Source: Herbaspirillum sp. YR522 (GTDB taxonomy: Bacteria; Pseudomonadota; Gammaproteobacteria; Burkholderiales; Burkholderiaceae_D). Taken from it: a stretch of 64,000 nt of DNA. The DNA is taken from contig NZ_AKJA01000027.1 in NCBI RefSeq assembly GCF_000282575.1, forward strand, positions 1 to 64,000, written 5' to 3'. Under the pieces are notes generated by a model that saw nothing but the letters and a program-made list of their open reading frames with translations, was not told the DNA's origin and searched no databases. A program made the position numbers and the translations under genes. Positions 1 through 64,000 of the stretch are shown piece by piece. How positions within the stretch are numbered: the stretch's first letter is position 1; the number at the start of each line of letters is the position of its first letter.

Positions 1-350
1 AGAAAGCCGTTCTCGAGGCTGGCGCCGACCACCTTGATATGGTTGGCCAGCTGGAAGCGCTGTTCGAAATCGCGTGCGGCGATGCCACGGTGCAGGAAGT
101 TGACCTGCTGGTCTTCCTTCTGCTTGCGGCCGACCACCTTCAGGGTCTCGTTCTCGGTCTCGATCTCGATCTCGCTGCGGGCAAAGCCGGCAACGGCCAT
201 CGTGATCCGGTATTTGTCTTCGGCCACCAGTTCGATGTTATACGGCGGGTAGCTGGGCTGATCGTTGCGCTGGGCGTTGTCGAACATCTGGGCCAGGCGA
301 TCGAAGCCGATGGCAGTACGGTACAGGGGGGACATGTCAAAAGTACGCAT
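1..350 (-). CDS. Hsp20/IbpA-type small heat shock protein (3' end outside window)
   Basis: ATP-independent holdase chaperone that binds unfolding proteins in the cytoplasm during heat stress. Reading leftward from the ATG the protein begins MRTFDMSPLYRTAIGFDRLA and continues with the alpha-crystallin-domain segments PPYNIE, YRITMAVAGF and FLHRGIAARDFEQRF, which are typical of the IbpA class. About 116 codons are visible before the window edge, so the C-terminal IxI-type tail cannot be judged. A purine-rich GAAAGGA lies just upstream of the start, and a sigma-32-like promoter sits about 80 bp upstream. Family assignment is secure; the choice between IbpA and another Hsp20 paralogue is not. Confidence 0.9.
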   Translation of the reverse strand, partial: MRTFDMSPLYRTAIGFDRLAQMFDNAQRNDQPSYPPYNIELVAEDKYRITMAVAGFARSEIEIETENETLKVVGRKQKEDQQVNFLHRGIAARDFEQRFQLANHIKVVGASLENGF

Positions 351-420
351 GATAAAAATATCCTTTCAAAGTAAGCGATGTTTTTGTCGCAGACCTCAAC
401 CTCGAGCATCTGCTGGTACC

Positions 421-450
421 GATCTAGGGACGTCCTTTTTTCTTTTCAAG
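421..450 (-). promoter_or_regulatory. candidate sigma-32 heat-shock promoter for hsp20
   Basis: On the minus strand CTTGAAA is followed after 14 bp by CCCTAGAT, close to the heat-shock consensus CTTGAAA/CCCCATnT. It lies about 70 bp upstream of the Hsp20 start. The stop codon TGA of the preceding azoreductase-like gene is embedded in the -35 element. Transcription start was not tested. Confidence 0.6.
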
Positions 451-1075
451 AGATTTTTTTCAAAAAAAAATCGCACGGGCCCAGCGTCGCCATGACCCGT
501 TCCCGCTCGGCCAGCACCGCCTGCGCGCCGGATGCCAGTCTTTCCATCGTGAAAAACCTCAGGTCGTGCAAGCCGATGGTCGCCAACGCGACCTTCAGGT
601 AAGGCCTCAGAAAATCAGGCTGCCGCGCCCTTGCGCCGTTCAAGCCGCCACCGGCGACGACCCCGACATACACCGGCCGGTCACGCAGCAGGCCTACCTT
701 GCCGTTGGGCGTGATGGAAAAGGTGCGGCGCACCCGTACCACATGATCGATCCACGCCTTGAGCGAGGACGGCACCGTGTAGTTGTGCATGGGGGTGCCG
801 ATCACCAGGCAATCGGCCGCCTCGACCTCATTGATGAGCTGTTCCGACAACGCACGCGAACTGCCTGCCGATGGCTGTTCTTCGGGCTCGGCGGGTGCCG
901 CCAGCGCATCGGCGTACTCGGCATCGATATGGGCCACGGGCGTGGCATGCAAGTCGCGCACGGTCAGTTCGACGGCGACGTGGCCGTCGGCCAGGCGCGC
1001 GATGATGCGCTGCGCCAGCCACCACGCGTTGGCGTCCTGGCTTTTGGGGCTGGCTGCGATGTGCAGGATCTTCAT
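446..1075 (-). CDS. FMN-dependent NADH-azoreductase / quinone reductase-like flavoprotein
   Basis: Flavodoxin-fold reductase of about 209 aa, the usual size for AzoR. Members use FMN and NAD(P)H for two-electron reduction of quinones and azo compounds in the cytosol. The N-terminus MKILHIAASPKSQDANAW gives the phosphate-binding loop (SPxxxxxxS-like), and GTPMHNYTVPSSLKAWIDHV near residue 100 is the characteristic active-site segment. The ATG was chosen because it overlaps the stop of the upstream GNAT gene (ATGA), implying translational coupling; longer in-frame starts would run through that gene. The C-terminus ends FFLKKIS and is encoded partly by a run of nine T, a possible slippage site. 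Physiological substrate unknown. Confidence 0.85.
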   Translation of the reverse strand: MKILHIAASPKSQDANAWWLAQRIIARLADGHVAVELTVRDLHATPVAHIDAEYADALAAPAEPEEQPSAGSSRALSEQLINEVEAADCLVIGTPMHNYTVPSSLKAWIDHVVRVRRTFSITPNGKVGLLRDRPVYVGVVAGGGLNGARARQPDFLRPYLKVALATIGLHDLRFFTMERLASGAQAVLAERERVMATLGPCDFFLKKIS

Positions 1076-1557
1076 GCCGCCGCTCCGATGGCTTTTCCAA
1101 AGCGCATCGCACTGCTCAGCAGCCCCTGGCGAAAATAGAACCGTTGTGCCAGCGCGTTGCCCAGGCCGGTATCGAGCACCAAGCGCGCGCAACCGGCTTC
1201 GGCCGCCACTGCGCTCAATGCGGCCAGCAGCCGTTCGCCCCAGCCCCTGGAGCGGGCCTGCGTGGCCGACACCAGGTCGCCGACATACAAGAAGCGCCCG
1301 TAGACCAGGTTTTCCTGGAAGCGATAACCGGCCAGCGCCACCACCTGGCCCCGCTCCCAGGCGCCCAGGATGCGATAGCTCTCGTCGGCGGCGCGGGCGA
1401 TGCGCGCCAGGAATTCGGCCTGGCTGCCCAGGTGCGGCCTGAGCTCGCGCATCACCGCATAGCACGCGCGACGCTGCTCTTCGTCGTCGGCATGGCGCAG
1501 CGCCGGGTCGGTGATGGTCCATTGTTTCCGGGTCAGTTCCTGCAGGCGGTCATGCAT
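1072..1557 (-). CDS. GNAT-family N-acetyltransferase
   Basis: Acyl-CoA-dependent acyltransferase of the GCN5-related superfamily, 161 aa. The CoA-binding motif A is visible as ARSRGWGERLL around residues 101-111 (R/QxxGxG/A pattern), followed by the LVLDTGLGNALAQRFYFRQG segment typical of the C-terminal half. The acceptor cannot be predicted. Its stop overlaps the start of the azoreductase-like gene by 4 bp, so the two form an operon. It is divergent from the MocR regulator, which may control it, because the shared upstream region holds a 12-bp motif repeated elsewhere in this locus. Confidence 0.85.
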   Translation of the reverse strand: MHDRLQELTRKQWTITDPALRHADDEEQRRACYAVMRELRPHLGSQAEFLARIARAADESYRILGAWERGQVVALAGYRFQENLVYGRFLYVGDLVSATQARSRGWGERLLAALSAVAAEAGCARLVLDTGLGNALAQRFYFRQGLLSSAMRFGKAIGAAA

Positions 1558-1623
1558 GGTTTTCCTTGCTTGTGTCGTGGTACGGAAAGAACATCGTAAG
1601 GGACCAATGGCATAATCGGCAGA

Positions 1624-1635
1624 GCCAAGAAATGT
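1624..1635 (+). promoter_or_regulatory. candidate MocR operator (GCCAAGAAATGT), copy 1
   Basis: The 12-mer GCCAAGAAATGT lies just upstream of the MocR start, in the region shared with the divergent GNAT gene. An exact reverse complement occurs at 3118-3129 before the AhpD-like gene. Two exact copies flanking one regulator gene suggest its recognition sequence; this is inference. Confidence 0.45.
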
Positions 1636-1650
1636 TATTTGGACTAGACC

Positions 1651-3090
1651 ATGAAAACCACGCTCCCGCACGCACTGCTGCAACTGCAGACCAGCACCGA
1701 TACGCCCTATTACCGCCAGATCTACACCCGCTTGCGCAATGCCATTGCCGACGGCCTGCTCAAGCCGGGCCATCGCATTCCTTCTGCGCGCGCGCTGGCG
1801 GCCGAGATGGGTCTGGCGCGCGGCACCATCGAGAGCGCCTACGCGTTGCTCACGGCCGAGGGTTATATCGAGGCGCGCGCCCAGGCCGGTACGGTCGTCG
1901 CACCCGGGGTGCGACCGCATGCGCCGACAGCGCTCCCCTCTGCGCGGCATCCGCAACACGAGGTGCAATCGCATGCCGATAGCGGCCCGGCACCGGTCAT
2001 GCCGCGTGCGTTCCAGATGGGTGTACCGGCGCTGGATGCGTTCCCGCGCAAGATATGGGCGCGCCTTGCCGCCCGCGAGGCGCGCGCCACCCGCAGCATC
2101 GACATGCTCTATCCGCCGCCGGCCGGACTGGCATCGCTGCGCGGGGAGATCGCGCGCTACCTGCAACTGTCGCGCGCCATATCCTGCGCACCGCAACAGG
2201 TCTTCGTCACGGCCGGCTACCGCGACAGCCTCGACCTGGTCACGCGCGCGCTGCTGCGGCCGGGCGAGCAGGTCTGGATGGAAGACCCCGGCTATCCGCC
2301 CTCGGCATCGCTGCTGCGCGGGGCCGGCATGCAGTTGGTCGGGGTGCCGGTCGACGCCCAGGGATTGCAGGTCGAGCAAGGCCTGCTGCTGGCACCCGAC
2401 GCGCGCGCGGCGCTGGTGACGCCGGCCCACCAGAGCCCGCTGTGCGTGACGCTGTCGTTGCAGCGGCGCATTGCCTTGCTGGAATGGGCGGCGCGGCGCC
2501 GCGCCTGGGTCATCGAAGACGACTACGACGGCGAGTACCGCTACGACAGCCGCCCATTGCCTTCCCTGAAAAGCCTGGACCGCGACGACCGCGTGCTGTA
2601 TGCCGGCACCTTCAGCAAGGTGCTGTTTCCGGCGATCCGGCTGGCGTACCTGGTGGTACCCGCTGCCGAAGTGCAGCGTTTCGAAGACGCCGCACGCTGC
2701 TTTTCGGGTGGCAGCCCGGTACTGATGCAAAAGGCGGTGGCGGGCTTCATGGCCGATGGGCATTTTGCGCGTCACATCCAACGCATGCGTCGACTCTATG
2801 CCCAGCGGCGTGAACTGGCGGCGGCCGGATTGGCCGATGTGCTGGGGCGGGCGGTGCAGATGGAAACCACGCCCGGCGGCATGCACCTGCTGATGCGCCT
2901 CAAAGGCCGGCGCTCGGACCGCCTGCTGGCACAGCGCATGCGCGACGCCGGCATGTTCAGCCGCGCATTGTCCGAATGCACGCTGGATCGACGCCACGAC
3001 CTGACACCGATGCTGATGCTGGGTTTCACCAACATCACCTCGCGCGAGCAGGCGCAGGAACTGGGCCGGCGTATCCTCGCACTGCTGTGA
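1651..3090 (+). CDS. MocR/PdxR-family regulator (GntR wHTH fused to aminotransferase domain)
   Basis: Transcription factor of 479 aa with an N-terminal GntR winged helix (about residues 18-88, including PSARALAAEMGLARGTIESA) and a fold-type-I aminotransferase-like domain (about 115-475). The PLP-binding lysine is Lys323 in AGTFSKVLFPAIRL, so cofactor binding is likely retained; VIEDDYDGEYRYDSRP is also characteristic. MocR proteins sense PLP or an amino-compound and usually control neighbouring genes. Likely targets here are the divergent GNAT/azoreductase genes and the downstream AhpD-like gene. The ligand cannot be named from sequence. Confidence 0.93.
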   Translation: MKTTLPHALLQLQTSTDTPYYRQIYTRLRNAIADGLLKPGHRIPSARALAAEMGLARGTIESAYALLTAEGYIEARAQAGTVVAPGVRPHAPTALPSARHPQHEVQSHADSGPAPVMPRAFQMGVPALDAFPRKIWARLAAREARATRSIDMLYPPPAGLASLRGEIARYLQLSRAISCAPQQVFVTAGYRDSLDLVTRALLRPGEQVWMEDPGYPPSASLLRGAGMQLVGVPVDAQGLQVEQGLLLAPDARAALVTPAHQSPLCVTLSLQRRIALLEWAARRRAWVIEDDYDGEYRYDSRPLPSLKSLDRDDRVLYAGTFSKVLFPAIRLAYLVVPAAEVQRFEDAARCFSGGSPVLMQKAVAGFMADGHFARHIQRMRRLYAQRRELAAAGLADVLGRAVQMETTPGGMHLLMRLKGRRSDRLLAQRMRDAGMFSRALSECTLDRRHDLTPMLMLGFTNITSREQAQELGRRILALL

Positions 3091-3117
3091 CCGGCTCATC
3101 ATGGCCTATTACCTATT

Positions 3118-3150
3118 ACATTTCTTGGCGCTTATCGACTGTCCAAGAAA
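3118..3150. promoter_or_regulatory. candidate MocR operator, copy 2, within an inverted repeat
   Basis: ACATTTCTTGGC (exact reverse complement of the copy upstream of mocR) is followed after a short spacer by CCAAGAAA, making an 8-bp inverted repeat TTTCTTGG/CCAAGAAA. It sits about 45 bp before the AhpD-like start, a plausible activator or repressor position. Confidence 0.45.
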
Positions 3151-3192
3151 GCAACATGATGACGGCTCTTCCCTGTCACCTGAGAGCACATC

Positions 3193-3651
3193 ATGAGCAC
3201 GCGCATCGACATCTACAAGAACGCCACCGAGCCATACCAGAGCCTGCTGGCGGTCAACACCTACCTCGCAGGCTGCAGCCTGCCGCGCGAGCTGGTGGAA
3301 ATGGTCTTCCTGCGCGTGTCGCAGATCAACGGTTGTGCCTATTGCATCGACAAGCATTCGCGCGACCTGCTCAAGGGCGGCATGACGGTCGACAAGTTGG
3401 TGCTGGTGCCGGTATGGCATGAAGCGGGGGCGCTGTTCTCGCCGCAGCAACAGGCGGCGCTGGCCTGGGCCGAGGTGGTCACCCGCATCGACCGGGGCGG
3501 CGCCGCCGACGCCGATTACGAGGCCGTCGTGGCGCACTTCAGCCAACGGGAATATGCCGACCTGACCATCGCCATCGCCTTGATGAACGGGCTGAACCGG
3601 CTCGGCATCAGCGGTCGCCTGGTACCGGCGGCGGCGCTGGCAGGCCACTGA
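3193..3651 (+). CDS. carboxymuconolactone decarboxylase / AhpD-like protein
   Basis: Small alpha-helical protein of 152 aa. The segment INGCAYCIDKHSRDLLKGG carries the CxxCxxxH motif (Cys48, Cys51, His55) of the AhpD-like peroxidase-associated branch rather than true gamma-carboxymuconolactone decarboxylases. Such proteins use the cysteine pair for thiol redox or peroxide chemistry. It follows the MocR gene with an operator-like inverted repeat between them, suggesting MocR control. It is convergent with the LysR gene, with a single base between the stop codons. A redox role is inferred from the motif. Confidence 0.85.
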   Translation: MSTRIDIYKNATEPYQSLLAVNTYLAGCSLPRELVEMVFLRVSQINGCAYCIDKHSRDLLKGGMTVDKLVLVPVWHEAGALFSPQQQAALAWAEVVTRIDRGGAADADYEAVVAHFSQREYADLTIAIALMNGLNRLGISGRLVPAAALAGH

Positions 3652-3652
3652 A

Positions 3653-4498
3653 CTAAGCGGCCTTGATGGCCGCCACCAGTACCCGCAGCATGTCGCGCGT
3701 GCGGGCCTGGTCGAGCCGCGAATGCAATACCACCTGGGCCAGCGGCAGGCTCGGCAGCCCCAGCCTGGCACCCACCTCGACCGCACCGGGCGGCGCCGTT
3801 CGCACCAGCAGCGCCGATACGGCAAGACCGGCCGTCACCGCCGCGCCCACGGCATGGATGCCGCCTCCGATGAACACCTCCGCCCAGGCGATACCGGCCT
3901 CGTCGAGCCGCTGCAAGGCCAGGTCGCGAATCCGGCAGGTAGTCGAGAAGGTGGCCAGTCGCAGGGGCTCCCCGGGCCGCTGCTGCCAACCGGGCGCCGC
4001 GAACCAGCCGATGCGTTCCTGGATCACCAGCTGCCCGTCGGTGTCATGCGGCTCGCGCCGTACGATGGCCGCGTCGAGCTCGCCCCGCAGGTATTGCTGC
4101 ATGACCTCGCGCGAAGGGGCGATGCGTACCTCGATCACCACCGCCGGGTCGTGCCGATTGACCTGGGCCAGCACGGCGGCAAAATCGTTGCCCGCCACAT
4201 GGTCGCTGATGCCCACCGAAAAGCGCACGCGGTCGGCTTGCAACTGTCCCAGCGCGCGTTCGTGCACCGCCAGCAACTGGCGCGCCAGCGGCAGGAACTG
4301 CACGCCATCGGTCGACAGCTGCACGCTGCGCGGGGTGCGCTCCAACAAGCGCCGCGCCAGGCGCTGCTCGAGTTTCTTGATCTTCAGGCTGACGGCCGAC
4401 TGGGTACTGTCCAACGCCTCGGCGGCGCGGGTGAAACTGCGCATGTCGGCGGCCAGCACGAAGGCTTGCACGGCATCGAGATCGAGTGGCTTTTCCAT
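3653..4498 (-). CDS. LysR-type transcriptional regulator
   Basis: LTTR of 281 aa. The N-terminal winged HTH (about residues 8-67: AVQAFVLAADMRSFTRAAE, then TQSAVSLKIKKLEQRL) is followed by a periplasmic-binding-protein-like effector domain from about residue 92. It is divergent from the tautomerase gene, the usual arrangement for an LTTR and its target. The intervening AT-rich region contains a 9-bp inverted repeat. The co-inducer is unknown. Confidence 0.92.
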   Translation of the reverse strand: MEKPLDLDAVQAFVLAADMRSFTRAAEALDSTQSAVSLKIKKLEQRLARRLLERTPRSVQLSTDGVQFLPLARQLLAVHERALGQLQADRVRFSVGISDHVAGNDFAAVLAQVNRHDPAVVIEVRIAPSREVMQQYLRGELDAAIVRREPHDTDGQLVIQERIGWFAAPGWQQRPGEPLRLATFSTTCRIRDLALQRLDEAGIAWAEVFIGGGIHAVGAAVTAGLAVSALLVRTAPPGAVEVGARLGLPSLPLAQVVLHSRLDQARTRDMLRVLVAAIKAA

Positions 4499-4543
4499 GG
4501 CGACTCCTGCTGCCCAATGAACCTCAATGATTCGATAAATAAA

Positions 4544-4578
4544 TCATTTAAATAATCAAAGAGATGTTTTTTAAATGA
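4544..4578. promoter_or_regulatory. inverted repeat between divergent LysR and tautomerase genes
   Basis: TCATTTAAA and TTTAAATGA form perfect 9-bp arms separated by 17 bp, in a locally AT-rich patch about 45 bp from the LysR start and 50 bp from the tautomerase start. The position suits an LTTR binding region overlapping both promoters. Function inferred. Confidence 0.4.
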
Positions 4579-4626
4579 CTGGCGCAGCTTAGCATGCTTC
4601 ATCACCTCACTCGAAAGGAGCACCCC

Positions 4627-5016
4627 ATGCCACTGGTCCGGATCTCGCTGCTGCGCGGCCAAAGCCGCGCCTACCGCGCTGCCATCGTCGACGGCATCTA
4701 CCAGGCGCTGCGCGACAGTTTCAACGTGCCCGATGAAGACCGCTTCATGGTAATGACCGAACACGACCCCGAGGAACTGGTGTTCAGCCGCAGCTACATG
4801 GACATCGCCCGCTCGGACGGTTTCGTGCTGATCCAGTTGACCGTCAGCAACACCCGCGACCAGGCCCAGAAGAATGCACTGTATGCCAGTATCGTCGCTC
4901 ATCTAGGGCGCGACCCCGGGGTGCGACCGCAGGACGTCATGATCAGCCTGGTCGAGGGCGACAAGGGCAATTGGTCGTTCGGACATGGCCTGGCGCAATA
5001 CATAAGCCCCCGGTGA
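4627..5016 (+). CDS. tautomerase-superfamily protein, malonate-semialdehyde-decarboxylase-like
   Basis: Protein of 129 aa whose ATG is followed directly by Pro, so Met removal would expose the catalytic Pro1 of the tautomerase superfamily. This start is supported by GAAAGGAG six bases upstream; a further in-frame ATG at 4594 would bury the proline. Length and the segments NVPDEDRFMVM and NWSFGHGLAQYIS resemble the 129-residue malonate semialdehyde decarboxylase branch. An Asp falls at position 37 of the mature numbering, as in that enzyme. The paired catalytic arginines of that family (near 73-75) are not obvious here, where VSNTRD stands. The reaction is therefore uncertain: tautomerase, hydratase or decarboxylase. 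Probably controlled by the divergent LysR protein. Confidence 0.85.
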   Translation: MPLVRISLLRGQSRAYRAAIVDGIYQALRDSFNVPDEDRFMVMTEHDPEELVFSRSYMDIARSDGFVLIQLTVSNTRDQAQKNALYASIVAHLGRDPGVRPQDVMISLVEGDKGNWSFGHGLAQYISPR

Positions 5017-5117
5017 CGCGAAACAGCGGGGCAATGCCTCGTCATTTCGGGCAACGACGGCCGGGCTGACCTGCTACGATGGCGGCTTGCCATTGAACGC
5101 GCAGCCGCGCCTTGCAC

Positions 5118-6269
5118 ATGCCCCCCTCGCCTGCCACGGCCCCTTCATGCCCCTCGTCCCGACCAACCCGCCCATCCCGCCCGCGCCCGCTGTTGCTGGG
5201 CGCCGTGGCACTCGCCGTGCTGCTGGCGGGCTGTTCTTCTTCCAGCAAATATTACGATCCGAACAAGTCCAATCGCACCGAATCGGGTTTCCGCAACAAC
5301 TACGAGCAGCCAGCACGGGGCTCGTTGTGGAAGTGGCAATGGGAACGCCTGGTCGAAGGGCATCCCAAGCCGCCGGCCAACGGCTACCGGTTTCCGGTGC
5401 TGCATCCCGACCTGGCCTGGTTGAACGCCAACCGACGGCAACCCAGCGTGACCTGGATCGGCCACGCCACCTTCCTGCTGCAGATCGGTGGCAAGAATGT
5501 GCTGACCGACCCGATCTTTTCGGAACGGGCCTCGCCCTTCTCGTTCGTGGGACCGCGCCGCAAGGTGCCGGTGCCGGTCGCCATCGCCGAGTTGCCGCAC
5601 ATCGACGTGGTGGTGATCTCGCATAACCATTACGACCACCTCGACCGCGCCAGCGTGGAGCAACTGAACCGCCAGGCCGGCGGCCCGCCGCTGTTCCTGG
5701 TGCCGCTGGGGGTAATGGACTGGATGAACGACCTGGGCATCACCAACGTGCGCGAGCTGGACTGGTGGGACCGCATCGCCCAGGACGACCTCGATATCTA
5801 CTTCGTGCCCGCCGCGCACTGGTCGGCACGCGGCCTGTTCGACCGCTCCGAGTCGCTGTGGGGCGGCTGGGTGTTTCGCGACATGCAGGCGCAGGCGCGC
5901 GGCCAGGCCTTGCCGGCCGGGCACGAACCGTTCTCGGTGTTCTTCGCCGGCGACACCGGCTACTCGAAGGACTTCCGCGACATCGGCGAGCGCTTCGAGC
6001 GCTTCGACCTGGCGCTCATTCCGATCGGTGCGTATGCACCGCGCTGGTTCATGCAGAACCAGCACGTCGACCCGCAGCAGGCGGTGCAGATCCACCAGGA
6101 TGTGCGCGCCAAGCGCTCCATCGGCATGCACTGGGGCACCTTCGAACTGGCCGACGAGCCGCTGGACGAACCGCCCCGAGTGCTGGCCGAGGCGCTCAGG
6201 CAGGCCGACCTGCCGGCCGACGAATTCATTACGCTGGAGCACGGCCAGACCGTCAAGCTGGCGCCCTGA
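5118..6269 (+). CDS. lipoprotein of the metallo-beta-lactamase fold, NAPE-PLD-like hydrolase
   Basis: Protein of about 383 aa with a proline-rich N-terminus, a hydrophobic stretch and the lipobox VLLAGC, so probably an outer-membrane lipoprotein. The HxHxDH metal motif is SHNHYDHLD (His169, His171, Asp173, His174), with WIGHATFLLQIGGKNVLTDP before it and FFAGDTGYS plus MHWGTF after it, the signature of the N-acyl-phosphatidylethanolamine phospholipase D-like group (two metal ions, phosphodiester or ester hydrolysis). The first ATG was chosen; a TTG two codons earlier is in frame. The real substrate is unknown. No operon partner; the autotransporter gene is convergent. Confidence 0.88.
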   Translation: MPPSPATAPSCPSSRPTRPSRPRPLLLGAVALAVLLAGCSSSSKYYDPNKSNRTESGFRNNYEQPARGSLWKWQWERLVEGHPKPPANGYRFPVLHPDLAWLNANRRQPSVTWIGHATFLLQIGGKNVLTDPIFSERASPFSFVGPRRKVPVPVAIAELPHIDVVVISHNHYDHLDRASVEQLNRQAGGPPLFLVPLGVMDWMNDLGITNVRELDWWDRIAQDDLDIYFVPAAHWSARGLFDRSESLWGGWVFRDMQAQARGQALPAGHEPFSVFFAGDTGYSKDFRDIGERFERFDLALIPIGAYAPRWFMQNQHVDPQQAVQIHQDVRAKRSIGMHWGTFELADEPLDEPPRVLAEALRQADLPADEFITLEHGQTVKLAP

Positions 6270-6275
6270 AGCGCC

Positions 6276-9200
6276 TCAGAAGCGCCAGCTGGCCGTCGCG
6301 CTCAAGGCGGTCGTCGGGCCCTGGCCGGCCCGGTTCAGCACCGACAGCGCCGCCGCCAGCGTAGCCTGCGAGCCCTGCCAGCCCACCCCCGCCTGCCATT
6401 CGAGCCCACGCCGTGGTGCTATCGCCGCGCGGGTCGTGAAGGCCGGCGCGCCGCCCAGGCTGGCCGACTGCACCTGCTGCGCCGGATGCCAGGCCTGGAT
6501 CCACTGCACGCCCAGATCGGCACCCCAATGTGCGCCCTGCTGCGGCGCCTGGTGCAGTCGCCATTGCACGCCCGTGCGCGCCTGCAACGTATTCACACTG
6601 CTCGACGCCAGGCGCAGGCGCGCACCCTCGGCGCCGCTCTCCTGCGCTGCGGCCCGTTGCAGGCGTTGTCCATCCAGCCCGGCCACGGCGGCAACGCTGG
6701 TGTTGTGCGCCAGCGGCCAACGCCAGCCACCGCCGATGCCGGCGGCCACCCAGGCAGCGCGCCAGTCGCCCCGCAGGCCGGCGCGATAGCCATTGGCATC
6801 GACCTGCCGTTGCACACGCCCTTCTTCCACGCCCAGGCGTGCCTGCATCGTGGCAAACGCGCCGGCCTTGGGATGCTGTGCAAAGCGCGCATGCAATCCG
6901 GCCTCCAATGAAGAGGCATGTCCGCGGCCTGGCGTATGGGCATCGAAGCTGGCACTGCGGTTGGCCAGCGCGCCGTGCCATCCCCAGCGCCAGCCGGGTG
7001 CTTGACGCGCTGCCGTGTCCATGCCGAAGGCCACGCCACTGATGCTGCCCTGGCTGGCGGCCAGTTCCGTGCCTGCGGACTGCCGGTAGACGCCGCCGAA
7101 GGGTGCCGCAAAAGCGCGCCAGCGGCCCGGCTGCGTGGCATGCGGCGCCAGGTTGGCCACCAGGTCGTCCAGCTGGCGGGTGCGATGCAGGATCCCCGCG
7201 GCCATCGCGCCGTATGCCAGCGGCGAGAGCTGTCGCAGCGCGGCGCTGACGCCGCTGCCGTCGGCAGCCGAGAAGTCGAGCGCGGCCAGCAACGCCTGCT
7301 GGTCGGACGAGGGCGAGGCCGCGGCCATGGCGTCGAGGCTGGCGCCCACGCCGGCGTACCGGTTGCCGCCATGACGCGCATAGGCATTGCCGCAACGGGT
7401 CATGCGCACCGTTACCGCGCTGCCATCAGCGGGTGCCAGCGTCATGGCCAGCGTGGGCGAAGCCAGCGCCGAGCGCAGCTGGGCGAAGCGCCCGCTGGCC
7501 TGGCCGGCGCTTACCCAGTGCTGGCCAGCGATGACGAAGTCGTTCGGATACCAGCCGCGCTGCGCATCGACGACCAACGTCCCGTCCAGCGTGGCGCGCC
7601 CGCTCACCACCAGCCTGCCGTAGTCGCCGCCGGCATCGATCGTGCTGCGCAGCGTACCGTCGCTGCCCTGCCGGTAGTGGCCGTCGATGACCACCCGCCC
7701 CTGCGCGGTCTGCGGCAGCACCACGCCGTCATTGCGAAACAGGCCGGCTCCGTGGAGTCGATAGCGGCCATTGCCAGCCAGCGTGGCGCCCTGGTCGATC
7801 GTCACGTCGTGCAAGGCATGGTTGCCACTCAACACCGATTCGCCACCGGCCAGGCGCAGCGAGATACTGTCGACGCCGCTGATGTTGCCGTCATAGCCGA
7901 ACGCGAAACCGGTATCGGCGCGACCGTCGGCGCCCACGCCCAGGTTGAGTGCCGTCAGGCGCGGCGCGCCGGTGCCGTCGCGCTGGACGAAGCGCGAACG
8001 GATATCGCCCTGCAGCGCGGCACCGCGCATGATATCGATGCGGGCGACGTAGGCGTTGTCGGCGATGTCGATGGCCGCGACGCGACCGGCCACGCTGCCA
8101 TGCACCTCGACCTGGCGCATCAGCGGACCATCGAGTTCGTCCAGCAGCGGGGCAACTGCGCCGTTGAAAGTGCGCTGGTAGGAACCGCGCGTTTCATAGG
8201 CATTGCCGCGGGCGTTCTGGCCGAAGTCGAAGCTCAACGCCAGGCCCTGCTCGCCCATGGCCTGGACATGGCCGCGTTGCTGCAGCACATGGTCGCGTCC
8301 GTAGGCAAACAACACCCCGCGCCCGTGGGCGCCGTCGGCCATCACCCGGGTGCCCGGCGCGATGACCAGCGTGTTGGATCGGCCATCGACGCGCACCCCC
8401 GCGGCGCCCTCGCCCACGCTCAGCAGGTCCGCACGCTGGTGGATGGTGTTGCGGCTGCCATAGACATGCAGCCCCATGGCCAGCGGCACGGTGCTGGGAT
8501 GCGCGGCCAGGTAGCCAGCGCCTTCCCGGTTGCGCTGCGAGAAACCGGCGTCGTTGACGAGCTGGTCGCCGCTGCGATAGAGGGAACGGCCGAACAGCGC
8601 GCGGCGGTCGATGGTGTATCCCATGTCTTGCAGCGCGGCCAGTTCGGCTTCCATCATGACACTGTAGTTGCGATATTCCTGGTGGCTCATCAGGCTGTTC
8701 TTGAGTTCCATGTGCGACATGTAATTGGCATCGAGCCTGCCGTCCTCGTAGTGCATGCGCACCGGCACGCCCGGCATCGCACCGTCGAGCACCTGGCTTA
8801 CCTGCGCACCGCTGAAGTGGCCGCGCTCGGCGCGCACGTCGAACGCGTTGGCCTGGTCGGTGTTGGCACAGGTGCCGCACAGGATGGCTTGTCCCGGCTG
8901 CGCCGGGCGACCATGGTCGTCGCGCAGATGGCTGGTCCAGGCGTTGAACGCACCGGCGAAAGCAGGCGCCGTCGGGGCCGTGGGGTCTTCGGCCAGGTTG
9001 ACCACCGTCGCATTGACGCCCAACCCATGCGCCAACTCGTGCAGCAACACCGGCATCAGGCCCATGCCCGACGGTGCACTCGGCAACACCCCAGCCTGCG
9101 GCACATCGGAAAAGGGCTCGTTTCCCACCACGATGGTGGCGTGATTACCATTGGAAGCGATACCGGCGGCGCGCCCCAGCAGGACCGCCTGCAAGGTCGA

Positions 9201-9539
9201 GTAGCGGGCGTCCGGCGCCGGGTCGCTGGTGGCCAACAGCACGGGCAGGCCGACAGGCAGGATAGTGATGTTGGCGGCAAATGGCAGCGATGGCCCGCCC
9301 AGCGTACGGTTCCAGTAGCGCATCGCGTCCAGCATCTGCCGGCGTTGCGATGTCGAGAAATCCCAGGCGGTGTCCGGGGCTGCCGGCGTCAATGGCGACT
9401 CGGCCGCGCTGAGGAAATCGATACGCATGCGGGCGACGCCGCGGGGGTCTTCCAGCACCACCGATTCGACGGCGCCCACCGGCGCGATGAAGCACATGAA
9501 CACGGCGCCGGCCAAGGCACCTCGTCTGAATGGGGCCAT
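6276..9539 (-). CDS. autotransporter with N-terminal zinc-metalloprotease motif
   Basis: Type V secreted protein of 1087 aa. A signal peptide (about residues 1-23, ending VGAVES) is followed by a protease-like region with HELAHGLGVN (His167, Glu168, His171: HExxH zinc-protease core). Further on, NYMSHMELKNSLMSHQEYRN lies where a metzincin-like Met-turn might be. Residues about 330-780 are repetitive and glycine-rich like a beta-helix passenger (for example SISLRLAGGESVLSGNHAL). The last roughly 270 residues read as an autotransporter beta-barrel and end in ATASWRF with the C-terminal Phe used by the BAM complex. Surface display of a protease or adhesin is inferred. It ends 7 bp from the convergent lipoprotein gene. 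Confidence 0.88.
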   Translation of the reverse strand: MAPFRRGALAGAVFMCFIAPVGAVESVVLEDPRGVARMRIDFLSAAESPLTPAAPDTAWDFSTSQRRQMLDAMRYWNRTLGGPSLPFAANITILPVGLPVLLATSDPAPDARYSTLQAVLLGRAAGIASNGNHATIVVGNEPFSDVPQAGVLPSAPSGMGLMPVLLHELAHGLGVNATVVNLAEDPTAPTAPAFAGAFNAWTSHLRDDHGRPAQPGQAILCGTCANTDQANAFDVRAERGHFSGAQVSQVLDGAMPGVPVRMHYEDGRLDANYMSHMELKNSLMSHQEYRNYSVMMEAELAALQDMGYTIDRRALFGRSLYRSGDQLVNDAGFSQRNREGAGYLAAHPSTVPLAMGLHVYGSRNTIHQRADLLSVGEGAAGVRVDGRSNTLVIAPGTRVMADGAHGRGVLFAYGRDHVLQQRGHVQAMGEQGLALSFDFGQNARGNAYETRGSYQRTFNGAVAPLLDELDGPLMRQVEVHGSVAGRVAAIDIADNAYVARIDIMRGAALQGDIRSRFVQRDGTGAPRLTALNLGVGADGRADTGFAFGYDGNISGVDSISLRLAGGESVLSGNHALHDVTIDQGATLAGNGRYRLHGAGLFRNDGVVLPQTAQGRVVIDGHYRQGSDGTLRSTIDAGGDYGRLVVSGRATLDGTLVVDAQRGWYPNDFVIAGQHWVSAGQASGRFAQLRSALASPTLAMTLAPADGSAVTVRMTRCGNAYARHGGNRYAGVGASLDAMAAASPSSDQQALLAALDFSAADGSGVSAALRQLSPLAYGAMAAGILHRTRQLDDLVANLAPHATQPGRWRAFAAPFGGVYRQSAGTELAASQGSISGVAFGMDTAARQAPGWRWGWHGALANRSASFDAHTPGRGHASSLEAGLHARFAQHPKAGAFATMQARLGVEEGRVQRQVDANGYRAGLRGDWRAAWVAAGIGGGWRWPLAHNTSVAAVAGLDGQRLQRAAAQESGAEGARLRLASSSVNTLQARTGVQWRLHQAPQQGAHWGADLGVQWIQAWHPAQQVQSASLGGAPAFTTRAAIAPRRGLEWQAGVGWQGSQATLAAALSVLNRAGQGPTTALSATASWRF

Positions 9540-9632
9540 GACTGCTCCTGACAGGCCGCAGTCGTGACGACTATCGGCGACGTTAAAAAGTCGCGAATCT
9601 ACCGATCTGTCCTTGCATTAGAAATCGTAATA

Positions 9633-9667
9633 CGACGAGATCCCCTTAAACCCTGCGAATCTCGTCG
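9633..9667. repeat. inverted repeat upstream of the autotransporter gene
   Basis: CGACGAGAT and ATCTCGTCG are perfect 9-bp arms with a 17-bp spacer, about 95 bp upstream of the autotransporter start in an otherwise non-coding stretch (9540-9760). It may be an operator or a leader hairpin. The rest of the stretch is AT-rich around 9700-9725 and shows no gene. Confidence 0.4.
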
Positions 9668-9760
9668 ACGCCCTGGCCCAGCCTCTCTTCCTGGACAATT
9701 TTTTATCTTATTTTTTCTATTTTCGAACCATCGCGGATGGTGACGGCCGTTTCCGCAAAC

Positions 9761-9793
9761 AAAAAAAGCCCGCATCGACGATGCGGGCTTTTG
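9761..9793. terminator. bidirectional rho-independent terminator
   Basis: Stem AAGCCCGCAT / ATGCGGGCTT with a 5-nt loop, flanked by A7 on one side and T4 on the other. It lies just past the leftward cupin gene and would end the aminotransferase-cupin transcript. Confidence 0.85.
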
Positions 9794-9821
9794 GCGGCAG
9801 ACAGGCGCCGTCGATGGGCTT

Positions 9822-10151
9822 TCAGTCGACGATGAACAATCTGGCGCCGATGGCGGTCGACGAGCGATGCGGCTCGGCGTTGTCGGCCACCTGGTAGCTC
9901 ATGCCAGGCTTGAGCACGAAAGTACGGCCGTCTTCCAGCTCGGTATGCAGTTCGCCTTCCAGGCACAGCAGGATGTGGCCCTTGACGCACCAGTGGTCGG
10001 CCAGGTAACCCGGCGTGTACTCGACCATGCGCACGCGCATGTCGCCGAATTGCATGGTGCGCCAGGTGGCATGCCCGGTGTCGCCGGCGTGCTCGGTCGC
10101 GGCCACGGTGCTCCAGTCGGTGGTACCGAAGGGCAGGTTCTCGATCTTCAT
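9822..10151 (-). CDS. DHCW-motif cupin protein
   Basis: Single-domain cupin of 109 aa. The first cupin motif contains LADHWCVKGHILLCLEGEL with the DHWC signature, and the second LKPGMSYQVADNAEPHRSST. Histidines and a glutamate in these motifs suggest metal binding. Its ATG overlaps the aminotransferase stop by 4 bp (ATGA), so the two are translationally coupled. Role unknown; coupling to a PLP enzyme suggests a small-molecule isomerase, dioxygenase or sensor for the same pathway. Transcription ends at the hairpin downstream. Confidence 0.85.
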   Translation of the reverse strand: MKIENLPFGTTDWSTVAATEHAGDTGHATWRTMQFGDMRVRMVEYTPGYLADHWCVKGHILLCLEGELHTELEDGRTFVLKPGMSYQVADNAEPHRSSTAIGARLFIVD

Positions 10152-11359
10152 GGGGCCACGCCTTGCAACTTGGCAGCGATCAGTTTGCCCAGGCGTTCGA
10201 CGCCGGCCCGGATCTGTTCCGGCGGCACCGTCACGAACGACAGGCGCATGGTGTTCTTCTCGGCCACGTTGGCGAAGAACGGCGCGCCCGGCACGAAGGC
10301 CACCTTTTCCTGCTCCACCGCTTCGTTGAGCAGCGCGCCGCTGTCGATGTGCGACGGCAACGTGACCCAGACGAACATGCCGCCTTCGGGCTTGCTCCAG
10401 CTGCAACCGGCCGGGAAGAATTCCTGCAGCGCACCCAGCATCGCATCGCACTGGTCGCCGTAGAGCTTGCGGATGGTCGGCACGTGCTGGTCGAGGAAAC
10501 CGTCCTTGATCGCCTCGAACACCACCATCTGCGTCAGTTGCGCCGTGTGCAGGTCGGTCGCCTGCTTGGCCTGTTCCATCTTCAGGATCAGCGGCCGCGG
10601 CGCCACCACGTAGCCCAGGCGAATGCCCGGGGTCAGCACCTTGGAGAACGAACCCATGTAGATCACGCCGGACGGGTTCATCGTCAGCATCTTGGGCAAC
10701 GGCGCATTGCGATAGCTCAGCGCGCCGTACGGGTCGTCCTCGATCAGCGGCAGGCCCAGGCGGGCACAGGTCTCGACCAGCCGGACGCGACGCTCGGCAG
10801 GGATGGTGCGACCGGTGGGGTTCTGGAAGTTGGGCAGCGAGTACAACATGCGGGCGCCGGCGGCGATGGGCGCTATCGCCTCCGGCAGCAAGCCTTGCTC
10901 GTCGCTGGGGACCGATTCGAACCTGGCGCCATACAGCGAGAACGCCTGCAATGCGCCCAGGTAGCTGGGGGTCTCGACCAGCACCTTGCTGCCTTCGTCG
11001 ACCAGCACCTTGCCCAGCAGGTCCAGGCCCTGCTGCGAGCCCGACACCATCAGCACCTGCTCGGGCAGGATCCGGGCGCCGTCGGTCGACAGCGAATCGG
11101 CGATCCACTCGCGCAGCGGCAGATAGCCGTCGGTCGGGCCGTATTGCAGCGCGACCTTGCCCTGCTGCGTCAGCACGCGGTCGAAGGCCGCCTTCATGTG
11201 CTCCACCGGGAAGGTTAGCGGCGACGGCAGGCCACCGGCAAACGAGGTGATGTCGGGACGCATCGTCACCTTCAGGATTTCGCGGATCGCCGAGCTTTGC
11301 ATCTGCTCGGCACGATGGGAGAACTGCCATTGCAGCGGGGCGGGGTTTTCGGGTTTCAT
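10148..11359 (-). CDS. PLP-dependent aminotransferase, class I/II (2-aminoadipate/LysN-like)
   Basis: Free-standing fold-type-I aminotransferase of 403 aa without a DNA-binding domain. ITSFAGGLPSPLTFP at the N-terminus, YSLPNFQNPTGRT, IEDDPYGALSY, and the Schiff-base lysine Lys240 in MGSFSKVLTPGIRLGYV are characteristic of the LysN / 2-aminoadipate aminotransferase group and of valine-pyruvate-type enzymes. It transfers an amino group to a 2-oxoacid; the substrate is not defined by sequence. The start chosen (MKPENPAPLQ) excludes a 27-residue basic in-frame extension. Upstream is a RidA gene on the same strand, downstream the coupled cupin, making a likely three-gene transcript. Confidence 0.9.
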   Translation of the reverse strand: MKPENPAPLQWQFSHRAEQMQSSAIREILKVTMRPDITSFAGGLPSPLTFPVEHMKAAFDRVLTQQGKVALQYGPTDGYLPLREWIADSLSTDGARILPEQVLMVSGSQQGLDLLGKVLVDEGSKVLVETPSYLGALQAFSLYGARFESVPSDEQGLLPEAIAPIAAGARMLYSLPNFQNPTGRTIPAERRVRLVETCARLGLPLIEDDPYGALSYRNAPLPKMLTMNPSGVIYMGSFSKVLTPGIRLGYVVAPRPLILKMEQAKQATDLHTAQLTQMVVFEAIKDGFLDQHVPTIRKLYGDQCDAMLGALQEFFPAGCSWSKPEGGMFVWVTLPSHIDSGALLNEAVEQEKVAFVPGAPFFANVAEKNTMRLSFVTVPPEQIRAGVERLGKLIAAKLQGVAP

Positions 11360-11470
11360 ATCGGTCCTACGAATTGTCTGGGGCGACCGCCCAGCCGGCG
11401 AGATCGATCTCGCCACGGCTGCGGTCGCGCGGTCTTGCAAGGGGCCACCGGTGCCGGCACGCCAGGGCGA

Positions 11471-11929
11471 TCAGGCGATCTCGGCGATCATCTCGATCTC
11501 GACGCAGGCGCCCATGGGCAACTGTGCCACGCCGAAGGCGGAACGGGCATGCTTGCCGGCGTCCCCGAAGACCTCGCCGATCAGTTCGGAGGCGCCGTTG
11601 GTCACCAGGTGGTGCTCGGTGAATTCGCCGGTCGAATTGACCAGGCTCATCAGTTTCACGATGCGCTTGACCCGCGTCAGGTCGCCGCCGCAGGCCGCCT
11701 GCAGCGTGGCGATCAGGTCGATCGCCACGGCACGCGCCGCCTGCTTTGCATCGTCGGTTCCGATGTCGCGTCCCAGCTGGCCGACCCATACCTTGCCATC
11801 CTGCTTGGCCAGGTGGCCCGACAGGAACACGGTATTGCCGGTCTGCGCATACATCACATAGGCTGCGGCCGGGGTGGCCACGGCCGGCAGTTCGATGTTG
11901 AGCGCCTTGAGCTTTTCATATACGGACAT
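11471..11929 (-). CDS. RidA/YjgF family protein
   Basis: Enamine/imine deaminase-like protein of 152 aa, slightly longer than archetypal RidA (about 128). The C-terminal segment HARSAFGVAQLPMGACVEIE contains the conserved Arg and the LPxGAxVEIE signature. RidA proteins hydrolyse reactive 2-aminoacrylate-type intermediates released by PLP enzymes, which fits its place upstream of an aminotransferase and near a threonine-dehydratase-like gene. AGGAG seven bases upstream supports this start over an ATG seven codons earlier. Confidence 0.9.
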   Translation of the reverse strand: MSVYEKLKALNIELPAVATPAAAYVMYAQTGNTVFLSGHLAKQDGKVWVGQLGRDIGTDDAKQAARAVAIDLIATLQAACGGDLTRVKRIVKLMSLVNSTGEFTEHHLVTNGASELIGEVFGDAGKHARSAFGVAQLPMGACVEIEMIAEIA

Positions 11930-12088
11930 ACGGAACTCCTGTTTTTGCATCGCACCCGGCCCGGGGGTCTCCCGGGAGGCACTTTGCCGTTGAAAAATAG
12001 ACGTCGATTATCGCAAATATCGGCAACTTTGGCCGGACAATCGCGGCCGCTGGCATATGGCCGGTCGGCTCGCAATGCCGGCACGCGC

Positions 12089-13006
12089 CTAGCGCCGGAC
12101 CGCCATGCGGCGCCCCACCGCCACCACCGCGATCACCGCCAGGGCGAACAGCAGGTTGCTCGCGTCCAGCGGCTCGCCCACCACCAGCGCCGCGCCCAGC
12201 AGGCTCATGAAAGGTTGCAACAATTGCACCTGCCCGACGCGGGCGATGCCGCCCAGCGCCAGCCCGCGGTACCAGAAGAAGAAGCCGATGAACATCGAGA
12301 ACAGCGATACATAGCCAAACGCGATCCAGGCTTGCGGGCCGGCCGACAAGCCATGCTGCCAGGCCATCGCCGCCGATATCGGCAAGCTCACCGGCAACGA
12401 GATCACCAGCGCCCAGCAGATCACCTGCACACCGCCCATGCTCTGCGCCAGGCGTCCCCCTTCGGCATAGCCCATGGCGCCCGCGGCCACGGCGGCAAAC
12501 AGGGCCAGGTCGGCCGCATGAAAACTGCCGCCGCCCTGGCGCAGGGCAAAGCCGACCACCATGCCGCTACCGACCAGTGCCGCCAGCCAGAAGCCGGCCG
12601 AGGGCCTTTCGCCAAAGCGCAGCGCGCCCAGTACTGCGGTCGCCAGCGGCAATACGCCCAGCACCACCGCGCCGTGCGAAGCCGGCACATGCTGCATGGC
12701 CAGCGAGGAAAACAGCGGAAAACCCACCACCACGCCCAGCGCCGTGATGATCAGGCTGCGGCACTGCTGCGCCGTGGGCCGCGGGGCGCGACTCCAGGCG
12801 AGCAAGGCGATGGCGCATAGCGCAGCCACGACCGCCCGTCCCAGCGCGAAGAACACCGCATCGAGTTCGGCCACGGCAATGCGCGTGGCCGGCAGCGTGA
12901 GGCTGAAGATCGCCACCCCGGCCAGGCCCAGCCACATGCCGCGCGATTCATTGCTGTTCTTGCCGGTGACGGGTACGATGCCCGCCGTTTTTCCCTGACC
13001 CTGCAT
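12089..13006 (-). CDS. EamA/DMT-family transporter
   Basis: Inner-membrane protein of 305 aa with about ten hydrophobic segments arranged as two EamA repeats. The second half has the conserved PxxxxxxxxxxGExL-like LLQPFMSLLGAALVVGEPL. Drug/metabolite transporters of this type usually export amino acids or related metabolites. The start MQGQGKTAGI was chosen; a longer frame reaches into the LysE-gene spacer. It follows the LysE exporter and the dehydratase on the same strand with 23 bp between, suggesting an amino-acid detoxification or export operon. Confidence 0.88.
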   Translation of the reverse strand: MQGQGKTAGIVPVTGKNSNESRGMWLGLAGVAIFSLTLPATRIAVAELDAVFFALGRAVVAALCAIALLAWSRAPRPTAQQCRSLIITALGVVVGFPLFSSLAMQHVPASHGAVVLGVLPLATAVLGALRFGERPSAGFWLAALVGSGMVVGFALRQGGGSFHAADLALFAAVAAGAMGYAEGGRLAQSMGGVQVICWALVISLPVSLPISAAMAWQHGLSAGPQAWIAFGYVSLFSMFIGFFFWYRGLALGGIARVGQVQLLQPFMSLLGAALVVGEPLDASNLLFALAVIAVVAVGRRMAVRR

Positions 13007-13029
13007 GATTGTTATTCTCCGTTTGAATT

Positions 13030-13626
13030 TCAGACCCAGATTGCCAGCGCCGAGTACAAGGTGGCGCCCACCATGCACACCGCAAATACGGCGGCCCACA
13101 ATGGCCGCTCCAGATAGCGGCGCAATGCGGCGCCGGCACCGGCCCACAGCGACACGCAAGGCAGGTTGATGGCGCAGAACACCAGGCAGTAGAGCAGGAT
13201 CGCCCAGGCCATGGGGAGCTTATGCAGCATCGGCATGAAGGCGGCCGCGCCCGTGATGCCCATGACCCAGGCCTTGGGATTGACGAACTGGAACGCGGCC
13301 GCCCCCCAGAACGACATCGGCCGCGCGCCGGCTGCGGCGGCACCCCCGATACGCATGCGACACAGTTGCCAGGCCAGCCACAGCAGGTAGGCCGAGCCCA
13401 GCGCCTTGAGCACCAGCGTGATGCCGGGCAGTGCCAGCAGCAGGCTGCCCATACCGATTGCGCATAGCGCGGCCAGCAGGCCGAAGCCGGCGGTCACGCC
13501 CAGCATGTGCGGCAACGAACGGCGAAAGCCGAACCAGATGCCCGACGAGGTCAGCATGATGTTGTTGGGCCCCGGCGTGATCGACGAGACGAAGGCAAAC
13601 GCGGCCAGCGGCAACAGCACCTCCAT
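13030..13626 (-). CDS. LysE-family amino-acid exporter
   Basis: Membrane protein of 198 aa with about six hydrophobic helices. The N-terminal SSITPGPNNIMLTSSGIWFG is the LysE/RhtB signature (PGPxxxxV/I), and FVNPKAWVM is the second conserved motif. Members export amino acids such as lysine, threonine or homoserine. One base separates its start from the stop of the upstream dehydratase gene, indicating co-expression; a threonine/serine-type substrate is inferred from that partner. Confidence 0.92.
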   Translation of the reverse strand: MEVLLPLAAFAFVSSITPGPNNIMLTSSGIWFGFRRSLPHMLGVTAGFGLLAALCAIGMGSLLLALPGITLVLKALGSAYLLWLAWQLCRMRIGGAAAAGARPMSFWGAAAFQFVNPKAWVMGITGAAAFMPMLHKLPMAWAILLYCLVFCAINLPCVSLWAGAGAALRRYLERPLWAAVFAVCMVGATLYSALAIWV

Positions 13627-13627
13627 C

Positions 13628-14677
13628 TCAGGCCCCCGGCTGCAGCAGCGTATCGGCCACCTCGCAGCGGCGCGCCAGCACGCGGGCGAACACGTCATGG
13701 TCGATGTTGCCCCCCGACAGCGTCACGCCCAGCTTCCGTCCCTGCAGGCGGGCGCGCAATTGCAGCGCTGCCGCCAGCGCACAGGCACCGGCCCCTTCGG
13801 CCACGTTGTGGCTGGTGATGAAATGCAGCTTGATGGCATCCATGACTTCGTCATCGGTCACCGCCACCACCTCGTCGACTTCTTCCAGCAGCACTTGCAG
13901 CGAGGCGGCATCGGGCACCCGGCAGGCGACGCCATCGGCGATCTGCGTCGACACCGGCGACGCCATGCTGCGCCCGGCCTCGAACGACAGCTTGTAGGCC
14001 AACGCATGGGCCGACACCACACCGATGATGCGCGTCTTCAAGCCCAGCGCATTGCGCGCGGCCACCGCACCGCACATGCCCGATCCCTGCCCGACCGGCA
14101 CCAGCAGCACATCCAGGTCGGGCTGGGCGCGCAGCAATTCCATCCAGTAGGTGGCCACCCCGGCGACCAGGTCGCGGTGATACGACGGCACCATGTGCAG
14201 TTGCCGCTCAGCGGCCAGTTGCGCCGCGTATTCGCGGCTTTCCTGGAACTCGTCGCCATGTTCGACCAGCGTCACGCCCAGCGCGCGCATGGCGGCGTTC
14301 TTTTCACGGATGTTGCCGCGTGGCACCACGATGGTGGCCGGCAGGCCGGCGCGGGCCGCGGCCAGTCCCACCGATTGCCCGTGGTTGCCGCGGGTGGCGG
14401 CGATCACGCCGCGCAGGCCCGGTTGTCGGCGCGCCAGGTGCTGCAGGTACACCATGCCGCCGCGCACCTTGAAGGCACCGGTGGGCGCGTGGTTCTCGTG
14501 CTTGACCCAGACCTCGGCGCCCAGCGCCCGATTCAACAGCGGCCAGGACAACTGCGACGTCGGGGCCATGCCGCGATACACCACCTGGGCGGCGCGCTCG
14601 ATCTCGGCCAGGCCCGGCAACAGGTCGCGGGCGGCATCCACGTTGGCGGTCGAATCAGCGGTAGCGGCGATGGTCAT
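13628..14677 (-). CDS. threonine/serine dehydratase-like PLP enzyme
   Basis: Fold-type-II PLP enzyme of 349 aa related to threonine ammonia-lyase and diaminopropionate or hydroxyaspartate dehydratases. The cofactor lysine is Lys70 in APTGAFKVRGG. AATRGNHGQSVGLAA is the substrate/phosphate loop and LLVPVGQGSGMCG the glycine-rich PLP-phosphate site. No C-terminal ACT domain is present at this length, so it resembles the catabolic, non-allosteric type. Likely deaminates threonine or serine to a 2-oxoacid. Operon with LysE and EamA exporters; divergent from a MocR regulator, which probably controls it. Confidence 0.88.
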   Translation of the reverse strand: MTIAATADSTANVDAARDLLPGLAEIERAAQVVYRGMAPTSQLSWPLLNRALGAEVWVKHENHAPTGAFKVRGGMVYLQHLARRQPGLRGVIAATRGNHGQSVGLAAARAGLPATIVVPRGNIREKNAAMRALGVTLVEHGDEFQESREYAAQLAAERQLHMVPSYHRDLVAGVATYWMELLRAQPDLDVLLVPVGQGSGMCGAVAARNALGLKTRIIGVVSAHALAYKLSFEAGRSMASPVSTQIADGVACRVPDAASLQVLLEEVDEVVAVTDDEVMDAIKLHFITSHNVAEGAGACALAAALQLRARLQGRKLGVTLSGGNIDHDVFARVLARRCEVADTLLQPGA

Positions 14678-14793
14678 GGTCGGTCTCCTGGGGTGGTGTG
14701 CCGGGGCACTTGCAATGTCAGCCATCGTAATCGACAATACCAGTACAGCACCGATACACTTATCCAAATAATCCCAAACATTGTCACGGCAAA

Positions 14794-16302
14794 ATGACCA
14801 ATACAGTCAAGCGCACCCGCTCCGACCCGGCGCAGGCCGGCACCACCGCCCTGCCCGCCGGCCCCGCCTCTGGCTGGCCGATACTGTCGCGCGAGGGCGG
14901 CGATTCGCTGGTGCAGCAGATCGTGCGCAGCATCCGCGCGCGCATCGACGACAAGCTCCTGCGCACCGGCGCGCGCATGCCCTCGATCAGGCAGTTTGCC
15001 GATGACCACCAGGTGTCGCGTTTCACCGTGGTCGAGGCCTACGACCGGCTGGTGGCGCAGGGCTTCCTGGAATCGCGGCGCGGCTCCGGCTTCTATGTGA
15101 AGGATCGTTCCGGCGGCAGCATCGGTGCCGGCTTTGGCGCGCCGCACCAGGCGCCGGTGGCGCCGCCGGCCGATGTCGACGTGGTCTGGCTGGTGCGCAA
15201 CATGTTTCGCCAGTTGCCGCCACACAAGATGCCGGGCGGCGGCTTGCTGCCGCCGGATTGGCTCGATGGCGAACTGATCGCCAACGCCCTGCGCGCGGTC
15301 AGCCGTGAAAACCCTTCGCTGCTGCTGGGCTACGGCACGCCGCAGGGCTTTCTGCCGCTGCGCCAGCAGTTGCAGCTCAAGCTGGCCGAGCACGAGATCG
15401 CGGCCGGCCCGCAACAGATCGTGTTGACCAGCGGCGTCACGCAGGGCATCGATACGGTGGCGCGTCACTTCCTGCGTCCGGGCGATGTGATCTTCGTCGA
15501 TGATCCGGCCTGGTTCCTGATGTTCGGCTCGTTCGCCGCGCTGGGCGCACGCGTGATCGGCATCCCGCGCGGCGCCGACGGCCCCGATATCGCCTCGCTG
15601 GCCGAACTGGCGGCACTGCACCGGCCCAAGCTGTATGTCATCAATTCGGTGCTGCACAACCCGACCTCGACCTCGCTGTCGGCGGCCAAGGCGTTCCAGA
15701 TCCTGCGCGTGGCCGAGGAATACGACTTCACCATCGTCGAGGACGACATCTATTGCGACATGCATCCCGGCCCTGCGGTGCAGGCCGCCACCCGCATTGC
15801 CTCGCTGGATCAGCTGCAGCGGGTGATCTACCTGGGCGGATTGTCGAAGACGCTATCGGCCAACCTGCGCGTGGGCTTCATCGCCACGTCCACCGAACTG
15901 GCGCGCCAGCTGGCCGATCGCAAGATGCTGGCTACTCTCACCACCGGCGAGATCGGCGAGCGGGTGGCCTACAAGGTGCTGTCGGAGGGGCACTATCGCA
16001 AGCACGCGGAGCGCCTGCGCGGACGGCTCGATGGCGTGCGCGACAAGGTGGTACGCCAGCTCGAACGCATCGGCATCGACGTCGGCGAGCCGCCCTCGTG
16101 CGGCATGTTCCTGTGGGTCGATGCGGGGTGCGACACCAACGTACTGGCCGAACGCGCCATGGAACAGGGCTTCCTGCTGGCGCCGGGCGCCCTGTTCTCG
16201 CCGGCGCAGCTGCCGTCGACCCGCATGCGCATCAACGTGGCGTCGATGGGCGACCCGGGCATCTGGCGCTTCCTCGAACGGGAGATGGACCGGCGCGCGT
16301 AG
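14794..16302 (+). CDS. MocR-family regulator (GntR wHTH fused to aminotransferase domain)
   Basis: Regulator of 502 aa. The GntR-type winged helix (about residues 38-102, including MPSIRQFADDHQVSRFTVVE) joins an aminotransferase-like domain whose PLP lysine is Lys352 in LGGLSKTLSANLRVGFIA. YDFTIVEDDIYCDMHPG is the second PLP-site segment. It is divergent from the dehydratase-LysE-EamA operon across 116 bp that contain repeated ATAC/TACAG elements (14734-14805), a plausible operator. Ligand unknown, probably an amino acid or its PLP adduct. Confidence 0.92.
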   Translation: MTNTVKRTRSDPAQAGTTALPAGPASGWPILSREGGDSLVQQIVRSIRARIDDKLLRTGARMPSIRQFADDHQVSRFTVVEAYDRLVAQGFLESRRGSGFYVKDRSGGSIGAGFGAPHQAPVAPPADVDVVWLVRNMFRQLPPHKMPGGGLLPPDWLDGELIANALRAVSRENPSLLLGYGTPQGFLPLRQQLQLKLAEHEIAAGPQQIVLTSGVTQGIDTVARHFLRPGDVIFVDDPAWFLMFGSFAALGARVIGIPRGADGPDIASLAELAALHRPKLYVINSVLHNPTSTSLSAAKAFQILRVAEEYDFTIVEDDIYCDMHPGPAVQAATRIASLDQLQRVIYLGGLSKTLSANLRVGFIATSTELARQLADRKMLATLTTGEIGERVAYKVLSEGHYRKHAERLRGRLDGVRDKVVRQLERIGIDVGEPPSCGMFLWVDAGCDTNVLAERAMEQGFLLAPGALFSPAQLPSTRMRINVASMGDPGIWRFLEREMDRRA

Positions 16303-16335
16303 CGCCGGCCCCGACACCCGGGCCGCCCAGGCCGC

Positions 16336-19300
16336 TCAGGCCGCCAGCTGGATGTGGATACGCGCCACTTCGTTGACGTGGTTGGTATCGGCAGCGGCGT
16401 AGAACACGTAATCACCGTTGCCGAAGATCAGATAGCTGTAGGCGGTATCGGTGGTGTCGATCTGGATCGATTCCGTGGCGGTCATCTTGATGGTCAGTAC
16501 ATTGTTCACGCCCATGCTGGTGACGTCGGTGGCGCGCACCAGCATGTTGGTATTGCTGCCGGACGACACGTCCAGCACGCTGATGCCGGTGGCGTCGGCG
16601 GAAAACTTGGACAGCGTGAGCGTAGCTGCCAGGTTATCGAAGTGCAGCGTGGTGGTGCCGGCGCTGCCGGCACCATAGGCGTGGTTCAGGTTGTCGGTGC
16701 CGGTACTGGCGTTGACGATGCCATTGTTGACCCCGCCGGCGCTGACGTTGAAGGTGCTGGTACCGGTGCCGGCGTACAGCGTGTTCATGCCGCCTTGCTG
16801 GGCGTTGATGATGTCGGTCTGGCCGCTGGCGGCGTTGCCGGCATTGAGCACGTTGGTGGTGCCGGTTCCCAGCGCGGTGAGCGTGTTGCCGTTGCCGTCG
16901 CCGGTCAGCGTACTGTTGACGCTGGCGCTGCCGATCAGGTTGAATATGCCTGAATAGGTATCACCGGCGGCGTCGCCGCCGCTGCCGGTGCCGCTGGCCA
17001 GGCTGGCGGTGATGGCGCTGCCGGTAGCGTACTGGTAGCTCACGGTATCGCTGCCGCCGCCGCCGACGAAGGCGTTGCCGCTGCTGTTGGCATAGAACAG
17101 GTCGGCAAAGGCGCTGCCGGTGGCGTTCTGGATGTTGGCGTAGGTATCGCCCGCGGCATAGCCGTTGGCGCCGGTATTGTGGAACAGGTCCACCGTCACG
17201 CCCGCGGTCGAACGCGCATAGTTGACGGTATTGGTGCCGCTGCCGCCATCGAAGAAGTTGGCCACCGCGCTGGCATAGAAGGTGTCGCTGAAATTGCTGC
17301 CGACGATGTTGCTGATGCCGTTGAACGAGTCGCCGGCGGCGTAGCCGCCGCTGGTGTTGGCGCCGGTGGTGTTGCTCAGGTCGACCGTCACGCCGGCAGT
17401 CGAGCCGATGTAGCTGACGGTATCGACGCCACCGCCGCCGACGAACACGTTGGCCTGCGAGCTGGCGATGAAGGTGTCGTTGAAGCTGCTGCCGATGACG
17501 TTATAGATATTGTTGAGCTGGTCGCCCTGGGCGTCGCCGCCGGTGCCCACGCCGGTGCGCAGGTCGATCGTCACGGCCGCGCCCGAACCGACATAGCTGG
17601 CGTAGTTGCCGGTGCCCACGCCGGTGATGTTGTCGGCGCCGCCACCACCGACGATCACCGAATTGCCGCCCGCGGCGCCCTTGAGCACGTCATTGTAGGC
17701 GCTGCCGATCAGGTTCTCGATGTTGACGAAGCGGTCGCCCGCCGCATAGCCGCCCGAGGTGCCGCTGCCGTCGGTGACCGACAGGTCCACCGTCACCGCG
17801 CTGGTGGAGGTGGCGTAGCTGACGGTATCGGTGCCGGCGCCGCCATCGAAGCTGTTGGCCTGGGCATTGGCCACGAAGGTGTCGTTGAAGCTGCTGCCGA
17901 TCAGATTGTTGATGAACGACAGCCGGTCGCCGGTGGCGTCGCCACCCGAGGTGCCGGTGCCGTCCGAGTAATTCAGGTCGACCGTCACCCCGGCCGAAGA
18001 CCCTGCGTAGCTGGCCGTGGTATAGGCACGGTTGGCCGCGATGCCGATCAGCGTGTCGCCGCCGGCGCCGCCGGTCAGCACCGAGCTCACACCCACCGTT
18101 GCATAACCGATCAGGGTGTCGGCATAAGCGCTGCCGATCACGTTCTGGATGTTGGTGAACGTGTCGCCGGCAGCATAGCCGCCGTTGCCCGAGCCTACGC
18201 TGGGCGACAGGTTGACCGTCACCGCCGCGGTCGATGCGGCATAGCTGACCGTATTGGAACCGGCGCCACCGTCGAAGTTGTTGCTGGCGGCACTGGCGAC
18301 GAACAAGTCGTTGTAGGCACTGCCGGTGAGGTCCTGGATGTTGACCAGGGTGTCGCCGGCGGCATAGCCACCGGAGGTGCCGGTGCCGTCGGTGTAGTTC
18401 AGGTCCACCGTCACGCCCGCATTGGAGGCGGCGTAGCTGACCCGGTTGTGCGACGAGGTGCCGCCGCCGTCGAAACGGTTGGCCGCTGCGCTGGCCACGA
18501 AGGTATCGTCGTAGATGCTGCCGGTCAGGTCCTGGATGTTGGACAACTTGTCGCCGGCCGCATAGCCGCCCGAGGTGCCGGTGCCATCGGTGTAGTTCAG
18601 GTCGACCGTGACGGCGGCGGTGGAGGCGGCATAGCTGACCCGGTTGTGCAGCGAGGTGCCGCCGCCGTCGATGACGTTGGCCACGCTGCTGGCAACGACG
18701 GTGTCGTCGGCCGCGCCACCCAGGAAATTCTGGATATTGAGGTAGATGTCGCCGTTGGCGTCGCCGGCCGTGCCGGTTCCAAGATTGAGGTCGACCGTGA
18801 CCGAGCCCGAGCTTTCGTAGCTGATGGTATTGCTGCCGGCGCGGCCATCGAACCTGTTGGCCACGCCGTTGCCCACGAAGATATCGTCGCCGGCGCCGCC
18901 GATGGCGTTCTGGATGTTGACATAGGTATCGCCCGCGGCGTCGCCCAGGCTACCCTGGTTGCTGACCAGGTTGACCTTGACGGCCGCGGTCGAATTCTCG
19001 TAGCTGACGGTGTTGTTGCCGGCGCCGCCATCGATACGGTTGGCCACCGCACTGCCGATGATGAGGTCGTTGCCGGCGCCGCCGGTGGCGTTCTGGATGT
19101 CGTGGTAGAGGTCGCCCGCGGCGTCGCCGGCGGTGCCGATCTGCTGCCCCAGGTCGATCGTCACCGCGCCCGTCGAGGCTTCGTAGCTGACCGTGTTGGT
19201 GCCGGTGCCACCCCAGAATTCATTGAGCTGGCCGTTGCCCACGAAGGTGTCGTCCAGGGCGCTGCCGATGACCTTCTGGATGTTCTCGTAGGTATCCAGG

Positions 19301-22300
19301 TTGGCATCGCCGCCGGTGCCGATATTGTTGGCCAGGTCGACCTTCACGCCGGCCGTCGACGTGGCATAGCTGACCGTATTGACGCCGGCACCGCCCTTGA
19401 TCACGTTGACCGCGCTGCTGCCGACGATGAGGTCGTCGCCCGCGCCACCGGTGGCGTTCTGGATGTTGAAATAGGTGTCGCCCGCGGCATCGCCGGCCAG
19501 GCCCTGGGCTTGCTTGAGGTCGATGGTGACGGCACCGGTCGAGCTCTCGTAGCTGACCGTGTTGTTGCCCAGGCCGCCATCGATCACGTTCACATCGGCG
19601 CTGCCCACCAGGATGTCGTTGCCGGCACCGCCGGTCACGTTCTGGATGCGCACATAGGTGTCGTTCAAGGCGTCGCCCAGCAAGCCCTGGCCGGTGGCCA
19701 GGTTGACCTTCACCGCACCGGTGGAGTTCTCGTAGCTGACCGTGTTGACGCCGGCACCACCGTCGATGGCGTTGGTCGCCGCGCTGCCCACGATGGTGTC
19801 GTTGCCCAGCCCGCCGATGGCGTTCTGGATGTTGTAGTAGCGGTCGCCGGCGGCGTCGCCCAGGCTGCCGCTGCCGGTGGCCAGGTTGATCTTGACCGCC
19901 GCCGACGAATGCTCGTAGCTGACGGTGTTGCTGCCGTTGCCGCCTTCGAAGTTGTTGACGTCGGCATTGCCCACGAAGGTGTCGTCGCCGTTGCCGCCCT
20001 GCGCATTCTGGATCCGCACGTAGGTGTCGCCGGCGGCGTCGTTGTTGAAACCCTGGCCGAGAAACAGGTCGACCTTCACGCCCGCGCTCGAATTCTCGTA
20101 GCTGACCGTGTTGCCGCTGCCGCCACCGCCATCGATGGCGTTGGCCACGGCGCTGGCGACGATGATGTCGTCGCCGGCACCACCGATGGCATTCTGGATA
20201 TTGGCGTAGGTGTCGCCGGCGGCGTCGCCGCTCAGGCCCAGGCCGCTGGCCAGGTTCACCTTGACTGCGGCGGTGGCGTGCTCGTAGCTGACCGTGTTGC
20301 TACCCAGGCCGCCATCGAATTTGTTCACGCTGGCATTGCCCACCAGAATATCGTTGCCGGCCCCGCCGATGGCGTTCTGGATGTTCAGGTAGGTGTCGCC
20401 GGCGGCGTCGCCCAGGCTGCCCTGGTTGGTGGCCAGGTCGACCTTGACCGCCGTCAGCGCCTGTTCGTAAGAGACCGTATTGTTGCCCAGCCCGCCGTCG
20501 ATGCGGTTGACCTGGCCGGTGGCCACGATCAGGTCGTCATAGACGCTGCCCACCACGTTCTGGATGTTGGTGAAGGTGTCGCCGGTGGCGAAGTTCTGGG
20601 CCAGCGTGTTGTCGCGCGTGTTGGTCAGGTCGACGATCACCGCGCCGGTGGCATGCGAATAGTTGACCGTGTTGCCGCTGGTGCTGTTGCCGTTGAAGCC
20701 GTTGGCGTCGGCGCTGGCATAGAAGGTATTGCCGCCGGCGCTGCTGCCGATCACGTTCTGGATGTGCACCAGGGTGTCGCCCTGCGCATTGCCGCCCACG
20801 CCGGTGCCGGTAAACAGGTCGACCGTGACGGCCGCGCCAGCCGAATAATCGACCGTATCCGAGCCGGCCAGGCCGCCGTCGAAGATATCGGCGCCGGCGC
20901 CGCCGATGAAGGTGTCCGAGTACGAACTGCCGACGATCTTCTGGATATTGGTCAGCGCGTTGACCGGCTCGAACGTGCGGGTGACCGTATTGGTCAGCAT
21001 GTTGGCCGTGATCGCCGAGGACGAGCCGCTGTAGTCGACGGTATTGAGCGTGCCGCCGCCGCCATTGAAGTTCTTGCTGTCCAGCCCGACCACGAAGGTA
21101 TCGTTGCCGTCGCCGCCGATCACGTTCTGGATGCGGATGTAGGTGTCGCCTGCCGCATCGCCATTGGACCCGCGCCCGGTCACCAGGTTGACCGTCACCG
21201 CGGCCGTCGAGCCGGCGTAGCTGACCGTGTCGTTGCCGCCGCTGCCGCCGTCGAAGCTGTTGACCGCGGCGTTGCCCACGAAGGTATCGTCGTAGGCGCT
21301 GCCGACGAAGTTCTGGATCCCGTTGTAGGTATCGCCGGCGGCAAAGCCGCCGCTGCCCAGGTTGGACTTCAGGTTCACCGTCACGCCGGCCGTCGACAGC
21401 GCATACGACACGGTGTCGGTGCCACCGTTGCCGGTGAAGCTGTTGGCCGCGCTGCTGGCGATGAAGGTGTCGTTGCTGGTACTGCCGATGACGTTTTCGA
21501 TACTGACGTAGGTGTCGCCGGCGGCATCGCCGCCGCTGCCGACGTTATTGACCAGGTCGACCGTCACGCCGGAGGCCGAATGCGCATACGACACCGTGTC
21601 CGAGCCGCCGGTGCCACCGTCGAACCTGTTGACCTGGCCGCTGGCCACGAAGGTGTCGTTGTTGGCGCTGCCGACCAGGTTCTGGATATTGGTCAGCTGG
21701 TCGCCCTGGGCATCGCCGCCGGTGCCCACGCCGGTATTGAGGTCGATCGTCACGCCCTGGGTCGAACCGGCGTAGCTGGCCGTATTGTTGCCGGTGCTGC
21801 TACCGACCAGTTGGTCGGCGCCGGCCCCGCCCTGGAAGAAGCTGCTGCTGCCGACGCCGCCATAGATGATGTCGTTGCCGGTGCCGCCATAGAGCAGGTC
21901 ATTGGCATTGCTGCCATAGATGGTGACCCCGCCGTTGCCGGCATGTACCTCGTGCGGCACGCCTTGCGCCGGGAAGATCAGCACGTTGTCGCCGGTGGAC
22001 GGATCGAGATAGGTCAGGTCGGCCGACGAGGTGGCATCCTTGATCGCCACGTGGCGCGTATCGGACAGGGTCAGCACGCCGCTGGAGGTCGCCATGGTGG
22101 TGACGAACGACAGGTCGAACTGCGAATGCACCGGGCTGCTGGCATTGGCCAGCTGGGTGTTGTACTGGAACTGCAGGTTGAATTCGGTCTGGCCCGGCGC
22201 GATGGTGATCTGGTACACCCCGCCGCCCATGTTGGTGCCGTTGAGCAGCGTCACGTCGCTGGGCACGCCCATGACGGTCAGCGTCAGCAGCGTGACGTCG

Positions 22301-23235
22301 CCGCCGACCTTGACGTTGAATACCTTGATGAAGGTATTGCTGTTGTTGCCAGAGGCGTAGATGGTATGGACGTCATCGCCGGCGGTGATCACCTGGCGCG
22401 CGAACTGCACCGCGTTGGAACCATCGCTGGCCGATTGCGGCGTGCCGCCGCTGCCGTACAGCACATCGCCCACCTGGGTGATGGTGGTCAGGTTGACCAG
22501 GTTCACCGACAGGGTCGGCGAACCGGGGCCGGTCACCACCGTGGAGGGCGTGGTCGGCGGGCGCTCCGGCGGCACTTGCACATCGACCGGCCGGGTAGGC
22601 TCGGAGTCGGAAGAATTCTGGTTGGGGTTGGTCGCCACCTGCCCGCCCACCGGGGAGGCATCACCCGCGGTCGGCTGGGTCGGTATCGACAGCGTCTGTG
22701 CGCCGTTGGTGACCGACTTGGAATTGTCGGCGATCACCTTGGCCAACTGGCTGGTGGCGTCCCCGGTGACCGAATGCGAATTGTCGGCAATCACCTTGGC
22801 CAGTTGGCTCAACGTGTCGCTGGCCACCGGCGCGGCATTGCGGTCGGCGCCCTGGCCCTGGCCCGGGCCGTATTGCTCGGTGGTGCCGGTCCGGTCCTGC
22901 GCGGCCACCGGATCGGAATTGAGCACCCGCGACTGGTCGTTGGGCGCCAGCGGGATCTTGCCCACGGTATCGAGCAGGCGTCCGGTATCGGCGCTGCCAT
23001 CGCTGAACTTGACCTTGGACTTGTCGTCCATCGCCTCCATGGCGCCACCGGCCAGCACCACCTTGGTGCCATCGGCCATGTGCAGCACCAGGTCGACGTC
23101 GACCACCTGTACCTTCTGCACCGCGCCGCGCGGCGCGTTGAGCTGGAAAGAGCCGCCCTGGTCGGGCATCACCACCCGGACCGGGCCGGTGACTTTGTCG
23201 CCTGGGTTGGCTTGGGGTGAAGGTGCGGTTGCCAT
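16336..23235 (-). CDS. giant RTX-type repeat protein, type I secreted adhesin candidate
   Basis: Protein of 2299 aa with no N-terminal signal peptide. Residues 1-240 are a non-repetitive, Pro/Asn-rich leader with a small internal duplication (SQLAKVIADNS twice). Residues about 240-430 look like an Ig/Calx-beta-type module. Residues 438-480 are canonical RTX nonapeptides (NDLLYGGTGNDIIYGG). From about 484 to 2125 there are 26 tandem units of roughly 60-66 aa with the pattern TVSYxxS..VTVDL, GDAAGDTYxNIQN and GGAGNDxxVGN. The C-terminal roughly 170 aa include a short tail ending IHIQLAA, the likely uncleaved type I secretion signal. It is the last gene of the secretion operon. Calcium-dependent surface or biofilm adhesion is the best guess. 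Confidence 0.9.
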   Translation of the reverse strand: MATAPSPQANPGDKVTGPVRVVMPDQGGSFQLNAPRGAVQKVQVVDVDLVLHMADGTKVVLAGGAMEAMDDKSKVKFSDGSADTGRLLDTVGKIPLAPNDQSRVLNSDPVAAQDRTGTTEQYGPGQGQGADRNAAPVASDTLSQLAKVIADNSHSVTGDATSQLAKVIADNSKSVTNGAQTLSIPTQPTAGDASPVGGQVATNPNQNSSDSEPTRPVDVQVPPERPPTTPSTVVTGPGSPTLSVNLVNLTTITQVGDVLYGSGGTPQSASDGSNAVQFARQVITAGDDVHTIYASGNNSNTFIKVFNVKVGGDVTLLTLTVMGVPSDVTLLNGTNMGGGVYQITIAPGQTEFNLQFQYNTQLANASSPVHSQFDLSFVTTMATSSGVLTLSDTRHVAIKDATSSADLTYLDPSTGDNVLIFPAQGVPHEVHAGNGGVTIYGSNANDLLYGGTGNDIIYGGVGSSSFFQGGAGADQLVGSSTGNNTASYAGSTQGVTIDLNTGVGTGGDAQGDQLTNIQNLVGSANNDTFVASGQVNRFDGGTGGSDTVSYAHSASGVTVDLVNNVGSGGDAAGDTYVSIENVIGSTSNDTFIASSAANSFTGNGGTDTVSYALSTAGVTVNLKSNLGSGGFAAGDTYNGIQNFVGSAYDDTFVGNAAVNSFDGGSGGNDTVSYAGSTAAVTVNLVTGRGSNGDAAGDTYIRIQNVIGGDGNDTFVVGLDSKNFNGGGGTLNTVDYSGSSSAITANMLTNTVTRTFEPVNALTNIQKIVGSSYSDTFIGGAGADIFDGGLAGSDTVDYSAGAAVTVDLFTGTGVGGNAQGDTLVHIQNVIGSSAGGNTFYASADANGFNGNSTSGNTVNYSHATGAVIVDLTNTRDNTLAQNFATGDTFTNIQNVVGSVYDDLIVATGQVNRIDGGLGNNTVSYEQALTAVKVDLATNQGSLGDAAGDTYLNIQNAIGGAGNDILVGNASVNKFDGGLGSNTVSYEHATAAVKVNLASGLGLSGDAAGDTYANIQNAIGGAGDDIIVASAVANAIDGGGGSGNTVSYENSSAGVKVDLFLGQGFNNDAAGDTYVRIQNAQGGNGDDTFVGNADVNNFEGGNGSNTVSYEHSSAAVKINLATGSGSLGDAAGDRYYNIQNAIGGLGNDTIVGSAATNAIDGGAGVNTVSYENSTGAVKVNLATGQGLLGDALNDTYVRIQNVTGGAGNDILVGSADVNVIDGGLGNNTVSYESSTGAVTIDLKQAQGLAGDAAGDTYFNIQNATGGAGDDLIVGSSAVNVIKGGAGVNTVSYATSTAGVKVDLANNIGTGGDANLDTYENIQKVIGSALDDTFVGNGQLNEFWGGTGTNTVSYEASTGAVTIDLGQQIGTAGDAAGDLYHDIQNATGGAGNDLIIGSAVANRIDGGAGNNTVSYENSTAAVKVNLVSNQGSLGDAAGDTYVNIQNAIGGAGDDIFVGNGVANRFDGRAGSNTISYESSGSVTVDLNLGTGTAGDANGDIYLNIQNFLGGAADDTVVASSVANVIDGGGTSLHNRVSYAASTAAVTVDLNYTDGTGTSGGYAAGDKLSNIQDLTGSIYDDTFVASAAANRFDGGGTSSHNRVSYAASNAGVTVDLNYTDGTGTSGGYAAGDTLVNIQDLTGSAYNDLFVASAASNNFDGGAGSNTVSYAASTAAVTVNLSPSVGSGNGGYAAGDTFTNIQNVIGSAYADTLIGYATVGVSSVLTGGAGGDTLIGIAANRAYTTASYAGSSAGVTVDLNYSDGTGTSGGDATGDRLSFINNLIGSSFNDTFVANAQANSFDGGAGTDTVSYATSTSAVTVDLSVTDGSGTSGGYAAGDRFVNIENLIGSAYNDVLKGAAGGNSVIVGGGGADNITGVGTGNYASYVGSGAAVTIDLRTGVGTGGDAQGDQLNNIYNVIGSSFNDTFIASSQANVFVGGGGVDTVSYIGSTAGVTVDLSNTTGANTSGGYAAGDSFNGISNIVGSNFSDTFYASAVANFFDGGSGTNTVNYARSTAGVTVDLFHNTGANGYAAGDTYANIQNATGSAFADLFYANSSGNAFVGGGGSDTVSYQYATGSAITASLASGTGSGGDAAGDTYSGIFNLIGSASVNSTLTGDGNGNTLTALGTGTTNVLNAGNAASGQTDIINAQQGGMNTLYAGTGTSTFNVSAGGVNNGIVNASTGTDNLNHAYGAGSAGTTTLHFDNLAATLTLSKFSADATGISVLDVSSGSNTNMLVRATDVTSMGVNNVLTIKMTATESIQIDTTDTAYSYLIFGNGDYVFYAAADTNHVNEVARIHIQLAA
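16870..21786 (-). repeat. about 26 tandem ~190-bp coding repeats in the giant protein
   Basis: Each unit encodes one TVSY-to-FDGG module of about 60-66 residues. I counted 26 by hand from the translated sequence. Units in the middle (8-16) share TVSYE and GDAAGDTY and are more alike than those at the ends; units 18-21 share an insertion DGTGTSGGYAAGD. Number and boundaries could vary between strains or be collapsed in assemblies. Confidence 0.85.
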
Positions 23236-23323
23236 GGTGCCTCGCTATCCGAAGTCAGGTGTGGGTTGTCGTTACGTCAATCATTGTTTGCCGTGCGGCA
23301 ATTCCAGCCGCAATCCTACCGTA

Positions 23324-25033
23324 TTACTGCAACATCTTGTCGCGCGGCCCGTCGGCTGCGATGCGCCCGCCGTCGATGACGATGATGCGGTCCAGGTGGC
23401 GCAGCAACGCCGGGCTATGGGTGGCCACCACCAGCGTGCGCCCGCTGGAAAAGCCCATCAGCCGTTCGATGATGCGCGCTTCGGTGGCCTGGTCGATGCC
23501 GGTGGTCGGTTCGTCCAGCAGCAGGATGCGTGGGTTGGCGGCCACCGCGCGTGCCAGGGCCACCATCTGGCGCTGCCCGCCCGACAGGTTGCCGGGCGCC
23601 CTGAGCATCTGGTCCAGGCGCAGCTCGCCGCGGGCGATCAGCTCGTCCAGGCCCGACACGCCCAGCGCCGCCTCGTAGACGCTGCCCAGCACCCGTTCGC
23701 CGACGAAGATATTGGCCGCCAGCGTGCCATCGAAGACGAACGGCTCTTGCGGCTTGAAGCCCAGGTTTTGCATGCGCACCTCGGGGGCATAGGCGGTCAC
23801 GGCCACGCCATCGATGAGCGCATGGCCCTGCTCGACGTGATGCAACCCGGCCAGCACCTTGAGCAGGCTCGACTTGCCCGAGCCGGAGCGGCCGACGATA
23901 CCGACCTTCTCACCGGGCTGGATGGTCAGTGCCACCTGCTGCAGGGTCGCCCTTTCGTTCTTGTCCAGGTGCAGGGTCAGGTTGCCGACCTGGATCAGGC
24001 CGCGCATTTCCTGGCGCAGCACGTCGGCGCCGCCGGTGCCGGCACTGTCGTCGAACAGCGCATCGAACTCGGCCCGGGCACGGCGAAACATCTCGATACG
24101 CCCAAGGAAGGTCGACAGCGACGACAGCACCGACGTCGAACGACTGATCAGCAGCGACGAGGCGATCAGGGCGCCGACGGTAAGTGCGTTGTCCTCGACC
24201 AGGTAGACCCCGACCACCAGCGTGGCCACCGACATGGCGGTGTAGCCGACGGTACCCACGGCGTACCCGGTATTGGTCCAGAAGCGGCTCTTGGCCTGGG
24301 CCACCGCATTGTCGGCGGCGTCGGCCAGGAAGGCCTTGAGCAGCCGTTGCTGCAGCAGCGAGGTCTTGAGCGTATCCATGCCATAGACCAGGCTGGCCAT
24401 CTTGTCGGTCTTGCCGATGCCGGCCTTCATGGCGGCGATCGCATAATCGTTGGACGGCACCTTGAACAGCAACTGCGCGCCCACCAGCAGCGCACCGCCG
24501 ACCAGCATCACCCACACCAGGTGCGAACCGACCAGCCCGATGGCCACCAGGTACAGCAGCAGGAAAGGCAAGTCCACCAGCAGCAGCATGTAATTGGACG
24601 ACAGCAGGTCGCGCGCGCCGGACAGGTCACGGTAGCGTGCCAGCACCACCCCCACCGGCGCGCTCACGCGCGAACTCAGCAGGCGTCGCGCCGAGACCTC
24701 GTCGAACTCGACATCGAGCCGCCCGGCCAGCTGTTCGGTGTAATACACGCGGATGATGCGCAGCATCAGTTCCAGCGCCACGAACAGCAGCATGCCCAGC
24801 GTCAGCGCCCACAGGGTCTCGGGAATATGATTGCCGATCACCTTGTCGTAGATCAGTCGCGAATACAGCGGCAGCAGCAAACCCAGCAGGTTGACCACGA
24901 TTCCCGCCACGATGATCTCGACGAAGCGCGCGCCATAGGCGCGCAGCAACGACAGGTAGGTCGGGTCCGCGCGCAGGCCCGCCGCCGCGGATGGCGGCGC
25001 GTTGTTGACGTGGACCTGGTCGCTTTCGTTCAT
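23324..25033 (-). CDS. type I secretion ABC transporter (permease/ATPase)
   Basis: Inner-membrane exporter of 569 aa powering secretion of the giant protein. A short N-terminal tail (about 35 aa) leads directly into an ABC transmembrane domain (about 38-310). The nucleotide-binding domain has Walker A GRSGSGKSS (381-389), Q-loop Gln429, signature LSGGQ (483-487), Walker B ILLLDE (503-508) and H-loop His539. No C39 peptidase or C39-like domain precedes the membrane part, unlike LapB or HlyB, so substrate recognition must differ or involve partners. Starts 21 bp after the MotA-like gene; the substrate gene follows after 88 bp. Confidence 0.93.
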   Translation of the reverse strand: MNESDQVHVNNAPPSAAAGLRADPTYLSLLRAYGARFVEIIVAGIVVNLLGLLLPLYSRLIYDKVIGNHIPETLWALTLGMLLFVALELMLRIIRVYYTEQLAGRLDVEFDEVSARRLLSSRVSAPVGVVLARYRDLSGARDLLSSNYMLLLVDLPFLLLYLVAIGLVGSHLVWVMLVGGALLVGAQLLFKVPSNDYAIAAMKAGIGKTDKMASLVYGMDTLKTSLLQQRLLKAFLADAADNAVAQAKSRFWTNTGYAVGTVGYTAMSVATLVVGVYLVEDNALTVGALIASSLLISRSTSVLSSLSTFLGRIEMFRRARAEFDALFDDSAGTGGADVLRQEMRGLIQVGNLTLHLDKNERATLQQVALTIQPGEKVGIVGRSGSGKSSLLKVLAGLHHVEQGHALIDGVAVTAYAPEVRMQNLGFKPQEPFVFDGTLAANIFVGERVLGSVYEAALGVSGLDELIARGELRLDQMLRAPGNLSGGQRQMVALARAVAANPRILLLDEPTTGIDQATEARIIERLMGFSSGRTLVVATHSPALLRHLDRIIVIDGGRIAADGPRDKMLQ

Positions 25034-25054
25034 GGCGTTCCCGTGCTACCCGGC

Positions 25055-26719
25055 TCAGGCCTGCGGACGATTGGCATTCATCTCGCGAATCGCCTCGCGC
25101 AGCTCCAGGCGCAAGTCCTTGATCATGGTCTGGCGGCCCGAGCGCATTTCGTCGATCACGGTCTGCCAGTTGATGTTCTGGCGCATCAGTGCCTCGGTGA
25201 TCGACGTCAGCGACTGCGGAATGGCGCCCAGGCCCTTGATGCGATCGTTCTGCATCGCCATGTGCTTGGCCAGGTCGATCTGCAACTGGCGTGCCGACAA
25301 CGCATCGCGCGCCATGTTGCTGGTGTTCTCGCCGATGGTGTTGCCCAGTTCGCCCAGGCGCGAAGCCACCGAGGAGTGGATTTCGGCCTGGTGCTGGATG
25401 GCGCCCATCTCGTCGGCCAGGCGAATCGATATCTGGCTCAGCAGCGCCGGCAACTGCGCGATGTTCTGGGCGCTCTGTTCGTTCATGTTCGAGATTTCGC
25501 TCTGCTGCGCCTGCAGCGATGTCATCGCCGACGACAACGCGGTCTGCCCGGCCTGGATCGTGGAGACGATCTGCGGCAGCACTTCGAAGGTGCGGTTGGC
25601 GATATCGCCGTTGACCGACAGGCGTTCCTCGAGCAGCGACAGGCTGTCCGACAGGTCGCGCGCCGAAGTGACCTTCTGGTTGATGATCTGGCCCACGTTG
25701 CGGATCTCTTCCAGCGTCTGCTGCCCCACTTCGTGCATGCGCGGGCCGAAGGCCACCAGCTGGCGCAGGCTGCGCGACTCTTCCATGCTATCGGTAAACA
25801 GCTGGACGATGTTGTTGAGGCGGTCGTTCAGGCCTTCCAGCTTGATGCCCGCCTGCAGCGAGGCTTCCGAGCTGTTGCGCGAAGCCATGATCGATTCGCG
25901 CTGCAGCACCATCAAGTCCTGCAGGAATTCGGCCAGGAAGGTCTCCGACACACCCTGGCGCTGGGTGGCGGCCGGCCCCGACATGTCGTGCACCACGTGC
26001 TGCACCATGTCGCTGATGCATTCGCGGGCGCGCACCACCAGCTTCTTGCCGGCACCGCGCAGCGGCGTCAGGGTCAGGCCCAGCGCCAGCGAACCGATCA
26101 GGCCGAACATCGAGGCCGAGAACGCAGTACCCATCGAGGCCAGCGGTTTTTGCAGGTCGGCCACCAGGTGCATGAAGGACGCATCCATGTCGCCGCCCTG
26201 GGTCGCCTTGCCGAAACCGTCGATCAGCGCGGCCGTGCCCACCAGCGTCTCGAGCAGGCCGATGAAGGTGCCCAGCAGGCCCAGCGCGATCATGAAACCG
26301 GTCAGGAACTGCGGGAACTCGGTCTTGGCCTCGAGATGGGCGCGCAGGTCGTGCAGCGAGCTCTCGATGGTTTCCTGCTCGATGCGCGAAGTCAGGCGGC
26401 CCTTGGTGCTGGCCACGCTGACGAGCACCTGGCCGATCTCGGTGCCGGCGAACTCGGGCGCCTTGACCAGCTCGTCCATCGACTCGCCGGCCTTGGTGCG
26501 ATCGTAGAACTGCATCAGCTTGTCGTGTTCCCAGTTCAGGCGCCACAGGTTGTACATGATCAGGCCCACGCCGAACACGGCCACGCCGATGATGAACAGG
26601 TTCAGGAAGGGATTGATATGGATCGCATGCAGGACGAAGTCCCGGAACAGGAAGCCTCCCAACAGCAACATCAGCGTCGGGATGGCGGCAAGTGCATAGA
26701 ATTGGCGTAGGTTTTTCAT
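25055..26719 (-). CDS. MotA/TolQ/ExbB-like proton-channel protein with long helical tail
   Basis: Membrane protein of 554 aa. Hydrophobic segments lie at about 9-25, 40-57, 139-165 and 197-219. The third holds LGLLGTFIGLLETLVG, the channel signature of the MotA/TolQ/ExbB/ZorA superfamily, and the fourth GTAFSASMFGLIGSLALG. Residues 230-554 are polar and predicted largely alpha-helical or coiled-coil, longer than in MotA. It should form a pentamer around the MotB-like partner two genes upstream and use the ion gradient. In Salmonella SPI-4 the SiiB/SiiA pair plays this role beside a type I system. It begins exactly where the 45-codon ORF ends (ATGA overlap). Confidence 0.85.
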   Translation of the reverse strand: MKNLRQFYALAAIPTLMLLLGGFLFRDFVLHAIHINPFLNLFIIGVAVFGVGLIMYNLWRLNWEHDKLMQFYDRTKAGESMDELVKAPEFAGTEIGQVLVSVASTKGRLTSRIEQETIESSLHDLRAHLEAKTEFPQFLTGFMIALGLLGTFIGLLETLVGTAALIDGFGKATQGGDMDASFMHLVADLQKPLASMGTAFSASMFGLIGSLALGLTLTPLRGAGKKLVVRARECISDMVQHVVHDMSGPAATQRQGVSETFLAEFLQDLMVLQRESIMASRNSSEASLQAGIKLEGLNDRLNNIVQLFTDSMEESRSLRQLVAFGPRMHEVGQQTLEEIRNVGQIINQKVTSARDLSDSLSLLEERLSVNGDIANRTFEVLPQIVSTIQAGQTALSSAMTSLQAQQSEISNMNEQSAQNIAQLPALLSQISIRLADEMGAIQHQAEIHSSVASRLGELGNTIGENTSNMARDALSARQLQIDLAKHMAMQNDRIKGLGAIPQSLTSITEALMRQNINWQTVIDEMRSGRQTMIKDLRLELREAIREMNANRPQA

Positions 26720-26853
26720 ACGTGCGGGGTTCCGGGCAGATGGATGCGGTAAATGCAGTCAGGACGATAAGAACAGAAACGGGAAATCGACGCCCGCACC
26801 TGGCGGGTATCGACCAATACGGTGGCAGACGGGCTGGGCAGCGTGCGGCTCAT
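26716..26853 (-). CDS. small 45-aa ORF bridging the adaptor and channel genes
   Basis: Unrecognised. Its ATG overlaps the HlyD-like stop (ATGA) and its TGA overlaps the MotA-like start (ATGA), so it fits the gap exactly, in line with the overlaps elsewhere in the operon. GAGGGAG lies about six bases before the ATG. The product starts MSRTLPSPSATVLVDTRQ, ends HLPGTPHV, has two cysteines (FCSY, PDCI), is basic, and shows no membrane segment. It may be a real subunit or only a coupling ORF that carries ribosomes from hlyD to motA. Confidence 0.55.
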   Translation of the reverse strand: MSRTLPSPSATVLVDTRQVRASISRFCSYRPDCIYRIHLPGTPHV

Positions 26854-28223
26854 CGTGGCTCCCTCAGCGCCGACTGCGAGAAACGCGACAGCGGCGACAT
26901 CAGGTACTGCCACACGGTGCGGCGCCCCACGATCATGTCGGCGGTGGCGGTCATGCCCGGCATCAGCGCCAATGGCTGCTGCAATTGCTGGGCATTGCGC
27001 TGGACCTCGATCTTGACACGGTAGTAACGCTCGTAACGCTCGCCGCGCTCTTCGGGCACGGTGTCGGCGCTGACCTCGGTGACGGTGCCATCCATGGCGC
27101 CGTACACCCCGTAGTCATAGGCCGAGACCTTCACGCGCGCCGGCGCGCCGGTCATCAACTGGGCGCGGTCGGTGGGCGAGATCCGGGCTTCGATCACCAG
27201 CTTGTCGTCGCTGGGGGTCATCTCGATGATCGGGTCGCCCGGGCGCACCACGCCACCCACGGTATTGATGAGCACCCGGTTGACCACGCCATCCATGGGC
27301 GCCCTCACCTCCGAGCGCGAGACGCGGTCATTGCGCGACTTGATTTCTTCCTGCAGGCGCGCCAGTTCGGTCTCGGCCGTGGTCAGCTCCGAGCGCGCCT
27401 CGGAGCGAAAGCGCGACGACGCCTCGCCCATCTTGGCCTGCGATTCGGCAATCGCCGCGTTCAGGCGCGGGATCATGGCGTTGGTGGCGGCCAGCTTGCT
27501 CTGCGCGTCCTGCACCCGGGCGGCGGACTGGATATCTTCCAGCTGCGAGGCGGCATTGCGTTCCAGCATGCCGTGGATCAGCTTGTACTGGCGCTGCGCC
27601 AGGTCCAGTTCGCTGGCCAGGCTCTTCTGGCGACTGACCGCCTCGCCCAGCTCGGCCTGGCGCTGCGCCGATTGCTCGCGCAGCACCGACAGCTCCTGCG
27701 ACAGCTTGGCCGCACGCGCGGCGAACGAGGCTTGCTCGCTCTGCACCGCCGGGTCGTCGCGCGATAGGTCGGCCGGCATCTGCAAGGCGTTGCTGCCGGC
27801 CGCTTCGGCCGCCAGCCGGGCGCTCTTGGCGCGCAGGCCGAGGATCTTGACCCGGCCTTCGCCCAGGTCGGCGTTGGCCCGCACGTCGGCAATCGAGATC
27901 AGCGTCTGGCCCTTCTTGACGACCGCGCCCTCGCGCACCAGGATGGCCGACACGATGCCGCCTTCCAGGTGCTGGATCACCTGGTTATGCTCGGAGGCGA
28001 CGATGCGACCGCTGCCGCGTACCACCATGTCGATCGGAGCGAAGATCGACCACACCACCAGCAGTGCCAGCAGCGCCACGCAGGCCAGCACCGCCAGGCG
28101 CGGGCGCGGCATCGCCCCCAGCTGGCCCAGCCGGCGATCCAGGCGCGGTGCCAGGCGGCGCATCAAGCCGCGACCGCGGGACGCGATCCCGAGCCCGGCG
28201 GCGGGCTTGGCCGAGCCGATCAC
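26850..28223 (-). CDS. HlyD-family periplasmic adaptor of the type I system
   Basis: Membrane-fusion protein of 457 aa linking the ABC exporter to the TolC-like channel. A cytoplasmic basic N-terminus (1-42) precedes one membrane helix (about 43-61). Then follow a lipoyl/barrel-sandwich half (GSGRIVASEHNQVIQHLEGG), a long coiled coil (about 115-330) and the second half motif (VRAPMDGVVNRVLINTVGG). The start is GTG, overlapping the stop of the MotB-like gene (GTGA); no better ATG fits. Close coupling to the channel gene suggests equimolar assembly. Confidence 0.92.
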   Translation of the reverse strand: MIGSAKPAAGLGIASRGRGLMRRLAPRLDRRLGQLGAMPRPRLAVLACVALLALLVVWSIFAPIDMVVRGSGRIVASEHNQVIQHLEGGIVSAILVREGAVVKKGQTLISIADVRANADLGEGRVKILGLRAKSARLAAEAAGSNALQMPADLSRDDPAVQSEQASFAARAAKLSQELSVLREQSAQRQAELGEAVSRQKSLASELDLAQRQYKLIHGMLERNAASQLEDIQSAARVQDAQSKLAATNAMIPRLNAAIAESQAKMGEASSRFRSEARSELTTAETELARLQEEIKSRNDRVSRSEVRAPMDGVVNRVLINTVGGVVRPGDPIIEMTPSDDKLVIEARISPTDRAQLMTGAPARVKVSAYDYGVYGAMDGTVTEVSADTVPEERGERYERYYRVKIEVQRNAQQLQQPLALMPGMTATADMIVGRRTVWQYLMSPLSRFSQSALREPR

Positions 28224-28993
28224 TTCGCCCCCGCCAGGTATTGCACCAGCACGCGCGAGACGTCGGTCTCGCTGTTCTCGGCGGTGGCCACGCGGCTGAC
28301 CACGAGCTCCTTGTCCACGCCGGCATCGATCAGGTAGTTGCGCACCGCCACGGTGCGATAGTAGGCACGACGGCGACTGTCGCTATAGCCGCCCGAACTG
28401 ATCACGCCCGTCACCACGATCTTGCCCTGGCGCGCCTTGACCCGGCGCACCCAGTCGCCCAGGCTCTTGTCGAGCGCGCGGGTGCCCTCTTCCGACAACT
28501 GGGTCGAATCGGCATTGAAGTTGAGCACCACGCCACGGTCGGTGGCATCGGTGCGCACGCCGGGCGCGATTTCGTCCTTGGTCGGATCGGTCTTGACCTG
28601 GATCGCATTGGGGCTGGAGGGCGCTGCACTGCTGCGCAGGCTGCCGGCATCGGACTGCAGCGGCGGCGCCGCCAGCTTGGCCTTGAGCTGCGCCACCTCG
28701 CGCTTGAGCGACTCGATCTCCTGCGCACTGTCGCGTTCGGCGCGGGTCTCGGAGACGCGCGCATCCTTGGCCTCGGGCGTGTCGATGCGCACGCTCTTGT
28801 TGCGCTCGCTGCCTTGCACGGTCTGGCTCTGGCTTTGCTGCACCAGCTTGCTGACCTTCATCTGGGCCAGCTTCTGCGAGTAATAAAACAGGGTGACGAC
28901 GAACACCACCACCACGAAAATCATGACCAGCACCACGTTGGACAAGGCGTCCACGAAGCCCGGCCAGAAATTCTGCTCTTTTCCACCCTCCAT
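28220..28993 (-). CDS. MotB/OmpA-like protein, channel partner of the type I system
   Basis: Protein of 257 aa with a short cytoplasmic N-terminus, one membrane helix (about 16-37) and a periplasmic part. FWPGFVDALSNVVLVMIF places Asp15 at the start of the helix, as in the proton-binding aspartate of MotB, ExbD and ZorB. Residues about 45-110 are coiled coil (AQEIESLKREVAQLKAKL). The C-terminal roughly 100 aa resemble an OmpA-like peptidoglycan-binding domain (VLNFNADSTQLSEEGTRALD, RTVAVRNYLIDAGV), though its usual NxxLSxxRA motif is degenerate. With the MotA-like protein it likely forms a peptidoglycan-anchored stator, comparable to SiiA of Salmonella. Confidence 0.85.
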   Translation of the reverse strand: MEGGKEQNFWPGFVDALSNVVLVMIFVVVVFVVTLFYYSQKLAQMKVSKLVQQSQSQTVQGSERNKSVRIDTPEAKDARVSETRAERDSAQEIESLKREVAQLKAKLAAPPLQSDAGSLRSSAAPSSPNAIQVKTDPTKDEIAPGVRTDATDRGVVLNFNADSTQLSEEGTRALDKSLGDWVRRVKARQGKIVVTGVISSGGYSDSRRRAYYRTVAVRNYLIDAGVDKELVVSRVATAENSETDVSRVLVQYLAGAK

Positions 28994-29009
28994 GAATCCC
29001 CCGAGAATC

Positions 29010-30626
29010 CTATTTCACTGCCTGCGCAGGCACGGCGCCAGGCGCCGAGGCGCGGCCGGTGTTGCGCAGGATCTGGTAGCTGATGTCTGCCTGCTGGAAC
29101 AGCAGCGTTGCAAAATCCATGCGCGCCTGGTAGGCCTGCTGGTAGGCATCGAGCACGTCGAGCAACTGCTTGCTGCCGGTCGAGAGCTGTTCCAGGAACA
29201 CATCGGCCACGTTGGCATTGGTCTGGTAGGCCTGGCGCGAGATCTCCATGCGCTTGCGCACCGCACCCAGGGTGCGATAGTTGATCTCGATCTGCTCGCG
29301 CAGCTTGCGTTCGACATCCAGCGCGGTGTTGCTCTTCTCGACGTACTTGGCGCCGATCTGCTTCTGGTAATACATGTCGGAGCCGCCATTGAGCAGGTTC
29401 ATCGACATCACCAGCATCAGGCGGCGGTCGGTCTGCAATTGCAGCCCGCCGCTGGTGGTATCGATGGCGCCGCCGGCGCCACGGGTCTTCTGCTGCGTCC
29501 ACTCCAGCGCAAAGGTGGGCGAGAACTTGGCCCGCGCCGCCTTCAGTTCCTCGTCGGCGGCCGCCACGTCACGGCGCGCCGCGCGCACGCCAGGGTTGCT
29601 CTCGTAGACGTCCTGCAGCGCCATCTTGGACGTATCGGGCACCACCGGCATCATGTGGTCGGGCACCTCGACCTGCTCGATCTTGCGACCGGTGACCTGG
29701 TTCAGCGACACCATGGCCGCCTCCAGCGCACCTTCGGCTTCGGCCACCGCCGCCTGCGCGGTCAGCGAGCGGCCACGTACCCGCTCGAAATCGATCCGGC
29801 TGGCGCCGCCGCCCTCGACCCGCTTGCGCATGTAGTCGAGCAGGGCATTCATGCGTTGCGAATAGCTGCGGGCAAACGACAGGGCGGCATAGGCGCGCAT
29901 CAGGTCGTAATAGGACTTGATGGCGGTGTAGTACAGCGTCTCGCGGGCATCGTCGCGACGCAGGTCGGCGGCCTGCGACAGCGCGCGCGACTTCTGGAAA
30001 TCAAAATAGGAACCCGGCGCCAACAGGGGCTGGCGACCGATCACCGTCACGTCCCAGCGCTTGTGGTCCGAGGCGCGCTGGATCAGGCCGGTATTGGGAT
30101 CGATCACCGACGAAGGCGACGAATATTCCTGGCCTTTCTGGGCGCGCACATCAAGGGTCGGCCCCAGCTGCCCGGCCGCGACGCGAGCGGCATAGCCGGC
30201 CTGGTCGGCCTGGGCCGAGGTGGCGGCGTAGCTATAGCTGTTATTGAGCGCCAGCTCCAGCACCTGCTGCAAGGTCAGGTTGGGCACCGGTTCACCCTCG
30301 GCGGCGATGGCGATCTGGGGCAGCGTGATGGTGCTGCTCTTGAAGTCGGGATCTGCCTGGCGCAGCAGCACCACGATCTCGTCGTCCGGACTGGGACCGG
30401 ACTTCGCGTCCATCGGCAACAGCGCGGGCAACCTGGCATCGGCGGCAGCCGGCCCGGCCGGGTCGCTGCCAAGGCGGATCTGCGGCGGGGCTTCGAGCCG
30501 CTCGAGCTGGGCCGGCGGCGGCAGAGGCAATTCGGGTGAGCCGGCTTCGGCGGCCATGACGGCGCTCGAGGCGCCCAGGCCGAGCGAAACGCCCAATAAG
30601 ATACGTTTGCTTGTGAGAACTATCAT
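29010..30626 (-). CDS. TolC-family outer-membrane efflux protein
   Basis: Outer-membrane channel of 538 aa and first gene of the secretion operon. The signal peptide (about 1-25, ending SAVMAAEA) is followed by a proline-rich linker (about 28-110) not present in E. coli TolC. Two outer-membrane-factor repeats then follow, including LTLQQVLELALNNSYSY and SNPGVRAARRDVAAADEELK. The end STGSKQLLDVLDAYQQAYQ is typical of the second repeat. The MotB-like gene begins 16 bp downstream. A LapE/SiiC-like role is inferred from context. Confidence 0.92.
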   Translation of the reverse strand: MIVLTSKRILLGVSLGLGASSAVMAAEAGSPELPLPPPAQLERLEAPPQIRLGSDPAGPAAADARLPALLPMDAKSGPSPDDEIVVLLRQADPDFKSSTITLPQIAIAAEGEPVPNLTLQQVLELALNNSYSYAATSAQADQAGYAARVAAGQLGPTLDVRAQKGQEYSSPSSVIDPNTGLIQRASDHKRWDVTVIGRQPLLAPGSYFDFQKSRALSQAADLRRDDARETLYYTAIKSYYDLMRAYAALSFARSYSQRMNALLDYMRKRVEGGGASRIDFERVRGRSLTAQAAVAEAEGALEAAMVSLNQVTGRKIEQVEVPDHMMPVVPDTSKMALQDVYESNPGVRAARRDVAAADEELKAARAKFSPTFALEWTQQKTRGAGGAIDTTSGGLQLQTDRRLMLVMSMNLLNGGSDMYYQKQIGAKYVEKSNTALDVERKLREQIEINYRTLGAVRKRMEISRQAYQTNANVADVFLEQLSTGSKQLLDVLDAYQQAYQARMDFATLLFQQADISYQILRNTGRASAPGAVPAQAVK

Positions 30627-30754
30627 CAACACGTCAGGCCGGCACCAACCAGCCCTCCCCTGCCCCAATCAAAAATAAGAAAGAACCGGCCCCTGATCGC
30701 CGGTTGTCATCATCAACTGCCCGTTTTGCAGGCCTTTTACCCGAACATCAGATA

Positions 30755-30774
30755 ATTGTTATTGGAATAACAAT
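30755..30774. promoter_or_regulatory. palindrome ATTGTTATT-gg-AATAACAAT
   Basis: Two perfect 9-bp arms with a 2-bp centre, about 130 bp upstream of the TolC-like start. The compact dyad fits binding of a dimeric regulator. No specific family recognised. Confidence 0.5.
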
Positions 30775-30896
30775 CTTATTCTTATTCTTTTTAGCTAATT
30801 TCAGATTATAAGGCCGAGAATATTTGTATTCTGACAAAAATAATTTTAGCACCTGCCCATTGCATGGAAATGACAGAGAAGACCGAAAAACCCCTT

Positions 30897-30933
30897 TGAT
30901 TTCAATCACCTTGCTTCTTTTTGATTGAAATCA
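30897..30933. promoter_or_regulatory. paired sites TGATTTCAATCA / TGATTGAAATCA
   Basis: Perfect 12-bp inverted repeat with a 13-bp spacer; each arm is itself a near-palindrome (TGATT-2-AATCA). Centre-to-centre distance is 25 bp. It looks like a double operator between the secretion operon and htpG. Confidence 0.5.
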
Positions 30934-31023
30934 CAGCGCCCCAATTATCTTTATTTAGTTGCCAGGAGGCTATCAGGATTTCGATAAATATCTCGAAAGT
31001 GGTCGAAAAGCATCACCCTTGCA

Positions 31024-31051
31024 GTTGAAAAACGCCAAGGTCTCCTTATAT
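31024..31051 (+). promoter_or_regulatory. candidate sigma-32 promoter for htpG
   Basis: GTTGAAA and CCTTATAT separated by 13 bp match 6 of 7 and 5 of 7 positions of the heat-shock consensus. They lie about 90 bp before the htpG ATG. Confidence 0.5.
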
Positions 31052-31139
31052 CCAGCAAGTCGCGATACGCATGCCGCCCGGCGGCGTTGCCGATTGCCGC
31101 GCACCGACTCCTTCCCACCATTGCTTTAAGGAAATAAAC

Positions 31140-33050
31140 ATGGCATCCGACAAACAGACCATGGGCTTCCAGGCCGAAGTCACGCAGTTGCTGCAGCTGA
31201 TGATCCACTCGTTGTATTCCAACAAGGAAATCTTCCTGCGCGAGCTGATCTCGAACGCCTCCGACGCCGCCGACAAACTGCGCTTCGAGGCGATCAACAA
31301 CGGCGCCCTGTTCGAGGACGACCCCGAACTGGCCATTACCGTGGCCGTGGACAAGGCCGCCCGCACCATCACCATCTCGGATAACGGCATTGGCATGAAC
31401 CGTGACGAGGCGATCTCGCACCTCGGCACCATCGCCAAGTCCGGCACCAAGGAATTCTTTTCGCGCCTGTCGGGCGACCAGCAGAAGGACGCCGCCCTGA
31501 TCGGCCAGTTCGGCGTGGGCTTCTACTCGGGCTTCATCGTGGCCGATCGCATCACGGTCGAGAGCCGTCGCGCCGGCACCCCCGCCGACCAGGGCGTGCG
31601 CTGGGAATCGACCGGCGCCGGCGATTTCTCGGTAGAGGCGATTAACAAGCCCAAGCGCGGCACCGACATCATCCTGCACCTGCGCGAAGGCGAGGACGAG
31701 TTCCTGTCGGACTGGCAGATCAAGTCGATCATCCGCAAGTATTCCGATCACATCGCGTTGCCGATCCGGATGCAAGCCGAAGAGTGGGACGAAGAAAAGA
31801 AAGAGACCGTCAAGAAGGACGAACTGGAAACCGTCAACCAGGCCAGCGCCCTGTGGACCCGCAGCAAGTCCGACATCACCCCAGAGCAGTACGAAGAATT
31901 CTACAAGCACATCTCGCACGACTTCGGCGCGCCGCTGGCGTTCACCCACAATCGGGTCGAAGGCCGCAGCGAATACACCCAGCTGCTGTACGTGCCCACC
32001 CGCGCCCCGTTCGACCTGTGGGACCGCAACAAGCGTGGCGGCATCAAGCTTTACGTCAAGCGCGTATTCATCATGGACGACGCCGAACAGCTGCTGCCCG
32101 TGTACCTGCGCTTCGTCAAGGGCGTGATCGATTCGGCCGACCTGCCGCTGAACGTATCGCGTGAAATCCTGCAGGAGTCGCGCGACGTGCGCGCCATCCG
32201 CGAAGGCTCGACCAAGCGCGTGCTGGGCCTGCTGGAAGAACTGGCCAACAGCGAAGAACAGGCCGAAAAGGACAAGTACGCCGGCTTCTGGACCGAGTTC
32301 GGCCAGGTGCTCAAGGAAGGTATCGGCGAGGACGCGGCCAACAAGGAGCGCATCGCCAAGCTGCTGCGCTTTGCCTCGACCCATAACGACAGCGATGCCC
32401 AGGTCACGTCGCTGGCTGACTACGTGGCACGGCTCAAGGAAGGCCAGGACAAGATCTACTACGTCACCGCCGAGAACTACCTGGCCGCCAGGAACAGCCC
32501 GCACCTGGAAATCTTCCGCAAGAAGGGCGTCGAGGTGCTGCTGCTGACCGACCGCGTCGACGAATGGATGCTGTCGTTCCTGACCGAATTCGACGGCCGG
32601 GAACTGGCCTCGGTGGCCAAGGGCGGTCTCGACCTCGGTTCGCTGGAGAACGAAGCCGAGAAGAAGCAGCACGAGCAGACCCAGAACGAGTACAAGGACC
32701 TGGTCGGCAAGATGCAGGGCGTGCTGGGCGACAAGGCCAAGGAAGTGCGCGTCAGTTCGCGCCTGACCGATTCCCCGGCGTGCCTGGTGGCCGACGACAA
32801 CGAATTGTCCGGCAACCTGGTGCGCATGCTCAAGGCGGCCGGACAGGATGCGCCAGAGTCCAAGCCGATCCTGGAAATCAATCCGGACCATCCGCTGGTG
32901 CAACGCCTGAAATACGAAGAGGCCAAGTTCGACGACTGGTCGCATCTGCTGTTCGACCAGGCCTTGCTGGCTGAAGGTGGTGCGCTGGCCGACCCGGCCA
33001 GCTTCGTCAAGCGCATGAACGATATGCTGCTGGGCATGGCGTCCAGATAA
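31140..33050 (+). CDS. htpG: chaperone HtpG (Hsp90)
   Basis: Bacterial Hsp90 of 636 aa, the usual length. The GHKL ATPase domain shows [20 protein letters not shown] (Glu and Asn for ATP/Mg), [10 protein letters not shown] and [16 protein letters not shown]. The middle domain has [13 protein letters not shown] and [14 protein letters not shown], and the C-terminal domain ends DMLLGMASR. The ATG was chosen for its AAGGAAAT ribosome site; 23 earlier in-frame codons are unsupported. It folds client proteins in the cytosol. A heat-shock promoter candidate lies upstream and a stable hairpin downstream. Confidence 0.97.
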
Positions 33051-33069
33051 ACGCTGCAGTTGGGCGTGC

Positions 33070-33105
33070 AATGAAATCGGCGGCCCGCAGGTCGCCGATT
33101 TCATT
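33070..33105 (+). terminator. hairpin after htpG, probable terminator
   Basis: Arms AATGAAATCGGC and GCCGATTTCATT (12 bp) with a 12-nt loop, starting 20 bp after the htpG stop. The T-run after it is short (TTTGTGG), so termination may be partial. Confidence 0.6.
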
Positions 33106-33155
33106 TGTGGTGCGGTAAAGTGGCGGCTCTTGCCTGACCACCCAAGGAGAACCGG

Positions 33156-33542
33156 ATGAACAAGTTGCTGACGTTGTCACTGACGATGCTGGTGTGCGCC
33201 GCGGCCAGCACCGGCGCCTCGGCCCAGGCCCTGACCGGCTGCGCGGCCAAGAAGGCCGATCTGCAGGAACATCTCGCACAGGCGCAGGCGCACGGCAACC
33301 ACGCCCAGCAAGCCAAGCTCAGGCTGGCCCAGCGGCAGTTGAATGCCAACTGCACCGATGAAGGCCTGCGTCGCGAGCGCGAAGCCGACGTCAGGAAAAA
33401 GGAACGGCAGGTCGCCAAGCGCCGCGCCGACCTTGAAAAGGCACAGGCCAAGGGCAAGCAGGACAAGATCGCCAGGCAAGAGAAAAAACTGCAGGACGCC
33501 GAGGCCGAGCTGAAACAGGCGCAGGACATGCTCGCCAAGTAG
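33156..33542 (+). CDS. DUF1090-family periplasmic protein
   Basis: Exported protein of 128 aa. The signal peptide (about 1-23, ending GASAQA) precedes CAAKKADLQEHLAQAQAHGN, a cysteine pair and a long charged coiled coil rich in Lys/Glu/Ala-Gln, the DUF1090 (YqjC-like) pattern. Function of the family is unknown. A clear ribosome site (AAGGAGA) precedes the start. The FUSC-type gene follows after 16 bp, possibly co-transcribed. Confidence 0.85.
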   Translation: MNKLLTLSLTMLVCAAASTGASAQALTGCAAKKADLQEHLAQAQAHGNHAQQAKLRLAQRQLNANCTDEGLRREREADVRKKERQVAKRRADLEKAQAKGKQDKIARQEKKLQDAEAELKQAQDMLAK

Positions 33543-33558
33543 GCGATCGATCGATTGC

Positions 33559-34095
33559 ATGGAACTGAACTTCATCAACCCGCGCAAGAATGCCTTGGCC
33601 TACCTGGTCAAGATCCTGTCGGGCTGCCTGATCCTCTGGTTCGGATTGCGTGCGGTGGGCATTGCCGAGCCGTACTGGGCGATGATCTCGCTGATCATCG
33701 TCACCGAGCCCGACATGACCATGGCCAAGGCAAACTTCCGGGCGCGGGTGATCAACACCCTGTCGGGCTGCATCGTCTCGTGCATTGCGCTGGTGATCTT
33801 CGGCCCGACCTTCCTGGCCATGCTGGTGGCGCTGACGGCTGCGGTCATCGTCGCCATGCTGCTGCAGAACTATCCCAGCAACTGGCGCCTGGGCCCGGCC
33901 ACGGTGGTGATCCTGCTGTCGGCCGCGTTTACCGGCAACGGCCTGGGCGAAGAGCTGCACCTGGCGTTGATGCGCGTGGGGGAAGTCATCATCGGCAGTA
34001 CGGTCGCCCTGCTGCAGACGGTGGTGTACATCTGGCTAATCAATCGGCGCAAGCAGAAAACGGCCGAAGTGCCGCCTGCCGACCCCCGACCGTGA
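33559..34095 (+). CDS. FUSC/aromatic-acid-exporter-like membrane protein
   Basis: Integral membrane protein of 178 aa with about five hydrophobic segments. PYWAMISLIIVTEPDMTMAKANFRARVINTLSG matches the fusaric-acid-resistance/AaeB-type membrane module (WA.....V..P......... .R..GT), here as a free-standing small version lacking the cytoplasmic domain. It could export aromatic or weak organic acids, but a standalone unit is not enough to say so. A terminator follows 10 bp after the stop. Confidence 0.75.
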   Translation: MELNFINPRKNALAYLVKILSGCLILWFGLRAVGIAEPYWAMISLIIVTEPDMTMAKANFRARVINTLSGCIVSCIALVIFGPTFLAMLVALTAAVIVAMLLQNYPSNWRLGPATVVILLSAAFTGNGLGEELHLALMRVGEVIIGSTVALLQTVVYIWLINRRKQKTAEVPPADPRP

Positions 34096-34104
34096 GCGCC
34101 CAAC

Positions 34105-34138
34105 AAAAAACCCGCACTCCCGAAGGATGCGGGTTCTT
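34105..34138. terminator. rho-independent terminator
   Basis: AACCCGCA / TGCGGGTT stem with an 11-nt loop, preceded by A-rich and followed by T-rich bases, between convergent FUSC-type and glycine-zipper genes. It can serve both directions. Confidence 0.75.
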
Positions 34139-34162
34139 GCCTGGCGCAACCGATCACTGATG

Positions 34163-34615
34163 CTAGTGCGTCACGCGGGTGGTGCGACCGTTGGACAGCA
34201 GGCGCACCCGCTCGCCGACGCGGAAGGCTTCGTCGGCATCCTGGGTGATGGCACGCAGTTCGCCGTTTTCCAGGCGCACGGTGATTTCGAGGCCGGGCCG
34301 GTTGGCTACCCGCGACTCGACCTGGTTACCCACCACGCCACCGGCCAGGGCACCGACGATGCCCGCGGCCAGGGCGCCGTTGCCGCCGCCGATATTGGAA
34401 CCGGCGGCAATCCCGCCCAGCGCACCGCCGGCCAGCGTGCCCACGCCGCTGGCGCCCTTGTCGATGGTGACGTTGCGAATCGATTCGACCACCGCCATGC
34501 GGACGGTTTGTTCGCCCTGCGCCTGGCGGGTGTTATAGACGCTTGCCGAATTGGGGGTGACGGCACAACCGGTCGCCATCAGCCCCAGGGCCGCTACTGC
34601 GATGAATTTTTTCAT
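34163..34615 (-). CDS. glycine-zipper outer-membrane lipoprotein (SlyB/PcP-like)
   Basis: Lipoprotein of 150 aa. The signal ends in the lipobox LMATGC. The middle is a glycine zipper (GTLAGGALGGIAAGSNIGGG and ALAAGIVGALAGGVVGNQVE), the two-helix membrane element of the SlyB/17-kDa antigen family. The C-terminus RLENGELRAITQDADEAFRV resembles the small beta domain of that family. Thought to stabilise the outer membrane. Single gene, convergent to the FUSC-type gene. Confidence 0.9.
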   Translation of the reverse strand: MKKFIAVAALGLMATGCAVTPNSASVYNTRQAQGEQTVRMAVVESIRNVTIDKGASGVGTLAGGALGGIAAGSNIGGGNGALAAGIVGALAGGVVGNQVESRVANRPGLEITVRLENGELRAITQDADEAFRVGERVRLLSNGRTTRVTH

Positions 34616-34716
34616 ACCAATACTCCAACTGAAATGTGGCCATGCTGGCCGAAACCGAACTACAGCCCCCATCTTAAACCAAAGCATGGCACATCACCGG
34701 CGCTGGCCGGGTGGAG

Positions 34717-35466
34717 TCAGCGACCGCCGGAGACGTCGATGAAGGTGCCGGTGGCATAGGACGACTGGTCCGACACCAACCACATGATGGCATTGGCCAC
34801 TTCCTCGGCAGTACCGCCGCGCTTCATCGGCACGGCGTCCTTCAAGCGGTCGACGCGCCCCGCCTCGCCGCCACTGGCATGGATATCGGTATAGATCAGG
34901 CCCGGCCGCACGGCATTGACGCGTATCCCTTCGGCCGCGACTTCCTTGGCCAGCCCGATGGTGAAGGCATCGATGGCGCCCTTGGAGGCGGCATAGTCGA
35001 CATATTCGCCCGGCCCGCCCAGCTTGGCCGCCATCGACGACAGGTTGACAATGGCCCCGCCCGGCCCGCCGTGGCGGGTCGACATGCGGCGCACGGCCTC
35101 GCGCGCGCACAGCAGGCTGCCGGTGATGTTGGCCAGCAGGACCTGGTTGATCCGCTCGGCGGTCATTTCGTCGAGCCGCGACTGGCGCCCCAGGATGCCG
35201 GCGTTATTGACCAGCGCCGTCAGGGTGCCCAGTTCGCGGTCGACGGTCGAGAACATCCCGATGATGTCGTCCTCCCTGGAGACATCGCCGGCCACCGCGA
35301 TGGCGCGCCCGCCGCCACGCACGATATCGGCCACCACCGATTCGGCGGCCTCGCGATTGGACACGTAATTGACGGCCACCGCGTAGCCCTGCTGCGCCGC
35401 CAGTCTTGCCGTGGCCGCACCGATACCGCGACTGCCGCCTGTTACTAGGATGACCTTGTCTGCCAT
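34717..35466 (-). CDS. SDR-family NAD(P)-dependent oxidoreductase
   Basis: Classical short-chain dehydrogenase of 249 aa. The cofactor loop is TGGSRGIG (near residue 10), NNAG is present, the catalytic Ser is in NLSSMAAKLGG, and YDYxxxK appears as YVDYAASKGAID. The C-terminus ATGTFIDVSGGR is typical of FabG-like and glucose-dehydrogenase-like enzymes. The GGAG six bases upstream favours the MADKVILV start over an ATG four codons earlier. Substrate not predictable. Confidence 0.92.
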   Translation of the reverse strand: MADKVILVTGGSRGIGAATARLAAQQGYAVAVNYVSNREAAESVVADIVRGGGRAIAVAGDVSREDDIIGMFSTVDRELGTLTALVNNAGILGRQSRLDEMTAERINQVLLANITGSLLCAREAVRRMSTRHGGPGGAIVNLSSMAAKLGGPGEYVDYAASKGAIDAFTIGLAKEVAAEGIRVNAVRPGLIYTDIHASGGEAGRVDRLKDAVPMKRGGTAEEVANAIMWLVSDQSSYATGTFIDVSGGR

Positions 35467-35595
35467 GTCTGTCTCCACTGGTTGGGGTGATCGAATGACG
35501 CTATCGGCGCAGGTGCGCTAACATCGTGGCGTATTGTCGCCCGATGTGTTGCCGGGCGCACTGCATGTAATTAATTTCATCCGAAACCGATCCAG

Positions 35596-36165
35596 ATGGC
35601 CGCCCGTTCACCCAGCTCTTCCGCATCCCGCCGCAAACCGGTCGATTTCACGCCCGCCGACCCACTCCTGGCCAGCTTCGCGCCGGTGGTGGCCAGCGAC
35701 ACCCGGGTATTGATACTGGGCAGCCTGCCGGGGGCGGCATCACTGGCGGCCAGCCAATACTACGGGCATCCGCGCAACAACTTCTGGCGACTGGTGGGGG
35801 ATGCGATCGGCGTGGCGCTGGTCGAGCTGGACTATCCGACACGCCTGGCGACGCTGCTGGCGCATCGCATCGGCCTATGGGATGTGATCGCCAACGCCCG
35901 GCGCATCGGCAGCCTGGACAGCGAGATCCGCGACGCTGCACAAAATGACCTGCTCACGCTGATCGATACCCTGCCCGACCTGAGGACGATTGCCTTCAAT
36001 GGCGGCACGGCCGCCAAGATCGGGATGAAAGCCTTGGGTGGACGTGCCGGCGACTACCGGATCCTGCTGTTGCCGTCGAGCAGCCCGGCGCATGCATCGC
36101 TTTCCTACAGCCAGAAATTGGCGTCATGGGGTGCACTGGCGAACCTGCCTGCCACCCAGGATTGA
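35596..36165 (+). CDS. DNA-deoxyinosine glycosylase (uracil-DNA glycosylase superfamily)
   Basis: Base-excision repair enzyme of 189 aa. LILGSLPGAASLAASQYYGH followed by PRNNFWRLVGDAIG is the hallmark of the hypoxanthine/deoxyinosine glycosylase branch of the UDG superfamily, and LPSSSPAHASLSY supplies the C-terminal DNA-intercalating motif. Removes deaminated adenine (hypoxanthine) and possibly uracil from DNA. No repair partner adjacent. Confidence 0.88.
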   Translation: MAARSPSSSASRRKPVDFTPADPLLASFAPVVASDTRVLILGSLPGAASLAASQYYGHPRNNFWRLVGDAIGVALVELDYPTRLATLLAHRIGLWDVIANARRIGSLDSEIRDAAQNDLLTLIDTLPDLRTIAFNGGTAAKIGMKALGGRAGDYRILLLPSSSPAHASLSYSQKLASWGALANLPATQD

Positions 36166-36211
36166 ACATGCCGGCCAGACCAGCGGGCGGCATCATCGTT
36201 ACCCGGGATTT

Positions 36212-36907
36212 CTACAACCCCAGCTTGTCGATCTCGGCATAAGCCCGGTTCAGCCACACCTTCACGCGCGAGCGTTCCATCAGGCCCAGGCCTGCGGTGG
36301 CGCGGTCGGGGTGATTGAGGGCGGCCCAGAAGCTGGCGCTCTGCTGGTCGATCTTGAGCATGGTGGCGTCCGGCAGGCGGCGCAGCGACATCACGCTCGC
36401 GCCCAGGGTCTCGGCCCGTTCGCGTTGGCCCGAGGCATCCAGGATATCGAAGCGGTCGCTGCGCACTTCATTGAGCACCAGCACCAGCTTGAGACGCCCG
36501 CCAAACTGGTCGAGCCACTGGCGCAACAGGTCGACCGAGTCACGCCCGGTGTCCATCACGTGCCACCAGGTCAGCGTGATGCCCTGTTCGGCGACAAAAT
36601 CGAGCACGCCGGAATCCTCGATCCAGGTCGCCAGCGCATGCTGGGTCTGTGCCGCCAGGTCGACCAGGATGCGACGTTGCGGGTCTTCGAGGGCGCGCTC
36701 GATCAGCGGATCCAGGCTGTCGTGCTGGTCCAGCGCCAGCGGCGCCGAGAAGTCGCCGTAGAACCGCAGCAAGGCGCCATGCGACTTGTCGGTATCGAAA
36801 CCGTTGAATGCGATATTGCGGTCGACAAAGTACTGGGCCAACACACGGGCGACCAGCGATTTGCCGACACCGCCTTTTTCGCCACCGATGAAGTGGATGT
36901 GACTCAT
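36212..36907 (-). CDS. ParA/MinD-like P-loop ATPase
   Basis: Cytoplasmic ATPase of 231 aa. The deviant Walker A GGEKGGVGKS (residues 8-17) has both signature lysines, FNGFDTDKSHGALLRFYGD is the A' region, and LVDLAAQTQHAL the Walker B. It resembles chromosomally encoded ParA-like proteins sometimes annotated as mobilisation proteins. No ParB gene or parS-like site is visible nearby, so a role in positioning an unknown cargo is only a guess. A 46-aa membrane peptide gene lies upstream on the same strand. Confidence 0.8.
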   Translation of the reverse strand: MSHIHFIGGEKGGVGKSLVARVLAQYFVDRNIAFNGFDTDKSHGALLRFYGDFSAPLALDQHDSLDPLIERALEDPQRRILVDLAAQTQHALATWIEDSGVLDFVAEQGITLTWWHVMDTGRDSVDLLRQWLDQFGGRLKLVLVLNEVRSDRFDILDASGQRERAETLGASVMSLRRLPDATMLKIDQQSASFWAALNHPDRATAGLGLMERSRVKVWLNRAYAEIDKLGL

Positions 36908-37025
36908 TGCCTTGGATCCTCAGGTTCGTCCTGCATGTTGAACTGCGATGGGAAGTGCGGGGGAAATTGCCGGTCGAGCATAACATCGATGAACGGGGCG
37001 GCCCGGTCACGCTGGGCGGCAACCG

Positions 37026-37166
37026 TTACTTGCGCATGAAGAGGTAGTCGTAGAACTCACCCGAGAATCCGCCATTGAAGATCAGGTACTGGATAGCCCG
37101 CCCGAACAGGACGATGCCGCCGAATACGATCGCCAGCTTGAGGCAGAAGATGAGTGTCTTTAGCAT
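37026..37166 (-). CDS. 46-aa single-pass membrane protein, unknown
   Basis: Begins MLKTLIFCLKLAIVFGGIVL and ends EFYDYLFMRK. One membrane helix spans about residues 5-27, followed by an aromatic-rich tail. The frame is open further upstream but that part reads as non-coding, so the first hydrophobic-peptide ATG was chosen. It has no recognised family. Same strand as the ParA-like gene, 118 bp upstream of it. Confidence 0.55.
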   Translation of the reverse strand: MLKTLIFCLKLAIVFGGIVLFGRAIQYLIFNGGFSGEFYDYLFMRK

Positions 37167-37380
37167 GGCCCGCAGTTTATAACGACTGGGCCGTGCCGGG
37201 AATGGGATTCGGTGGCGTTGCCTGGCACCGCTTGCGGTGCCGGCGCTGGTCGCCAATGCACCGCCGGGGCCAGGCCGAAGCGATGCCAAGCGCGCTGGAA
37301 CCCCTGCCTGCGCAGGGTCCATCGTCAAATCCTGCCGGCTACCCGGGATGCGCGGCGCGCCTCATCCGGGCAGGCCGCCA

Positions 37381-38193
37381 TCAGAACGCCGGCACCAGCG
37401 AGCCCTTGTACTCGGTCTCGATGAACTTGCGCACTTCGTCGGAATGATAGGCATCGACCAGCTTCTTGACCCACGGCTTGTCCTTGTCGTCGGTGCGGGT
37501 GGCGATGATGTTGGCGTAGCGCCCACGCGGGTCTTCCACGGCGATGGTGTCCTTCTGCAGCGACAGGCCGGCCTTGAAGGCGTAGTCGTTATTGATCGAG
37601 GCTGCGGCCAGGTCGTCCAGCGAACGTGGCAACTGCGCCGCGTCCAGCTCGACCAGCTTGAGCTTCTTCGGATTGTCGATCACGTCCAGCGGGGTGGCGT
37701 TGACGCCGTTCTCACCGGCGCCGGCCTTGAGCTTGATCAGGCCGGCCTTCTGCAGCAGCAGCAAGGCGCGATTGCCGTTGGAGGGGTCGTTCTGGATTCC
37801 GATGGCGGCGCCATTGGGCAACTGGTCGATCGCGCGGTACTTCTTCGAGTAGATTCCCAGCGGCGCGGTGATGGTCAGGCCGACCGGCACGATCTTGTAG
37901 CCGCGGGTCTTGACCTGGCTATCGAGGTAAGGCTGGTGCTGGAAGGCGTTGGCGTCGAGGTCTCCGGCGGCCAGCGCGGCGTTGGGTTGCAGGTAGTCGC
38001 TGAAGACCACGGTCTGGATCTCCAGCCCGTCGCGGGCGGCGACCTTCTTGACCACGTCGAAGATGGCTTCGGCGCTGCCCACCGAGATACCGACCTTGAC
38101 CTTGTTCTTTTCTTGCGCCAGCGCGCCCTGTGGTGCCAGGCTCAGTGCCAGCGTGAGTGCGGTGGCCAGTTTGGCGATGGAAGCGAATTGCAT
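37381..38193 (-). CDS. MetQ/NlpA-family ABC substrate-binding protein
   Basis: Periplasmic binding protein of 270 aa, usual MetQ length. The signal peptide ends GALAQEKNK without a lipobox cysteine, so it is likely soluble. KVKVGISVGSAEAIFDVVKK and LDANAFQHQPYLD are family motifs, and DPSNGNRALLLLQKAGLI is the ligand-hinge region. It should bind methionine or a related amino acid. No metN/metI genes are adjacent, so it is an orphan whose permease must be elsewhere. Divergent from the spermidine synthase-like gene. Confidence 0.92.
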   Translation of the reverse strand: MQFASIAKLATALTLALSLAPQGALAQEKNKVKVGISVGSAEAIFDVVKKVAARDGLEIQTVVFSDYLQPNAALAAGDLDANAFQHQPYLDSQVKTRGYKIVPVGLTITAPLGIYSKKYRAIDQLPNGAAIGIQNDPSNGNRALLLLQKAGLIKLKAGAGENGVNATPLDVIDNPKKLKLVELDAAQLPRSLDDLAAASINNDYAFKAGLSLQKDTIAVEDPRGRYANIIATRTDDKDKPWVKKLVDAYHSDEVRKFIETEYKGSLVPAF

Positions 38194-38352
38194 GATGTCC
38201 CCGGGTTGAATGAGGACAGCATGGTCACACGGCGCCCGCGCAGCACAGAAGTAATGAATCCGCATGTGCTTATGCGCTAAATGCACAGTCGCCACCGGCA
38301 GCACGGTATCATTGCGCACCCGCGTGCCCTGTCCGCCCTTTTGTCCCACATC

Positions 38353-39171
38353 ATGCTGATCCGCAGAAAATCCATCGAAGCCCAGGCCAATACCAAGGCC
38401 GGTCCCAATCGCCGTCGCCTCGAAGCGGATGCCAACAAGCCACGCAAACCCAAGTTCGCACCGGTGACGTTGTCCGAACTGGACGGCGTGCGCTACCTGC
38501 ACTTCGGCACCGAATGGGTGCAGGGCGCCATGCGTATTCGCAAGCCCGACTGGATCGAACTCGAATACGCCCAGCAGATGATGGCCTGGATGCTGTTCAA
38601 CCAGGCGCCGCGCCACATCGTGCAGTTCGGCCTGGGTACCGGAGCGCTGACCAAGTTCTCGTATCGGCACTTCGAGCAGGCGCAGGTGAGCGCCGTCGAA
38701 TTGAACCCGGCCGTGATCGATATCTGCCACAGCATGTTCAAGCTGCCGCCGGCCGACGATCGCCTGATGCTGATCGAAAGCGACGCCATGGATTTCGTAT
38801 TGCACGCAGCCCGGCACGGCATCATCGATGCGCTGCAAGTCGACCTGTACGACGCCACCGCACGCGGTCCGGTGCTCGACACCCCGGAGTTCTACCAGGC
38901 CTGCCATGCCAGCCTGGCACCGGGTGGCGTGATGACGGTCAACCTGTTCGGCGACCACCCCAGCTACGCCAAGAACCTGCGGGCCATGGAATATGCCTTC
39001 GACACGGTGATCTCGCTACCCGAGGTACACGACGGCAATGTGGTGGCGATCGCCTTCAAGGAACGCCAGCAGTTCGACTTTCCCACGCTGTATGCGCGCG
39101 CCGCACTGATCGAGGCCAGCACCCGCCTGCCGGCCAAGTCCTGGGTCAACGGCATCAAGAGCGCGCTGTAG
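38353..39171 (+). CDS. spermidine synthase-like methyltransferase-fold protein
   Basis: Protein of 272 aa of the polyamine-aminopropyltransferase-like Rossmann family. IVQFGLGTGALTKFSYRHF is the nucleotide motif I (GxGxG-like), VSAVELNPAVIDICHSMF carries the acidic ribose-binding residue, and VDLYDATARGPVLDTPEFY aligns with the catalytic Asp region. Several such bacterial proteins lack true spermidine synthase activity, so the assignment is to family only. The basic N-terminus (RRKSIEAQANTKAGPNRRR) is unusual. Start chosen at MLIRRK; no clear Shine-Dalgarno. Confidence 0.82.
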   Translation: MLIRRKSIEAQANTKAGPNRRRLEADANKPRKPKFAPVTLSELDGVRYLHFGTEWVQGAMRIRKPDWIELEYAQQMMAWMLFNQAPRHIVQFGLGTGALTKFSYRHFEQAQVSAVELNPAVIDICHSMFKLPPADDRLMLIESDAMDFVLHAARHGIIDALQVDLYDATARGPVLDTPEFYQACHASLAPGGVMTVNLFGDHPSYAKNLRAMEYAFDTVISLPEVHDGNVVAIAFKERQQFDFPTLYARAALIEASTRLPAKSWVNGIKSAL

Positions 39172-39494
39172 GCGCCTGGCCCGGCACGCCTGCCCCAACC
39201 GATGGCTCCCAGGGCGGATGTTGGCGCATTGCCAATATTCGATGACGGCCCGCCCGCCGACACCGGTGACGGCAGTTCGCAGGCAGTGTCGTTTCCCGGG
39301 GCACATCGACCGACTCGACCAGACTCGATCTGCCCGACCGATAGCCCCATTCCCAGGCAACGGCACGGCAGCGATACGACCGGATGCGGAATGCCCGCAC
39401 GCCCGGGCGGTTTGCGGCAAAAGCAGGGTTATTCCTGATACCAAGCCTCTATTTATGAGAGAACAATACCGTATCTCCTGATAGGGTGGACTCG
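39172..39494. other. gene-free stretch before the diguanylate cyclase
   Basis: About 320 bp with GC content like its surroundings. I see no convincing ORF, terminator or riboswitch; the last 60 bp turn AT-rich and probably hold the cyclase promoter. Confidence 0.5.
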
Positions 39495-41069
39495 ATGTTT
39501 GGACTTTCCAAGAACGGTGCTTCGAACACGGCGAAGATCTTCGTCGTGACCGTATGCGTCGTCATCGCGCTGCTCGAGACCTGGTCGGCCATGCGCGAGC
39601 GCGACGTCAAGCTGGCCGAGTCGACGCGCGCCACCTCGAATGTGGCCATGGCGCTGGCACAACATGCCGACCAGACCTTCAATCAAGTCGACATCGTATT
39701 ATTGGGCCTGCTCGAACGGCTTGAGCGCGACGGCCAATCCGGCGCCGGGCTGGAACGTACCCACGACATGATGGTGATGCGCGTGCGCAGCCTGCCGCAA
39801 CTGGCGGGCCTGTTCGTCTACGACGAGCACGGGCGCTGGATCGTCAATTCGCAGCAGACACTGGAAACCCGGTTCAACAACGCCGACCGCGACTATTTCA
39901 TCTACCACCGCGATCACCGCTCGGAAAAGCCCTTCATCGGCAAGCCGATCCGCAGCAAGTCCAACGGGCAATGGATCCTCACCATCAGCCGGCGCATCAA
40001 CAAGATCGACGGCTCTTTCGGCGGCGTGGTGCTGGGCACCATCGACCTGGCCTTCCTGCAACGTTTCTACGAACGCTTCGACATCGGGCGCGAAGGCGCC
40101 ATCATGCTGGGCAACCTCGACGGTACGATCCTGCACCGGCGCCCGCTATTGCCCGACAGCATCGGCAAGCGCCTGGACAATTCGCCGCTGTTCCGCGACC
40201 ACGTCCGGCACCACGTTTCGGGCGAGGTCGAGATCCGCTCGGTGCAGGATGGCATCCTGCGCATCCAGAGTTTCCAGCACCTGGCCGACCATCCCCTGTT
40301 TGTCGTGGTGGCCATGTCCAGGAACGAAGTGCTGGCGGAGTGGCGAAGCCACGTGTGGGCACGCGCGCTGGGAGTGGCGCTGTTGCTGCTGGTGCTGTGC
40401 TACGGCGGCGCCAGGATGGTGGCCCAGGTGCGGGGGCGCGAGGTCGCCGAGCGCGATGCGGTGGGCGCCCGCAAGGAGCTGGAACAGCTGTACCAGGCGC
40501 TCGAGGAACAGGCACAGAAAGACGGCCTGACCGCCGTCTTCAACCGGCGCTACTTCGACCAGGCCTTGCATTCGGAGCTGGCGCGGCTTGGCCGTACGGG
40601 TGGTACCTTGTCGCTGATCATGGTCGATGTCGACAATTTCAAGATGTTCAACGACACCTATGGCCATGCCGCCGGCGACGTCTGCCTGCAAAAGGTTGCC
40701 GCGACCCTGTCCCATGCGGCGCAACGCAAGCATGACGTGGTGGCGCGCTACGGCGGCGAGGAATTTGCCGTGCTCCTGCCCGACTGCGACAGCAGCTGCG
40801 CCCTGGGCATCGCCCAGGCGATGATGGCGCGTCTGCGCAAGCAACGCATCACCCATGCGCACGGCGTGGGTGGCATCGTCACCGCCAGTGTCGGCGTGGC
40901 ATCGCTGACGGCGCCGGGCGGCCTGACGATCACCCCGCGCGACCTGATCGAAGTGGCCGACGAGGCGCTCTACGTGGCCAAGCACCAGGGCCGCGACCGC
41001 ATCTCGTTTCGGGCATTTCCCGCCTCGGATGGGCTGGAGGGGCTGTTCCTGACGGAACAAGCCGACTGA
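39495..41069 (+). CDS. membrane diguanylate cyclase (PDC/Cache sensor + GGDEF)
   Basis: Makes c-di-GMP from GTP. The protein of 524 aa has a first membrane helix (about 13-32), a periplasmic Cache/PDC sensor (about 45-285; VYDEHGRWIVNSQQTLETRF and YFIYHRDHRSEKPFIGKPIR), a second helix (about 295-315), a short coiled coil and a GGDEF domain. The active site is GGEEF (420-424) and an RxxD inhibitory site (RKHD) lies just before it, so an active, feedback-inhibited cyclase is expected. The ATG was preferred to a GTG three codons upstream. It could control the giant adhesin, but no link is visible. Confidence 0.93.
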   Translation: MFGLSKNGASNTAKIFVVTVCVVIALLETWSAMRERDVKLAESTRATSNVAMALAQHADQTFNQVDIVLLGLLERLERDGQSGAGLERTHDMMVMRVRSLPQLAGLFVYDEHGRWIVNSQQTLETRFNNADRDYFIYHRDHRSEKPFIGKPIRSKSNGQWILTISRRINKIDGSFGGVVLGTIDLAFLQRFYERFDIGREGAIMLGNLDGTILHRRPLLPDSIGKRLDNSPLFRDHVRHHVSGEVEIRSVQDGILRIQSFQHLADHPLFVVVAMSRNEVLAEWRSHVWARALGVALLLLVLCYGGARMVAQVRGREVAERDAVGARKELEQLYQALEEQAQKDGLTAVFNRRYFDQALHSELARLGRTGGTLSLIMVDVDNFKMFNDTYGHAAGDVCLQKVAATLSHAAQRKHDVVARYGGEEFAVLLPDCDSSCALGIAQAMMARLRKQRITHAHGVGGIVTASVGVASLTAPGGLTITPRDLIEVADEALYVAKHQGRDRISFRAFPASDGLEGLFLTEQAD

Positions 41070-41183
41070 GCCCACGCCGGTGGCGGCGATCGGCCTGACG
41101 AACCGGCATCCGGACGCTGCCATCCCGGATGGCGCCCCAGGCGGCTGCGGTGCCATAGCGGAACCAGCGGTGCTGGCCAGCCA

Positions 41184-41234
41184 CTCATTGTCAGCCGCAT
41201 TGCATGCGGCCCAATAATTCCTGACAATGAGGAG
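41184..41234 (+). promoter_or_regulatory. hairpin overlapping the ribosome site of the next gene
   Basis: CTCATTGTCAG and CTGACAATGAG are perfect 11-bp arms; between them CCGCAT/ATGCGG forms an inner stem with a 3-nt loop. The right arm ends inside GAGGAG, the Shine-Dalgarno of the following gene, so folding would partly hide it. Translational control or protein binding is possible. Confidence 0.45.
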
Positions 41235-41241
41235 ACCAGAC

Positions 41242-41592
41242 ATGGCCAACGTCGGCCCTAGTGGCGCAGCACCCAGCGCCCACTTCAATGACACCGTTGA
41301 AGAGTTACAAACGAAGAAAGATCCAAGCAAGGCAGCACCGGCCAAATCGGCCCTGAAGCCGACCGCCCCCGTGGTTCCGGCGACGGAGGAGCAACTTCGG
41401 CGCGAGCAGTTCACCGCCGAATTCCTGCGCGGTGCGCTCGGCCCAGATTCGAAAAGCACCAAGAAGGCATTGGGCGCATTCGTCGAACTGGGCAAGCAGC
41501 AATCGTCGCGCCTGAAGCCTGAAATGAAAACCCGGGCTGAACCGAAAACCGAAACAGAGCAAGAACCATCAACCACAACCGACAAGCCCTGA
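41242..41592 (+). CDS. hypothetical 116-aa protein
   Basis: No family recognised. Starts MANVGPSGAAPSAHFNDTVE, has a Pro/Ala/Lys-rich linker, a short likely helix (EEQLRREQFTAEFLRGALGP, then KKALGAFVELGKQQSS), and a Thr/Glu/Lys-rich disordered tail ending TTTDKP. No signal peptide or membrane helix. GAGGAG seven bases upstream decides the start over an ATG five codons earlier. It is followed by a strong terminator, so it is a single-gene unit. Confidence 0.7.
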   Translation: MANVGPSGAAPSAHFNDTVEELQTKKDPSKAAPAKSALKPTAPVVPATEEQLRREQFTAEFLRGALGPDSKSTKKALGAFVELGKQQSSRLKPEMKTRAEPKTETEQEPSTTTDKP

Positions 41593-41633
41593 TCAAGGCA
41601 GCTTGCACGGTTGGTCGCATCAAGCCAGACCGC

Positions 41634-41671
41634 ACCCCATGCCAGGAATTTTCCGGGCATGGGGTGTTTTT
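41634..41671 (+). terminator. rho-independent terminator
   Basis: Arms ACCCCATGCC and GGCATGGGGT (10 bp), 12-nt loop, then GTTTTT. Located 42 bp after the hypothetical 116-aa gene and upstream of ssrA. Confidence 0.85.
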
Positions 41672-41739
41672 CATGGACAGGCGATCGCTTGGCCGACGCG
41701 ATGAAACCATTGCCCGGCGCAATGACGTGGGCCGATGGA

Positions 41740-42170
41740 ACTTAGCTGCCGCCGCGGACATAAATACAGCATTGGTGTATGCGGCATGGCCGCGCACTTG
41801 AAGGCGAAAATCGTTTTGGACGGGGGTTCGATTCCCCCCACCTCCACCAAATGCGGGAAGGGGCGCTCGGCTGCCTTCCTCCATCTGAAGGGGGTGACCT
41901 GGTTTCGACAGGGCGACAAGTATCCGGAGACACACCACGTCAGGCGACCGACGTAAATAGCGCAAATCCATAATTGCAAATGAACCGCAATTCGTTGCTT
42001 ACGGCACCTAATAGTCGTTAAGCCGAGTATCCGGCCCCTTCGCAAGAAGGCTTGGGAACAGAAAGGCCGGACGTCTCTATCGTTAGCAGCGAGAGAAATG
42101 TCGAGCGTAGGCGAAGGCTTCGGACGTCTTCATAGTCGACAACCGTAGAGGGTGCAACCTGTAGACTGGG
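41740..42170 (+). ncRNA. ssrA: tmRNA, circularly permuted (two-piece) ssrA
   Basis: Rescues stalled ribosomes by trans-translation. The tRNA-like 3' part comes first: T arm GGGGG-TTCGATT-CCCCC (41822-41838), CACCTCC, A, CCA ending at 41849. After a 40-nt spacer, the coding piece begins at 41890 with GGGGGTGACCTGGTTTCGAC. Its first seven bases pair perfectly with CACCTCC to form the acceptor stem, which proves the permuted order. ACTTG (41796-41800) and CAAGT (41917-41921) give helix 2; ACGTC/GACGT (41937-41954) gives PK1. Outer ends are approximate. The tag reading frame is unusual (see findings). RNase processing should yield two RNAs. Confidence 0.88.
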
Positions 42171-42200
42171 GGCAATGATCATGGGCCGCTGCCGCACAGG

Positions 42201-42220
42201 CGGGGCGGGGCGGGGCGGGG
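42201..42220 (+). repeat. four CGGGG units, potential G-quadruplex
   Basis: Four consecutive GGGG runs separated by single C bases, about 30 bp past the ssrA 3' region. Such short-loop G4 tracts are among the most stable predicted quadruplexes. Function unknown. Confidence 0.7.
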
Positions 42221-42436
42221 TGGCCTGGCACTGCATGCGCAGCGGATGGCCGCCCGCCATCGTCGACGGCCCGGTCGCCGCCGTGAGCGCCTTTGGCCGA
42301 GCTCGCCTGCCGTTATTCTTTACCGTTATTTCTTGTCATTACGTGCGCTACCGCACGAGCCCCCACCGATAAGTGCGCTACCGTGAAAGCGATGCGGTTG
42401 ACCCTGCATGCATTTAGCCGGCGCGAGCCGGACTCG

Positions 42437-42483
42437 AGCCCCCTGCCCCATCCTCACACACCTCGGTACGGGGGGCTTTTTTT
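42437..42483 (+). terminator. rho-independent terminator
   Basis: AGCCCCC and GGGGGCT arms with a 26-nt loop, followed by seven T. It could end the ssrA transcript. It lies just 30 bp before the next gene's start. Confidence 0.65.
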
Positions 42484-42514
42484 GCCCCAGTTCTTCACCA
42501 GCGAAGAAGGCACA

Positions 42515-42784
42515 ATGCCTACCTACGACACCACCGGAAGCGATGGCAGCTTTTTCTACCAGGTGCAGTACACGCAACGGGAAAGCGGGTGGTCGCTGGA
42601 TGGGATAAGGATCATGCGTGGCAGCGACCTGGTGTTTTCGCAATCGATCGCGACCGGGTTCTATCCCACCGAGGCGGTGGCCATCGCCTATGGCATCAAC
42701 CGCTGCGAATCATTCGTGAGCGCCTTCACGCTTGGCGGCATCAGCTGGAACGATTTCCAGCATGCGCACGGACAACTGCCCTAG
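42515..42784 (+). CDS. hypothetical 89-aa protein
   Basis: No family recognised. Starts MPTYDTTGSDGSFFYQVQYT, continues with alternating hydrophobic/polar stretches suggesting a small beta-rich fold (SGWSLDGIRIMRGSDLVFSQ) and a helix (PTEAVAIAYGINRCESFVSA). One cysteine. No signal peptide. AAGAAGG five bases upstream supports the start; the longer open frame upstream crosses a terminator and is rejected. Confidence 0.7.
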   Translation: MPTYDTTGSDGSFFYQVQYTQRESGWSLDGIRIMRGSDLVFSQSIATGFYPTEAVAIAYGINRCESFVSAFTLGGISWNDFQHAHGQLP

Positions 42785-42822
42785 CACCACGGCAAGGCAT
42801 CGCGGCCGGGCGAGATCCGGGC

Positions 42823-43137
42823 TTACTCGACCAGCCAGAGATCCACCCCGTCCTTGGTGGACACCTTCACCAGCCCTTGCGTGCGGCTATGGACGGTAAA
42901 GATGCCGGTGAGCGGCACGCAATGCTGCTTGGTGACTTCGATGATCTCGCGCGTGGCCTGATCCTTGGCCTGTTCGTTATCGGTGGTCATGATGACCCGT
43001 GTCAATCGCACGCGTGCCTGCTGCACCTGCGTGCTGTCGCAGGCGATATCGTCCTCCAGGTGGATCGAATCGGCATGCGCGTCAGCGGCGAATAAAGCAA
43101 GAATGGCCATGGCCAGCGTCGTTCTCTTCATGAGCAT
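42823..43137 (-). CDS. small exported hypothetical protein
   Basis: Protein of 104 aa with a signal peptide (MLMKRTTLAMAILALF, cleavage near AHA-DS). The mature part has two cysteines (IACDSTQ, KQHCVPL) that could form a disulfide, and no membrane helix. No family recognised. A second ATG two codons in is possible. Convergent with the 89-aa hypothetical gene. Confidence 0.7.
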   Translation of the reverse strand: MLMKRTTLAMAILALFAADAHADSIHLEDDIACDSTQVQQARVRLTRVIMTTDNEQAKDQATREIIEVTKQHCVPLTGIFTVHSRTQGLVKVSTKDGVDLWLVE

Positions 43138-43483
43138 TGCACCTTTTCTAAGTCATAACCGGCCGCCGACCGCGCCGCCCCCTCGTGTCGTCGCCCCCTG
43201 CCCTGCGAGACAACTAACTCCGGTAACCACCTTAGTCCTGCAAATGTTGGAAGGTCAAGGACTTATCGAGTTGGCATCCCTATCCCCGAGCAGGATCGGC
43301 GGCATCGCTGCCCGGCGCAAGCCCATCGGGCAGTCAACGGTAACCAAGGCGCCGCGCATGCGATACATCCCGACTTCGACGGACTTAACTGAAAATCAAA
43401 TGATACACAATCAGATAAATCCTGATGCACAACATTGGCCCAAGGAAATAAAGTACATCTCAGGGATTTCCTTATGGTGCGCC
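43138..43483. other. gene-free stretch between divergent small exported proteins
   Basis: About 345 bp. A frame is open through part of it but has no ribosome site or family resemblance. The last 90 bp are AT-rich and may hold the promoter of the next gene. Nothing else seen. Confidence 0.45.
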
Positions 43484-43747
43484 ATGAAAACTTTCAAAAT
43501 GATCACGACGTCAATCTGCCTTTGCCTGGCAGCAGGCTGGATCAGCCCTGCCGACGCATCCACGTCATCGAAAGCGCTCACCGTATCGGCGGTCGTCACG
43601 ACCACCTGCCAATTGACCCAGGACCACGACAACCTGTCCGTGGTCACCAGCGTGTGCACCAACGGTGTCGATTTTTCGACCCCCGCAGCCGGTCAGCACA
43701 CGCCATTGATCCAGCGCGCGGCGTCAGGTCCGGTCGTTATCTTCTGA
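43484..43747 (+). CDS. small exported hypothetical protein (87 aa)
   Basis: Starts MKTFKMITTSICLCLAAGWI with a signal peptide cleaved probably after PADA. The mature part is Thr/Val/Ser-rich (ALTVSAVVTTTCQLTQ) with two cysteines. No family recognised. The ribosome site is weak, so the start could lie elsewhere in the same frame. Single gene. Confidence 0.5.
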   Translation: MKTFKMITTSICLCLAAGWISPADASTSSKALTVSAVVTTTCQLTQDHDNLSVVTSVCTNGVDFSTPAAGQHTPLIQRAASGPVVIF

Positions 43748-43975
43748 GCGTAGCGATCGGCGCAGGTCTTCGATAATTCCTTCTACAAGCCGTTGCCTGG
43801 CTTCAGGGTGCGGCACGATCTGCCGTGACCCATACATCTTTGCACCACCACATGACGTGGCCGTACCGAGCGTTTGTGACGAGATCAAACACCGTTGCTC
43901 AAGCGCGTCCCCCAAAGAACATCGGCCCGATCCACAACCGCCGAATGAAAAAATTAAAAAAGTTTAAAAAAGAGC

Positions 43976-44004
43976 TTGCGCAGATAAAAAACCCTACCTA
44001 TAAT
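43976..44004 (+). promoter_or_regulatory. sigma-70 promoter of tRNA-Lys
   Basis: TTGCGC and TATAAT with the ideal 17-bp spacing, followed by a G/C-rich discriminator (GCGACC) typical of stringently controlled stable-RNA promoters. It lies 36 bp before the tRNA. Confidence 0.8.
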
Positions 44005-44040
44005 GCGACCTCTCTTGCAGTACAGCAGCACGTACAGCAC

Positions 44041-44116
44041 GGGGCGTTAGCTCAGTTGGTAGAGCAGCGGACTCTTAATCCGTAGGTCCACAGTTCGAAT
44101 CTGTGACGCCCCACCA
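44041..44116 (+). tRNA. tRNA-Lys (anticodon CTT)
   Basis: Acceptor stem GGGGCGT/ACGCCCC, D arm with TAGCTCAGTTGGTAGAGC, anticodon loop CTCTTAA with anticodon CTT, T arm ending GTTCGAATC, and an encoded CCA end. 76 nt. Decodes AAG. Confidence 0.97.
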
Positions 44117-44137
44117 GAATTCAGTAGGTAGAAAATC

Positions 44138-44170
44138 AAGCACTTGCGAGCGATCGCGGTGCTTTTTTTT
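44138..44170 (+). terminator. terminator after tRNA-Lys
   Basis: AAGCAC/GTGCTT outer stem with inner GCGA/TCGC pairing, then eight T. Ends the tRNA transcript 21 bp downstream. Confidence 0.85.
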
Positions 44171-44247
44171 CGTCCGGCGGCTGCGCTGTTTCGTTGCCGA
44201 CTCCACCCGGTCGATCAAAGCCGCATTCCCGGGAAATCTGCGATGTA

Positions 44248-44282
44248 CAAAAAAACGCCGCCCGCTTGTTCACCGGGCGGCG
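44248..44282 (-). terminator. terminator, leftward
   Basis: CGCCGCCCG/CGGGCGGCG stem with a 9-nt loop; the A7 on its left is a U-tract in leftward RNA. It may end leftward transcription from the small lipoprotein gene, some 370 bp away. Confidence 0.55.
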
Positions 44283-44420
44283 CTTGCCGCACTCGACGGC
44301 TTTTCGCCGACAAGCTTCAACTGAAACATCAATGGCCAGACCTGAAATGCCGCGGTAACCAGCCAGGGGCAAGATGCACCCATACCGAATGCATTACCAC
44401 CCTCACCCCTGGAGCCAGCC

Positions 44421-44564
44421 ATGCGTATCTATTGCTTCTACTTCGTCACCGCTATCACCCTGCTGGCATCTGCCGGCGCCGAAGCCGCTACCCGCGGCAT
44501 CATGCGTGCCAACAATGAATTCGTCTTCCAGCTCATGAACGCCTTCAGCGGCATCCTTCACTAA
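44421..44564 (+). CDS. 47-aa exported peptide, unknown
   Basis: Too short for usual gene callers. Starts MRIYCFYFVTAITLLASAGA: a complete signal peptide (basic start, hydrophobic core, AEA cleavage site). The mature part of about 24 aa runs ATRGIMRANNEFVF then QLMNAFSGILH. GGAG six bases before the ATG is well placed. Followed after 23 bp by a 22-aa ORF with an equally good ribosome site. Function unknown; secreted peptide or small periplasmic factor. Confidence 0.55.
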   Translation: MRIYCFYFVTAITLLASAGAEAATRGIMRANNEFVFQLMNAFSGILH

Positions 44565-44587
44565 CCGAATCCCGACAGGAGAACATC

Positions 44588-44656
44588 ATGCTCGTCTCGC
44601 TCTATCAGGCCGCGTCGCACCTGGTGCATCAGCTCGCCCACCTGCTGCCGCTCTAG
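44588..44656 (+). CDS. 22-aa amphipathic peptide, unknown
   Basis: Starts MLVSLYQAASHLVHQLAHLL and ends PL. Leucines on one face and three histidines on the other suggest an amphipathic helix able to touch membranes. AGGAG lies six bases before the ATG. Its stop overlaps that of the convergent lipoprotein gene (CTAG). It could be a leader peptide, a small toxin-like peptide or chance; the ribosome site is the main support. Confidence 0.4.
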   Translation: MLVSLYQAASHLVHQLAHLLPL

Positions 44657-44856
44657 TTGCTGCCGCGCGCCGTCAGCACCACCGGCGCCGATGTCCGGTC
44701 CTCGCCCGCTTCCTGGGCCTGCCGGTAGCGCTCGAAGTTGTCGCGATTGATCTGGGATTGCTCTTCGGCGTGCTGGTAGGCCAACTGTTCCGCCGGTGAC
44801 CTGCTGCAACCGCAGAGGACCATCGCGCAGAGGACCCAGGGCAAATAGGTACGCAT
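44653..44856 (-). CDS. small lipoprotein (67 aa)
   Basis: Starts MRTYLPWVLCAMVLCGC: short signal with lipobox VLCGC, then SRSPAEQLAYQHAEEQSQIN, a charged helical region, and a tail ending VVLTARGSN. The mature protein is about 50 aa, membrane-anchored and helical. GGAG six bases upstream supports this start over an ATG four codons earlier. No family recognised. Confidence 0.75.
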   Translation of the reverse strand: MRTYLPWVLCAMVLCGCSRSPAEQLAYQHAEEQSQINRDNFERYRQAQEAGEDRTSAPVVLTARGSN

Positions 44857-45005
44857 GTTCGTCTCCATGAATTATTTTATTTTCCTGATGGAAATATACT
44901 CCGACATTTCCAGAAGGCAAGTAAAAATCACGAAAACTCGCAACTATTCGAGCAAGCGGGCGCTGCGGGGGTCTCCCCGTGCGCTTGTTATTTCCAGGAC
45001 AACGC

Positions 45006-45473
45006 ATGCATCTCGACGACAATCAATTCGCGCTGGTCATTGGCGCAACACCGCTGGTATCGATCGACCTGGTCATCCGCAACGACCACGACCAGGTGCT
45101 GCTCGGCCTGCGCCGCAACCGTCCGGCGCAGGGCATGTGGTTCGTGCCAGGTGGGCGTATTCGAAAAAACGAGGGCTTGCAGTCGGCGCTGCACCGCGTC
45201 GCCCGATCGGAACTGGGGGTGATCCCGCAAGCCTGGACGCTGCTGGGCGCGTACGACCATTTCTATGCCGATAATGCACTTGGCCGCGACCATCTGGGTA
45301 CCCACTATGTGGCGCTGGGCTGTGCCTGCACGCTGGCGCCCGGCTACGCCATCCTGGCCGATGACCAGCATGCCCAATTGCGCTGGTGGCCAATCGATGA
45401 GTTGATGAACAGCCCGCTGGTGCATCAGAACACCCGCCACTATTTCGAAGCGGACGCGCCTAATCGACTTTGA
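45006..45473 (+). CDS. Nudix hydrolase, GDP-mannose mannosyl hydrolase-like
   Basis: Protein of 155 aa. The Nudix-box region GGRIRKNEGLQSALHRVARS plus ELG lacks the full REUxEE helix, which is the hallmark of the GDP-mannose mannosyl hydrolase (Gmm/WcaH) branch; VLLGLRRNRPAQGMWFVPGG precedes it. It would hydrolyse GDP-mannose or GDP-glucose at the sugar carbon. No nucleotide-sugar genes flank it; the convergent TPR/glycosyltransferase-like gene may be related to sugar transfer. Confidence 0.9.
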   Translation: MHLDDNQFALVIGATPLVSIDLVIRNDHDQVLLGLRRNRPAQGMWFVPGGRIRKNEGLQSALHRVARSELGVIPQAWTLLGAYDHFYADNALGRDHLGTHYVALGCACTLAPGYAILADDQHAQLRWWPIDELMNSPLVHQNTRHYFEADAPNRL

Positions 45474-45497
45474 GGCGGACCCCCGCCAGGGCACGGG

Positions 45498-47207
45498 CTA
45501 GCGACACCACACCGCCAAGGCCGCCCGCAACGCCAGCATCGTGTCGTCCCACTGCCCGGCCTGCTGCTGCCGGAACAGCCGCGCGCCGGGGTACCACGGC
45601 GAATCGAAGCGATTCAGGCTCCAGCGCCAGTCGGGGGCGAACGGCAAGGCAATCCAGACCGGCATGCCCAGCGCGCCTGCCAGGTGCGCGGCGGCAGTGT
45701 CGACGCTGATCAATAAATCCATGCAGGCAAGCGCGGCGGCGGTGTCGGCAAAGTCGACAATGCCCTCGCCCAGCCAGTGCCAACGCGATTGGGACTGCAT
45801 CTGCAGCCATGCATGGTCGGCAGCGCGCAGATCGGGCTGGATGACGAAGAAATCGACATCCGGGCGCGCCTGCGCCAATGTGGCGAAGCGCTGCAGTTCG
45901 ATCGATCGGCGCCGGTCGTTGGTATTGCCGGCATTGCCCGAACACACCACGCCTACCCGCAAACGCCCCGCCGCGGCCGGCGACAGCGCATCGATGCCGG
46001 TCTGCCATGCGGCGCGGCGCGCCCCATCCGCCTGCAGGTAGGACGGTGCCGCAGGAATGGAATCGGGCTGCGTATTGCACACCAGCGGCAAACTCATGAG
46101 TGGCAATTGCAACTGCACACCAGCCAGCGGCTCGCCGGTGCCGACGATGTCGATCGACTGCGCCACCGACAAGGTATGCATCAACGCCTTCAGGCTGGCG
46201 GGTACTTCCAGTACGACCTGCGCACCGGCGTCGACCATGTGCCGCACGTAACGACAGAACTGGATGGTGTCGCCGTGGCCCTGTTCGGCCCACAACAGGA
46301 GGCGCCTGCCGGTCAGCGGGCTGGCGCCGTTCCAGGCGGGGATGCCGGCATGCCGGTAGGGGTCGGCGCCGCGCCCTTCCCAGCGCCATTCGTAGAGCGG
46401 CCAGGCCTCCTGCCACTGGCCCATGATCAATAACGACAGTGCCAGGTTGACCTTGGCATCGGCGTCGTCCGGTGCCAGGCGCAGTGCGCGTCGGTAGCTG
46501 TCGATGGCCTGCTCGTATTGCCGCAGGCGTGCCAGGCTGGTACCGCGACTGACGTGGGCATCCGTCAGTTCGGGGTCGACGATCAATGCTTCGTCGAAAT
46601 AACGCAGGGCGTCTTCGAACATGCCGTCGGCATGTTCGATCAGGCCGGCATCGAGCCAGTAACCGGCGCGCTGGCGATCCAGGCGCAACGCCTGGGCCAT
46701 GCTGCGGCGGGCGCTGTCGAATTGCCCGGCACGCTCTTGCAGCATGGCGCGCCGATGCCAGGCATCGGCCAGTTCGGGTTGCAGCCGCGTGGCTTGTTCG
46801 ATCAGTTGCAGTGCCTGCCCGTCGTTGCGCCCCGACGGGGCAAGTGCCTGCAGGGCGGCCGCGGCAGCCAGGAAGATCTCGGCACGCTGCTGGCCCGACT
46901 CGATCAGGGCACGAAACAGCAGGAAGGCGTCTTCATGACGCCCCAGCTCGAAGAACACCCGCCCCAGCTGGTAGCGCACGGCCACGCTCTGCTCGGCATC
47001 GGCGGCCAGGCCGCGCAGGGCGCGCTGCAACACCAGTGCCGCCTCGTCGAAGCGATGCTGGGCGGCGGCCACGCTGCCCAGCAGGTGCAGTGCCTGGGGT
47101 TGGTCGGGGGTATCCTGCAGCAATGCCAGCAGGATCTGTTCGGCCTGGGAGTATTGGTCCTGCTGGAACAGCTGGTGGGCCTGTCGGAGCGATTCGGTGG
47201 GATTCAT
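45498..47207 (-). CDS. TPR protein with glycosyltransferase-like C-terminal domain
   Basis: Protein of 569 aa. Residues about 1-290 are tetratricopeptide repeats (for example YSQAEQILLALLQDTPDQPQ, FEDALRYFDEALIVDPELTD, YEQAIDSYRRALRLAPDDAD). The C-terminal part (about 340-560) resembles the GT-B/heptosyltransferase-like domain common after such repeats: GRRLLLWAEQGHGDTIQFCR, VGVVCSGNAGNTND, LISVDTAAAHLAGALGMPVW. Similar proteins may glycosylate flagellin or other proteins, but the acceptor is unknown. The chosen start is 13 bp from a longer frame reaching the msrQ end. Cytoplasmic. Confidence 0.88.
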   Translation of the reverse strand: MNPTESLRQAHQLFQQDQYSQAEQILLALLQDTPDQPQALHLLGSVAAAQHRFDEAALVLQRALRGLAADAEQSVAVRYQLGRVFFELGRHEDAFLLFRALIESGQQRAEIFLAAAAALQALAPSGRNDGQALQLIEQATRLQPELADAWHRRAMLQERAGQFDSARRSMAQALRLDRQRAGYWLDAGLIEHADGMFEDALRYFDEALIVDPELTDAHVSRGTSLARLRQYEQAIDSYRRALRLAPDDADAKVNLALSLLIMGQWQEAWPLYEWRWEGRGADPYRHAGIPAWNGASPLTGRRLLLWAEQGHGDTIQFCRYVRHMVDAGAQVVLEVPASLKALMHTLSVAQSIDIVGTGEPLAGVQLQLPLMSLPLVCNTQPDSIPAAPSYLQADGARRAAWQTGIDALSPAAAGRLRVGVVCSGNAGNTNDRRRSIELQRFATLAQARPDVDFFVIQPDLRAADHAWLQMQSQSRWHWLGEGIVDFADTAAALACMDLLISVDTAAAHLAGALGMPVWIALPFAPDWRWSLNRFDSPWYPGARLFRQQQAGQWDDTMLALRAALAVWCR

Positions 47208-47241
47208 GGCGGTGCGATCGGGTGCGAACCGCGCTATTGTC

Positions 47242-47871
47242 TCATCCCGCGGCGCGGCGGCGCCAAAGCAGTCGCAGCGCCAGCAACACGCCGACGATGA
47301 CCGCAAACAGCAGCGGCTGGGCAATCAGGTTCTTGCCCGACTTGTCCCACCAGTAGTGCAAGACCCCCAATGGCACGATCAGGTAGATCAGGCGGTGCAG
47401 CTGCGCCCAGCGCTTGCCGCCCAGCCGGCGCACCATGCCGTTGGTGCTGGTGATGGCCAACGGGATGGTCAGCACCAGCGCGATCACGCCTACCGTGATG
47501 AAAGGACGCTTGACGATGTCGCGCCAGATCGCCGCCAGGTCGAAGAAATGATCGAACCAGACAAAGGCGGTGAAGTGTAGCGCCATGTACAGGAAGGCCA
47601 TCAAGCCTGCCATGCGCCGCATGCGCACCAGCCAGTTGATGCCGGTCAACTTGCGCAACGGAGTGATGGCCAGCGTGATGCACAGCAGATAAAGGGTCCA
47701 GTCGCCGGTGCCGTGGGTGATCGCCTCGAGCGGGTTGGCGCCCAGGCCGCCGGTCAAACCCAGCACCAGCAGCCGCAGCAGGGGCGTGGCCGCCAGCAGC
47801 AGCAGCAACCACCAGATGGCGGTGACGGTGCGCGGTCCAAGATTGCGTACGCAGGCCGGAGCTAATGGCAT
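47242..47871 (-). CDS. msrQ: MsrQ, heme-binding membrane subunit of the MsrPQ methionine sulfoxide reductase
   Basis: Inner-membrane cytochrome b-like protein of 209 aa with about six helices. RKLTGINWLVRMRRMAGLMA, FLYMALHFTAFVWFDH and LHRLIYLIVPLGVLHYWWDK supply the conserved heme histidines and the MsrQ/YedZ pattern. It passes electrons from quinol or flavin reductase to MsrP. Ten bp after msrP on the same strand. Repairs oxidised methionine in periplasmic proteins after hypochlorite-type stress. Confidence 0.95.
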   Translation of the reverse strand: MPLAPACVRNLGPRTVTAIWWLLLLLAATPLLRLLVLGLTGGLGANPLEAITHGTGDWTLYLLCITLAITPLRKLTGINWLVRMRRMAGLMAFLYMALHFTAFVWFDHFFDLAAIWRDIVKRPFITVGVIALVLTIPLAITSTNGMVRRLGGKRWAQLHRLIYLIVPLGVLHYWWDKSGKNLIAQPLLFAVIVGVLLALRLLWRRRAAG

Positions 47872-47881
47872 CGCCGCTCCG

Positions 47882-48856
47882 TCAGTAGAACTTGCGCAGG
47901 TCCATGCCGGTATACAGGCTGGCCACGTCGTTGTATCCGTTGAACATCAGCGTCTTGCGCTTGGGGGCGAAGAAGCCGTCTTCGCCGATGCGGCGTTCGC
48001 TGGCCTGCGACCAGCGCGGATGGTCGACGTTGGGATTGACGTTGGAATAGAAACCGTATTCCTGCGGGGCATACAGGTTCCAGGCGGTCTTCGGTTCTTC
48101 CTTGAGGAAGCGGATGGCGACGATCGACTTGGCCGACTTGAAACCGTACTTCCACGGCAGCACGATGCGAACCGGCGCGCCGTTCTGGTTGGGCAGCACT
48201 TCGCCATACATGCCGAAGGTGAGCAAGGCCAGCGGGTGATTGGCTTCGTCCATGCGCAGGCCTTCGCGATAGGGCCACTTCAGGATCGGGTCGTTGAGCC
48301 CCGGCATCTGCTTGTTGTCTGCCAGCGTGACGAATTCGACATACTTGGCATTGCCGGTCGGTTCGGCCTTCTTGAGCAGCGCCGACAGCGAATAACCGAT
48401 CCAGGGGATCACCATCGACCACCCCTCCACGCAGCGCAGTCGATAGATGCGTTCTTCCAGCGGCGCCAGCTTCATCAGTGCATCGAGGTCCAGCGTGAAC
48501 GGCTTCTTGACCTCGCCCTCGATCGACACCGTCCACGGGCTGGTCTTGAGCGTGCCGGCGTTCTTGGCCGGATCGGACTTGTCGGTGCCGAACTCGTAGA
48601 AGTTGTTATAGGTCGTGGCGTCCTTGTAGGCGGTCTGTTTTTCCATCACCGCGTAGGCATTGTTCAACCTGGCCGGCAACTTTCGGCCCTGCTGGGCAAA
48701 CGCCGAGGCCACCGCCCCCAGCCCACCCAGGCCGGCCAGGGCCGCACCGGCGGCCACCCGCCCCATGAAACTGCGGCGCGCCTGGTAGATCTCACGCGGG
48801 GTGATTTCGGACGCGGTGGGAATCTCGATCTGGTCGGGACGGATCTTGATCAGCAT
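47882..48856 (-). CDS. msrP: MsrP, periplasmic molybdoenzyme of MsrPQ
   Basis: Protein-methionine-sulfoxide reductase of 324 aa. A Tat signal ([20 protein letters not shown], from residue 27) carries the folded molybdopterin enzyme across the membrane. The molybdenum ligand is Cys142 in [26 protein letters not shown] and [17 protein letters not shown] are further YedY-family signatures. First gene of msrPQ, divergent from the two-component genes with a regulator box in between. Confidence 0.96.
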
Positions 48857-48949
48857 GGGGGCTCCATCGAACAGGGTTGGTGCAAGGCAACGGCCTTGCT
48901 GACATGATGCATGCTAGGGACCACACGGTGACAGCCGGATGGCATTCTG

Positions 48950-48965
48950 ATGACAATTTTGTCAT
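48950..48965. promoter_or_regulatory. CusR/HprR-type box ATGACAA-tt-TTGTCAT
   Basis: Perfect 7-bp arms with a 2-bp centre, matching the core of the CusR/HprR recognition sequence (ATGACAAnnTTGTCAT) known from E. coli. It lies between divergent msrP (94 bp away) and the response regulator gene (80 bp away), placing both under likely control of this two-component system. Confidence 0.75.
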
Positions 48966-49044
48966 GAACAAAACCGGTGTGGTTGCTAGAATCCGGCGAT
49001 TGCTTTCATGATGCTCGATTCTCTCTCATCCTCGAAGAAGACGC

Positions 49045-49716
49045 ATGGCCATTCTCGTAATCGAAGACGATCCCAAGACCGGCGACTACCTGAAAAAAGG
49101 CTTGCGCGAATCCGGCTATGCGGTCGACCTGGCGCGCAATGGCACCGATGGCCTGCACCTGGCGCTCGAAAACGACTACGACCTGGTGGTACTGGATGTA
49201 ATGCTGCCCGGCCTCGACGGCTGGCAGGTCATGGGTGCGCTGCGCGCCCGGCGCGACCTGCCGGTGCTGTTCCTGACCGCACGCGACCATGTCGACGACC
49301 GGATCCGAGGCTTGCAACTGGGCGCCGACGACTACCTGGTCAAGCCGTTTTCGTTCACCGAACTGGTATTGCGCATCCGCACCCTGCTGCGCCGGGGCGT
49401 GCAGCGTGAAGCCGAGGTCTACCAGATCGCCGACCTGCAACTGGATCATGTGCGGCACAAGGTCACGCGCCAGGGCGTCAACATCGCCCTGACCAACAAG
49501 GAATTCATGTTGCTGCACTTGTTGATCAAGCGCCGCGGCGAGGCGCTGTCGCGCAGCGTGATCGCCTCCCAGGTATGGGACATGAACTTCGACAGCGACA
49601 CCAACGTGGTCGATGTCGCCATCAAGCGCCTGCGTGCCAAGCTCGACGCCCCCTTCGAGCACAAGCTGATCCACACCGTGCGCAGCGTGGGCTACATGTT
49701 CTCGGAACATCCATGA
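49045..49716 (+). CDS. OmpR-family response regulator, CusR/HprR-like
   Basis: Protein of 223 aa. Receiver domain with phospho-acceptor Asp51 ([14 protein letters not shown]), switch residues in LFLTARD and Lys in [20 protein letters not shown]. The C-terminal winged helix ends [17 protein letters not shown]. This set fits the metal/HOCl-sensing CusR-HprR group. In E. coli HprSR controls msrPQ; here the same gene arrangement and a matching DNA box suggest the same function. The kinase gene overlaps by 4 bp. Confidence 0.92.
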
Positions 49717-51140
49717 TGGCCACCCGGCGCGGTACGATGCGGCACCTGCCGCTGACCTTGCGGGTGGCGCTGCTGTTTGCGCTGATCGCGGCAACCGTGG
49801 TCACCGCCCTGGGCTGGTACCTGTACGGCAGCGCGCGCGAGTCGCTCGAATTGCGCGCCGACCAGGCCCTTACCGGGCGGGTCGAGCACTTTCGCACCCT
49901 GATGCGCGACCTGGTCAATGTGCAGCAGATGGAGCAGCGCCCGGCCCTGTTCGAAAGCATGATGGGCAACGAACAGGATGTGCGCATCTTCCGCCGCCAG
50001 GGCGAGGCGCCATTCATCCAGAGCAACCCCGAGCGGCTGGTGCCGCCCGAGATGGAGGCGGTGCCGGTCGGCACCCCGTTGTCGGCCGACGACTTGTTTA
50101 CCAGTACCCGCGCCGATGGCGTGCAGGTACGCTGGGCCGCGGCGCTGGCCGAGGTGGGCAACGAGCGCGATGGCCGCAATACGGTCGAGATCGTGGCCGG
50201 CTACGTGATGGTGGAAGAGGCGCGCATGATGCGTTCGTATCGCTGGCGCCTGGTTGCGGCCGCCGCCGCGGCGGTATTGCTGACCGCGCTGCTGGGCTGG
50301 CTGTTGTTGCATCACGGCTTGCGCCCGCTGCAAGAGATGAGTCGACGCGCAGCGCGCATCACGCCGGACCACCTGAGCACCCGCCTGGAACAGGACGGCA
50401 TGCCCGAGGAACTACGTCGCGTGGCGCTATCGTTCAACGCCATGCTCGATCGCCTGGAGGCCGGCTATGCCCACCTGTCGCAATTTTCGGGCGACCTGGC
50501 CCACGAGATCCGCACGCCGGTCAATGTGCTGATGGGCCAGAGCCAGGTAGCGCTGGGCCAGCGCCGTTCGCCGCAAGAGTATGAGCAACTGCTGGAATCG
50601 AACGTCGAGGAACTGCAACGCCTGTCGCGCATCATCGACAACATCCTGTTCCTGGCCCAGGCCGACCATGCCACGCTGGCGGTCGATTGCAGCGATTTCG
50701 AACTGGAGCGTGAGCTGCGCCGCATCGCCGATTACTTCGAAGGCCTGGCCGAGGAGCGCGGCATGCAGCTGGTGCTCGATGCGCACGGCAGCTGCCACGC
50801 CAATCTCGACATGTGGCGCCGCGCGGTCGGCAACCTGGTGGTCAATGCAATCCGCCATGGCGAAGCCGACGGCGCCATTCGCATCAGCGCCCGGGCCGAT
50901 GCGAGCGGCAGCCGCATCGTGGTCGAGAATCGCAGCGCCGATGCGCTACCGCACAGCATGGCGCGCATGTTCGACCGCTTCTACCGGGGCGACCGCTCGC
51001 GCACCGCGCTGACCGAGTCGAACGGACTGGGCCTGGCCATCGTCAAGGCCATCATGGGATTGCATCGGGGCACGGCGACCGTGGAATGTACGCAACCGGG
51101 GTGGATCAGGTTCACGCTGCAGTTCCCCGGTTCAGACTGA
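49713..51140 (+). CDS. heavy-metal/HprS-type sensor histidine kinase
   Basis: Inner-membrane kinase of 475 aa. Membrane helices at about 16-36 and 176-198 enclose a periplasmic sensor domain. A HAMP domain follows (about 195-250), then HisKA with phospho-His264 in [19 protein letters not shown], and HATPase with [20 protein letters not shown] and [17 protein letters not shown]. The ATG overlaps the regulator stop. Likely senses oxidants (hypochlorous acid) or copper in the periplasm and phosphorylates the preceding regulator. Which of the two signals is not decidable from sequence. Confidence 0.92.
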
Positions 51141-51167
51141 CCGGGGTCGCTGCCACGCAGCACATCG

Positions 51168-52319
51168 TCATTGCTTTTCGATATGCACCTGCACCACCGT
51201 CGGCGCCGCCTGCGGCGCGGCCAGGGCCGCCTGCTCGAGCGCGTCGGCGGCAGCCTGTGCCTCGCGTTCTTCGGCTGCGCGCCGGGCCTTTCTGGCCGCC
51301 GAGGCGCGCGTGAAGATGATCTTCAGGGCCGCCATCACCGGCACCGACAGGAAGATGCCGGCTACCCCGCCCAGCTGGTCACCGGCCAGCAGGCCCAGGA
51401 TCACCATCAGCGGACTGACCTCGACGCCTTCGCTCATCAGGTAGGGATTGAGCACGTAATCCTGGAACAGGCGGTAGGCCACGATGAAGCCCACCAGCCA
51501 CAGCAGGTGCGGATAGCCGCTGAAGCCGGCCACCAGCAAGGCCGCGGCGCTGGCCGCCAGCGGTCCGGCGAAGGGAATGAATTCGAGTACCGCCGCCAGC
51601 CCTGCCAGCAGCATCGCATAGGGCACGCCCATGAGCGAAAAGGCGATGCTGTAGGCCGCCAGGGTGGCGATCGACAGGAACAGCAAGGCGCGCACGTAGC
51701 GCGACAGCAGCACGTCGAGGTCCTTGATGATGTTATTCCATAGCCGACGGTTACCGCCGTTCATCCAGGACAGCATCTCGTCGCGGATGGCCGGCGCATC
51801 CTTGATCAGCAAAAAGCTGATGATCGGCACCAGCACCAGGTAGATCAGGTTGCTGGCGGCATGCATGACGCCCACCCCGAACTGCTTGGCCAGCGGCATG
51901 GCCTGGTCGGTGCCGTTGGCCAGCTGGTCGCGCAGGAAGCCAAGGATGCGCTCGCGCACCGGCTCGGCAAACCCCGGCAGCGGGATGCGGGCAACCATAT
52001 CGTTGGAGCGCAACAGGGACGGCAACTGCTCGCTCAGGTGCAGCGCCTCTTCCTGGATGCGCGAGCCGAACACGGCGGCCACCGCTGCCACGATGGCCAG
52101 CACCAGCGCAAATACCACTGCGATCGATACCGTACGTGGCACCCGGCGCGGGCGCACCCGCTCCATCTGCTCCACCAGCGGATAGACCAGATAGCTGAAG
52201 AACACCGAGAACACCAGCACCAGCAGCGTGGCCGAGACGGTATAGGTGATGAAGAACAGCAACGCCACCAGGGCCACGGTCCAGACGATCCTGGCGATGC
52301 GCAAATCGAAACCCAGCAT
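51168..52319 (-). CDS. AI-2E family transporter
   Basis: Membrane protein of 383 aa with about eight hydrophobic helices. PLVEQMERVRPRRVPRTVSI, LEFIPFAGPLAASAAALLVA and LVGFIVAYRLFQDYVLNPYL are family motifs (PerM/TqsA type). The C-terminus after residue 340 is a charged Ala/Glu-rich cytoplasmic tail. Family members include autoinducer-2 exporters and Na+/H+ antiporters, so function is open. AAAGG supports this start. Convergent with the sensor kinase gene. Confidence 0.9.
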   Translation of the reverse strand: MLGFDLRIARIVWTVALVALLFFITYTVSATLLVLVFSVFFSYLVYPLVEQMERVRPRRVPRTVSIAVVFALVLAIVAAVAAVFGSRIQEEALHLSEQLPSLLRSNDMVARIPLPGFAEPVRERILGFLRDQLANGTDQAMPLAKQFGVGVMHAASNLIYLVLVPIISFLLIKDAPAIRDEMLSWMNGGNRRLWNNIIKDLDVLLSRYVRALLFLSIATLAAYSIAFSLMGVPYAMLLAGLAAVLEFIPFAGPLAASAAALLVAGFSGYPHLLWLVGFIVAYRLFQDYVLNPYLMSEGVEVSPLMVILGLLAGDQLGGVAGIFLSVPVMAALKIIFTRASAARKARRAAEEREAQAAADALEQAALAAPQAAPTVVQVHIEKQ

Positions 52320-52584
52320 AGAAAACCTTTGGATGACGCCCAGCACGCATCGGTCCCCTGACCGCAATCATCGCGCTGGCTGCAGACGATCCGCAGCACG
52401 GCTGAGCTTGACCGAAAGCTTAGAGCAAACCGCCAATATGCCCCATCAGCCGATCTCTTCTGACGCTGTAGGACAGCGCGAGGAACCCGCCCCACAGGCA
52501 ATCCGCCCGGCGCGGCTGCCATGTTGCCTTGAATGCACGAGATGTTATACGATGTCTGATCACATAGAATTCACTGGAAACCAC

Positions 52585-53649
52585 ATGTCCAAACACGATC
52601 ACGGCAACCCCGTCAACACCACACGGCGCACCGTCCTGCTGGGCGGCCTGGCGATGGCCGGCGCGGCGCTCGATGCCTCGGCGCAGGCATTCGATTTCAA
52701 GCCCAGCCAGCGTTATCCGGATCCCGCCATCGAAGTGCTGGACAAGAGCTTCCTGAAATATCGCCTGTTCAGCGCCGGCGTGGAACAACTGGCCAGCGGC
52801 TTTCGCTGGGTCGAAGGTCCGGTATGGTTCGGCGATGGTCGCTTCCTGCTGTTTTCGGACATTCCCAACAACCGCATCATGCGCTGGGATGAAGCCACCG
52901 GCCAGACCTCGGTGTTTCGCCAGCCCTCCAACTTCAGCAATGGCCTGGCGCGCGACCGGCAGGGCCGCCTGCTGGCATGCGAACATCTCACGCGCCGCGT
53001 TACCCGCACCGAATACGATGGCAGCATCACGGTGCTGGCCGAACGCTACAACGGCAAGCGTTTCAATTCGCCCAACGACATCATCGTCAAGTCGGATGGC
53101 TCGATCTGGTTCACCGACCCGCCGTTCGGCATCGCAGGCGAATGGGAAGGCGACAAGCAGACCTCGGAACTGCCGCATTCGGTCTATCGCATCGACGGCC
53201 AGAGCGGCAAGCTGAGCCTGGTCACGGATACCCTGGCCGGCCCTAACGGACTGGCGTTTTCGCCAGACGAAAAACTGCTCTACATCAACGAGTCGCGTGC
53301 CACGCCCAATCGCGTGATCTGGGCCTACGAACTGACCGACAACGGCACCCGCCTGGGCCAGCGCCGACTGGCGGTCGACGCCAACGGACCTGGAGGCATC
53401 GACGGCTTCAAGCTCGACACCGACGGCAACCTGTGGTGCGGCTGGGGCAGCAACGGCTCACTCGAGGCCAATGCGGCCGAACTCGACGGCGTGCGCGTAT
53501 TCAATCCCCAAGGCCGGGCCATCGCCCATATCCACCTGCCGGAGCGCTGCCCCAACCTGGTGTTTGGCGGCGCCAAGAAGAATCGCCTGTTCATGGCCAG
53601 CAGCCATTCGCTTTACTCGCTGTATGTCGAGGCGCGCGGCGCAAGCTAG
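52585..53649 (+). CDS. SMP-30/gluconolactonase/LRE-like protein with Tat signal
   Basis: Six-bladed beta-propeller hydrolase of 354 aa. [15 protein letters not shown] gives a Tat export signal. [19 protein letters not shown] holds the metal-binding Glu, [20 protein letters not shown] the Asn, and [16 protein letters not shown] and [15 protein letters not shown] complete the propeller. Predicted to open sugar lactones in the periplasm. Start chosen at MSKHDHGN for its GGAAA site; an ATG eleven codons earlier is possible. A strong terminator follows 12 bp after the stop. Confidence 0.9.
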
Positions 53650-53660
53650 GATGGCCACGC

Positions 53661-53696
53661 AAAAAAAATCGCGCATCGGGGATGCGCGATTTTTTT
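53661..53696. terminator. bidirectional rho-independent terminator
   Basis: ATCGCGCATC and GATGCGCGAT arms with a 3-nt loop, A7 before and T6 after, between the convergent SMP-30-like and ohr genes. Confidence 0.9.
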
Positions 53697-53754
53697 GCTT
53701 GCAGGTTGCGGCGGCGGCGGTGGCGTGGCTTGCCACCGCGCAGTCGCCACTGGC

Positions 53755-54183
53755 TTATACCAGTGTCAGCGTGACGTCGATATTGCCACGGGTGGCGTTG
53801 GAGTAAGGGCAGACCTGGTGCGCCTTGTCGACCAGTGTCTGCGCCACTGCGCGATCCAGGCCCGGCAGCGAAATCTTCAGTTCGGCTTCGATACCGAAAC
53901 CGGCAGGGATCTGGCCGATGCCCACGGTGCCGGTGATGCTGGCGTCAGCCGGCAGGGTCACCTTGTCCTGGCCGGCCACGAACTTCAGCGCACCCAGGAA
54001 GCAGGCGGAGTAGCCGGCTGCGAACAGTTGTTCCGGGTTGGTGCCGGCACCGCCGGCGCCGCCCAGTTCCTTCGGGGTCGACAGCTTGATGTCGAGCACG
54101 CCGTCGGAGGACTTGGCGGAACCTTCACGGCCGCCAGTGGCGGTTGCGGTGGCTTGGTACAGGGCTTTTTCGAGTTTTTTCAT
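53755..54183 (-). CDS. ohr: organic hydroperoxide resistance protein (Ohr)
   Basis: OsmC/Ohr-family thiol peroxidase of 142 aa that reduces organic peroxides in the cytosol, normally recycled by lipoylated proteins. Redox cysteines are Cys61 in [13 protein letters not shown] and Cys125 in [24 protein letters not shown] is the family motif. GAAAGGAAAC precedes the start. No adjacent ohrR gene and no obvious operator in the upstream region. Confidence 0.95.
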
Positions 54184-54664
54184 GATGTTTCCTTTCGGTT
54201 CAGGTTAAGGCCCGCAGGCCGCATCGGTCATGACAACCATTCATCTTATCCAGCATCACTGCCTGCACATCGTGACCGCAGGCATGGCCTGCAGGCACCG
54301 ACTTGCATCAACTACAACTTTCACCGTCTAGCGTTTGCCGCCAGTTCGAGACAACTCTAGATCAGGTTCTATCCCGATGCGAACCCGCTGGTGCCCGCGG
54401 GTTCAATCTCGAACGACAGAATAGCGAACTATTTAATTAACACCATCAAATCCTGACGATATTTCCTGCTGCAATCTGTTCGGGCATCACCTTGCGTGTT
54501 CCAGGATCGTTGCGCCGTCCATGCATGCATAATAGATCGTACAAAATTAAATTGCAAGCTATTTAAATTCAAGCGATTGAACATATCGCCTGATATCGCT
54601 GGCCGGTTGCCCCTGCGCTTGCACGCGCCAGGCCGGGTGCGCCAAATCCGGCAAGTTAGGTATC
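54184..54664. other. gene-free stretch between ohr and earP
   Basis: About 480 bp. A perfect hairpin, GAACCCGC/GCGGGTTC, lies at 54381-54404 without a T-run. The segment 54410-54600 is AT-rich and probably carries the divergent promoters. No ORF with a ribosome site seen. Confidence 0.5.
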
Positions 54665-55894
54665 ATGCGCACTCCCGCTGCCAGCTTTATACCGACGCCC
54701 GGCGTCGGCCCCGCCATGCCCAATGAAATCCGTACCGCCGCCGGCCATCCGCTGCGCACCCTGGACCTGTTCTGCAAGGTAGTCGACAACTACGGCGATA
54801 TCGGCATCTGCTGGCGCCTGGCGCGCCAACTGGTGCGCGAACATGGCATTGCGGTAAGACTGTGGGTCGATGACCTGGTCAGTTTCCAGCGCCTGTGCCC
54901 CGAGGTCGATACCAGCGCCGAGCTGCAGCAGGTCCACGGTGTGGCCGTGCGCCACTGGCACGCGCAAGACCAGGAGGCCAGCTTCGCCGCGGACGACGTG
55001 GCCGACATCGTGATGGAATTCTTCGGTTGCGAGATCCCGCACGGGTACGTGGCGGCGATGGCACAACGCAACGTGCGTCCCTTGTGGTTCAACCTCGAAG
55101 GCCTGTCGGCCGAGCAATGGGTCGAAGGCTGCCACACCCTGCCCTCGCCGCATCGCTCCTTCAAGCTGACCAAGTATTTTTTCTTCCCAGGTTTCAACGA
55201 CAAGACCGGTGGCCTCAGTTTCGAGGCCGACCTGCAGGCGCGGCGCCAGGCCTTCGTCGAGCAGGGCGAACGCCAGGCCTTTCTGGCCAGCCTGGGCGTG
55301 ACCGCCGAGCAAATGCAGGGCTGCAAGGTTTCGCTGTTCTGCTACGACTATGCACCGGTGGCCGACCTGCTTGCCGCCTGGCAAGCCAGCCCGCGCCCGG
55401 TCACCTGCCTGGTGCCCGATGGCGTGGCCAGTGCCGCGATCGAGCGGTTTCTCGGCGCCCCCGCGCGGCCCGGTGCATTCGCCACGCGGGGCGCCTTGAC
55501 AATGCGGGTGTTGCCATTCGTGCCACAACCCGACTACGACAAGCTGCTCTGGAGTTGCGACTTCAACTTCGTGCGCGGCGAGGATTCGTGGGTGCGGGGC
55601 CAATGGGCCGCCAGGCCGTTCGTCTGGAACATCTACAAGCAGGACAAGAACCTGCATCACGTCAAGCTCAACGCCTTCCTCGCGATCTATCGCCCGGCCA
55701 CGGCCGAGCTGGCCACCCTGGCACGGGCCTGGAATGGCGCCGCGCCCGGCGAGATCGACTGGGCGGCGACCTGGAGCGCCGTGTTGCAGGACTTGCCGGT
55801 ACTGACCGCCGGCGCCGGACAATGGGTCGATACGCTGTTGGCAAATGGCGACTTCATGACCAATTTGCTCAGCTTCGCCCGCAGGCTCGAATAA
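54665..55894 (+). CDS. earP: EarP, EF-P arginine rhamnosyltransferase
   Basis: GT-B glycosyltransferase of 409 aa that transfers rhamnose from dTDP-rhamnose to an arginine of EF-P. LDLFCKVVDNYGDIGICWRL is the N-terminal EarP signature, and CDFNFVRGEDSWVRGQWAAR holds the donor-binding and catalytic residues of the C-terminal lobe. Two starts are possible; the earlier one has a weak AGG site, the later (54716) none. Immediately upstream of efp, its substrate, which confirms the assignment. Confidence 0.95.
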   Translation: MRTPAASFIPTPGVGPAMPNEIRTAAGHPLRTLDLFCKVVDNYGDIGICWRLARQLVREHGIAVRLWVDDLVSFQRLCPEVDTSAELQQVHGVAVRHWHAQDQEASFAADDVADIVMEFFGCEIPHGYVAAMAQRNVRPLWFNLEGLSAEQWVEGCHTLPSPHRSFKLTKYFFFPGFNDKTGGLSFEADLQARRQAFVEQGERQAFLASLGVTAEQMQGCKVSLFCYDYAPVADLLAAWQASPRPVTCLVPDGVASAAIERFLGAPARPGAFATRGALTMRVLPFVPQPDYDKLLWSCDFNFVRGEDSWVRGQWAARPFVWNIYKQDKNLHHVKLNAFLAIYRPATAELATLARAWNGAAPGEIDWAATWSAVLQDLPVLTAGAGQWVDTLLANGDFMTNLLSFARRLE

Positions 55895-56030
55895 AACAGG
55901 CCCGAAAATAGGGTAGAATAGCGGGCTAACTTTTATGCAGTTTGGAATTCAACGTACGTGGGCTTGCGGTGCTCTTTGCCATCAGGCTACGGACAGTTTG
56001 AAGAAACCTACCTTTTCACGACTATCCGCT

Positions 56031-56606
56031 ATGAAATTTGCAAAAGAAATCCGCGTCGGCAACATCATCATGGTCGACAGCAAGCCCATGATCGTCCTGC
56101 GTTCGGACATCAACGGCTCTTCCCGTACTGGCTTCACCTACAAGTGGAAGATGAAGAACCTGCTGACCAACACCCCGATGGAAAGCGTTTTCCGCGGCGA
56201 CGACAAGTTCGACGTGGTGGTGCTGGACAAGAAGCCGGTCACCTATTCGTACTTCGCCGACCCGCTGTTCGTCTTCATGGATCAAGAGTACAACCAGTAC
56301 GAGATCGAAGGCGAGAACATGGGCGAAGCCATCAACTACCTCAAGGATGGCATGGAATGCGAAGCCGTGTTCTATGACGGCAAGGCGATCTCGGTCGAAA
56401 TGCCGACCACCATCGAACGCCTGATCACCTACTCGGAACCGGCCGTCAAGGGCAACACCTCGGGCAACGTGCTCAAGGAAGCCAAGATCGAAAACGCGAT
56501 CGAAGCCAACCAGATCGTGGTGATGGTGCCATTGTTCGTCAGCCAGGACGACGTGATCGAAATCGATACCCGTACCAACGAATACAAGAAGGTCGTGCGC
56601 AACTAA
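56031..56606 (+). CDS. efp: elongation factor P
   Basis: Translation factor of 191 aa that relieves stalling at polyproline stretches. Three-domain length and C-terminus ([17 protein letters not shown]) are typical. The modified tip residue is Arg32 in [15 protein letters not shown], the rhamnosylated type, matching the adjacent earP. No clear Shine-Dalgarno is visible; the first ATG of the conserved [12 protein letters not shown] start was used. A terminator follows. Confidence 0.97.
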
Positions 56607-56627
56607 GCATTGCCGTTGCCATTCGAT

Positions 56628-56657
56628 AAAAACGCTGCCTCGTGCAGCGTTTTTTTA
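56628..56657 (+). terminator. rho-independent terminator after efp
   Basis: AACGCTGC and GCAGCGTT arms, 5-nt loop, followed by T-run; A-run on the left makes it usable leftward too, for the GntR gene. Confidence 0.9.
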
Positions 56658-56685
56658 TGCCCGAGGCAGCGCACGCCGCCCGGGA

Positions 56686-57501
56686 TCATTCCACCCCGCT
56701 CGCCTTGACCTGCGCCAGGTGGCGCGCCGCCTTGCCGCCCTCGCTGGCCCAGAATTCGCTGTCGGCGGCCTGGATGCGACGCGCGGAATTCTCCATGTGC
56801 TGCAACGCCGCCGCCCGCGCGGCCGCGGCGTCGCCCTCGGCGATGGCCTGCGCGATGGCCGCATGTTCGCTGCGCACCTGCTGCTGGAAGTCGGCGCGGC
56901 GCGCCTCGTTGATGCGCGCCACCCGGATCGCCCCGTGCAGGAACTGGCTCAGGAACTGCACCAGCGACGTATAGAGCGGATTGTGCGCGGCGTTGGAGAT
57001 GGCGGCATGGAAGGCGAAGTCTTCCTGCACCCCGTCGCGCCCTTGCGCGGCTGCCGCGTCGATCGCCTTCAAGGCCTGGCCGATGGCACGGCTCTGCGCC
57101 CGGGTGCGACGTTGCGCGGCCAGCGCTGCCATCTCGCCTTCGACGCCGCGCCGCAGCTCGATCACCCGCAGCACCGCCTGGATCGAATCGCGCACATCCC
57201 CCACCTGCAGGTCGAGCCGGAACGGCGTGGCCTGGTTGGCGCCCAGCACCACCGTACCGCTGCCCCGGCGCGAACCGACCAGGCCTTCCGACTTCAAGCG
57301 CGAAATGGCCTCGCGGATCACCGTGCGGCTGACCGCGAAGCGCTCGGTCAGCTCCATCTCGGATGGCAAGCGGGCATCGGGCGCGAACTGCCCCGAACGG
57401 ATCTGCTGGGCCAATTGGCTGGTGACGTGGTCGGCAAGGGTACCCTTGCCGCGCGCGGCACGGCTGGCAGGATTCGAAGGCATGGCTGGATCGGGATTCA
57501 T
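56686..57501 (-). CDS. GntR/FadR-family transcriptional regulator
   Basis: Regulator of 271 aa. The winged helix (about residues 20-88) includes ARLPSEMELTERFAVSRTVI, then REAISRLKSEGLVGSRRGSG. The all-helical FCD ligand domain (about 105-230) includes DFAFHAAISNAAHNPLYTSL with the metal-binding Asp/His pattern. Such proteins answer to sugar acids or other carboxylates. It is divergent from denD, and a GntR/FadR-type operator lies in the denD promoter. Start chosen at MNPDPAMPSN; an ATG six codons later is also possible. Confidence 0.92.
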   Translation of the reverse strand: MNPDPAMPSNPASRAARGKGTLADHVTSQLAQQIRSGQFAPDARLPSEMELTERFAVSRTVIREAISRLKSEGLVGSRRGSGTVVLGANQATPFRLDLQVGDVRDSIQAVLRVIELRRGVEGEMAALAAQRRTRAQSRAIGQALKAIDAAAAQGRDGVQEDFAFHAAISNAAHNPLYTSLVQFLSQFLHGAIRVARINEARRADFQQQVRSEHAAIAQAIAEGDAAAARAAALQHMENSARRIQAADSEFWASEGGKAARHLAQVKASGVE

Positions 57502-57569
57502 GAAGTCGCCATGATACCGCCACTGCCTGCTTTTCGATCCGCACAAACAACTACCGACATGGGCCATCA

Positions 57570-57598
57570 AAAGTTGTATGACAACTTTCTGTTATAAT
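57570..57598 (+). promoter_or_regulatory. FadR/GntR operator overlapping the denD promoter
   Basis: AAAGTTGTatgACAACTTT (57570-57588) is a perfect 8-bp inverted repeat with a 3-bp centre, of the TTGTnnnACAA type used by FadR-family repressors. A perfect TATAAT -10 (57593-57598) follows, so binding would cover the -35 region. Repression of denD, lifted by a sugar acid, is inferred. Confidence 0.65.
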
Positions 57599-57654
57599 GC
57601 CAGCCGCAATGAGTCGAAGCACCCAGCAGTCCCATCAGATACCGAGGAGAACAC

Positions 57655-58629
57655 ATGCATATCGTCATCACCGGCGGCGCCGGCTTCCTGGGCAGCCGAC
57701 TGGCTCGCCAACTGCTGCAACGCGGCAAGCTGACCGGCAGCAACGGCCAGCAGCAGGAGATCACCCGCATCACCCTGCTCGACGTGGTCCCGGCCCAAGG
57801 TTTCGATGACCCGCGCATCGAAGCCGTCACCGGCGACATCGCCGATGCCGCTGTCATCGAGCGCGTCATCACCGCCCAGACGCAATCGATCTTCCACCTG
57901 GCCGCCATCGTCAGCGGCCACGCCGAAGCCGATTTCGAGCTGGGCATGAAGATCAACTTCGATGCCACCCGGGTGATCCTGGAACGCGCCCGCGCCGTCG
58001 GCACCAAGCCGCGCGTGGTCTTCACCAGCTCGGTGGCGGTGTTCGGCGGCGACCTGCCCGCGGTGGTGCCGGACAACACCCTGTTGATGCCGCAAAGCTC
58101 CTATGGGGCGCAGAAGGTGATGGGCGAGCTGCTGGTCAACGACTACAGCCGCAAGGGCTTCATCGATGGCCGCGCGCTGCGCATGCCGACCATCTCGGTG
58201 CGCCCCGGCGCGCCCAACAAGGCCGCTTCCAGCTTCGCCTCGGGCATCATCCGCGAACCGCTCAACGGCCAGCCATCGGTGTGCCCGGTGGGTCGCGATA
58301 CCCGCATGTGGCTGATGTCGCCGCGCCAGGCCATCGCCAACCTGATCTACGGTCACGAGATCAATGGCGCCGACCTCGGCCTGGCGCGCTTCCTGTCCAT
58401 CGACGGCTTGTGCGTGACGGTGGGCGACATGGTCGCCGCGCTGGAACAGGTAGCCGGCCCCGAGGTGGTCAAGCTGATCGAGTGGAAGGAAGACGAAGCC
58501 ATCAAGCGCATCGTCAATTCGTGGCCAGGCGCCTTCGAGGCCAAGCGCGCCAAGGCACTGGGTTTCACCGCCGACGCCAGCTTCGCCGATATCGTCCGCG
58601 CGCACATCGAAGACGAAGTCAAGAAGTAG
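57655..58629 (+). CDS. denD: D-erythronate dehydrogenase-like NAD-dependent epimerase/SDR
   Basis: Extended SDR of 324 aa. The NAD motif TGGAGFLGSRLARQLL starts at residue 6, and the catalytic Tyr150/Lys154 are in QSSYGAQKVMGELL. APNKAASSFASGIIREPLNG and RMWLMSPRQAIANL match the DenD group that oxidises D-erythronate to 2-oxo-tetronate. The usual partner genes (OtnK-type kinase, OtnI isomerase, OtnC aldolase) are not adjacent, so the pathway is incomplete here. Controlled by the divergent GntR protein, by inference. Confidence 0.87.
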   Translation: MHIVITGGAGFLGSRLARQLLQRGKLTGSNGQQQEITRITLLDVVPAQGFDDPRIEAVTGDIADAAVIERVITAQTQSIFHLAAIVSGHAEADFELGMKINFDATRVILERARAVGTKPRVVFTSSVAVFGGDLPAVVPDNTLLMPQSSYGAQKVMGELLVNDYSRKGFIDGRALRMPTISVRPGAPNKAASSFASGIIREPLNGQPSVCPVGRDTRMWLMSPRQAIANLIYGHEINGADLGLARFLSIDGLCVTVGDMVAALEQVAGPEVVKLIEWKEDEAIKRIVNSWPGAFEAKRAKALGFTADASFADIVRAHIEDEVKK

Positions 58630-58637
58630 GCTGCGCG

Positions 58638-58663
58638 CCATCCCGTCGCCGGCGACGGGATGG
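58638..58663. terminator. 26-bp perfect palindrome between convergent genes
   Basis: CCATCCCGTCGCC followed directly by its reverse complement, between the denD and mmsB stops. As RNA it folds into a very stable hairpin, but there is no T-run, so it may act as a transcript-end stabiliser rather than a classical terminator. Confidence 0.55.
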
Positions 58664-58685
58664 TCGCTACACCGGGTCTTGCAGG

Positions 58686-59579
58686 CTACCTGGCCTGGCC
58701 CAGCAAGTCATAGATGCTGGAAAAATCCAGCGCCCCCGCGCCGTTCTTGCTATGGATGTCGTACAGGTTGCGCGCTGCCGCCCCCAGCGGAACCGCGCAT
58801 CCGGTGGCCAGCGCGTTTTCCACCGCCAGGCCCAGGTCCTTGAGCATCAGGTCGACCCCGAATCCCCCCGCATAGGCCTTGGACGCCGGCGCGCTGTCCA
58901 TCACGCCCGGACAGGGGTTGTAGACTTCCAGCGTCCAGTTGCGTCCGGAACTCCTGGACATGATCTCCGACAGCACCGCCGGGTCCATGCCGTTGGCCAC
59001 GCCCAGCCGGATCGCTTCGGATGTGCCGATCATCAGGATGCCAAGCAACATGTTGTTGCATACCTTGACGGTCTGGCCGCTGCCGCTGTCGCCGGCGTGG
59101 TAGATCGCCCGCCCCATCTTCTGCAGATACGGCTGCGCAGCCTCGAAGGCCTGCGCCGGGCCGCCCACCATGAAGGTCAGCGTGCCGGCGGCGGCGCCAT
59201 TGGTGCCACCCGAGACCGGCGCATCGAGCATGGCCAGCCCCTTGTCGGCGGCGGCTGCTGCCACCTTGCGTGCCGCCTCCGGGGCGATGGTGGAGCAGTC
59301 GATCAACAGCGTCCCGGGACGCACCGACGCCAGCACGCCCTGCGCCCCCAGGTAGAGCGACTCGACATGGCGGCTGGCCGGCAGCATGGTGATGACCACG
59401 TCGGCCTCGGCCACCGCCGCCATCGCATCGGCACCGGTCTTGCCGCCGGCCTGCACCAGCTTGTCCACGCTGGCCTTGACCAGGTCATGGCCACTGACCG
59501 CATACCCCGCCTTGACCAGGTTCTGCGCCATCGGCAAACCCATGTTGCCCAGGCCGATGAATACGATATTGGCGCTCAT
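58686..59579 (-). CDS. mmsB: 3-hydroxyisobutyrate dehydrogenase
   Basis: Valine-catabolism enzyme of 297 aa: oxidises 3-hydroxyisobutyrate to methylmalonate semialdehyde with NAD. IGLGNMGLPMAQNL gives the Rossmann motif (9-14), DCSTIAPEAAR, DAPVSGGTNGAAAGTLTFMV and catalytic Lys172 in GSGQTVKVCNNMLLG are the family signatures. Downstream of mmsA by 14 bp, which confirms the pathway. Confidence 0.95.
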   Translation of the reverse strand: MSANIVFIGLGNMGLPMAQNLVKAGYAVSGHDLVKASVDKLVQAGGKTGADAMAAVAEADVVITMLPASRHVESLYLGAQGVLASVRPGTLLIDCSTIAPEAARKVAAAAADKGLAMLDAPVSGGTNGAAAGTLTFMVGGPAQAFEAAQPYLQKMGRAIYHAGDSGSGQTVKVCNNMLLGILMIGTSEAIRLGVANGMDPAVLSEIMSRSSGRNWTLEVYNPCPGVMDSAPASKAYAGGFGVDLMLKDLGLAVENALATGCAVPLGAAARNLYDIHSKNGAGALDFSSIYDLLGQAR

Positions 59580-59593
59580 GAAGTTCTCCTCTG

Positions 59594-61102
59594 CTACTTC
59601 AGGGTGATGGTGGTATTGACCTGGCCGGCCTGTTCGTCGGGCGCATACCAGCGTGCCGTGACGGTCTTGGTCTGGGTCCAGAATTGCACCGCCTGCTTGC
59701 CGTTGGGGCCCAGGTCGCCCAGCTTGGAGGCGCGCGACCCGGTGAAGCTGAAGTAGGCCACCGGTACCGGGATCGGCACGTTGATGCCGACCTGGCCGAC
59801 ATCGATCTCGTTCTGGAACTTGCGCGCCGCATAGCCCGAGCTAGTGAAGATGGATGTGCCGTTGCCGTTCGGGTTGGCGTTGATGAAGGCAATCGCGTCG
59901 TCCAGCGTGTCGACCTCGACGATGCACATGGCCGGGCCGAAGATTTCCTGGGTATAGATGTCCATCTCGGGCTTGACCCCGGCAAACACGGTGGGGCCGA
60001 CGAAGTTGCCCTTTTCGTGTCCGTCCACCTTGCAGTTGCGACCATCCAGCAGCAGCCTGGCGCCCTGCTCCACGCCCATGCCGATCAGGCGCTCGACCCG
60101 CTCCTTGGCGGCAGCCGACACCAGCGGTCCGACATCGGCGCTGCGGTCGCTGCCCGGCCCGACCTTCATGGCCCTGGAGCGCTCGACGATCTCGCCGATC
60201 CACTCCCGCGTCTGTCCTACCAGCAGCACCACCGAATTGGCCATGCAGCGCTGGCCGGCCGCGCCAAAGGCGGCCCCCAGCAGATTGTTGATGGCCTGGT
60301 CCTTGGGTGCGTCGGGCAGGACGATGCAGTGGTTCTTGGCGCCCATCATGCATTGCGCGCGTTTGCCGGCTTCGCTGGCGCGGCGATAGATGTGGGTGCC
60401 GACATGGGTCGAGCCGATGAACGAGACGGCCTTGATGTCGGGGTGGTCGCAGATCATGTTGGCCACTTCCGGCCCGCCGTGGACCACGTTCAACACGCCC
60501 GGCGGCAGGCCGGCCTGGTTGGCCAGCTCGACCAGGAACAGCGACGAAGTGGGGTCTTGCTCGGACGGCTTGAGCACGAAGGTATTGCCGCAGGCCACGG
60601 CGATGGGGAACATGAAGCACGGCAGCATCACCGGGAAGTTGAAGGCGGTGATGCCGGCCCCCACGCCCAGCGGCTGGTACAGCGTATAGACATCGACGCC
60701 GCCGGCCACGTTCTCGGCCAGCTCGCCCAGCTGCAGCGAGGTGATCGAGCAGGCGTGCTCCACCACTTCCAGGCCGCGCATGACTTCGCCCTCGGCGTCG
60801 GGCAGGGTCTTGCCGTGTTCGCGGGTGATCAGCTCGGCCAATGGCGCGATGTTATCGCGCAGCAGCTGCTGGAACTTGAGCATGATGCGCATGCGCTGCG
60901 CCAGCGAGGTATTGCGCCAGGTCTTGAAGGTGTCCTTGGCATTGGCCACGGCGCGGTCGACCTCGGCCTTGGTGGCAAACGGCACGCGCGCCACCACTTC
61001 CTGCGTGGCCGGGTTCCTGACGTCGCGCCATTCGGTCGAACTCGATTGCACCTTCTCGCCGTTGAGAAAGAGGGGCACGTTGGGGATCTGGGCTTGGCTC
61101 AT
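59594..61102 (-). CDS. mmsA: CoA-acylating methylmalonate-semialdehyde dehydrogenase
   Basis: Aldehyde dehydrogenase of 502 aa that converts methylmalonate semialdehyde and CoA to propionyl-CoA. Catalytic Cys286 is in [21 protein letters not shown] stands where other ALDHs have the catalytic Glu, the hallmark of the CoA-acylating group; [15 protein letters not shown] is the NAD-loop. Forms an operon with mmsB and probably the upstream binding-protein gene (57 bp). Confidence 0.96.
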
Positions 61103-61159
61103 CGTGGGTTCCTGTGAAAGAGAGAAGACCCGGGCAACCACAGGCGCCCGGGCGAGGAC

Positions 61160-62383
61160 TTATCTGGTCAGCGGGCAGGCCGCGTCCATCGGCCGGAAGG
61201 CCTGCTGGGCCGGAATCACCGACAGCAACTTGAGGTAGTCCCACGCGCCCTTCGATTCGGCGGGGGTCTTGACCTGGTACAGGTACATGTCGTGGATCAC
61301 CCGGCCATCGGGGCGGATCGAGGCATTGCGCATGACCACGTCGTTGATCGGGATCTCGCGCATCTTCTGCGACACCACCTTCGAGTCGGCGGTGCCTGCC
61401 GCGGCGCGTGCCTTGAGGAAGTGATACACGCTCGAATACACGCCGGCCTGTACCATGGTCGGCTTGTTGTTCTTGAACTGGGTTTCGAAACGCCGGGAAA
61501 AGGCGCGCGTCTGTTCGTCGTAGTCCCAATAGAATCCGTCGGTATAGACCAGGCCCTGGGCCGCATCCAGGCCCAGCGCATGCACGTCCGACAGGAACAC
61601 CAGCAGCGCCACCAGGCGCTGGTCCTTGCCGCCCACGGCGAACGAGCGTGCCTGCTTGATGGCATTGACCACGTCGGTGCCGCCGTCGGCCAGCCCAATC
61701 ACCTGCGCCTTGGACGCCTGGGCCTGCAGCAGGAAGGATGAGAAATCGGACGCGTTCAAGGGGTGGCGCACCGAGCCCACCACGGTACCGCCATTGGCCT
61801 TGACCACATCGGAGGCGTCCTTCTCGAGCGAATGGCCGAAGGCGTAATCGACCGTAACGAAATACCACGACTTGTTGCCCAGCTTGGTCAGGGCCGCGGC
61901 CGCACCGGCGGCTTGCGAATAGGTATCGAACATCCAGTGGAAACCATTGCTGGCACATTCGCTGGTGGTCAGCGCGCCGGTAGCCGGGCCGCTGTACATG
62001 GCCACCCCGCCCTTTTCCTTGATCAGCTTCTGCACCGCCAGCGCCACCGACGAATTGGTGAGGTCGGCGATCGCCTCGACCTTGTCGCGATCGAGCCATT
62101 CGCGGGCGCGGGTCACGCCCACGTCGGGCTTGTTCTGGTTGTCGGCCGACAGCACTTCGATCTTCATGCCGCGGCATTCGGCCTTGAGACAATCTTCCAC
62201 GGCCATCCTGGCGGCCACCACCGAGCCCTGCCCGCCCATGGCCGAATACGGACCGGACATGTCGGTCAGGATGCCGATCTTGACGCTGTCGTTGTTCTGG
62301 GCCCGGGCCGGGCTGGTGCCAAATGCGAACGTACAGGTTGCCACGGCGGCCATGAGGACATGGCCGGATACGGTTCTACGCAT
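61160..62383 (-). CDS. branched-chain-amino-acid-type ABC substrate-binding protein
   Basis: Periplasmic type-I binding protein of 407 aa, LivK-like. Signal peptide ends FGTSPARAQ. VKIGILTDMSGPYSAMGGQG is the N-terminal ligand-site motif, and KIEVLSADNQNKPDVGVTRA the hinge region. No permease or ATPase genes are adjacent. The location ahead of mmsA-mmsB suggests uptake of valine, a branched-chain acid or a related carboxylate, but the ligand is a guess. Divergent from the LysR gene. Confidence 0.9.
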   Translation of the reverse strand: MRRTVSGHVLMAAVATCTFAFGTSPARAQNNDSVKIGILTDMSGPYSAMGGQGSVVAARMAVEDCLKAECRGMKIEVLSADNQNKPDVGVTRAREWLDRDKVEAIADLTNSSVALAVQKLIKEKGGVAMYSGPATGALTTSECASNGFHWMFDTYSQAAGAAAALTKLGNKSWYFVTVDYAFGHSLEKDASDVVKANGGTVVGSVRHPLNASDFSSFLLQAQASKAQVIGLADGGTDVVNAIKQARSFAVGGKDQRLVALLVFLSDVHALGLDAAQGLVYTDGFYWDYDEQTRAFSRRFETQFKNNKPTMVQAGVYSSVYHFLKARAAAGTADSKVVSQKMREIPINDVVMRNASIRPDGRVIHDMYLYQVKTPAESKGAWDYLKLLSVIPAQQAFRPMDAACPLTR

Positions 62384-62461
62384 GTTGCTGTCTCCTGGAT
62401 ATTGTCGTTGTTGTCTGCACGCCCGGCGTTACGTCGACGCCAGGTCGTGCGCCATTTTGCA

Positions 62462-62519
62462 TTTGCGTTAATATCGACACAATAACCACAAATTCAAAAC
62501 CCCTTTGCATTAATGCAAA
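62462..62519. promoter_or_regulatory. LysR operator region with 16-bp perfect palindrome
   Basis: TTTGCATTAATGCAAA (62504-62519) is a perfect palindrome 19 bp before the LysR ATG. A near copy of one arm, TTTGCGTTAAT, lies at 62462-62472. The spacing fits an LTTR recognition plus activation site serving both divergent genes. Confidence 0.55.
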
Positions 62520-62538
62520 ACCACGGGTGGGAGACACG

Positions 62539-63456
62539 ATGCAGGATTGGGACAACCTCAGGATCTTCCTGGAACTCACCCGCAGCCAGGGCCTGGTCGA
62601 TGCGGCCCGCAAGCTGGGCATCGATCATTCGACCGTGTCGCGTCGCATGAAACGCTTCGAACAGCAAGTGGGTAGCCAGCTGTTCGACCGCAACAACCAT
62701 GGCTACAAGCTCACCGCCGAAGGTTATCGGCTGGTGGAATATGCCGAGAAGATCGAAAGCACCATCTATGCCGCCGCCGAGCAGCTGGGGGGCCAGAACA
62801 GCAAATTGTCGGGACAGGTGCGGCTGGGCGCCACCGAAGGTTTCGGCACGTTCGTGCTGGCCCCGCAGATTGCGCATTTCTGCGCCCGCAACCCGCACAT
62901 CACGGTCGACATGTTGCCGATGCCCCGCTTCGTGAACCTGTCCAAGCACGAAGCCGACATCAGCGTGTCGATCGAGCGGCCGCTGTCGGGCAACTACGTC
63001 GTCACCAAGCTCTCGGACTATGTGCTCAAGCTCTACGCCAGCGGCGACTATCTCGCCCGCCATGCGCCGATCAACGACGTGAGCGACCTGGCGCAGCACA
63101 ACTTCATCGGCTATATCGATGACCTGGTCTTCAGCGAAGAGCTGCGCTACAAGGACACCGTGGCACCGGACGCCTTTCGTGCCTTTCGCAGCACCAGCGT
63201 GGTGGCGCAATACACGGCCGCCTGCAGCGGCCACGCGCTGGCCATCCTGCCGTGCTTCCTGGCCCAGCAGTCGGACAAGCTGGTGCCGATACTGCAGTCG
63301 CAGGTGAGCATCACGCGCACCTTCTGGCTGGTGGCGGCCAGCGAACAGCGTCATGTGGCCCGGGTCTCGGCGTTATGGAGTTACCTGCGCGAATGCATAG
63401 AGCTGAACCGCGCCTTCCTGATGGGCCAGGCACCCCACATGCAGTCGCTGCGCTAG
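62539..63456 (+). CDS. LysR-type transcriptional regulator
   Basis: LTTR of 305 aa. Winged helix (about 3-62: NLRIFLELTRSQGLVDAARK, LGIDHSTVSRRMKRFEQ) and effector domain from about 93 (VRLGATEGFGTFVLAPQIAH). Divergent from the binding protein-mmsA-mmsB genes, which it most likely controls. GGGAG five to six bases upstream decides for this ATG rather than a GTG four codons earlier. Ligand perhaps 3-hydroxyisobutyrate or a valine metabolite. Confidence 0.92.
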   Translation: MQDWDNLRIFLELTRSQGLVDAARKLGIDHSTVSRRMKRFEQQVGSQLFDRNNHGYKLTAEGYRLVEYAEKIESTIYAAAEQLGGQNSKLSGQVRLGATEGFGTFVLAPQIAHFCARNPHITVDMLPMPRFVNLSKHEADISVSIERPLSGNYVVTKLSDYVLKLYASGDYLARHAPINDVSDLAQHNFIGYIDDLVFSEELRYKDTVAPDAFRAFRSTSVVAQYTAACSGHALAILPCFLAQQSDKLVPILQSQVSITRTFWLVAASEQRHVARVSALWSYLRECIELNRAFLMGQAPHMQSLR

Positions 63457-63655
63457 CCGGCGGCGTCGGCGGCCATGCGCGTGATTCGGCCAGCGCATCA
63501 GCACGGTGCTGGCGCCCGGATTCGCGGCGCACCGCCCCGTCATCCCCGCCAACCGCTAGAATCGCGCTCGACGCCGGGATTTTTCGCTGGCGTCGACAAT
63601 ATCGCTGGAGATGATCCGTCTCCAAGGCATGCAGTCCACATCCACCCACCTTGCA

Positions 63656-64000
63656 ATGAGCGACAAGGAAAACGAAATCACCGCCACCGTGCTGCGCGAG
63701 CGCGGCCGGCTGGGTGGCTTCATTCGCCGCCGCGTAGCCGACGCCGGCGAGGCCGAGGACATCCTGCAGGATGTGATGCTGGAGTTCGTCCAGGCCTATC
63801 GCTTGCCGGAACCGATCGAACAGGTCGGGGCGTGGCTGTTCCGGGTGGCGCGCAACCGCATCATCGATCGCTTCCGCAAGAAGAAAGAGCAGCAACTGGT
63901 CGATCCCGGCGATATCGACCAGCTCGACGGCGCCGACGACAGTGTTCGCCTGGACCTGGCCTTGCCGGCGGCCGATGGCGGCCCGGAGGCGGCCTATGCG
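63656..64000 (+). CDS. ECF-family RNA polymerase sigma factor (3' end outside window)
   Basis: First 115 codons visible. Region 2 reads RLGGFIRRRVADAGEAEDIL, then QDVMLEFVQAYR, EQVGAWLFRVARNRIIDRFR and KKKEQQ, the classic ECF sigma-2 fold with the -10-binding helix. The linker before region 4 (QLDGADDSVRLDLALPADGG) is long. Start uncertain: in-frame ATGs also occur at 63611 and 63629, none with a good ribosome site. The anti-sigma or sensor partner would lie beyond the edge. Confidence 0.85.
   Translation, partial: MSDKENEITATVLRERGRLGGFIRRRVADAGEAEDILQDVMLEFVQAYRLPEPIEQVGAWLFRVARNRIIDRFRKKKEQQLVDPGDIDQLDGADDSVRLDLALPAADGGPEAAYA

Follow-up and report, generated by a model that had tools for sequence, protein, structure and literature searches.

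A type I secretion operon with a MotA/MotB-like channel pair, a candidate proton-driven gate for a giant RTX adhesin

The window (the whole stretch of DNA analysed, 64,000 nucleotides) carries an operon in which a type I secretion system (T1SS) and its giant RTX passenger are encoded together with a MotA/MotB-like channel pair. By analogy with SiiAB, we read this locus as a T1SS with a built-in channel of the MotA5:MotB2 kind that would act as a proton-driven gate for an RTX adhesin, and we place the probability of this reading at about 0.6. The best clue to the mechanism is an N-terminal module shared by the passengers, which the first-pass annotation of this DNA had not mentioned and which is new here. 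The system was not found in the open-access literature in print; in the portions of that literature covered, a channel within an exporter locus is described for Salmonella only.

The operon and its parts

The operon belongs to a Herbaspirillum-type genome and runs leftward in the order TolC, MotB/OmpA-like, HlyD, short ORF, MotA/ExbB-like, ABC, and RTX protein (Table 1). Its frames, including the channel pair and the 2299-aa protein described in the first-pass annotation, were confirmed in place, and the domain matches agree. The TolC-like protein matches PF02321 (OEP; 9.7e-36) and, under that model's cut-off, TIGR01844 (6.9e-42); the adaptor matches TIGR01843 (1.2e-110, 370.5 bits vs a cut-off of 208.65); the ABC protein matches the T1SS LssB model TIGR03375 (7.5e-129, under cut-off, the match beginning only at model position 142); and the passenger matches PF00353 in nine stretches (1.6e-35). 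ABC, HlyD, TolC, and an RTX passenger, all T1SS features, therefore occur together in the locus. Judged by spacing and composition, the passenger consists mostly of units of ~61 aa with RTX nonapeptides, and it is probably a sticky surface protein; that a C-terminal region serves as the secretion signal is established for T1SS passengers.

Table 1. Features of the operon (window positions; all on the minus strand)
Feature	Position	Strand	Remarks
TolC-like outer-membrane channel	29010-30626	minus	538 aa from ATG; alternative upstream TTG start at 30668
MotB/OmpA-like channel subunit	28220-28993	minus	257 aa; one TM helix, linker, OmpA-like domain
Asp15 codon of MotB-like protein	28949-28951	minus	presumed proton carrier; invariance
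Arg208-Arg213 codons of MotB-like protein	28355-28372	minus	periplasmic domain; alignment with PDB 6qvp
HlyD-type periplasmic adaptor	26850-28223	minus	457 aa; TIGR01843
45-codon ORF	26716-26853	minus	probable translational coupler; overlaps HlyD stop and MotA start
MotA/ExbB/ZorA-like channel subunit	25055-26719	minus	554 aa; AlphaFold model, PDB matches, invariant core residues
Type I secretion ABC exporter	23324-25033	minus	569 aa; TIGR03375
Giant RTX passenger	16336-23235	minus	2299 aa, no Cys; PF00353
Passenger N-domain, aa 18-90	22966-23184	minus	small beta domain; proposed docking/retention element
Passenger linker, aa 92-237	22525-22962	minus	low confidence (model pLDDT); one predicted helix, 140-171
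Second conserved beta-rich domain, aa 240-425	21961-22518	minus	ahead of the repeats
Passenger C-terminal region	16336-16638	minus	presumed type I secretion signal; ends broadly similar among passengers, by eye

Frame overlaps between MotB and HlyD, HlyD and the short ORF, and the short ORF and MotA fit a single operon. A promoter-like site upstream of tolC scored no better than shuffles, and positions 16200-16400 showed no terminator-like site. The short ORF, which had been counted as a component of the operon, is open in 7/10 Herbaspirillum loci (L025-L034) and in L011-L013 and is missing in two loci of another genus (L014 and L015). Because it is not kept as a protein across loci, we rejected it as a conserved component; its sequence similarity, assessed by eye, is confined to the end overlapping the MotA start, so that it looks like, and probably is, a translational coupler.

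At its N-terminus, the ABC protein is missing the part that in other T1SS exporters bears a C39-like domain. In 33/35 loci, the ABC frame measures 567-606 aa; longer frames in L018 (807 aa) and L216 (709 aa) still have the channel beside them.

The channel pair and its inheritance with the exporter

Profile searches place the MotA-like protein weakly: the Pfam MotA model reaches 16.5 bits vs a cut-off of 22.9, and the best NCBIfam match, ZorA (8.6e-7), falls far under its cut-off. This assignment is backed by a fold search, in which the AlphaFold model matches ExbB, TolQ, ZorA, and MotA subunits in the PDB, and by core residues that are invariant across 28 rows. Predicted fold and conserved transmembrane core thus identify the protein as an A subunit within the MotA/ExbB/TolQ channel superfamily, built of a membrane core and a long helical tail (~259-549 in the model) that is presumably cytoplasmic.

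In the MotB-like protein, W10, P11, G12, V14, D15, A16, N19, and R208 are invariant in 27/27 rows and R213 is kept in 25/27, and Asp15, singled out in the first-pass annotation, is indeed where it had been claimed. By analogy with MotB and SiiA, this conserved transmembrane Asp would be the proton carrier. The OmpA model PF00691 matches at 5.2e-5 (24 bits vs a cut-off of 27.2), and Pal/OmpA chains are among the PDB profile matches. The top chain, 6qvp, which we take to be the SiiA domain, is a marginal match (E 0.032, level with Pal); its hhalign probability of 34% is below that of a Pal chain (82%), and the Arg pair aligns. When one MotB-like protein from Achromobacter was used as the query, the PDB returned nothing relevant. 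Pal and OmpA bind the wall through an Asp, at whose position no Asp is conserved in the MotB-like proteins. From its sequence, we assign the protein as a B subunit of the MotB/ExbD/TolR/SiiA type, with a single transmembrane helix bearing an Asp and a peptidoglycan-binding-like domain.

A scan with the MotA profile, from which the best 80 of 425 relatives were kept as loci, found HlyD together with MotA in 33; eight further loci and the window bring the exporter-linked set to 42 (~40 distinct, as L034/L011 and L028/L013 appear to be the same contigs). TolC, MotB, HlyD, and MotA follow one another on one strand in 40/42 of this set drawn from the best 80 of 425 relatives plus nine: 38 by raw ORF calls, plus L048 and L083, in which an ORF-start artefact accounts for the flip. 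The exceptions are L018 and, with no TolC called, L036. Pairs counted as exporter-free, that is, with no HlyD in the fetched stretch (short for some contigs), are set apart on a side of their own in the MotA tree, with support 95/100 (64 rows; the 25 omitted are 20 exporter-free rows, L020, the control rows L021, L022, and L023, and L066, which lies at a contig edge). They are mostly alphaproteobacterial, are the next channel homologs among the best 80 of 425 relatives, and have B subunits resembling NCBI PRK09039 peptidoglycan-binding proteins. Because gene order is nearly constant and the exporter-free pairs stand apart, we conclude from these comparisons that the channel pair belongs to, and is co-inherited with, the exporter. 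With the A-subunit fold by model, the B-subunit transmembrane Asp, and this conservation, neither of the findings named beforehand as contrary to the channel proposal emerged. Exporter-linked loci among the matches listed come from Alpha-, Beta-, and Gammaproteobacteria, including Pseudomonas, Caulobacterales, and Rhodospirillales; the lineage, whose channel pair may be a sister of SiiAB or a separate recruitment, is thus wider than Betaproteobacteria, and the restriction to that group suggested earlier is rejected.

Among 399 genomes of the order, four carry an exporter-linked MotA and all four have the passenger N-domain (G428 and G473 are apparently the sources of profile rows L041 and L044, so that of the three other positives only G577 is independent); a fifth strong MotA genome has an exporter-free pair, and the only other N-domain genome, a member of the window's genus, has a standalone copy. 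In genomes of the family and order, MotA-profile matches weaker than ~1e-8 were not counted; many of these involve the helical-tail part of the profile. In a class-wide sample of 274 genomes, the N-domain was found in the window's own genome only, and the MotB profile matched in 69, many through the OmpA-like part alone. No strong match (best 1.8e-6) occurred in the 17 genomes of the G286 family, found via an E. coli motA DNA search, and plasmid searches for SiiB gave matches from Sinorhizobium and Shinella only.

The passenger N-terminal module

The passengers share an N-terminal module made of a beta domain, a low-confidence linker with a helix, and a beta-rich domain. The N-domain is present in 30/42 exporter-linked loci (from the best 80 of 425 relatives, plus nine), the passenger start being out of view in the other 12. 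With filters off, a profile built from five rows (the window, L030, L032, L014, and L015) picks up each of the 32 N-domain loci at E<1e-3; with default filters it finds 31/32 and misses L046. When the N-terminus of the passenger was searched by fold, even the best match (E 3.2e-3, probability 0.33) was not trustworthy. In 6/10 passengers the N-domain weakly resembles the BapA prefix domain NF033677 (best E 2.4e-4, all under cut-off); we know of no BapA locus that carries a channel.

In four genomes of the genus, a standalone N-domain protein adjoins MotB. By eye, this protein has no signal peptide, and it may be cytoplasmic in its action; docking to the MotA tail or ABC protein would suit this better than a periplasmic plug would.

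How the channel may act

The closest parallel is Salmonella SPI-4, where TolC, HlyD, ABC, a giant adhesin, and a MotA/MotB-like pair also share one locus (PMC12607715). SiiE likewise begins with a beta-helix-beta arrangement (PMC6272769), here seen by model, and the Arg pair aligns in the marginal match to the presumed SiiA domain described above. As the first-pass annotation had recognized, order and passenger differ: siiA to siiF there vs TolC-MotB-HlyD-MotA-ABC-passenger here, and 53 Ig domains in SiiE vs RTX repeats. SiiF, moreover, has an N-terminal C39-like domain (PMC12607715), unlike the ABC protein here. For SiiE, the N-terminal beta-coiled coil-beta module and SiiAB are described as jointly setting retention, which an uncoupler lowers (PMC6272769).

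In the mechanism that we favour, the passenger would exit C-terminus first through ABC-HlyD-TolC and fold outside on calcium, and export would halt once the N-terminal beta-helix-beta module reached the envelope, so that the adhesin stayed on the cell. With its MotB-like domain fixed to peptidoglycan and its MotA-like tail extending into the cytoplasm, the channel would use the proton gradient to keep the module engaged, or would free it when the gradient drops. That channel, exporter, and the starting domain of the passenger travel together suggests that cell energy controls holding or release.

It is rather unlikely that the channel instead energises export, proton flow helping to pull or clear the N-terminal remainder of a very long passenger through an ABC protein that has no N-terminal extra domain. 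Short ABC frames, passengers as long as the 9542-aa frame in G577, and the position of the channel genes among exporter genes favour this; the channel is retained beside the longer ABC proteins of L018 and L216, however, and SiiE is still secreted upon deletion of siiA and siiB (PMC12607715), so that export may not need the channel in this system either. A MotB-like protein whose chief task is to fix the exporter to the wall and maintain a gap there, ion flow only signalling the state of wall or envelope, would suit the OmpA-like domain and conserved Arg pair, but a pure anchor needs neither the invariant transmembrane Asp nor the invariant MotA-like core residues, and the missing wall-binding Asp speaks further against this improbable alternative.

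In the Lap system (LapA, LapG, and LapD), too, type I machinery exports a giant adhesin that has a folded N-terminal element, and LapA is a retained RTX adhesin with a folded N-domain, linker, and outer domain. The modelled passenger start, with its folded domain, low-confidence linker, and outer beta-rich domain, resembles such adhesins, and LapA-like retention with release by another protease would reduce the channel to an operon bystander. We consider this very improbable, as a search of the genome that contains the window (168 contigs, completeness 100) for LapG (PF06035) gave 0 matches at E<=1e-3; there is a channel pair instead, co-inherited with the N-domain. Least credible of all is a ZorAB-like defence motor beside an unrelated exporter: the only PADLOC matches of the pair are ZorA3 (8.7e-7) and ZorB (1.7e-4), ZorA is also the best NCBIfam match, and ZorAB shares the MotA-like core and long helical tail, with ZorA structures among the fold matches; yet its partners are others, the channel genes lie among exporter genes across genera, and PADLOC found no ZorC, ZorD, or ZorE in the five operon proteins and two neighbours examined, so that a Zorya-type defence locus was rejected.

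Returning to the proton-driven gate, a broader proposal is possible, if on balance doubtful: a second, widespread way to hold giant adhesins, in which a proton-driven 5:2 motor rather than LapG would grip an N-terminal docking domain, encoded in some species as a separate adaptor beside the MotB gene, which would let the motor serve several passengers. How SiiAB draws on the proton gradient in holding or releasing its adhesin is called unresolved in a 2025 review (PMC12607715). The lineage described here spans three classes, and its conserved passenger domain is a separate small protein in some genomes; it thereby offers well-defined parts for studies of binding, deletion, and structure, and widens the place of type I secretion among the machines powered by MotAB-like motors.

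Conservation of the channel genes with the exporter

The operon under study (see table) encodes a MotA-like and a MotB-like protein, together called the channel here, alongside a type I exporter and a giant RTX passenger, and the first-pass annotation had likened it to the SiiA/SiiB-equipped type I system of SPI-4.

Coordinates in the window of the operon and of other features
Feature	Position	Orientation	Content
Operon	30626 to 16336	leftward	TolC-like, MotB/OmpA-like, HlyD, 45-codon ORF, MotA-like, ABC, RTX passenger
htpG	31071-33050	divergent, upstream of operon	HSP90 match 1e-134
GntR/aminotransferase regulator	14794-16302	convergent, downstream of operon	
Very long open frame	17179-23220	plus strand	opposite RTX and exporter genes; probably caused by base composition and repeats
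Very long open frame	22361-26710	plus strand	as for the preceding frame
tmRNA gene	41757-42102		
tRNA-Lys gene	44041-44116		

From a MotA-profile scan with one genome per species, the best 80 of 425 relatives were taken, among which the closest named relative of the window's MotA-like protein is that of Herbaspirillum sp. alder98 (98% identity), in keeping with a Herbaspirillum-type genome for the window. HlyD accompanies MotA in 33 of these 80 loci; with eight loci from related genomes and the window itself, this gives 42 exporter-linked loci (HlyD beside MotA), about 40 of them distinct. The order TolC>MotB>HlyD>MotA on a single strand is shared by 40/42 (38 as printed, plus L048 and L083, whose printed order was flipped by a too-long ORF start), the exceptions being L018, with a different order, and L036, in which no TolC was seen. 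The position of ABC varies, after the core genes in one subset and before them in another. The ABC is short in 33/35 loci as judged by length; the window's ABC alone was matched against exporter models with an extra domain, the others being classed by length. Hosts include Herbaspirillum, Sphaerotilaceae, Methylobacillus, Hydrogenophaga, Pseudomonas, Caulobacterales, and Rhodospirillales.

The remaining loci among the best 80 of 425 are mostly MotA-MotB pairs without HlyD in the stretch, from Alphaproteobacteria and unclassified Proteobacteria. In two Achromobacter loci (L051, L061), MotB and MotA come after a giant frame, and in a Caulobacterales locus (L039) a giant passenger comes after MotA; no exporter was found within the fetched stretches of these three. 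A further MotA-based system seems to be present at L019:1-2497, where a MotA-like frame has a 260-aa neighbour and the stretch gave no match to HlyD.

The tree, built from 64 MotA cores, has a branch (bootstrap 95, SH-aLRT 100) that sets the 24 exporter-free rows apart from the exporter-linked and adhesin-linked rows; among the latter two the deep order is not resolved, and L018 and L216 have long branches. Because of the shared gene order and this separation, the channel pair is regarded as conserved with the exporter, and the comparative outcome that the first-pass annotation had said would refute its claim (channel genes not conserved with the exporter) did not arise.

The passenger N-terminal module and its co-inheritance with the channel

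The first 425 residues of the passengers, ahead of the RTX repeats, are conserved across relatives. In the predicted model, a beta domain of ~70 residues (the N-domain, aa 18-90; pLDDT 82-89 by block) is followed by a linker of low confidence containing a single helix (140-171) and then by a beta-rich domain (240-425), whose blocks mostly score 78-96 and fall to 62 at one point. The N-domain weakly resembles the NCBI BapA prefix domain in 6/10 passengers given, all under the cut-off, with no match in the other four (L036, L039, L041, L042). It was detected in 30/42 exporter-linked loci, plus L039 and L066. A profile of only five rows (window, L030, L032, L014, L015) still finds all 32 when filters are switched off and 31/32 under default filters, so the link is not created by a wide profile alone. 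Among the 12 loci lacking a match, the RTX-like frame leaves the stretch before its start in eight (L017, L047, L049, L065, L073, L078, L083, L094), and four have no RTX-like frame whatever (L016, L050, L053, L055).

Within the family (116 genomes), exporter-type MotA (E<1e-100) occurs in eight genomes and the N-domain (E<1e-20) in seven of these; the eighth, G064, has a 7.6-kb contig showing no passenger. Across the order (399 genomes), strong MotA (E<1e-30) occurs in five, the N-domain in five, and both in four (Fisher p 2.4e-8; both profiles were made from the same loci, which leaves absences in other genomes unaffected). The exporter was found in all four (the window's genome, G428, G577, G473), of which G428 and G473 are apparently the sources of L041 and L044, leaving G577 as the only independent positive among the three genomes other than the window's. 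The N-domain-only genome (G026), of the window's genus, has a standalone copy, and the MotA-only genome (G413) carries its MotA beside MotB with no exporter (L214). Among 274 genomes sampled across the class, the window's is the only one with the N-domain. The channel-exporter-N-domain system is rare but coherent.

The passenger frame of G577 measures 9542 aa. A locus of this genome carries two MotB-like genes side by side (L216:9535-11663, minus), one with the TM Asp (WPGYVDALTN) and the other with Ala there (WQGYVAAVAS), which may encode a heterodimeric B subunit.

A free-standing N-domain protein

In the window's genus, the N-domain also occurs as a ~130-aa protein immediately after MotB in four second-type loci (L018, L163, L164, L165; E 2e-14 to 1e-13). 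L018 contains TolC, an EAL-domain gene, ABC, HlyD, MotA, a 995-aa passenger, MotB, and the N-domain, which is a separate protein there and absent from the passenger. The EAL-domain gene (L018:2265-3131; 3.5e-65), between TolC and ABC, is a possible link to c-di-GMP. The L163, L164, and L165 stretches retain MotB and the free N-domain and look rearranged, since no ABC, HlyD, or MotA was called in them and an EAL or TolC frame enters the passenger C-terminus in L163 and L165. Orphan frames starting with the N-domain occur in L166:8726-10699 (657 aa) and L167:8383-9897 (504 aa), with no exporter gene called beside them; both adjoin a gene resembling murA by eye.

That the N-domain exists in two forms, as part of passengers and as a separate protein next to MotB, suggests a functional link with the channel. 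No signal peptide was seen by eye in the free protein, which may therefore act in the cytoplasm, e.g. on the MotA tail or ABC.

Relation to SPI-4 and proposed retention of the passenger

PMC6272769 describes a SiiE N-terminus (beta-sheet, coiled-coil, beta-sheet) that governs retention and release, a control in which SiiA and SiiB participate. Coiled-coil deletions reduce retention and beta-sheet deletions prolong or raise it; an uncoupler lowers surface retention, external acid raises it, and proteolysis was not observed (PMC6272769). By model, the elements of the passenger studied here follow the SiiE order; a channel of the same kind is encoded next to it, and LapG has no match in the window's genome. 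By analogy, these points together favour proton-driven gating of retention, which would work through the N-terminal module.

Channel-equipped type I systems as a kind are already known from SPI-4; in the open-access literature searched, without preprints, they were found for Salmonella only, and the portion of a 2025 stator survey consulted contains no word starting with ‘Sii’. The systems described here differ from SPI-4 in gene order, short ABC, RTX passenger, and taxonomic breadth; a further addition to that picture is the N-domain, together with its free form.
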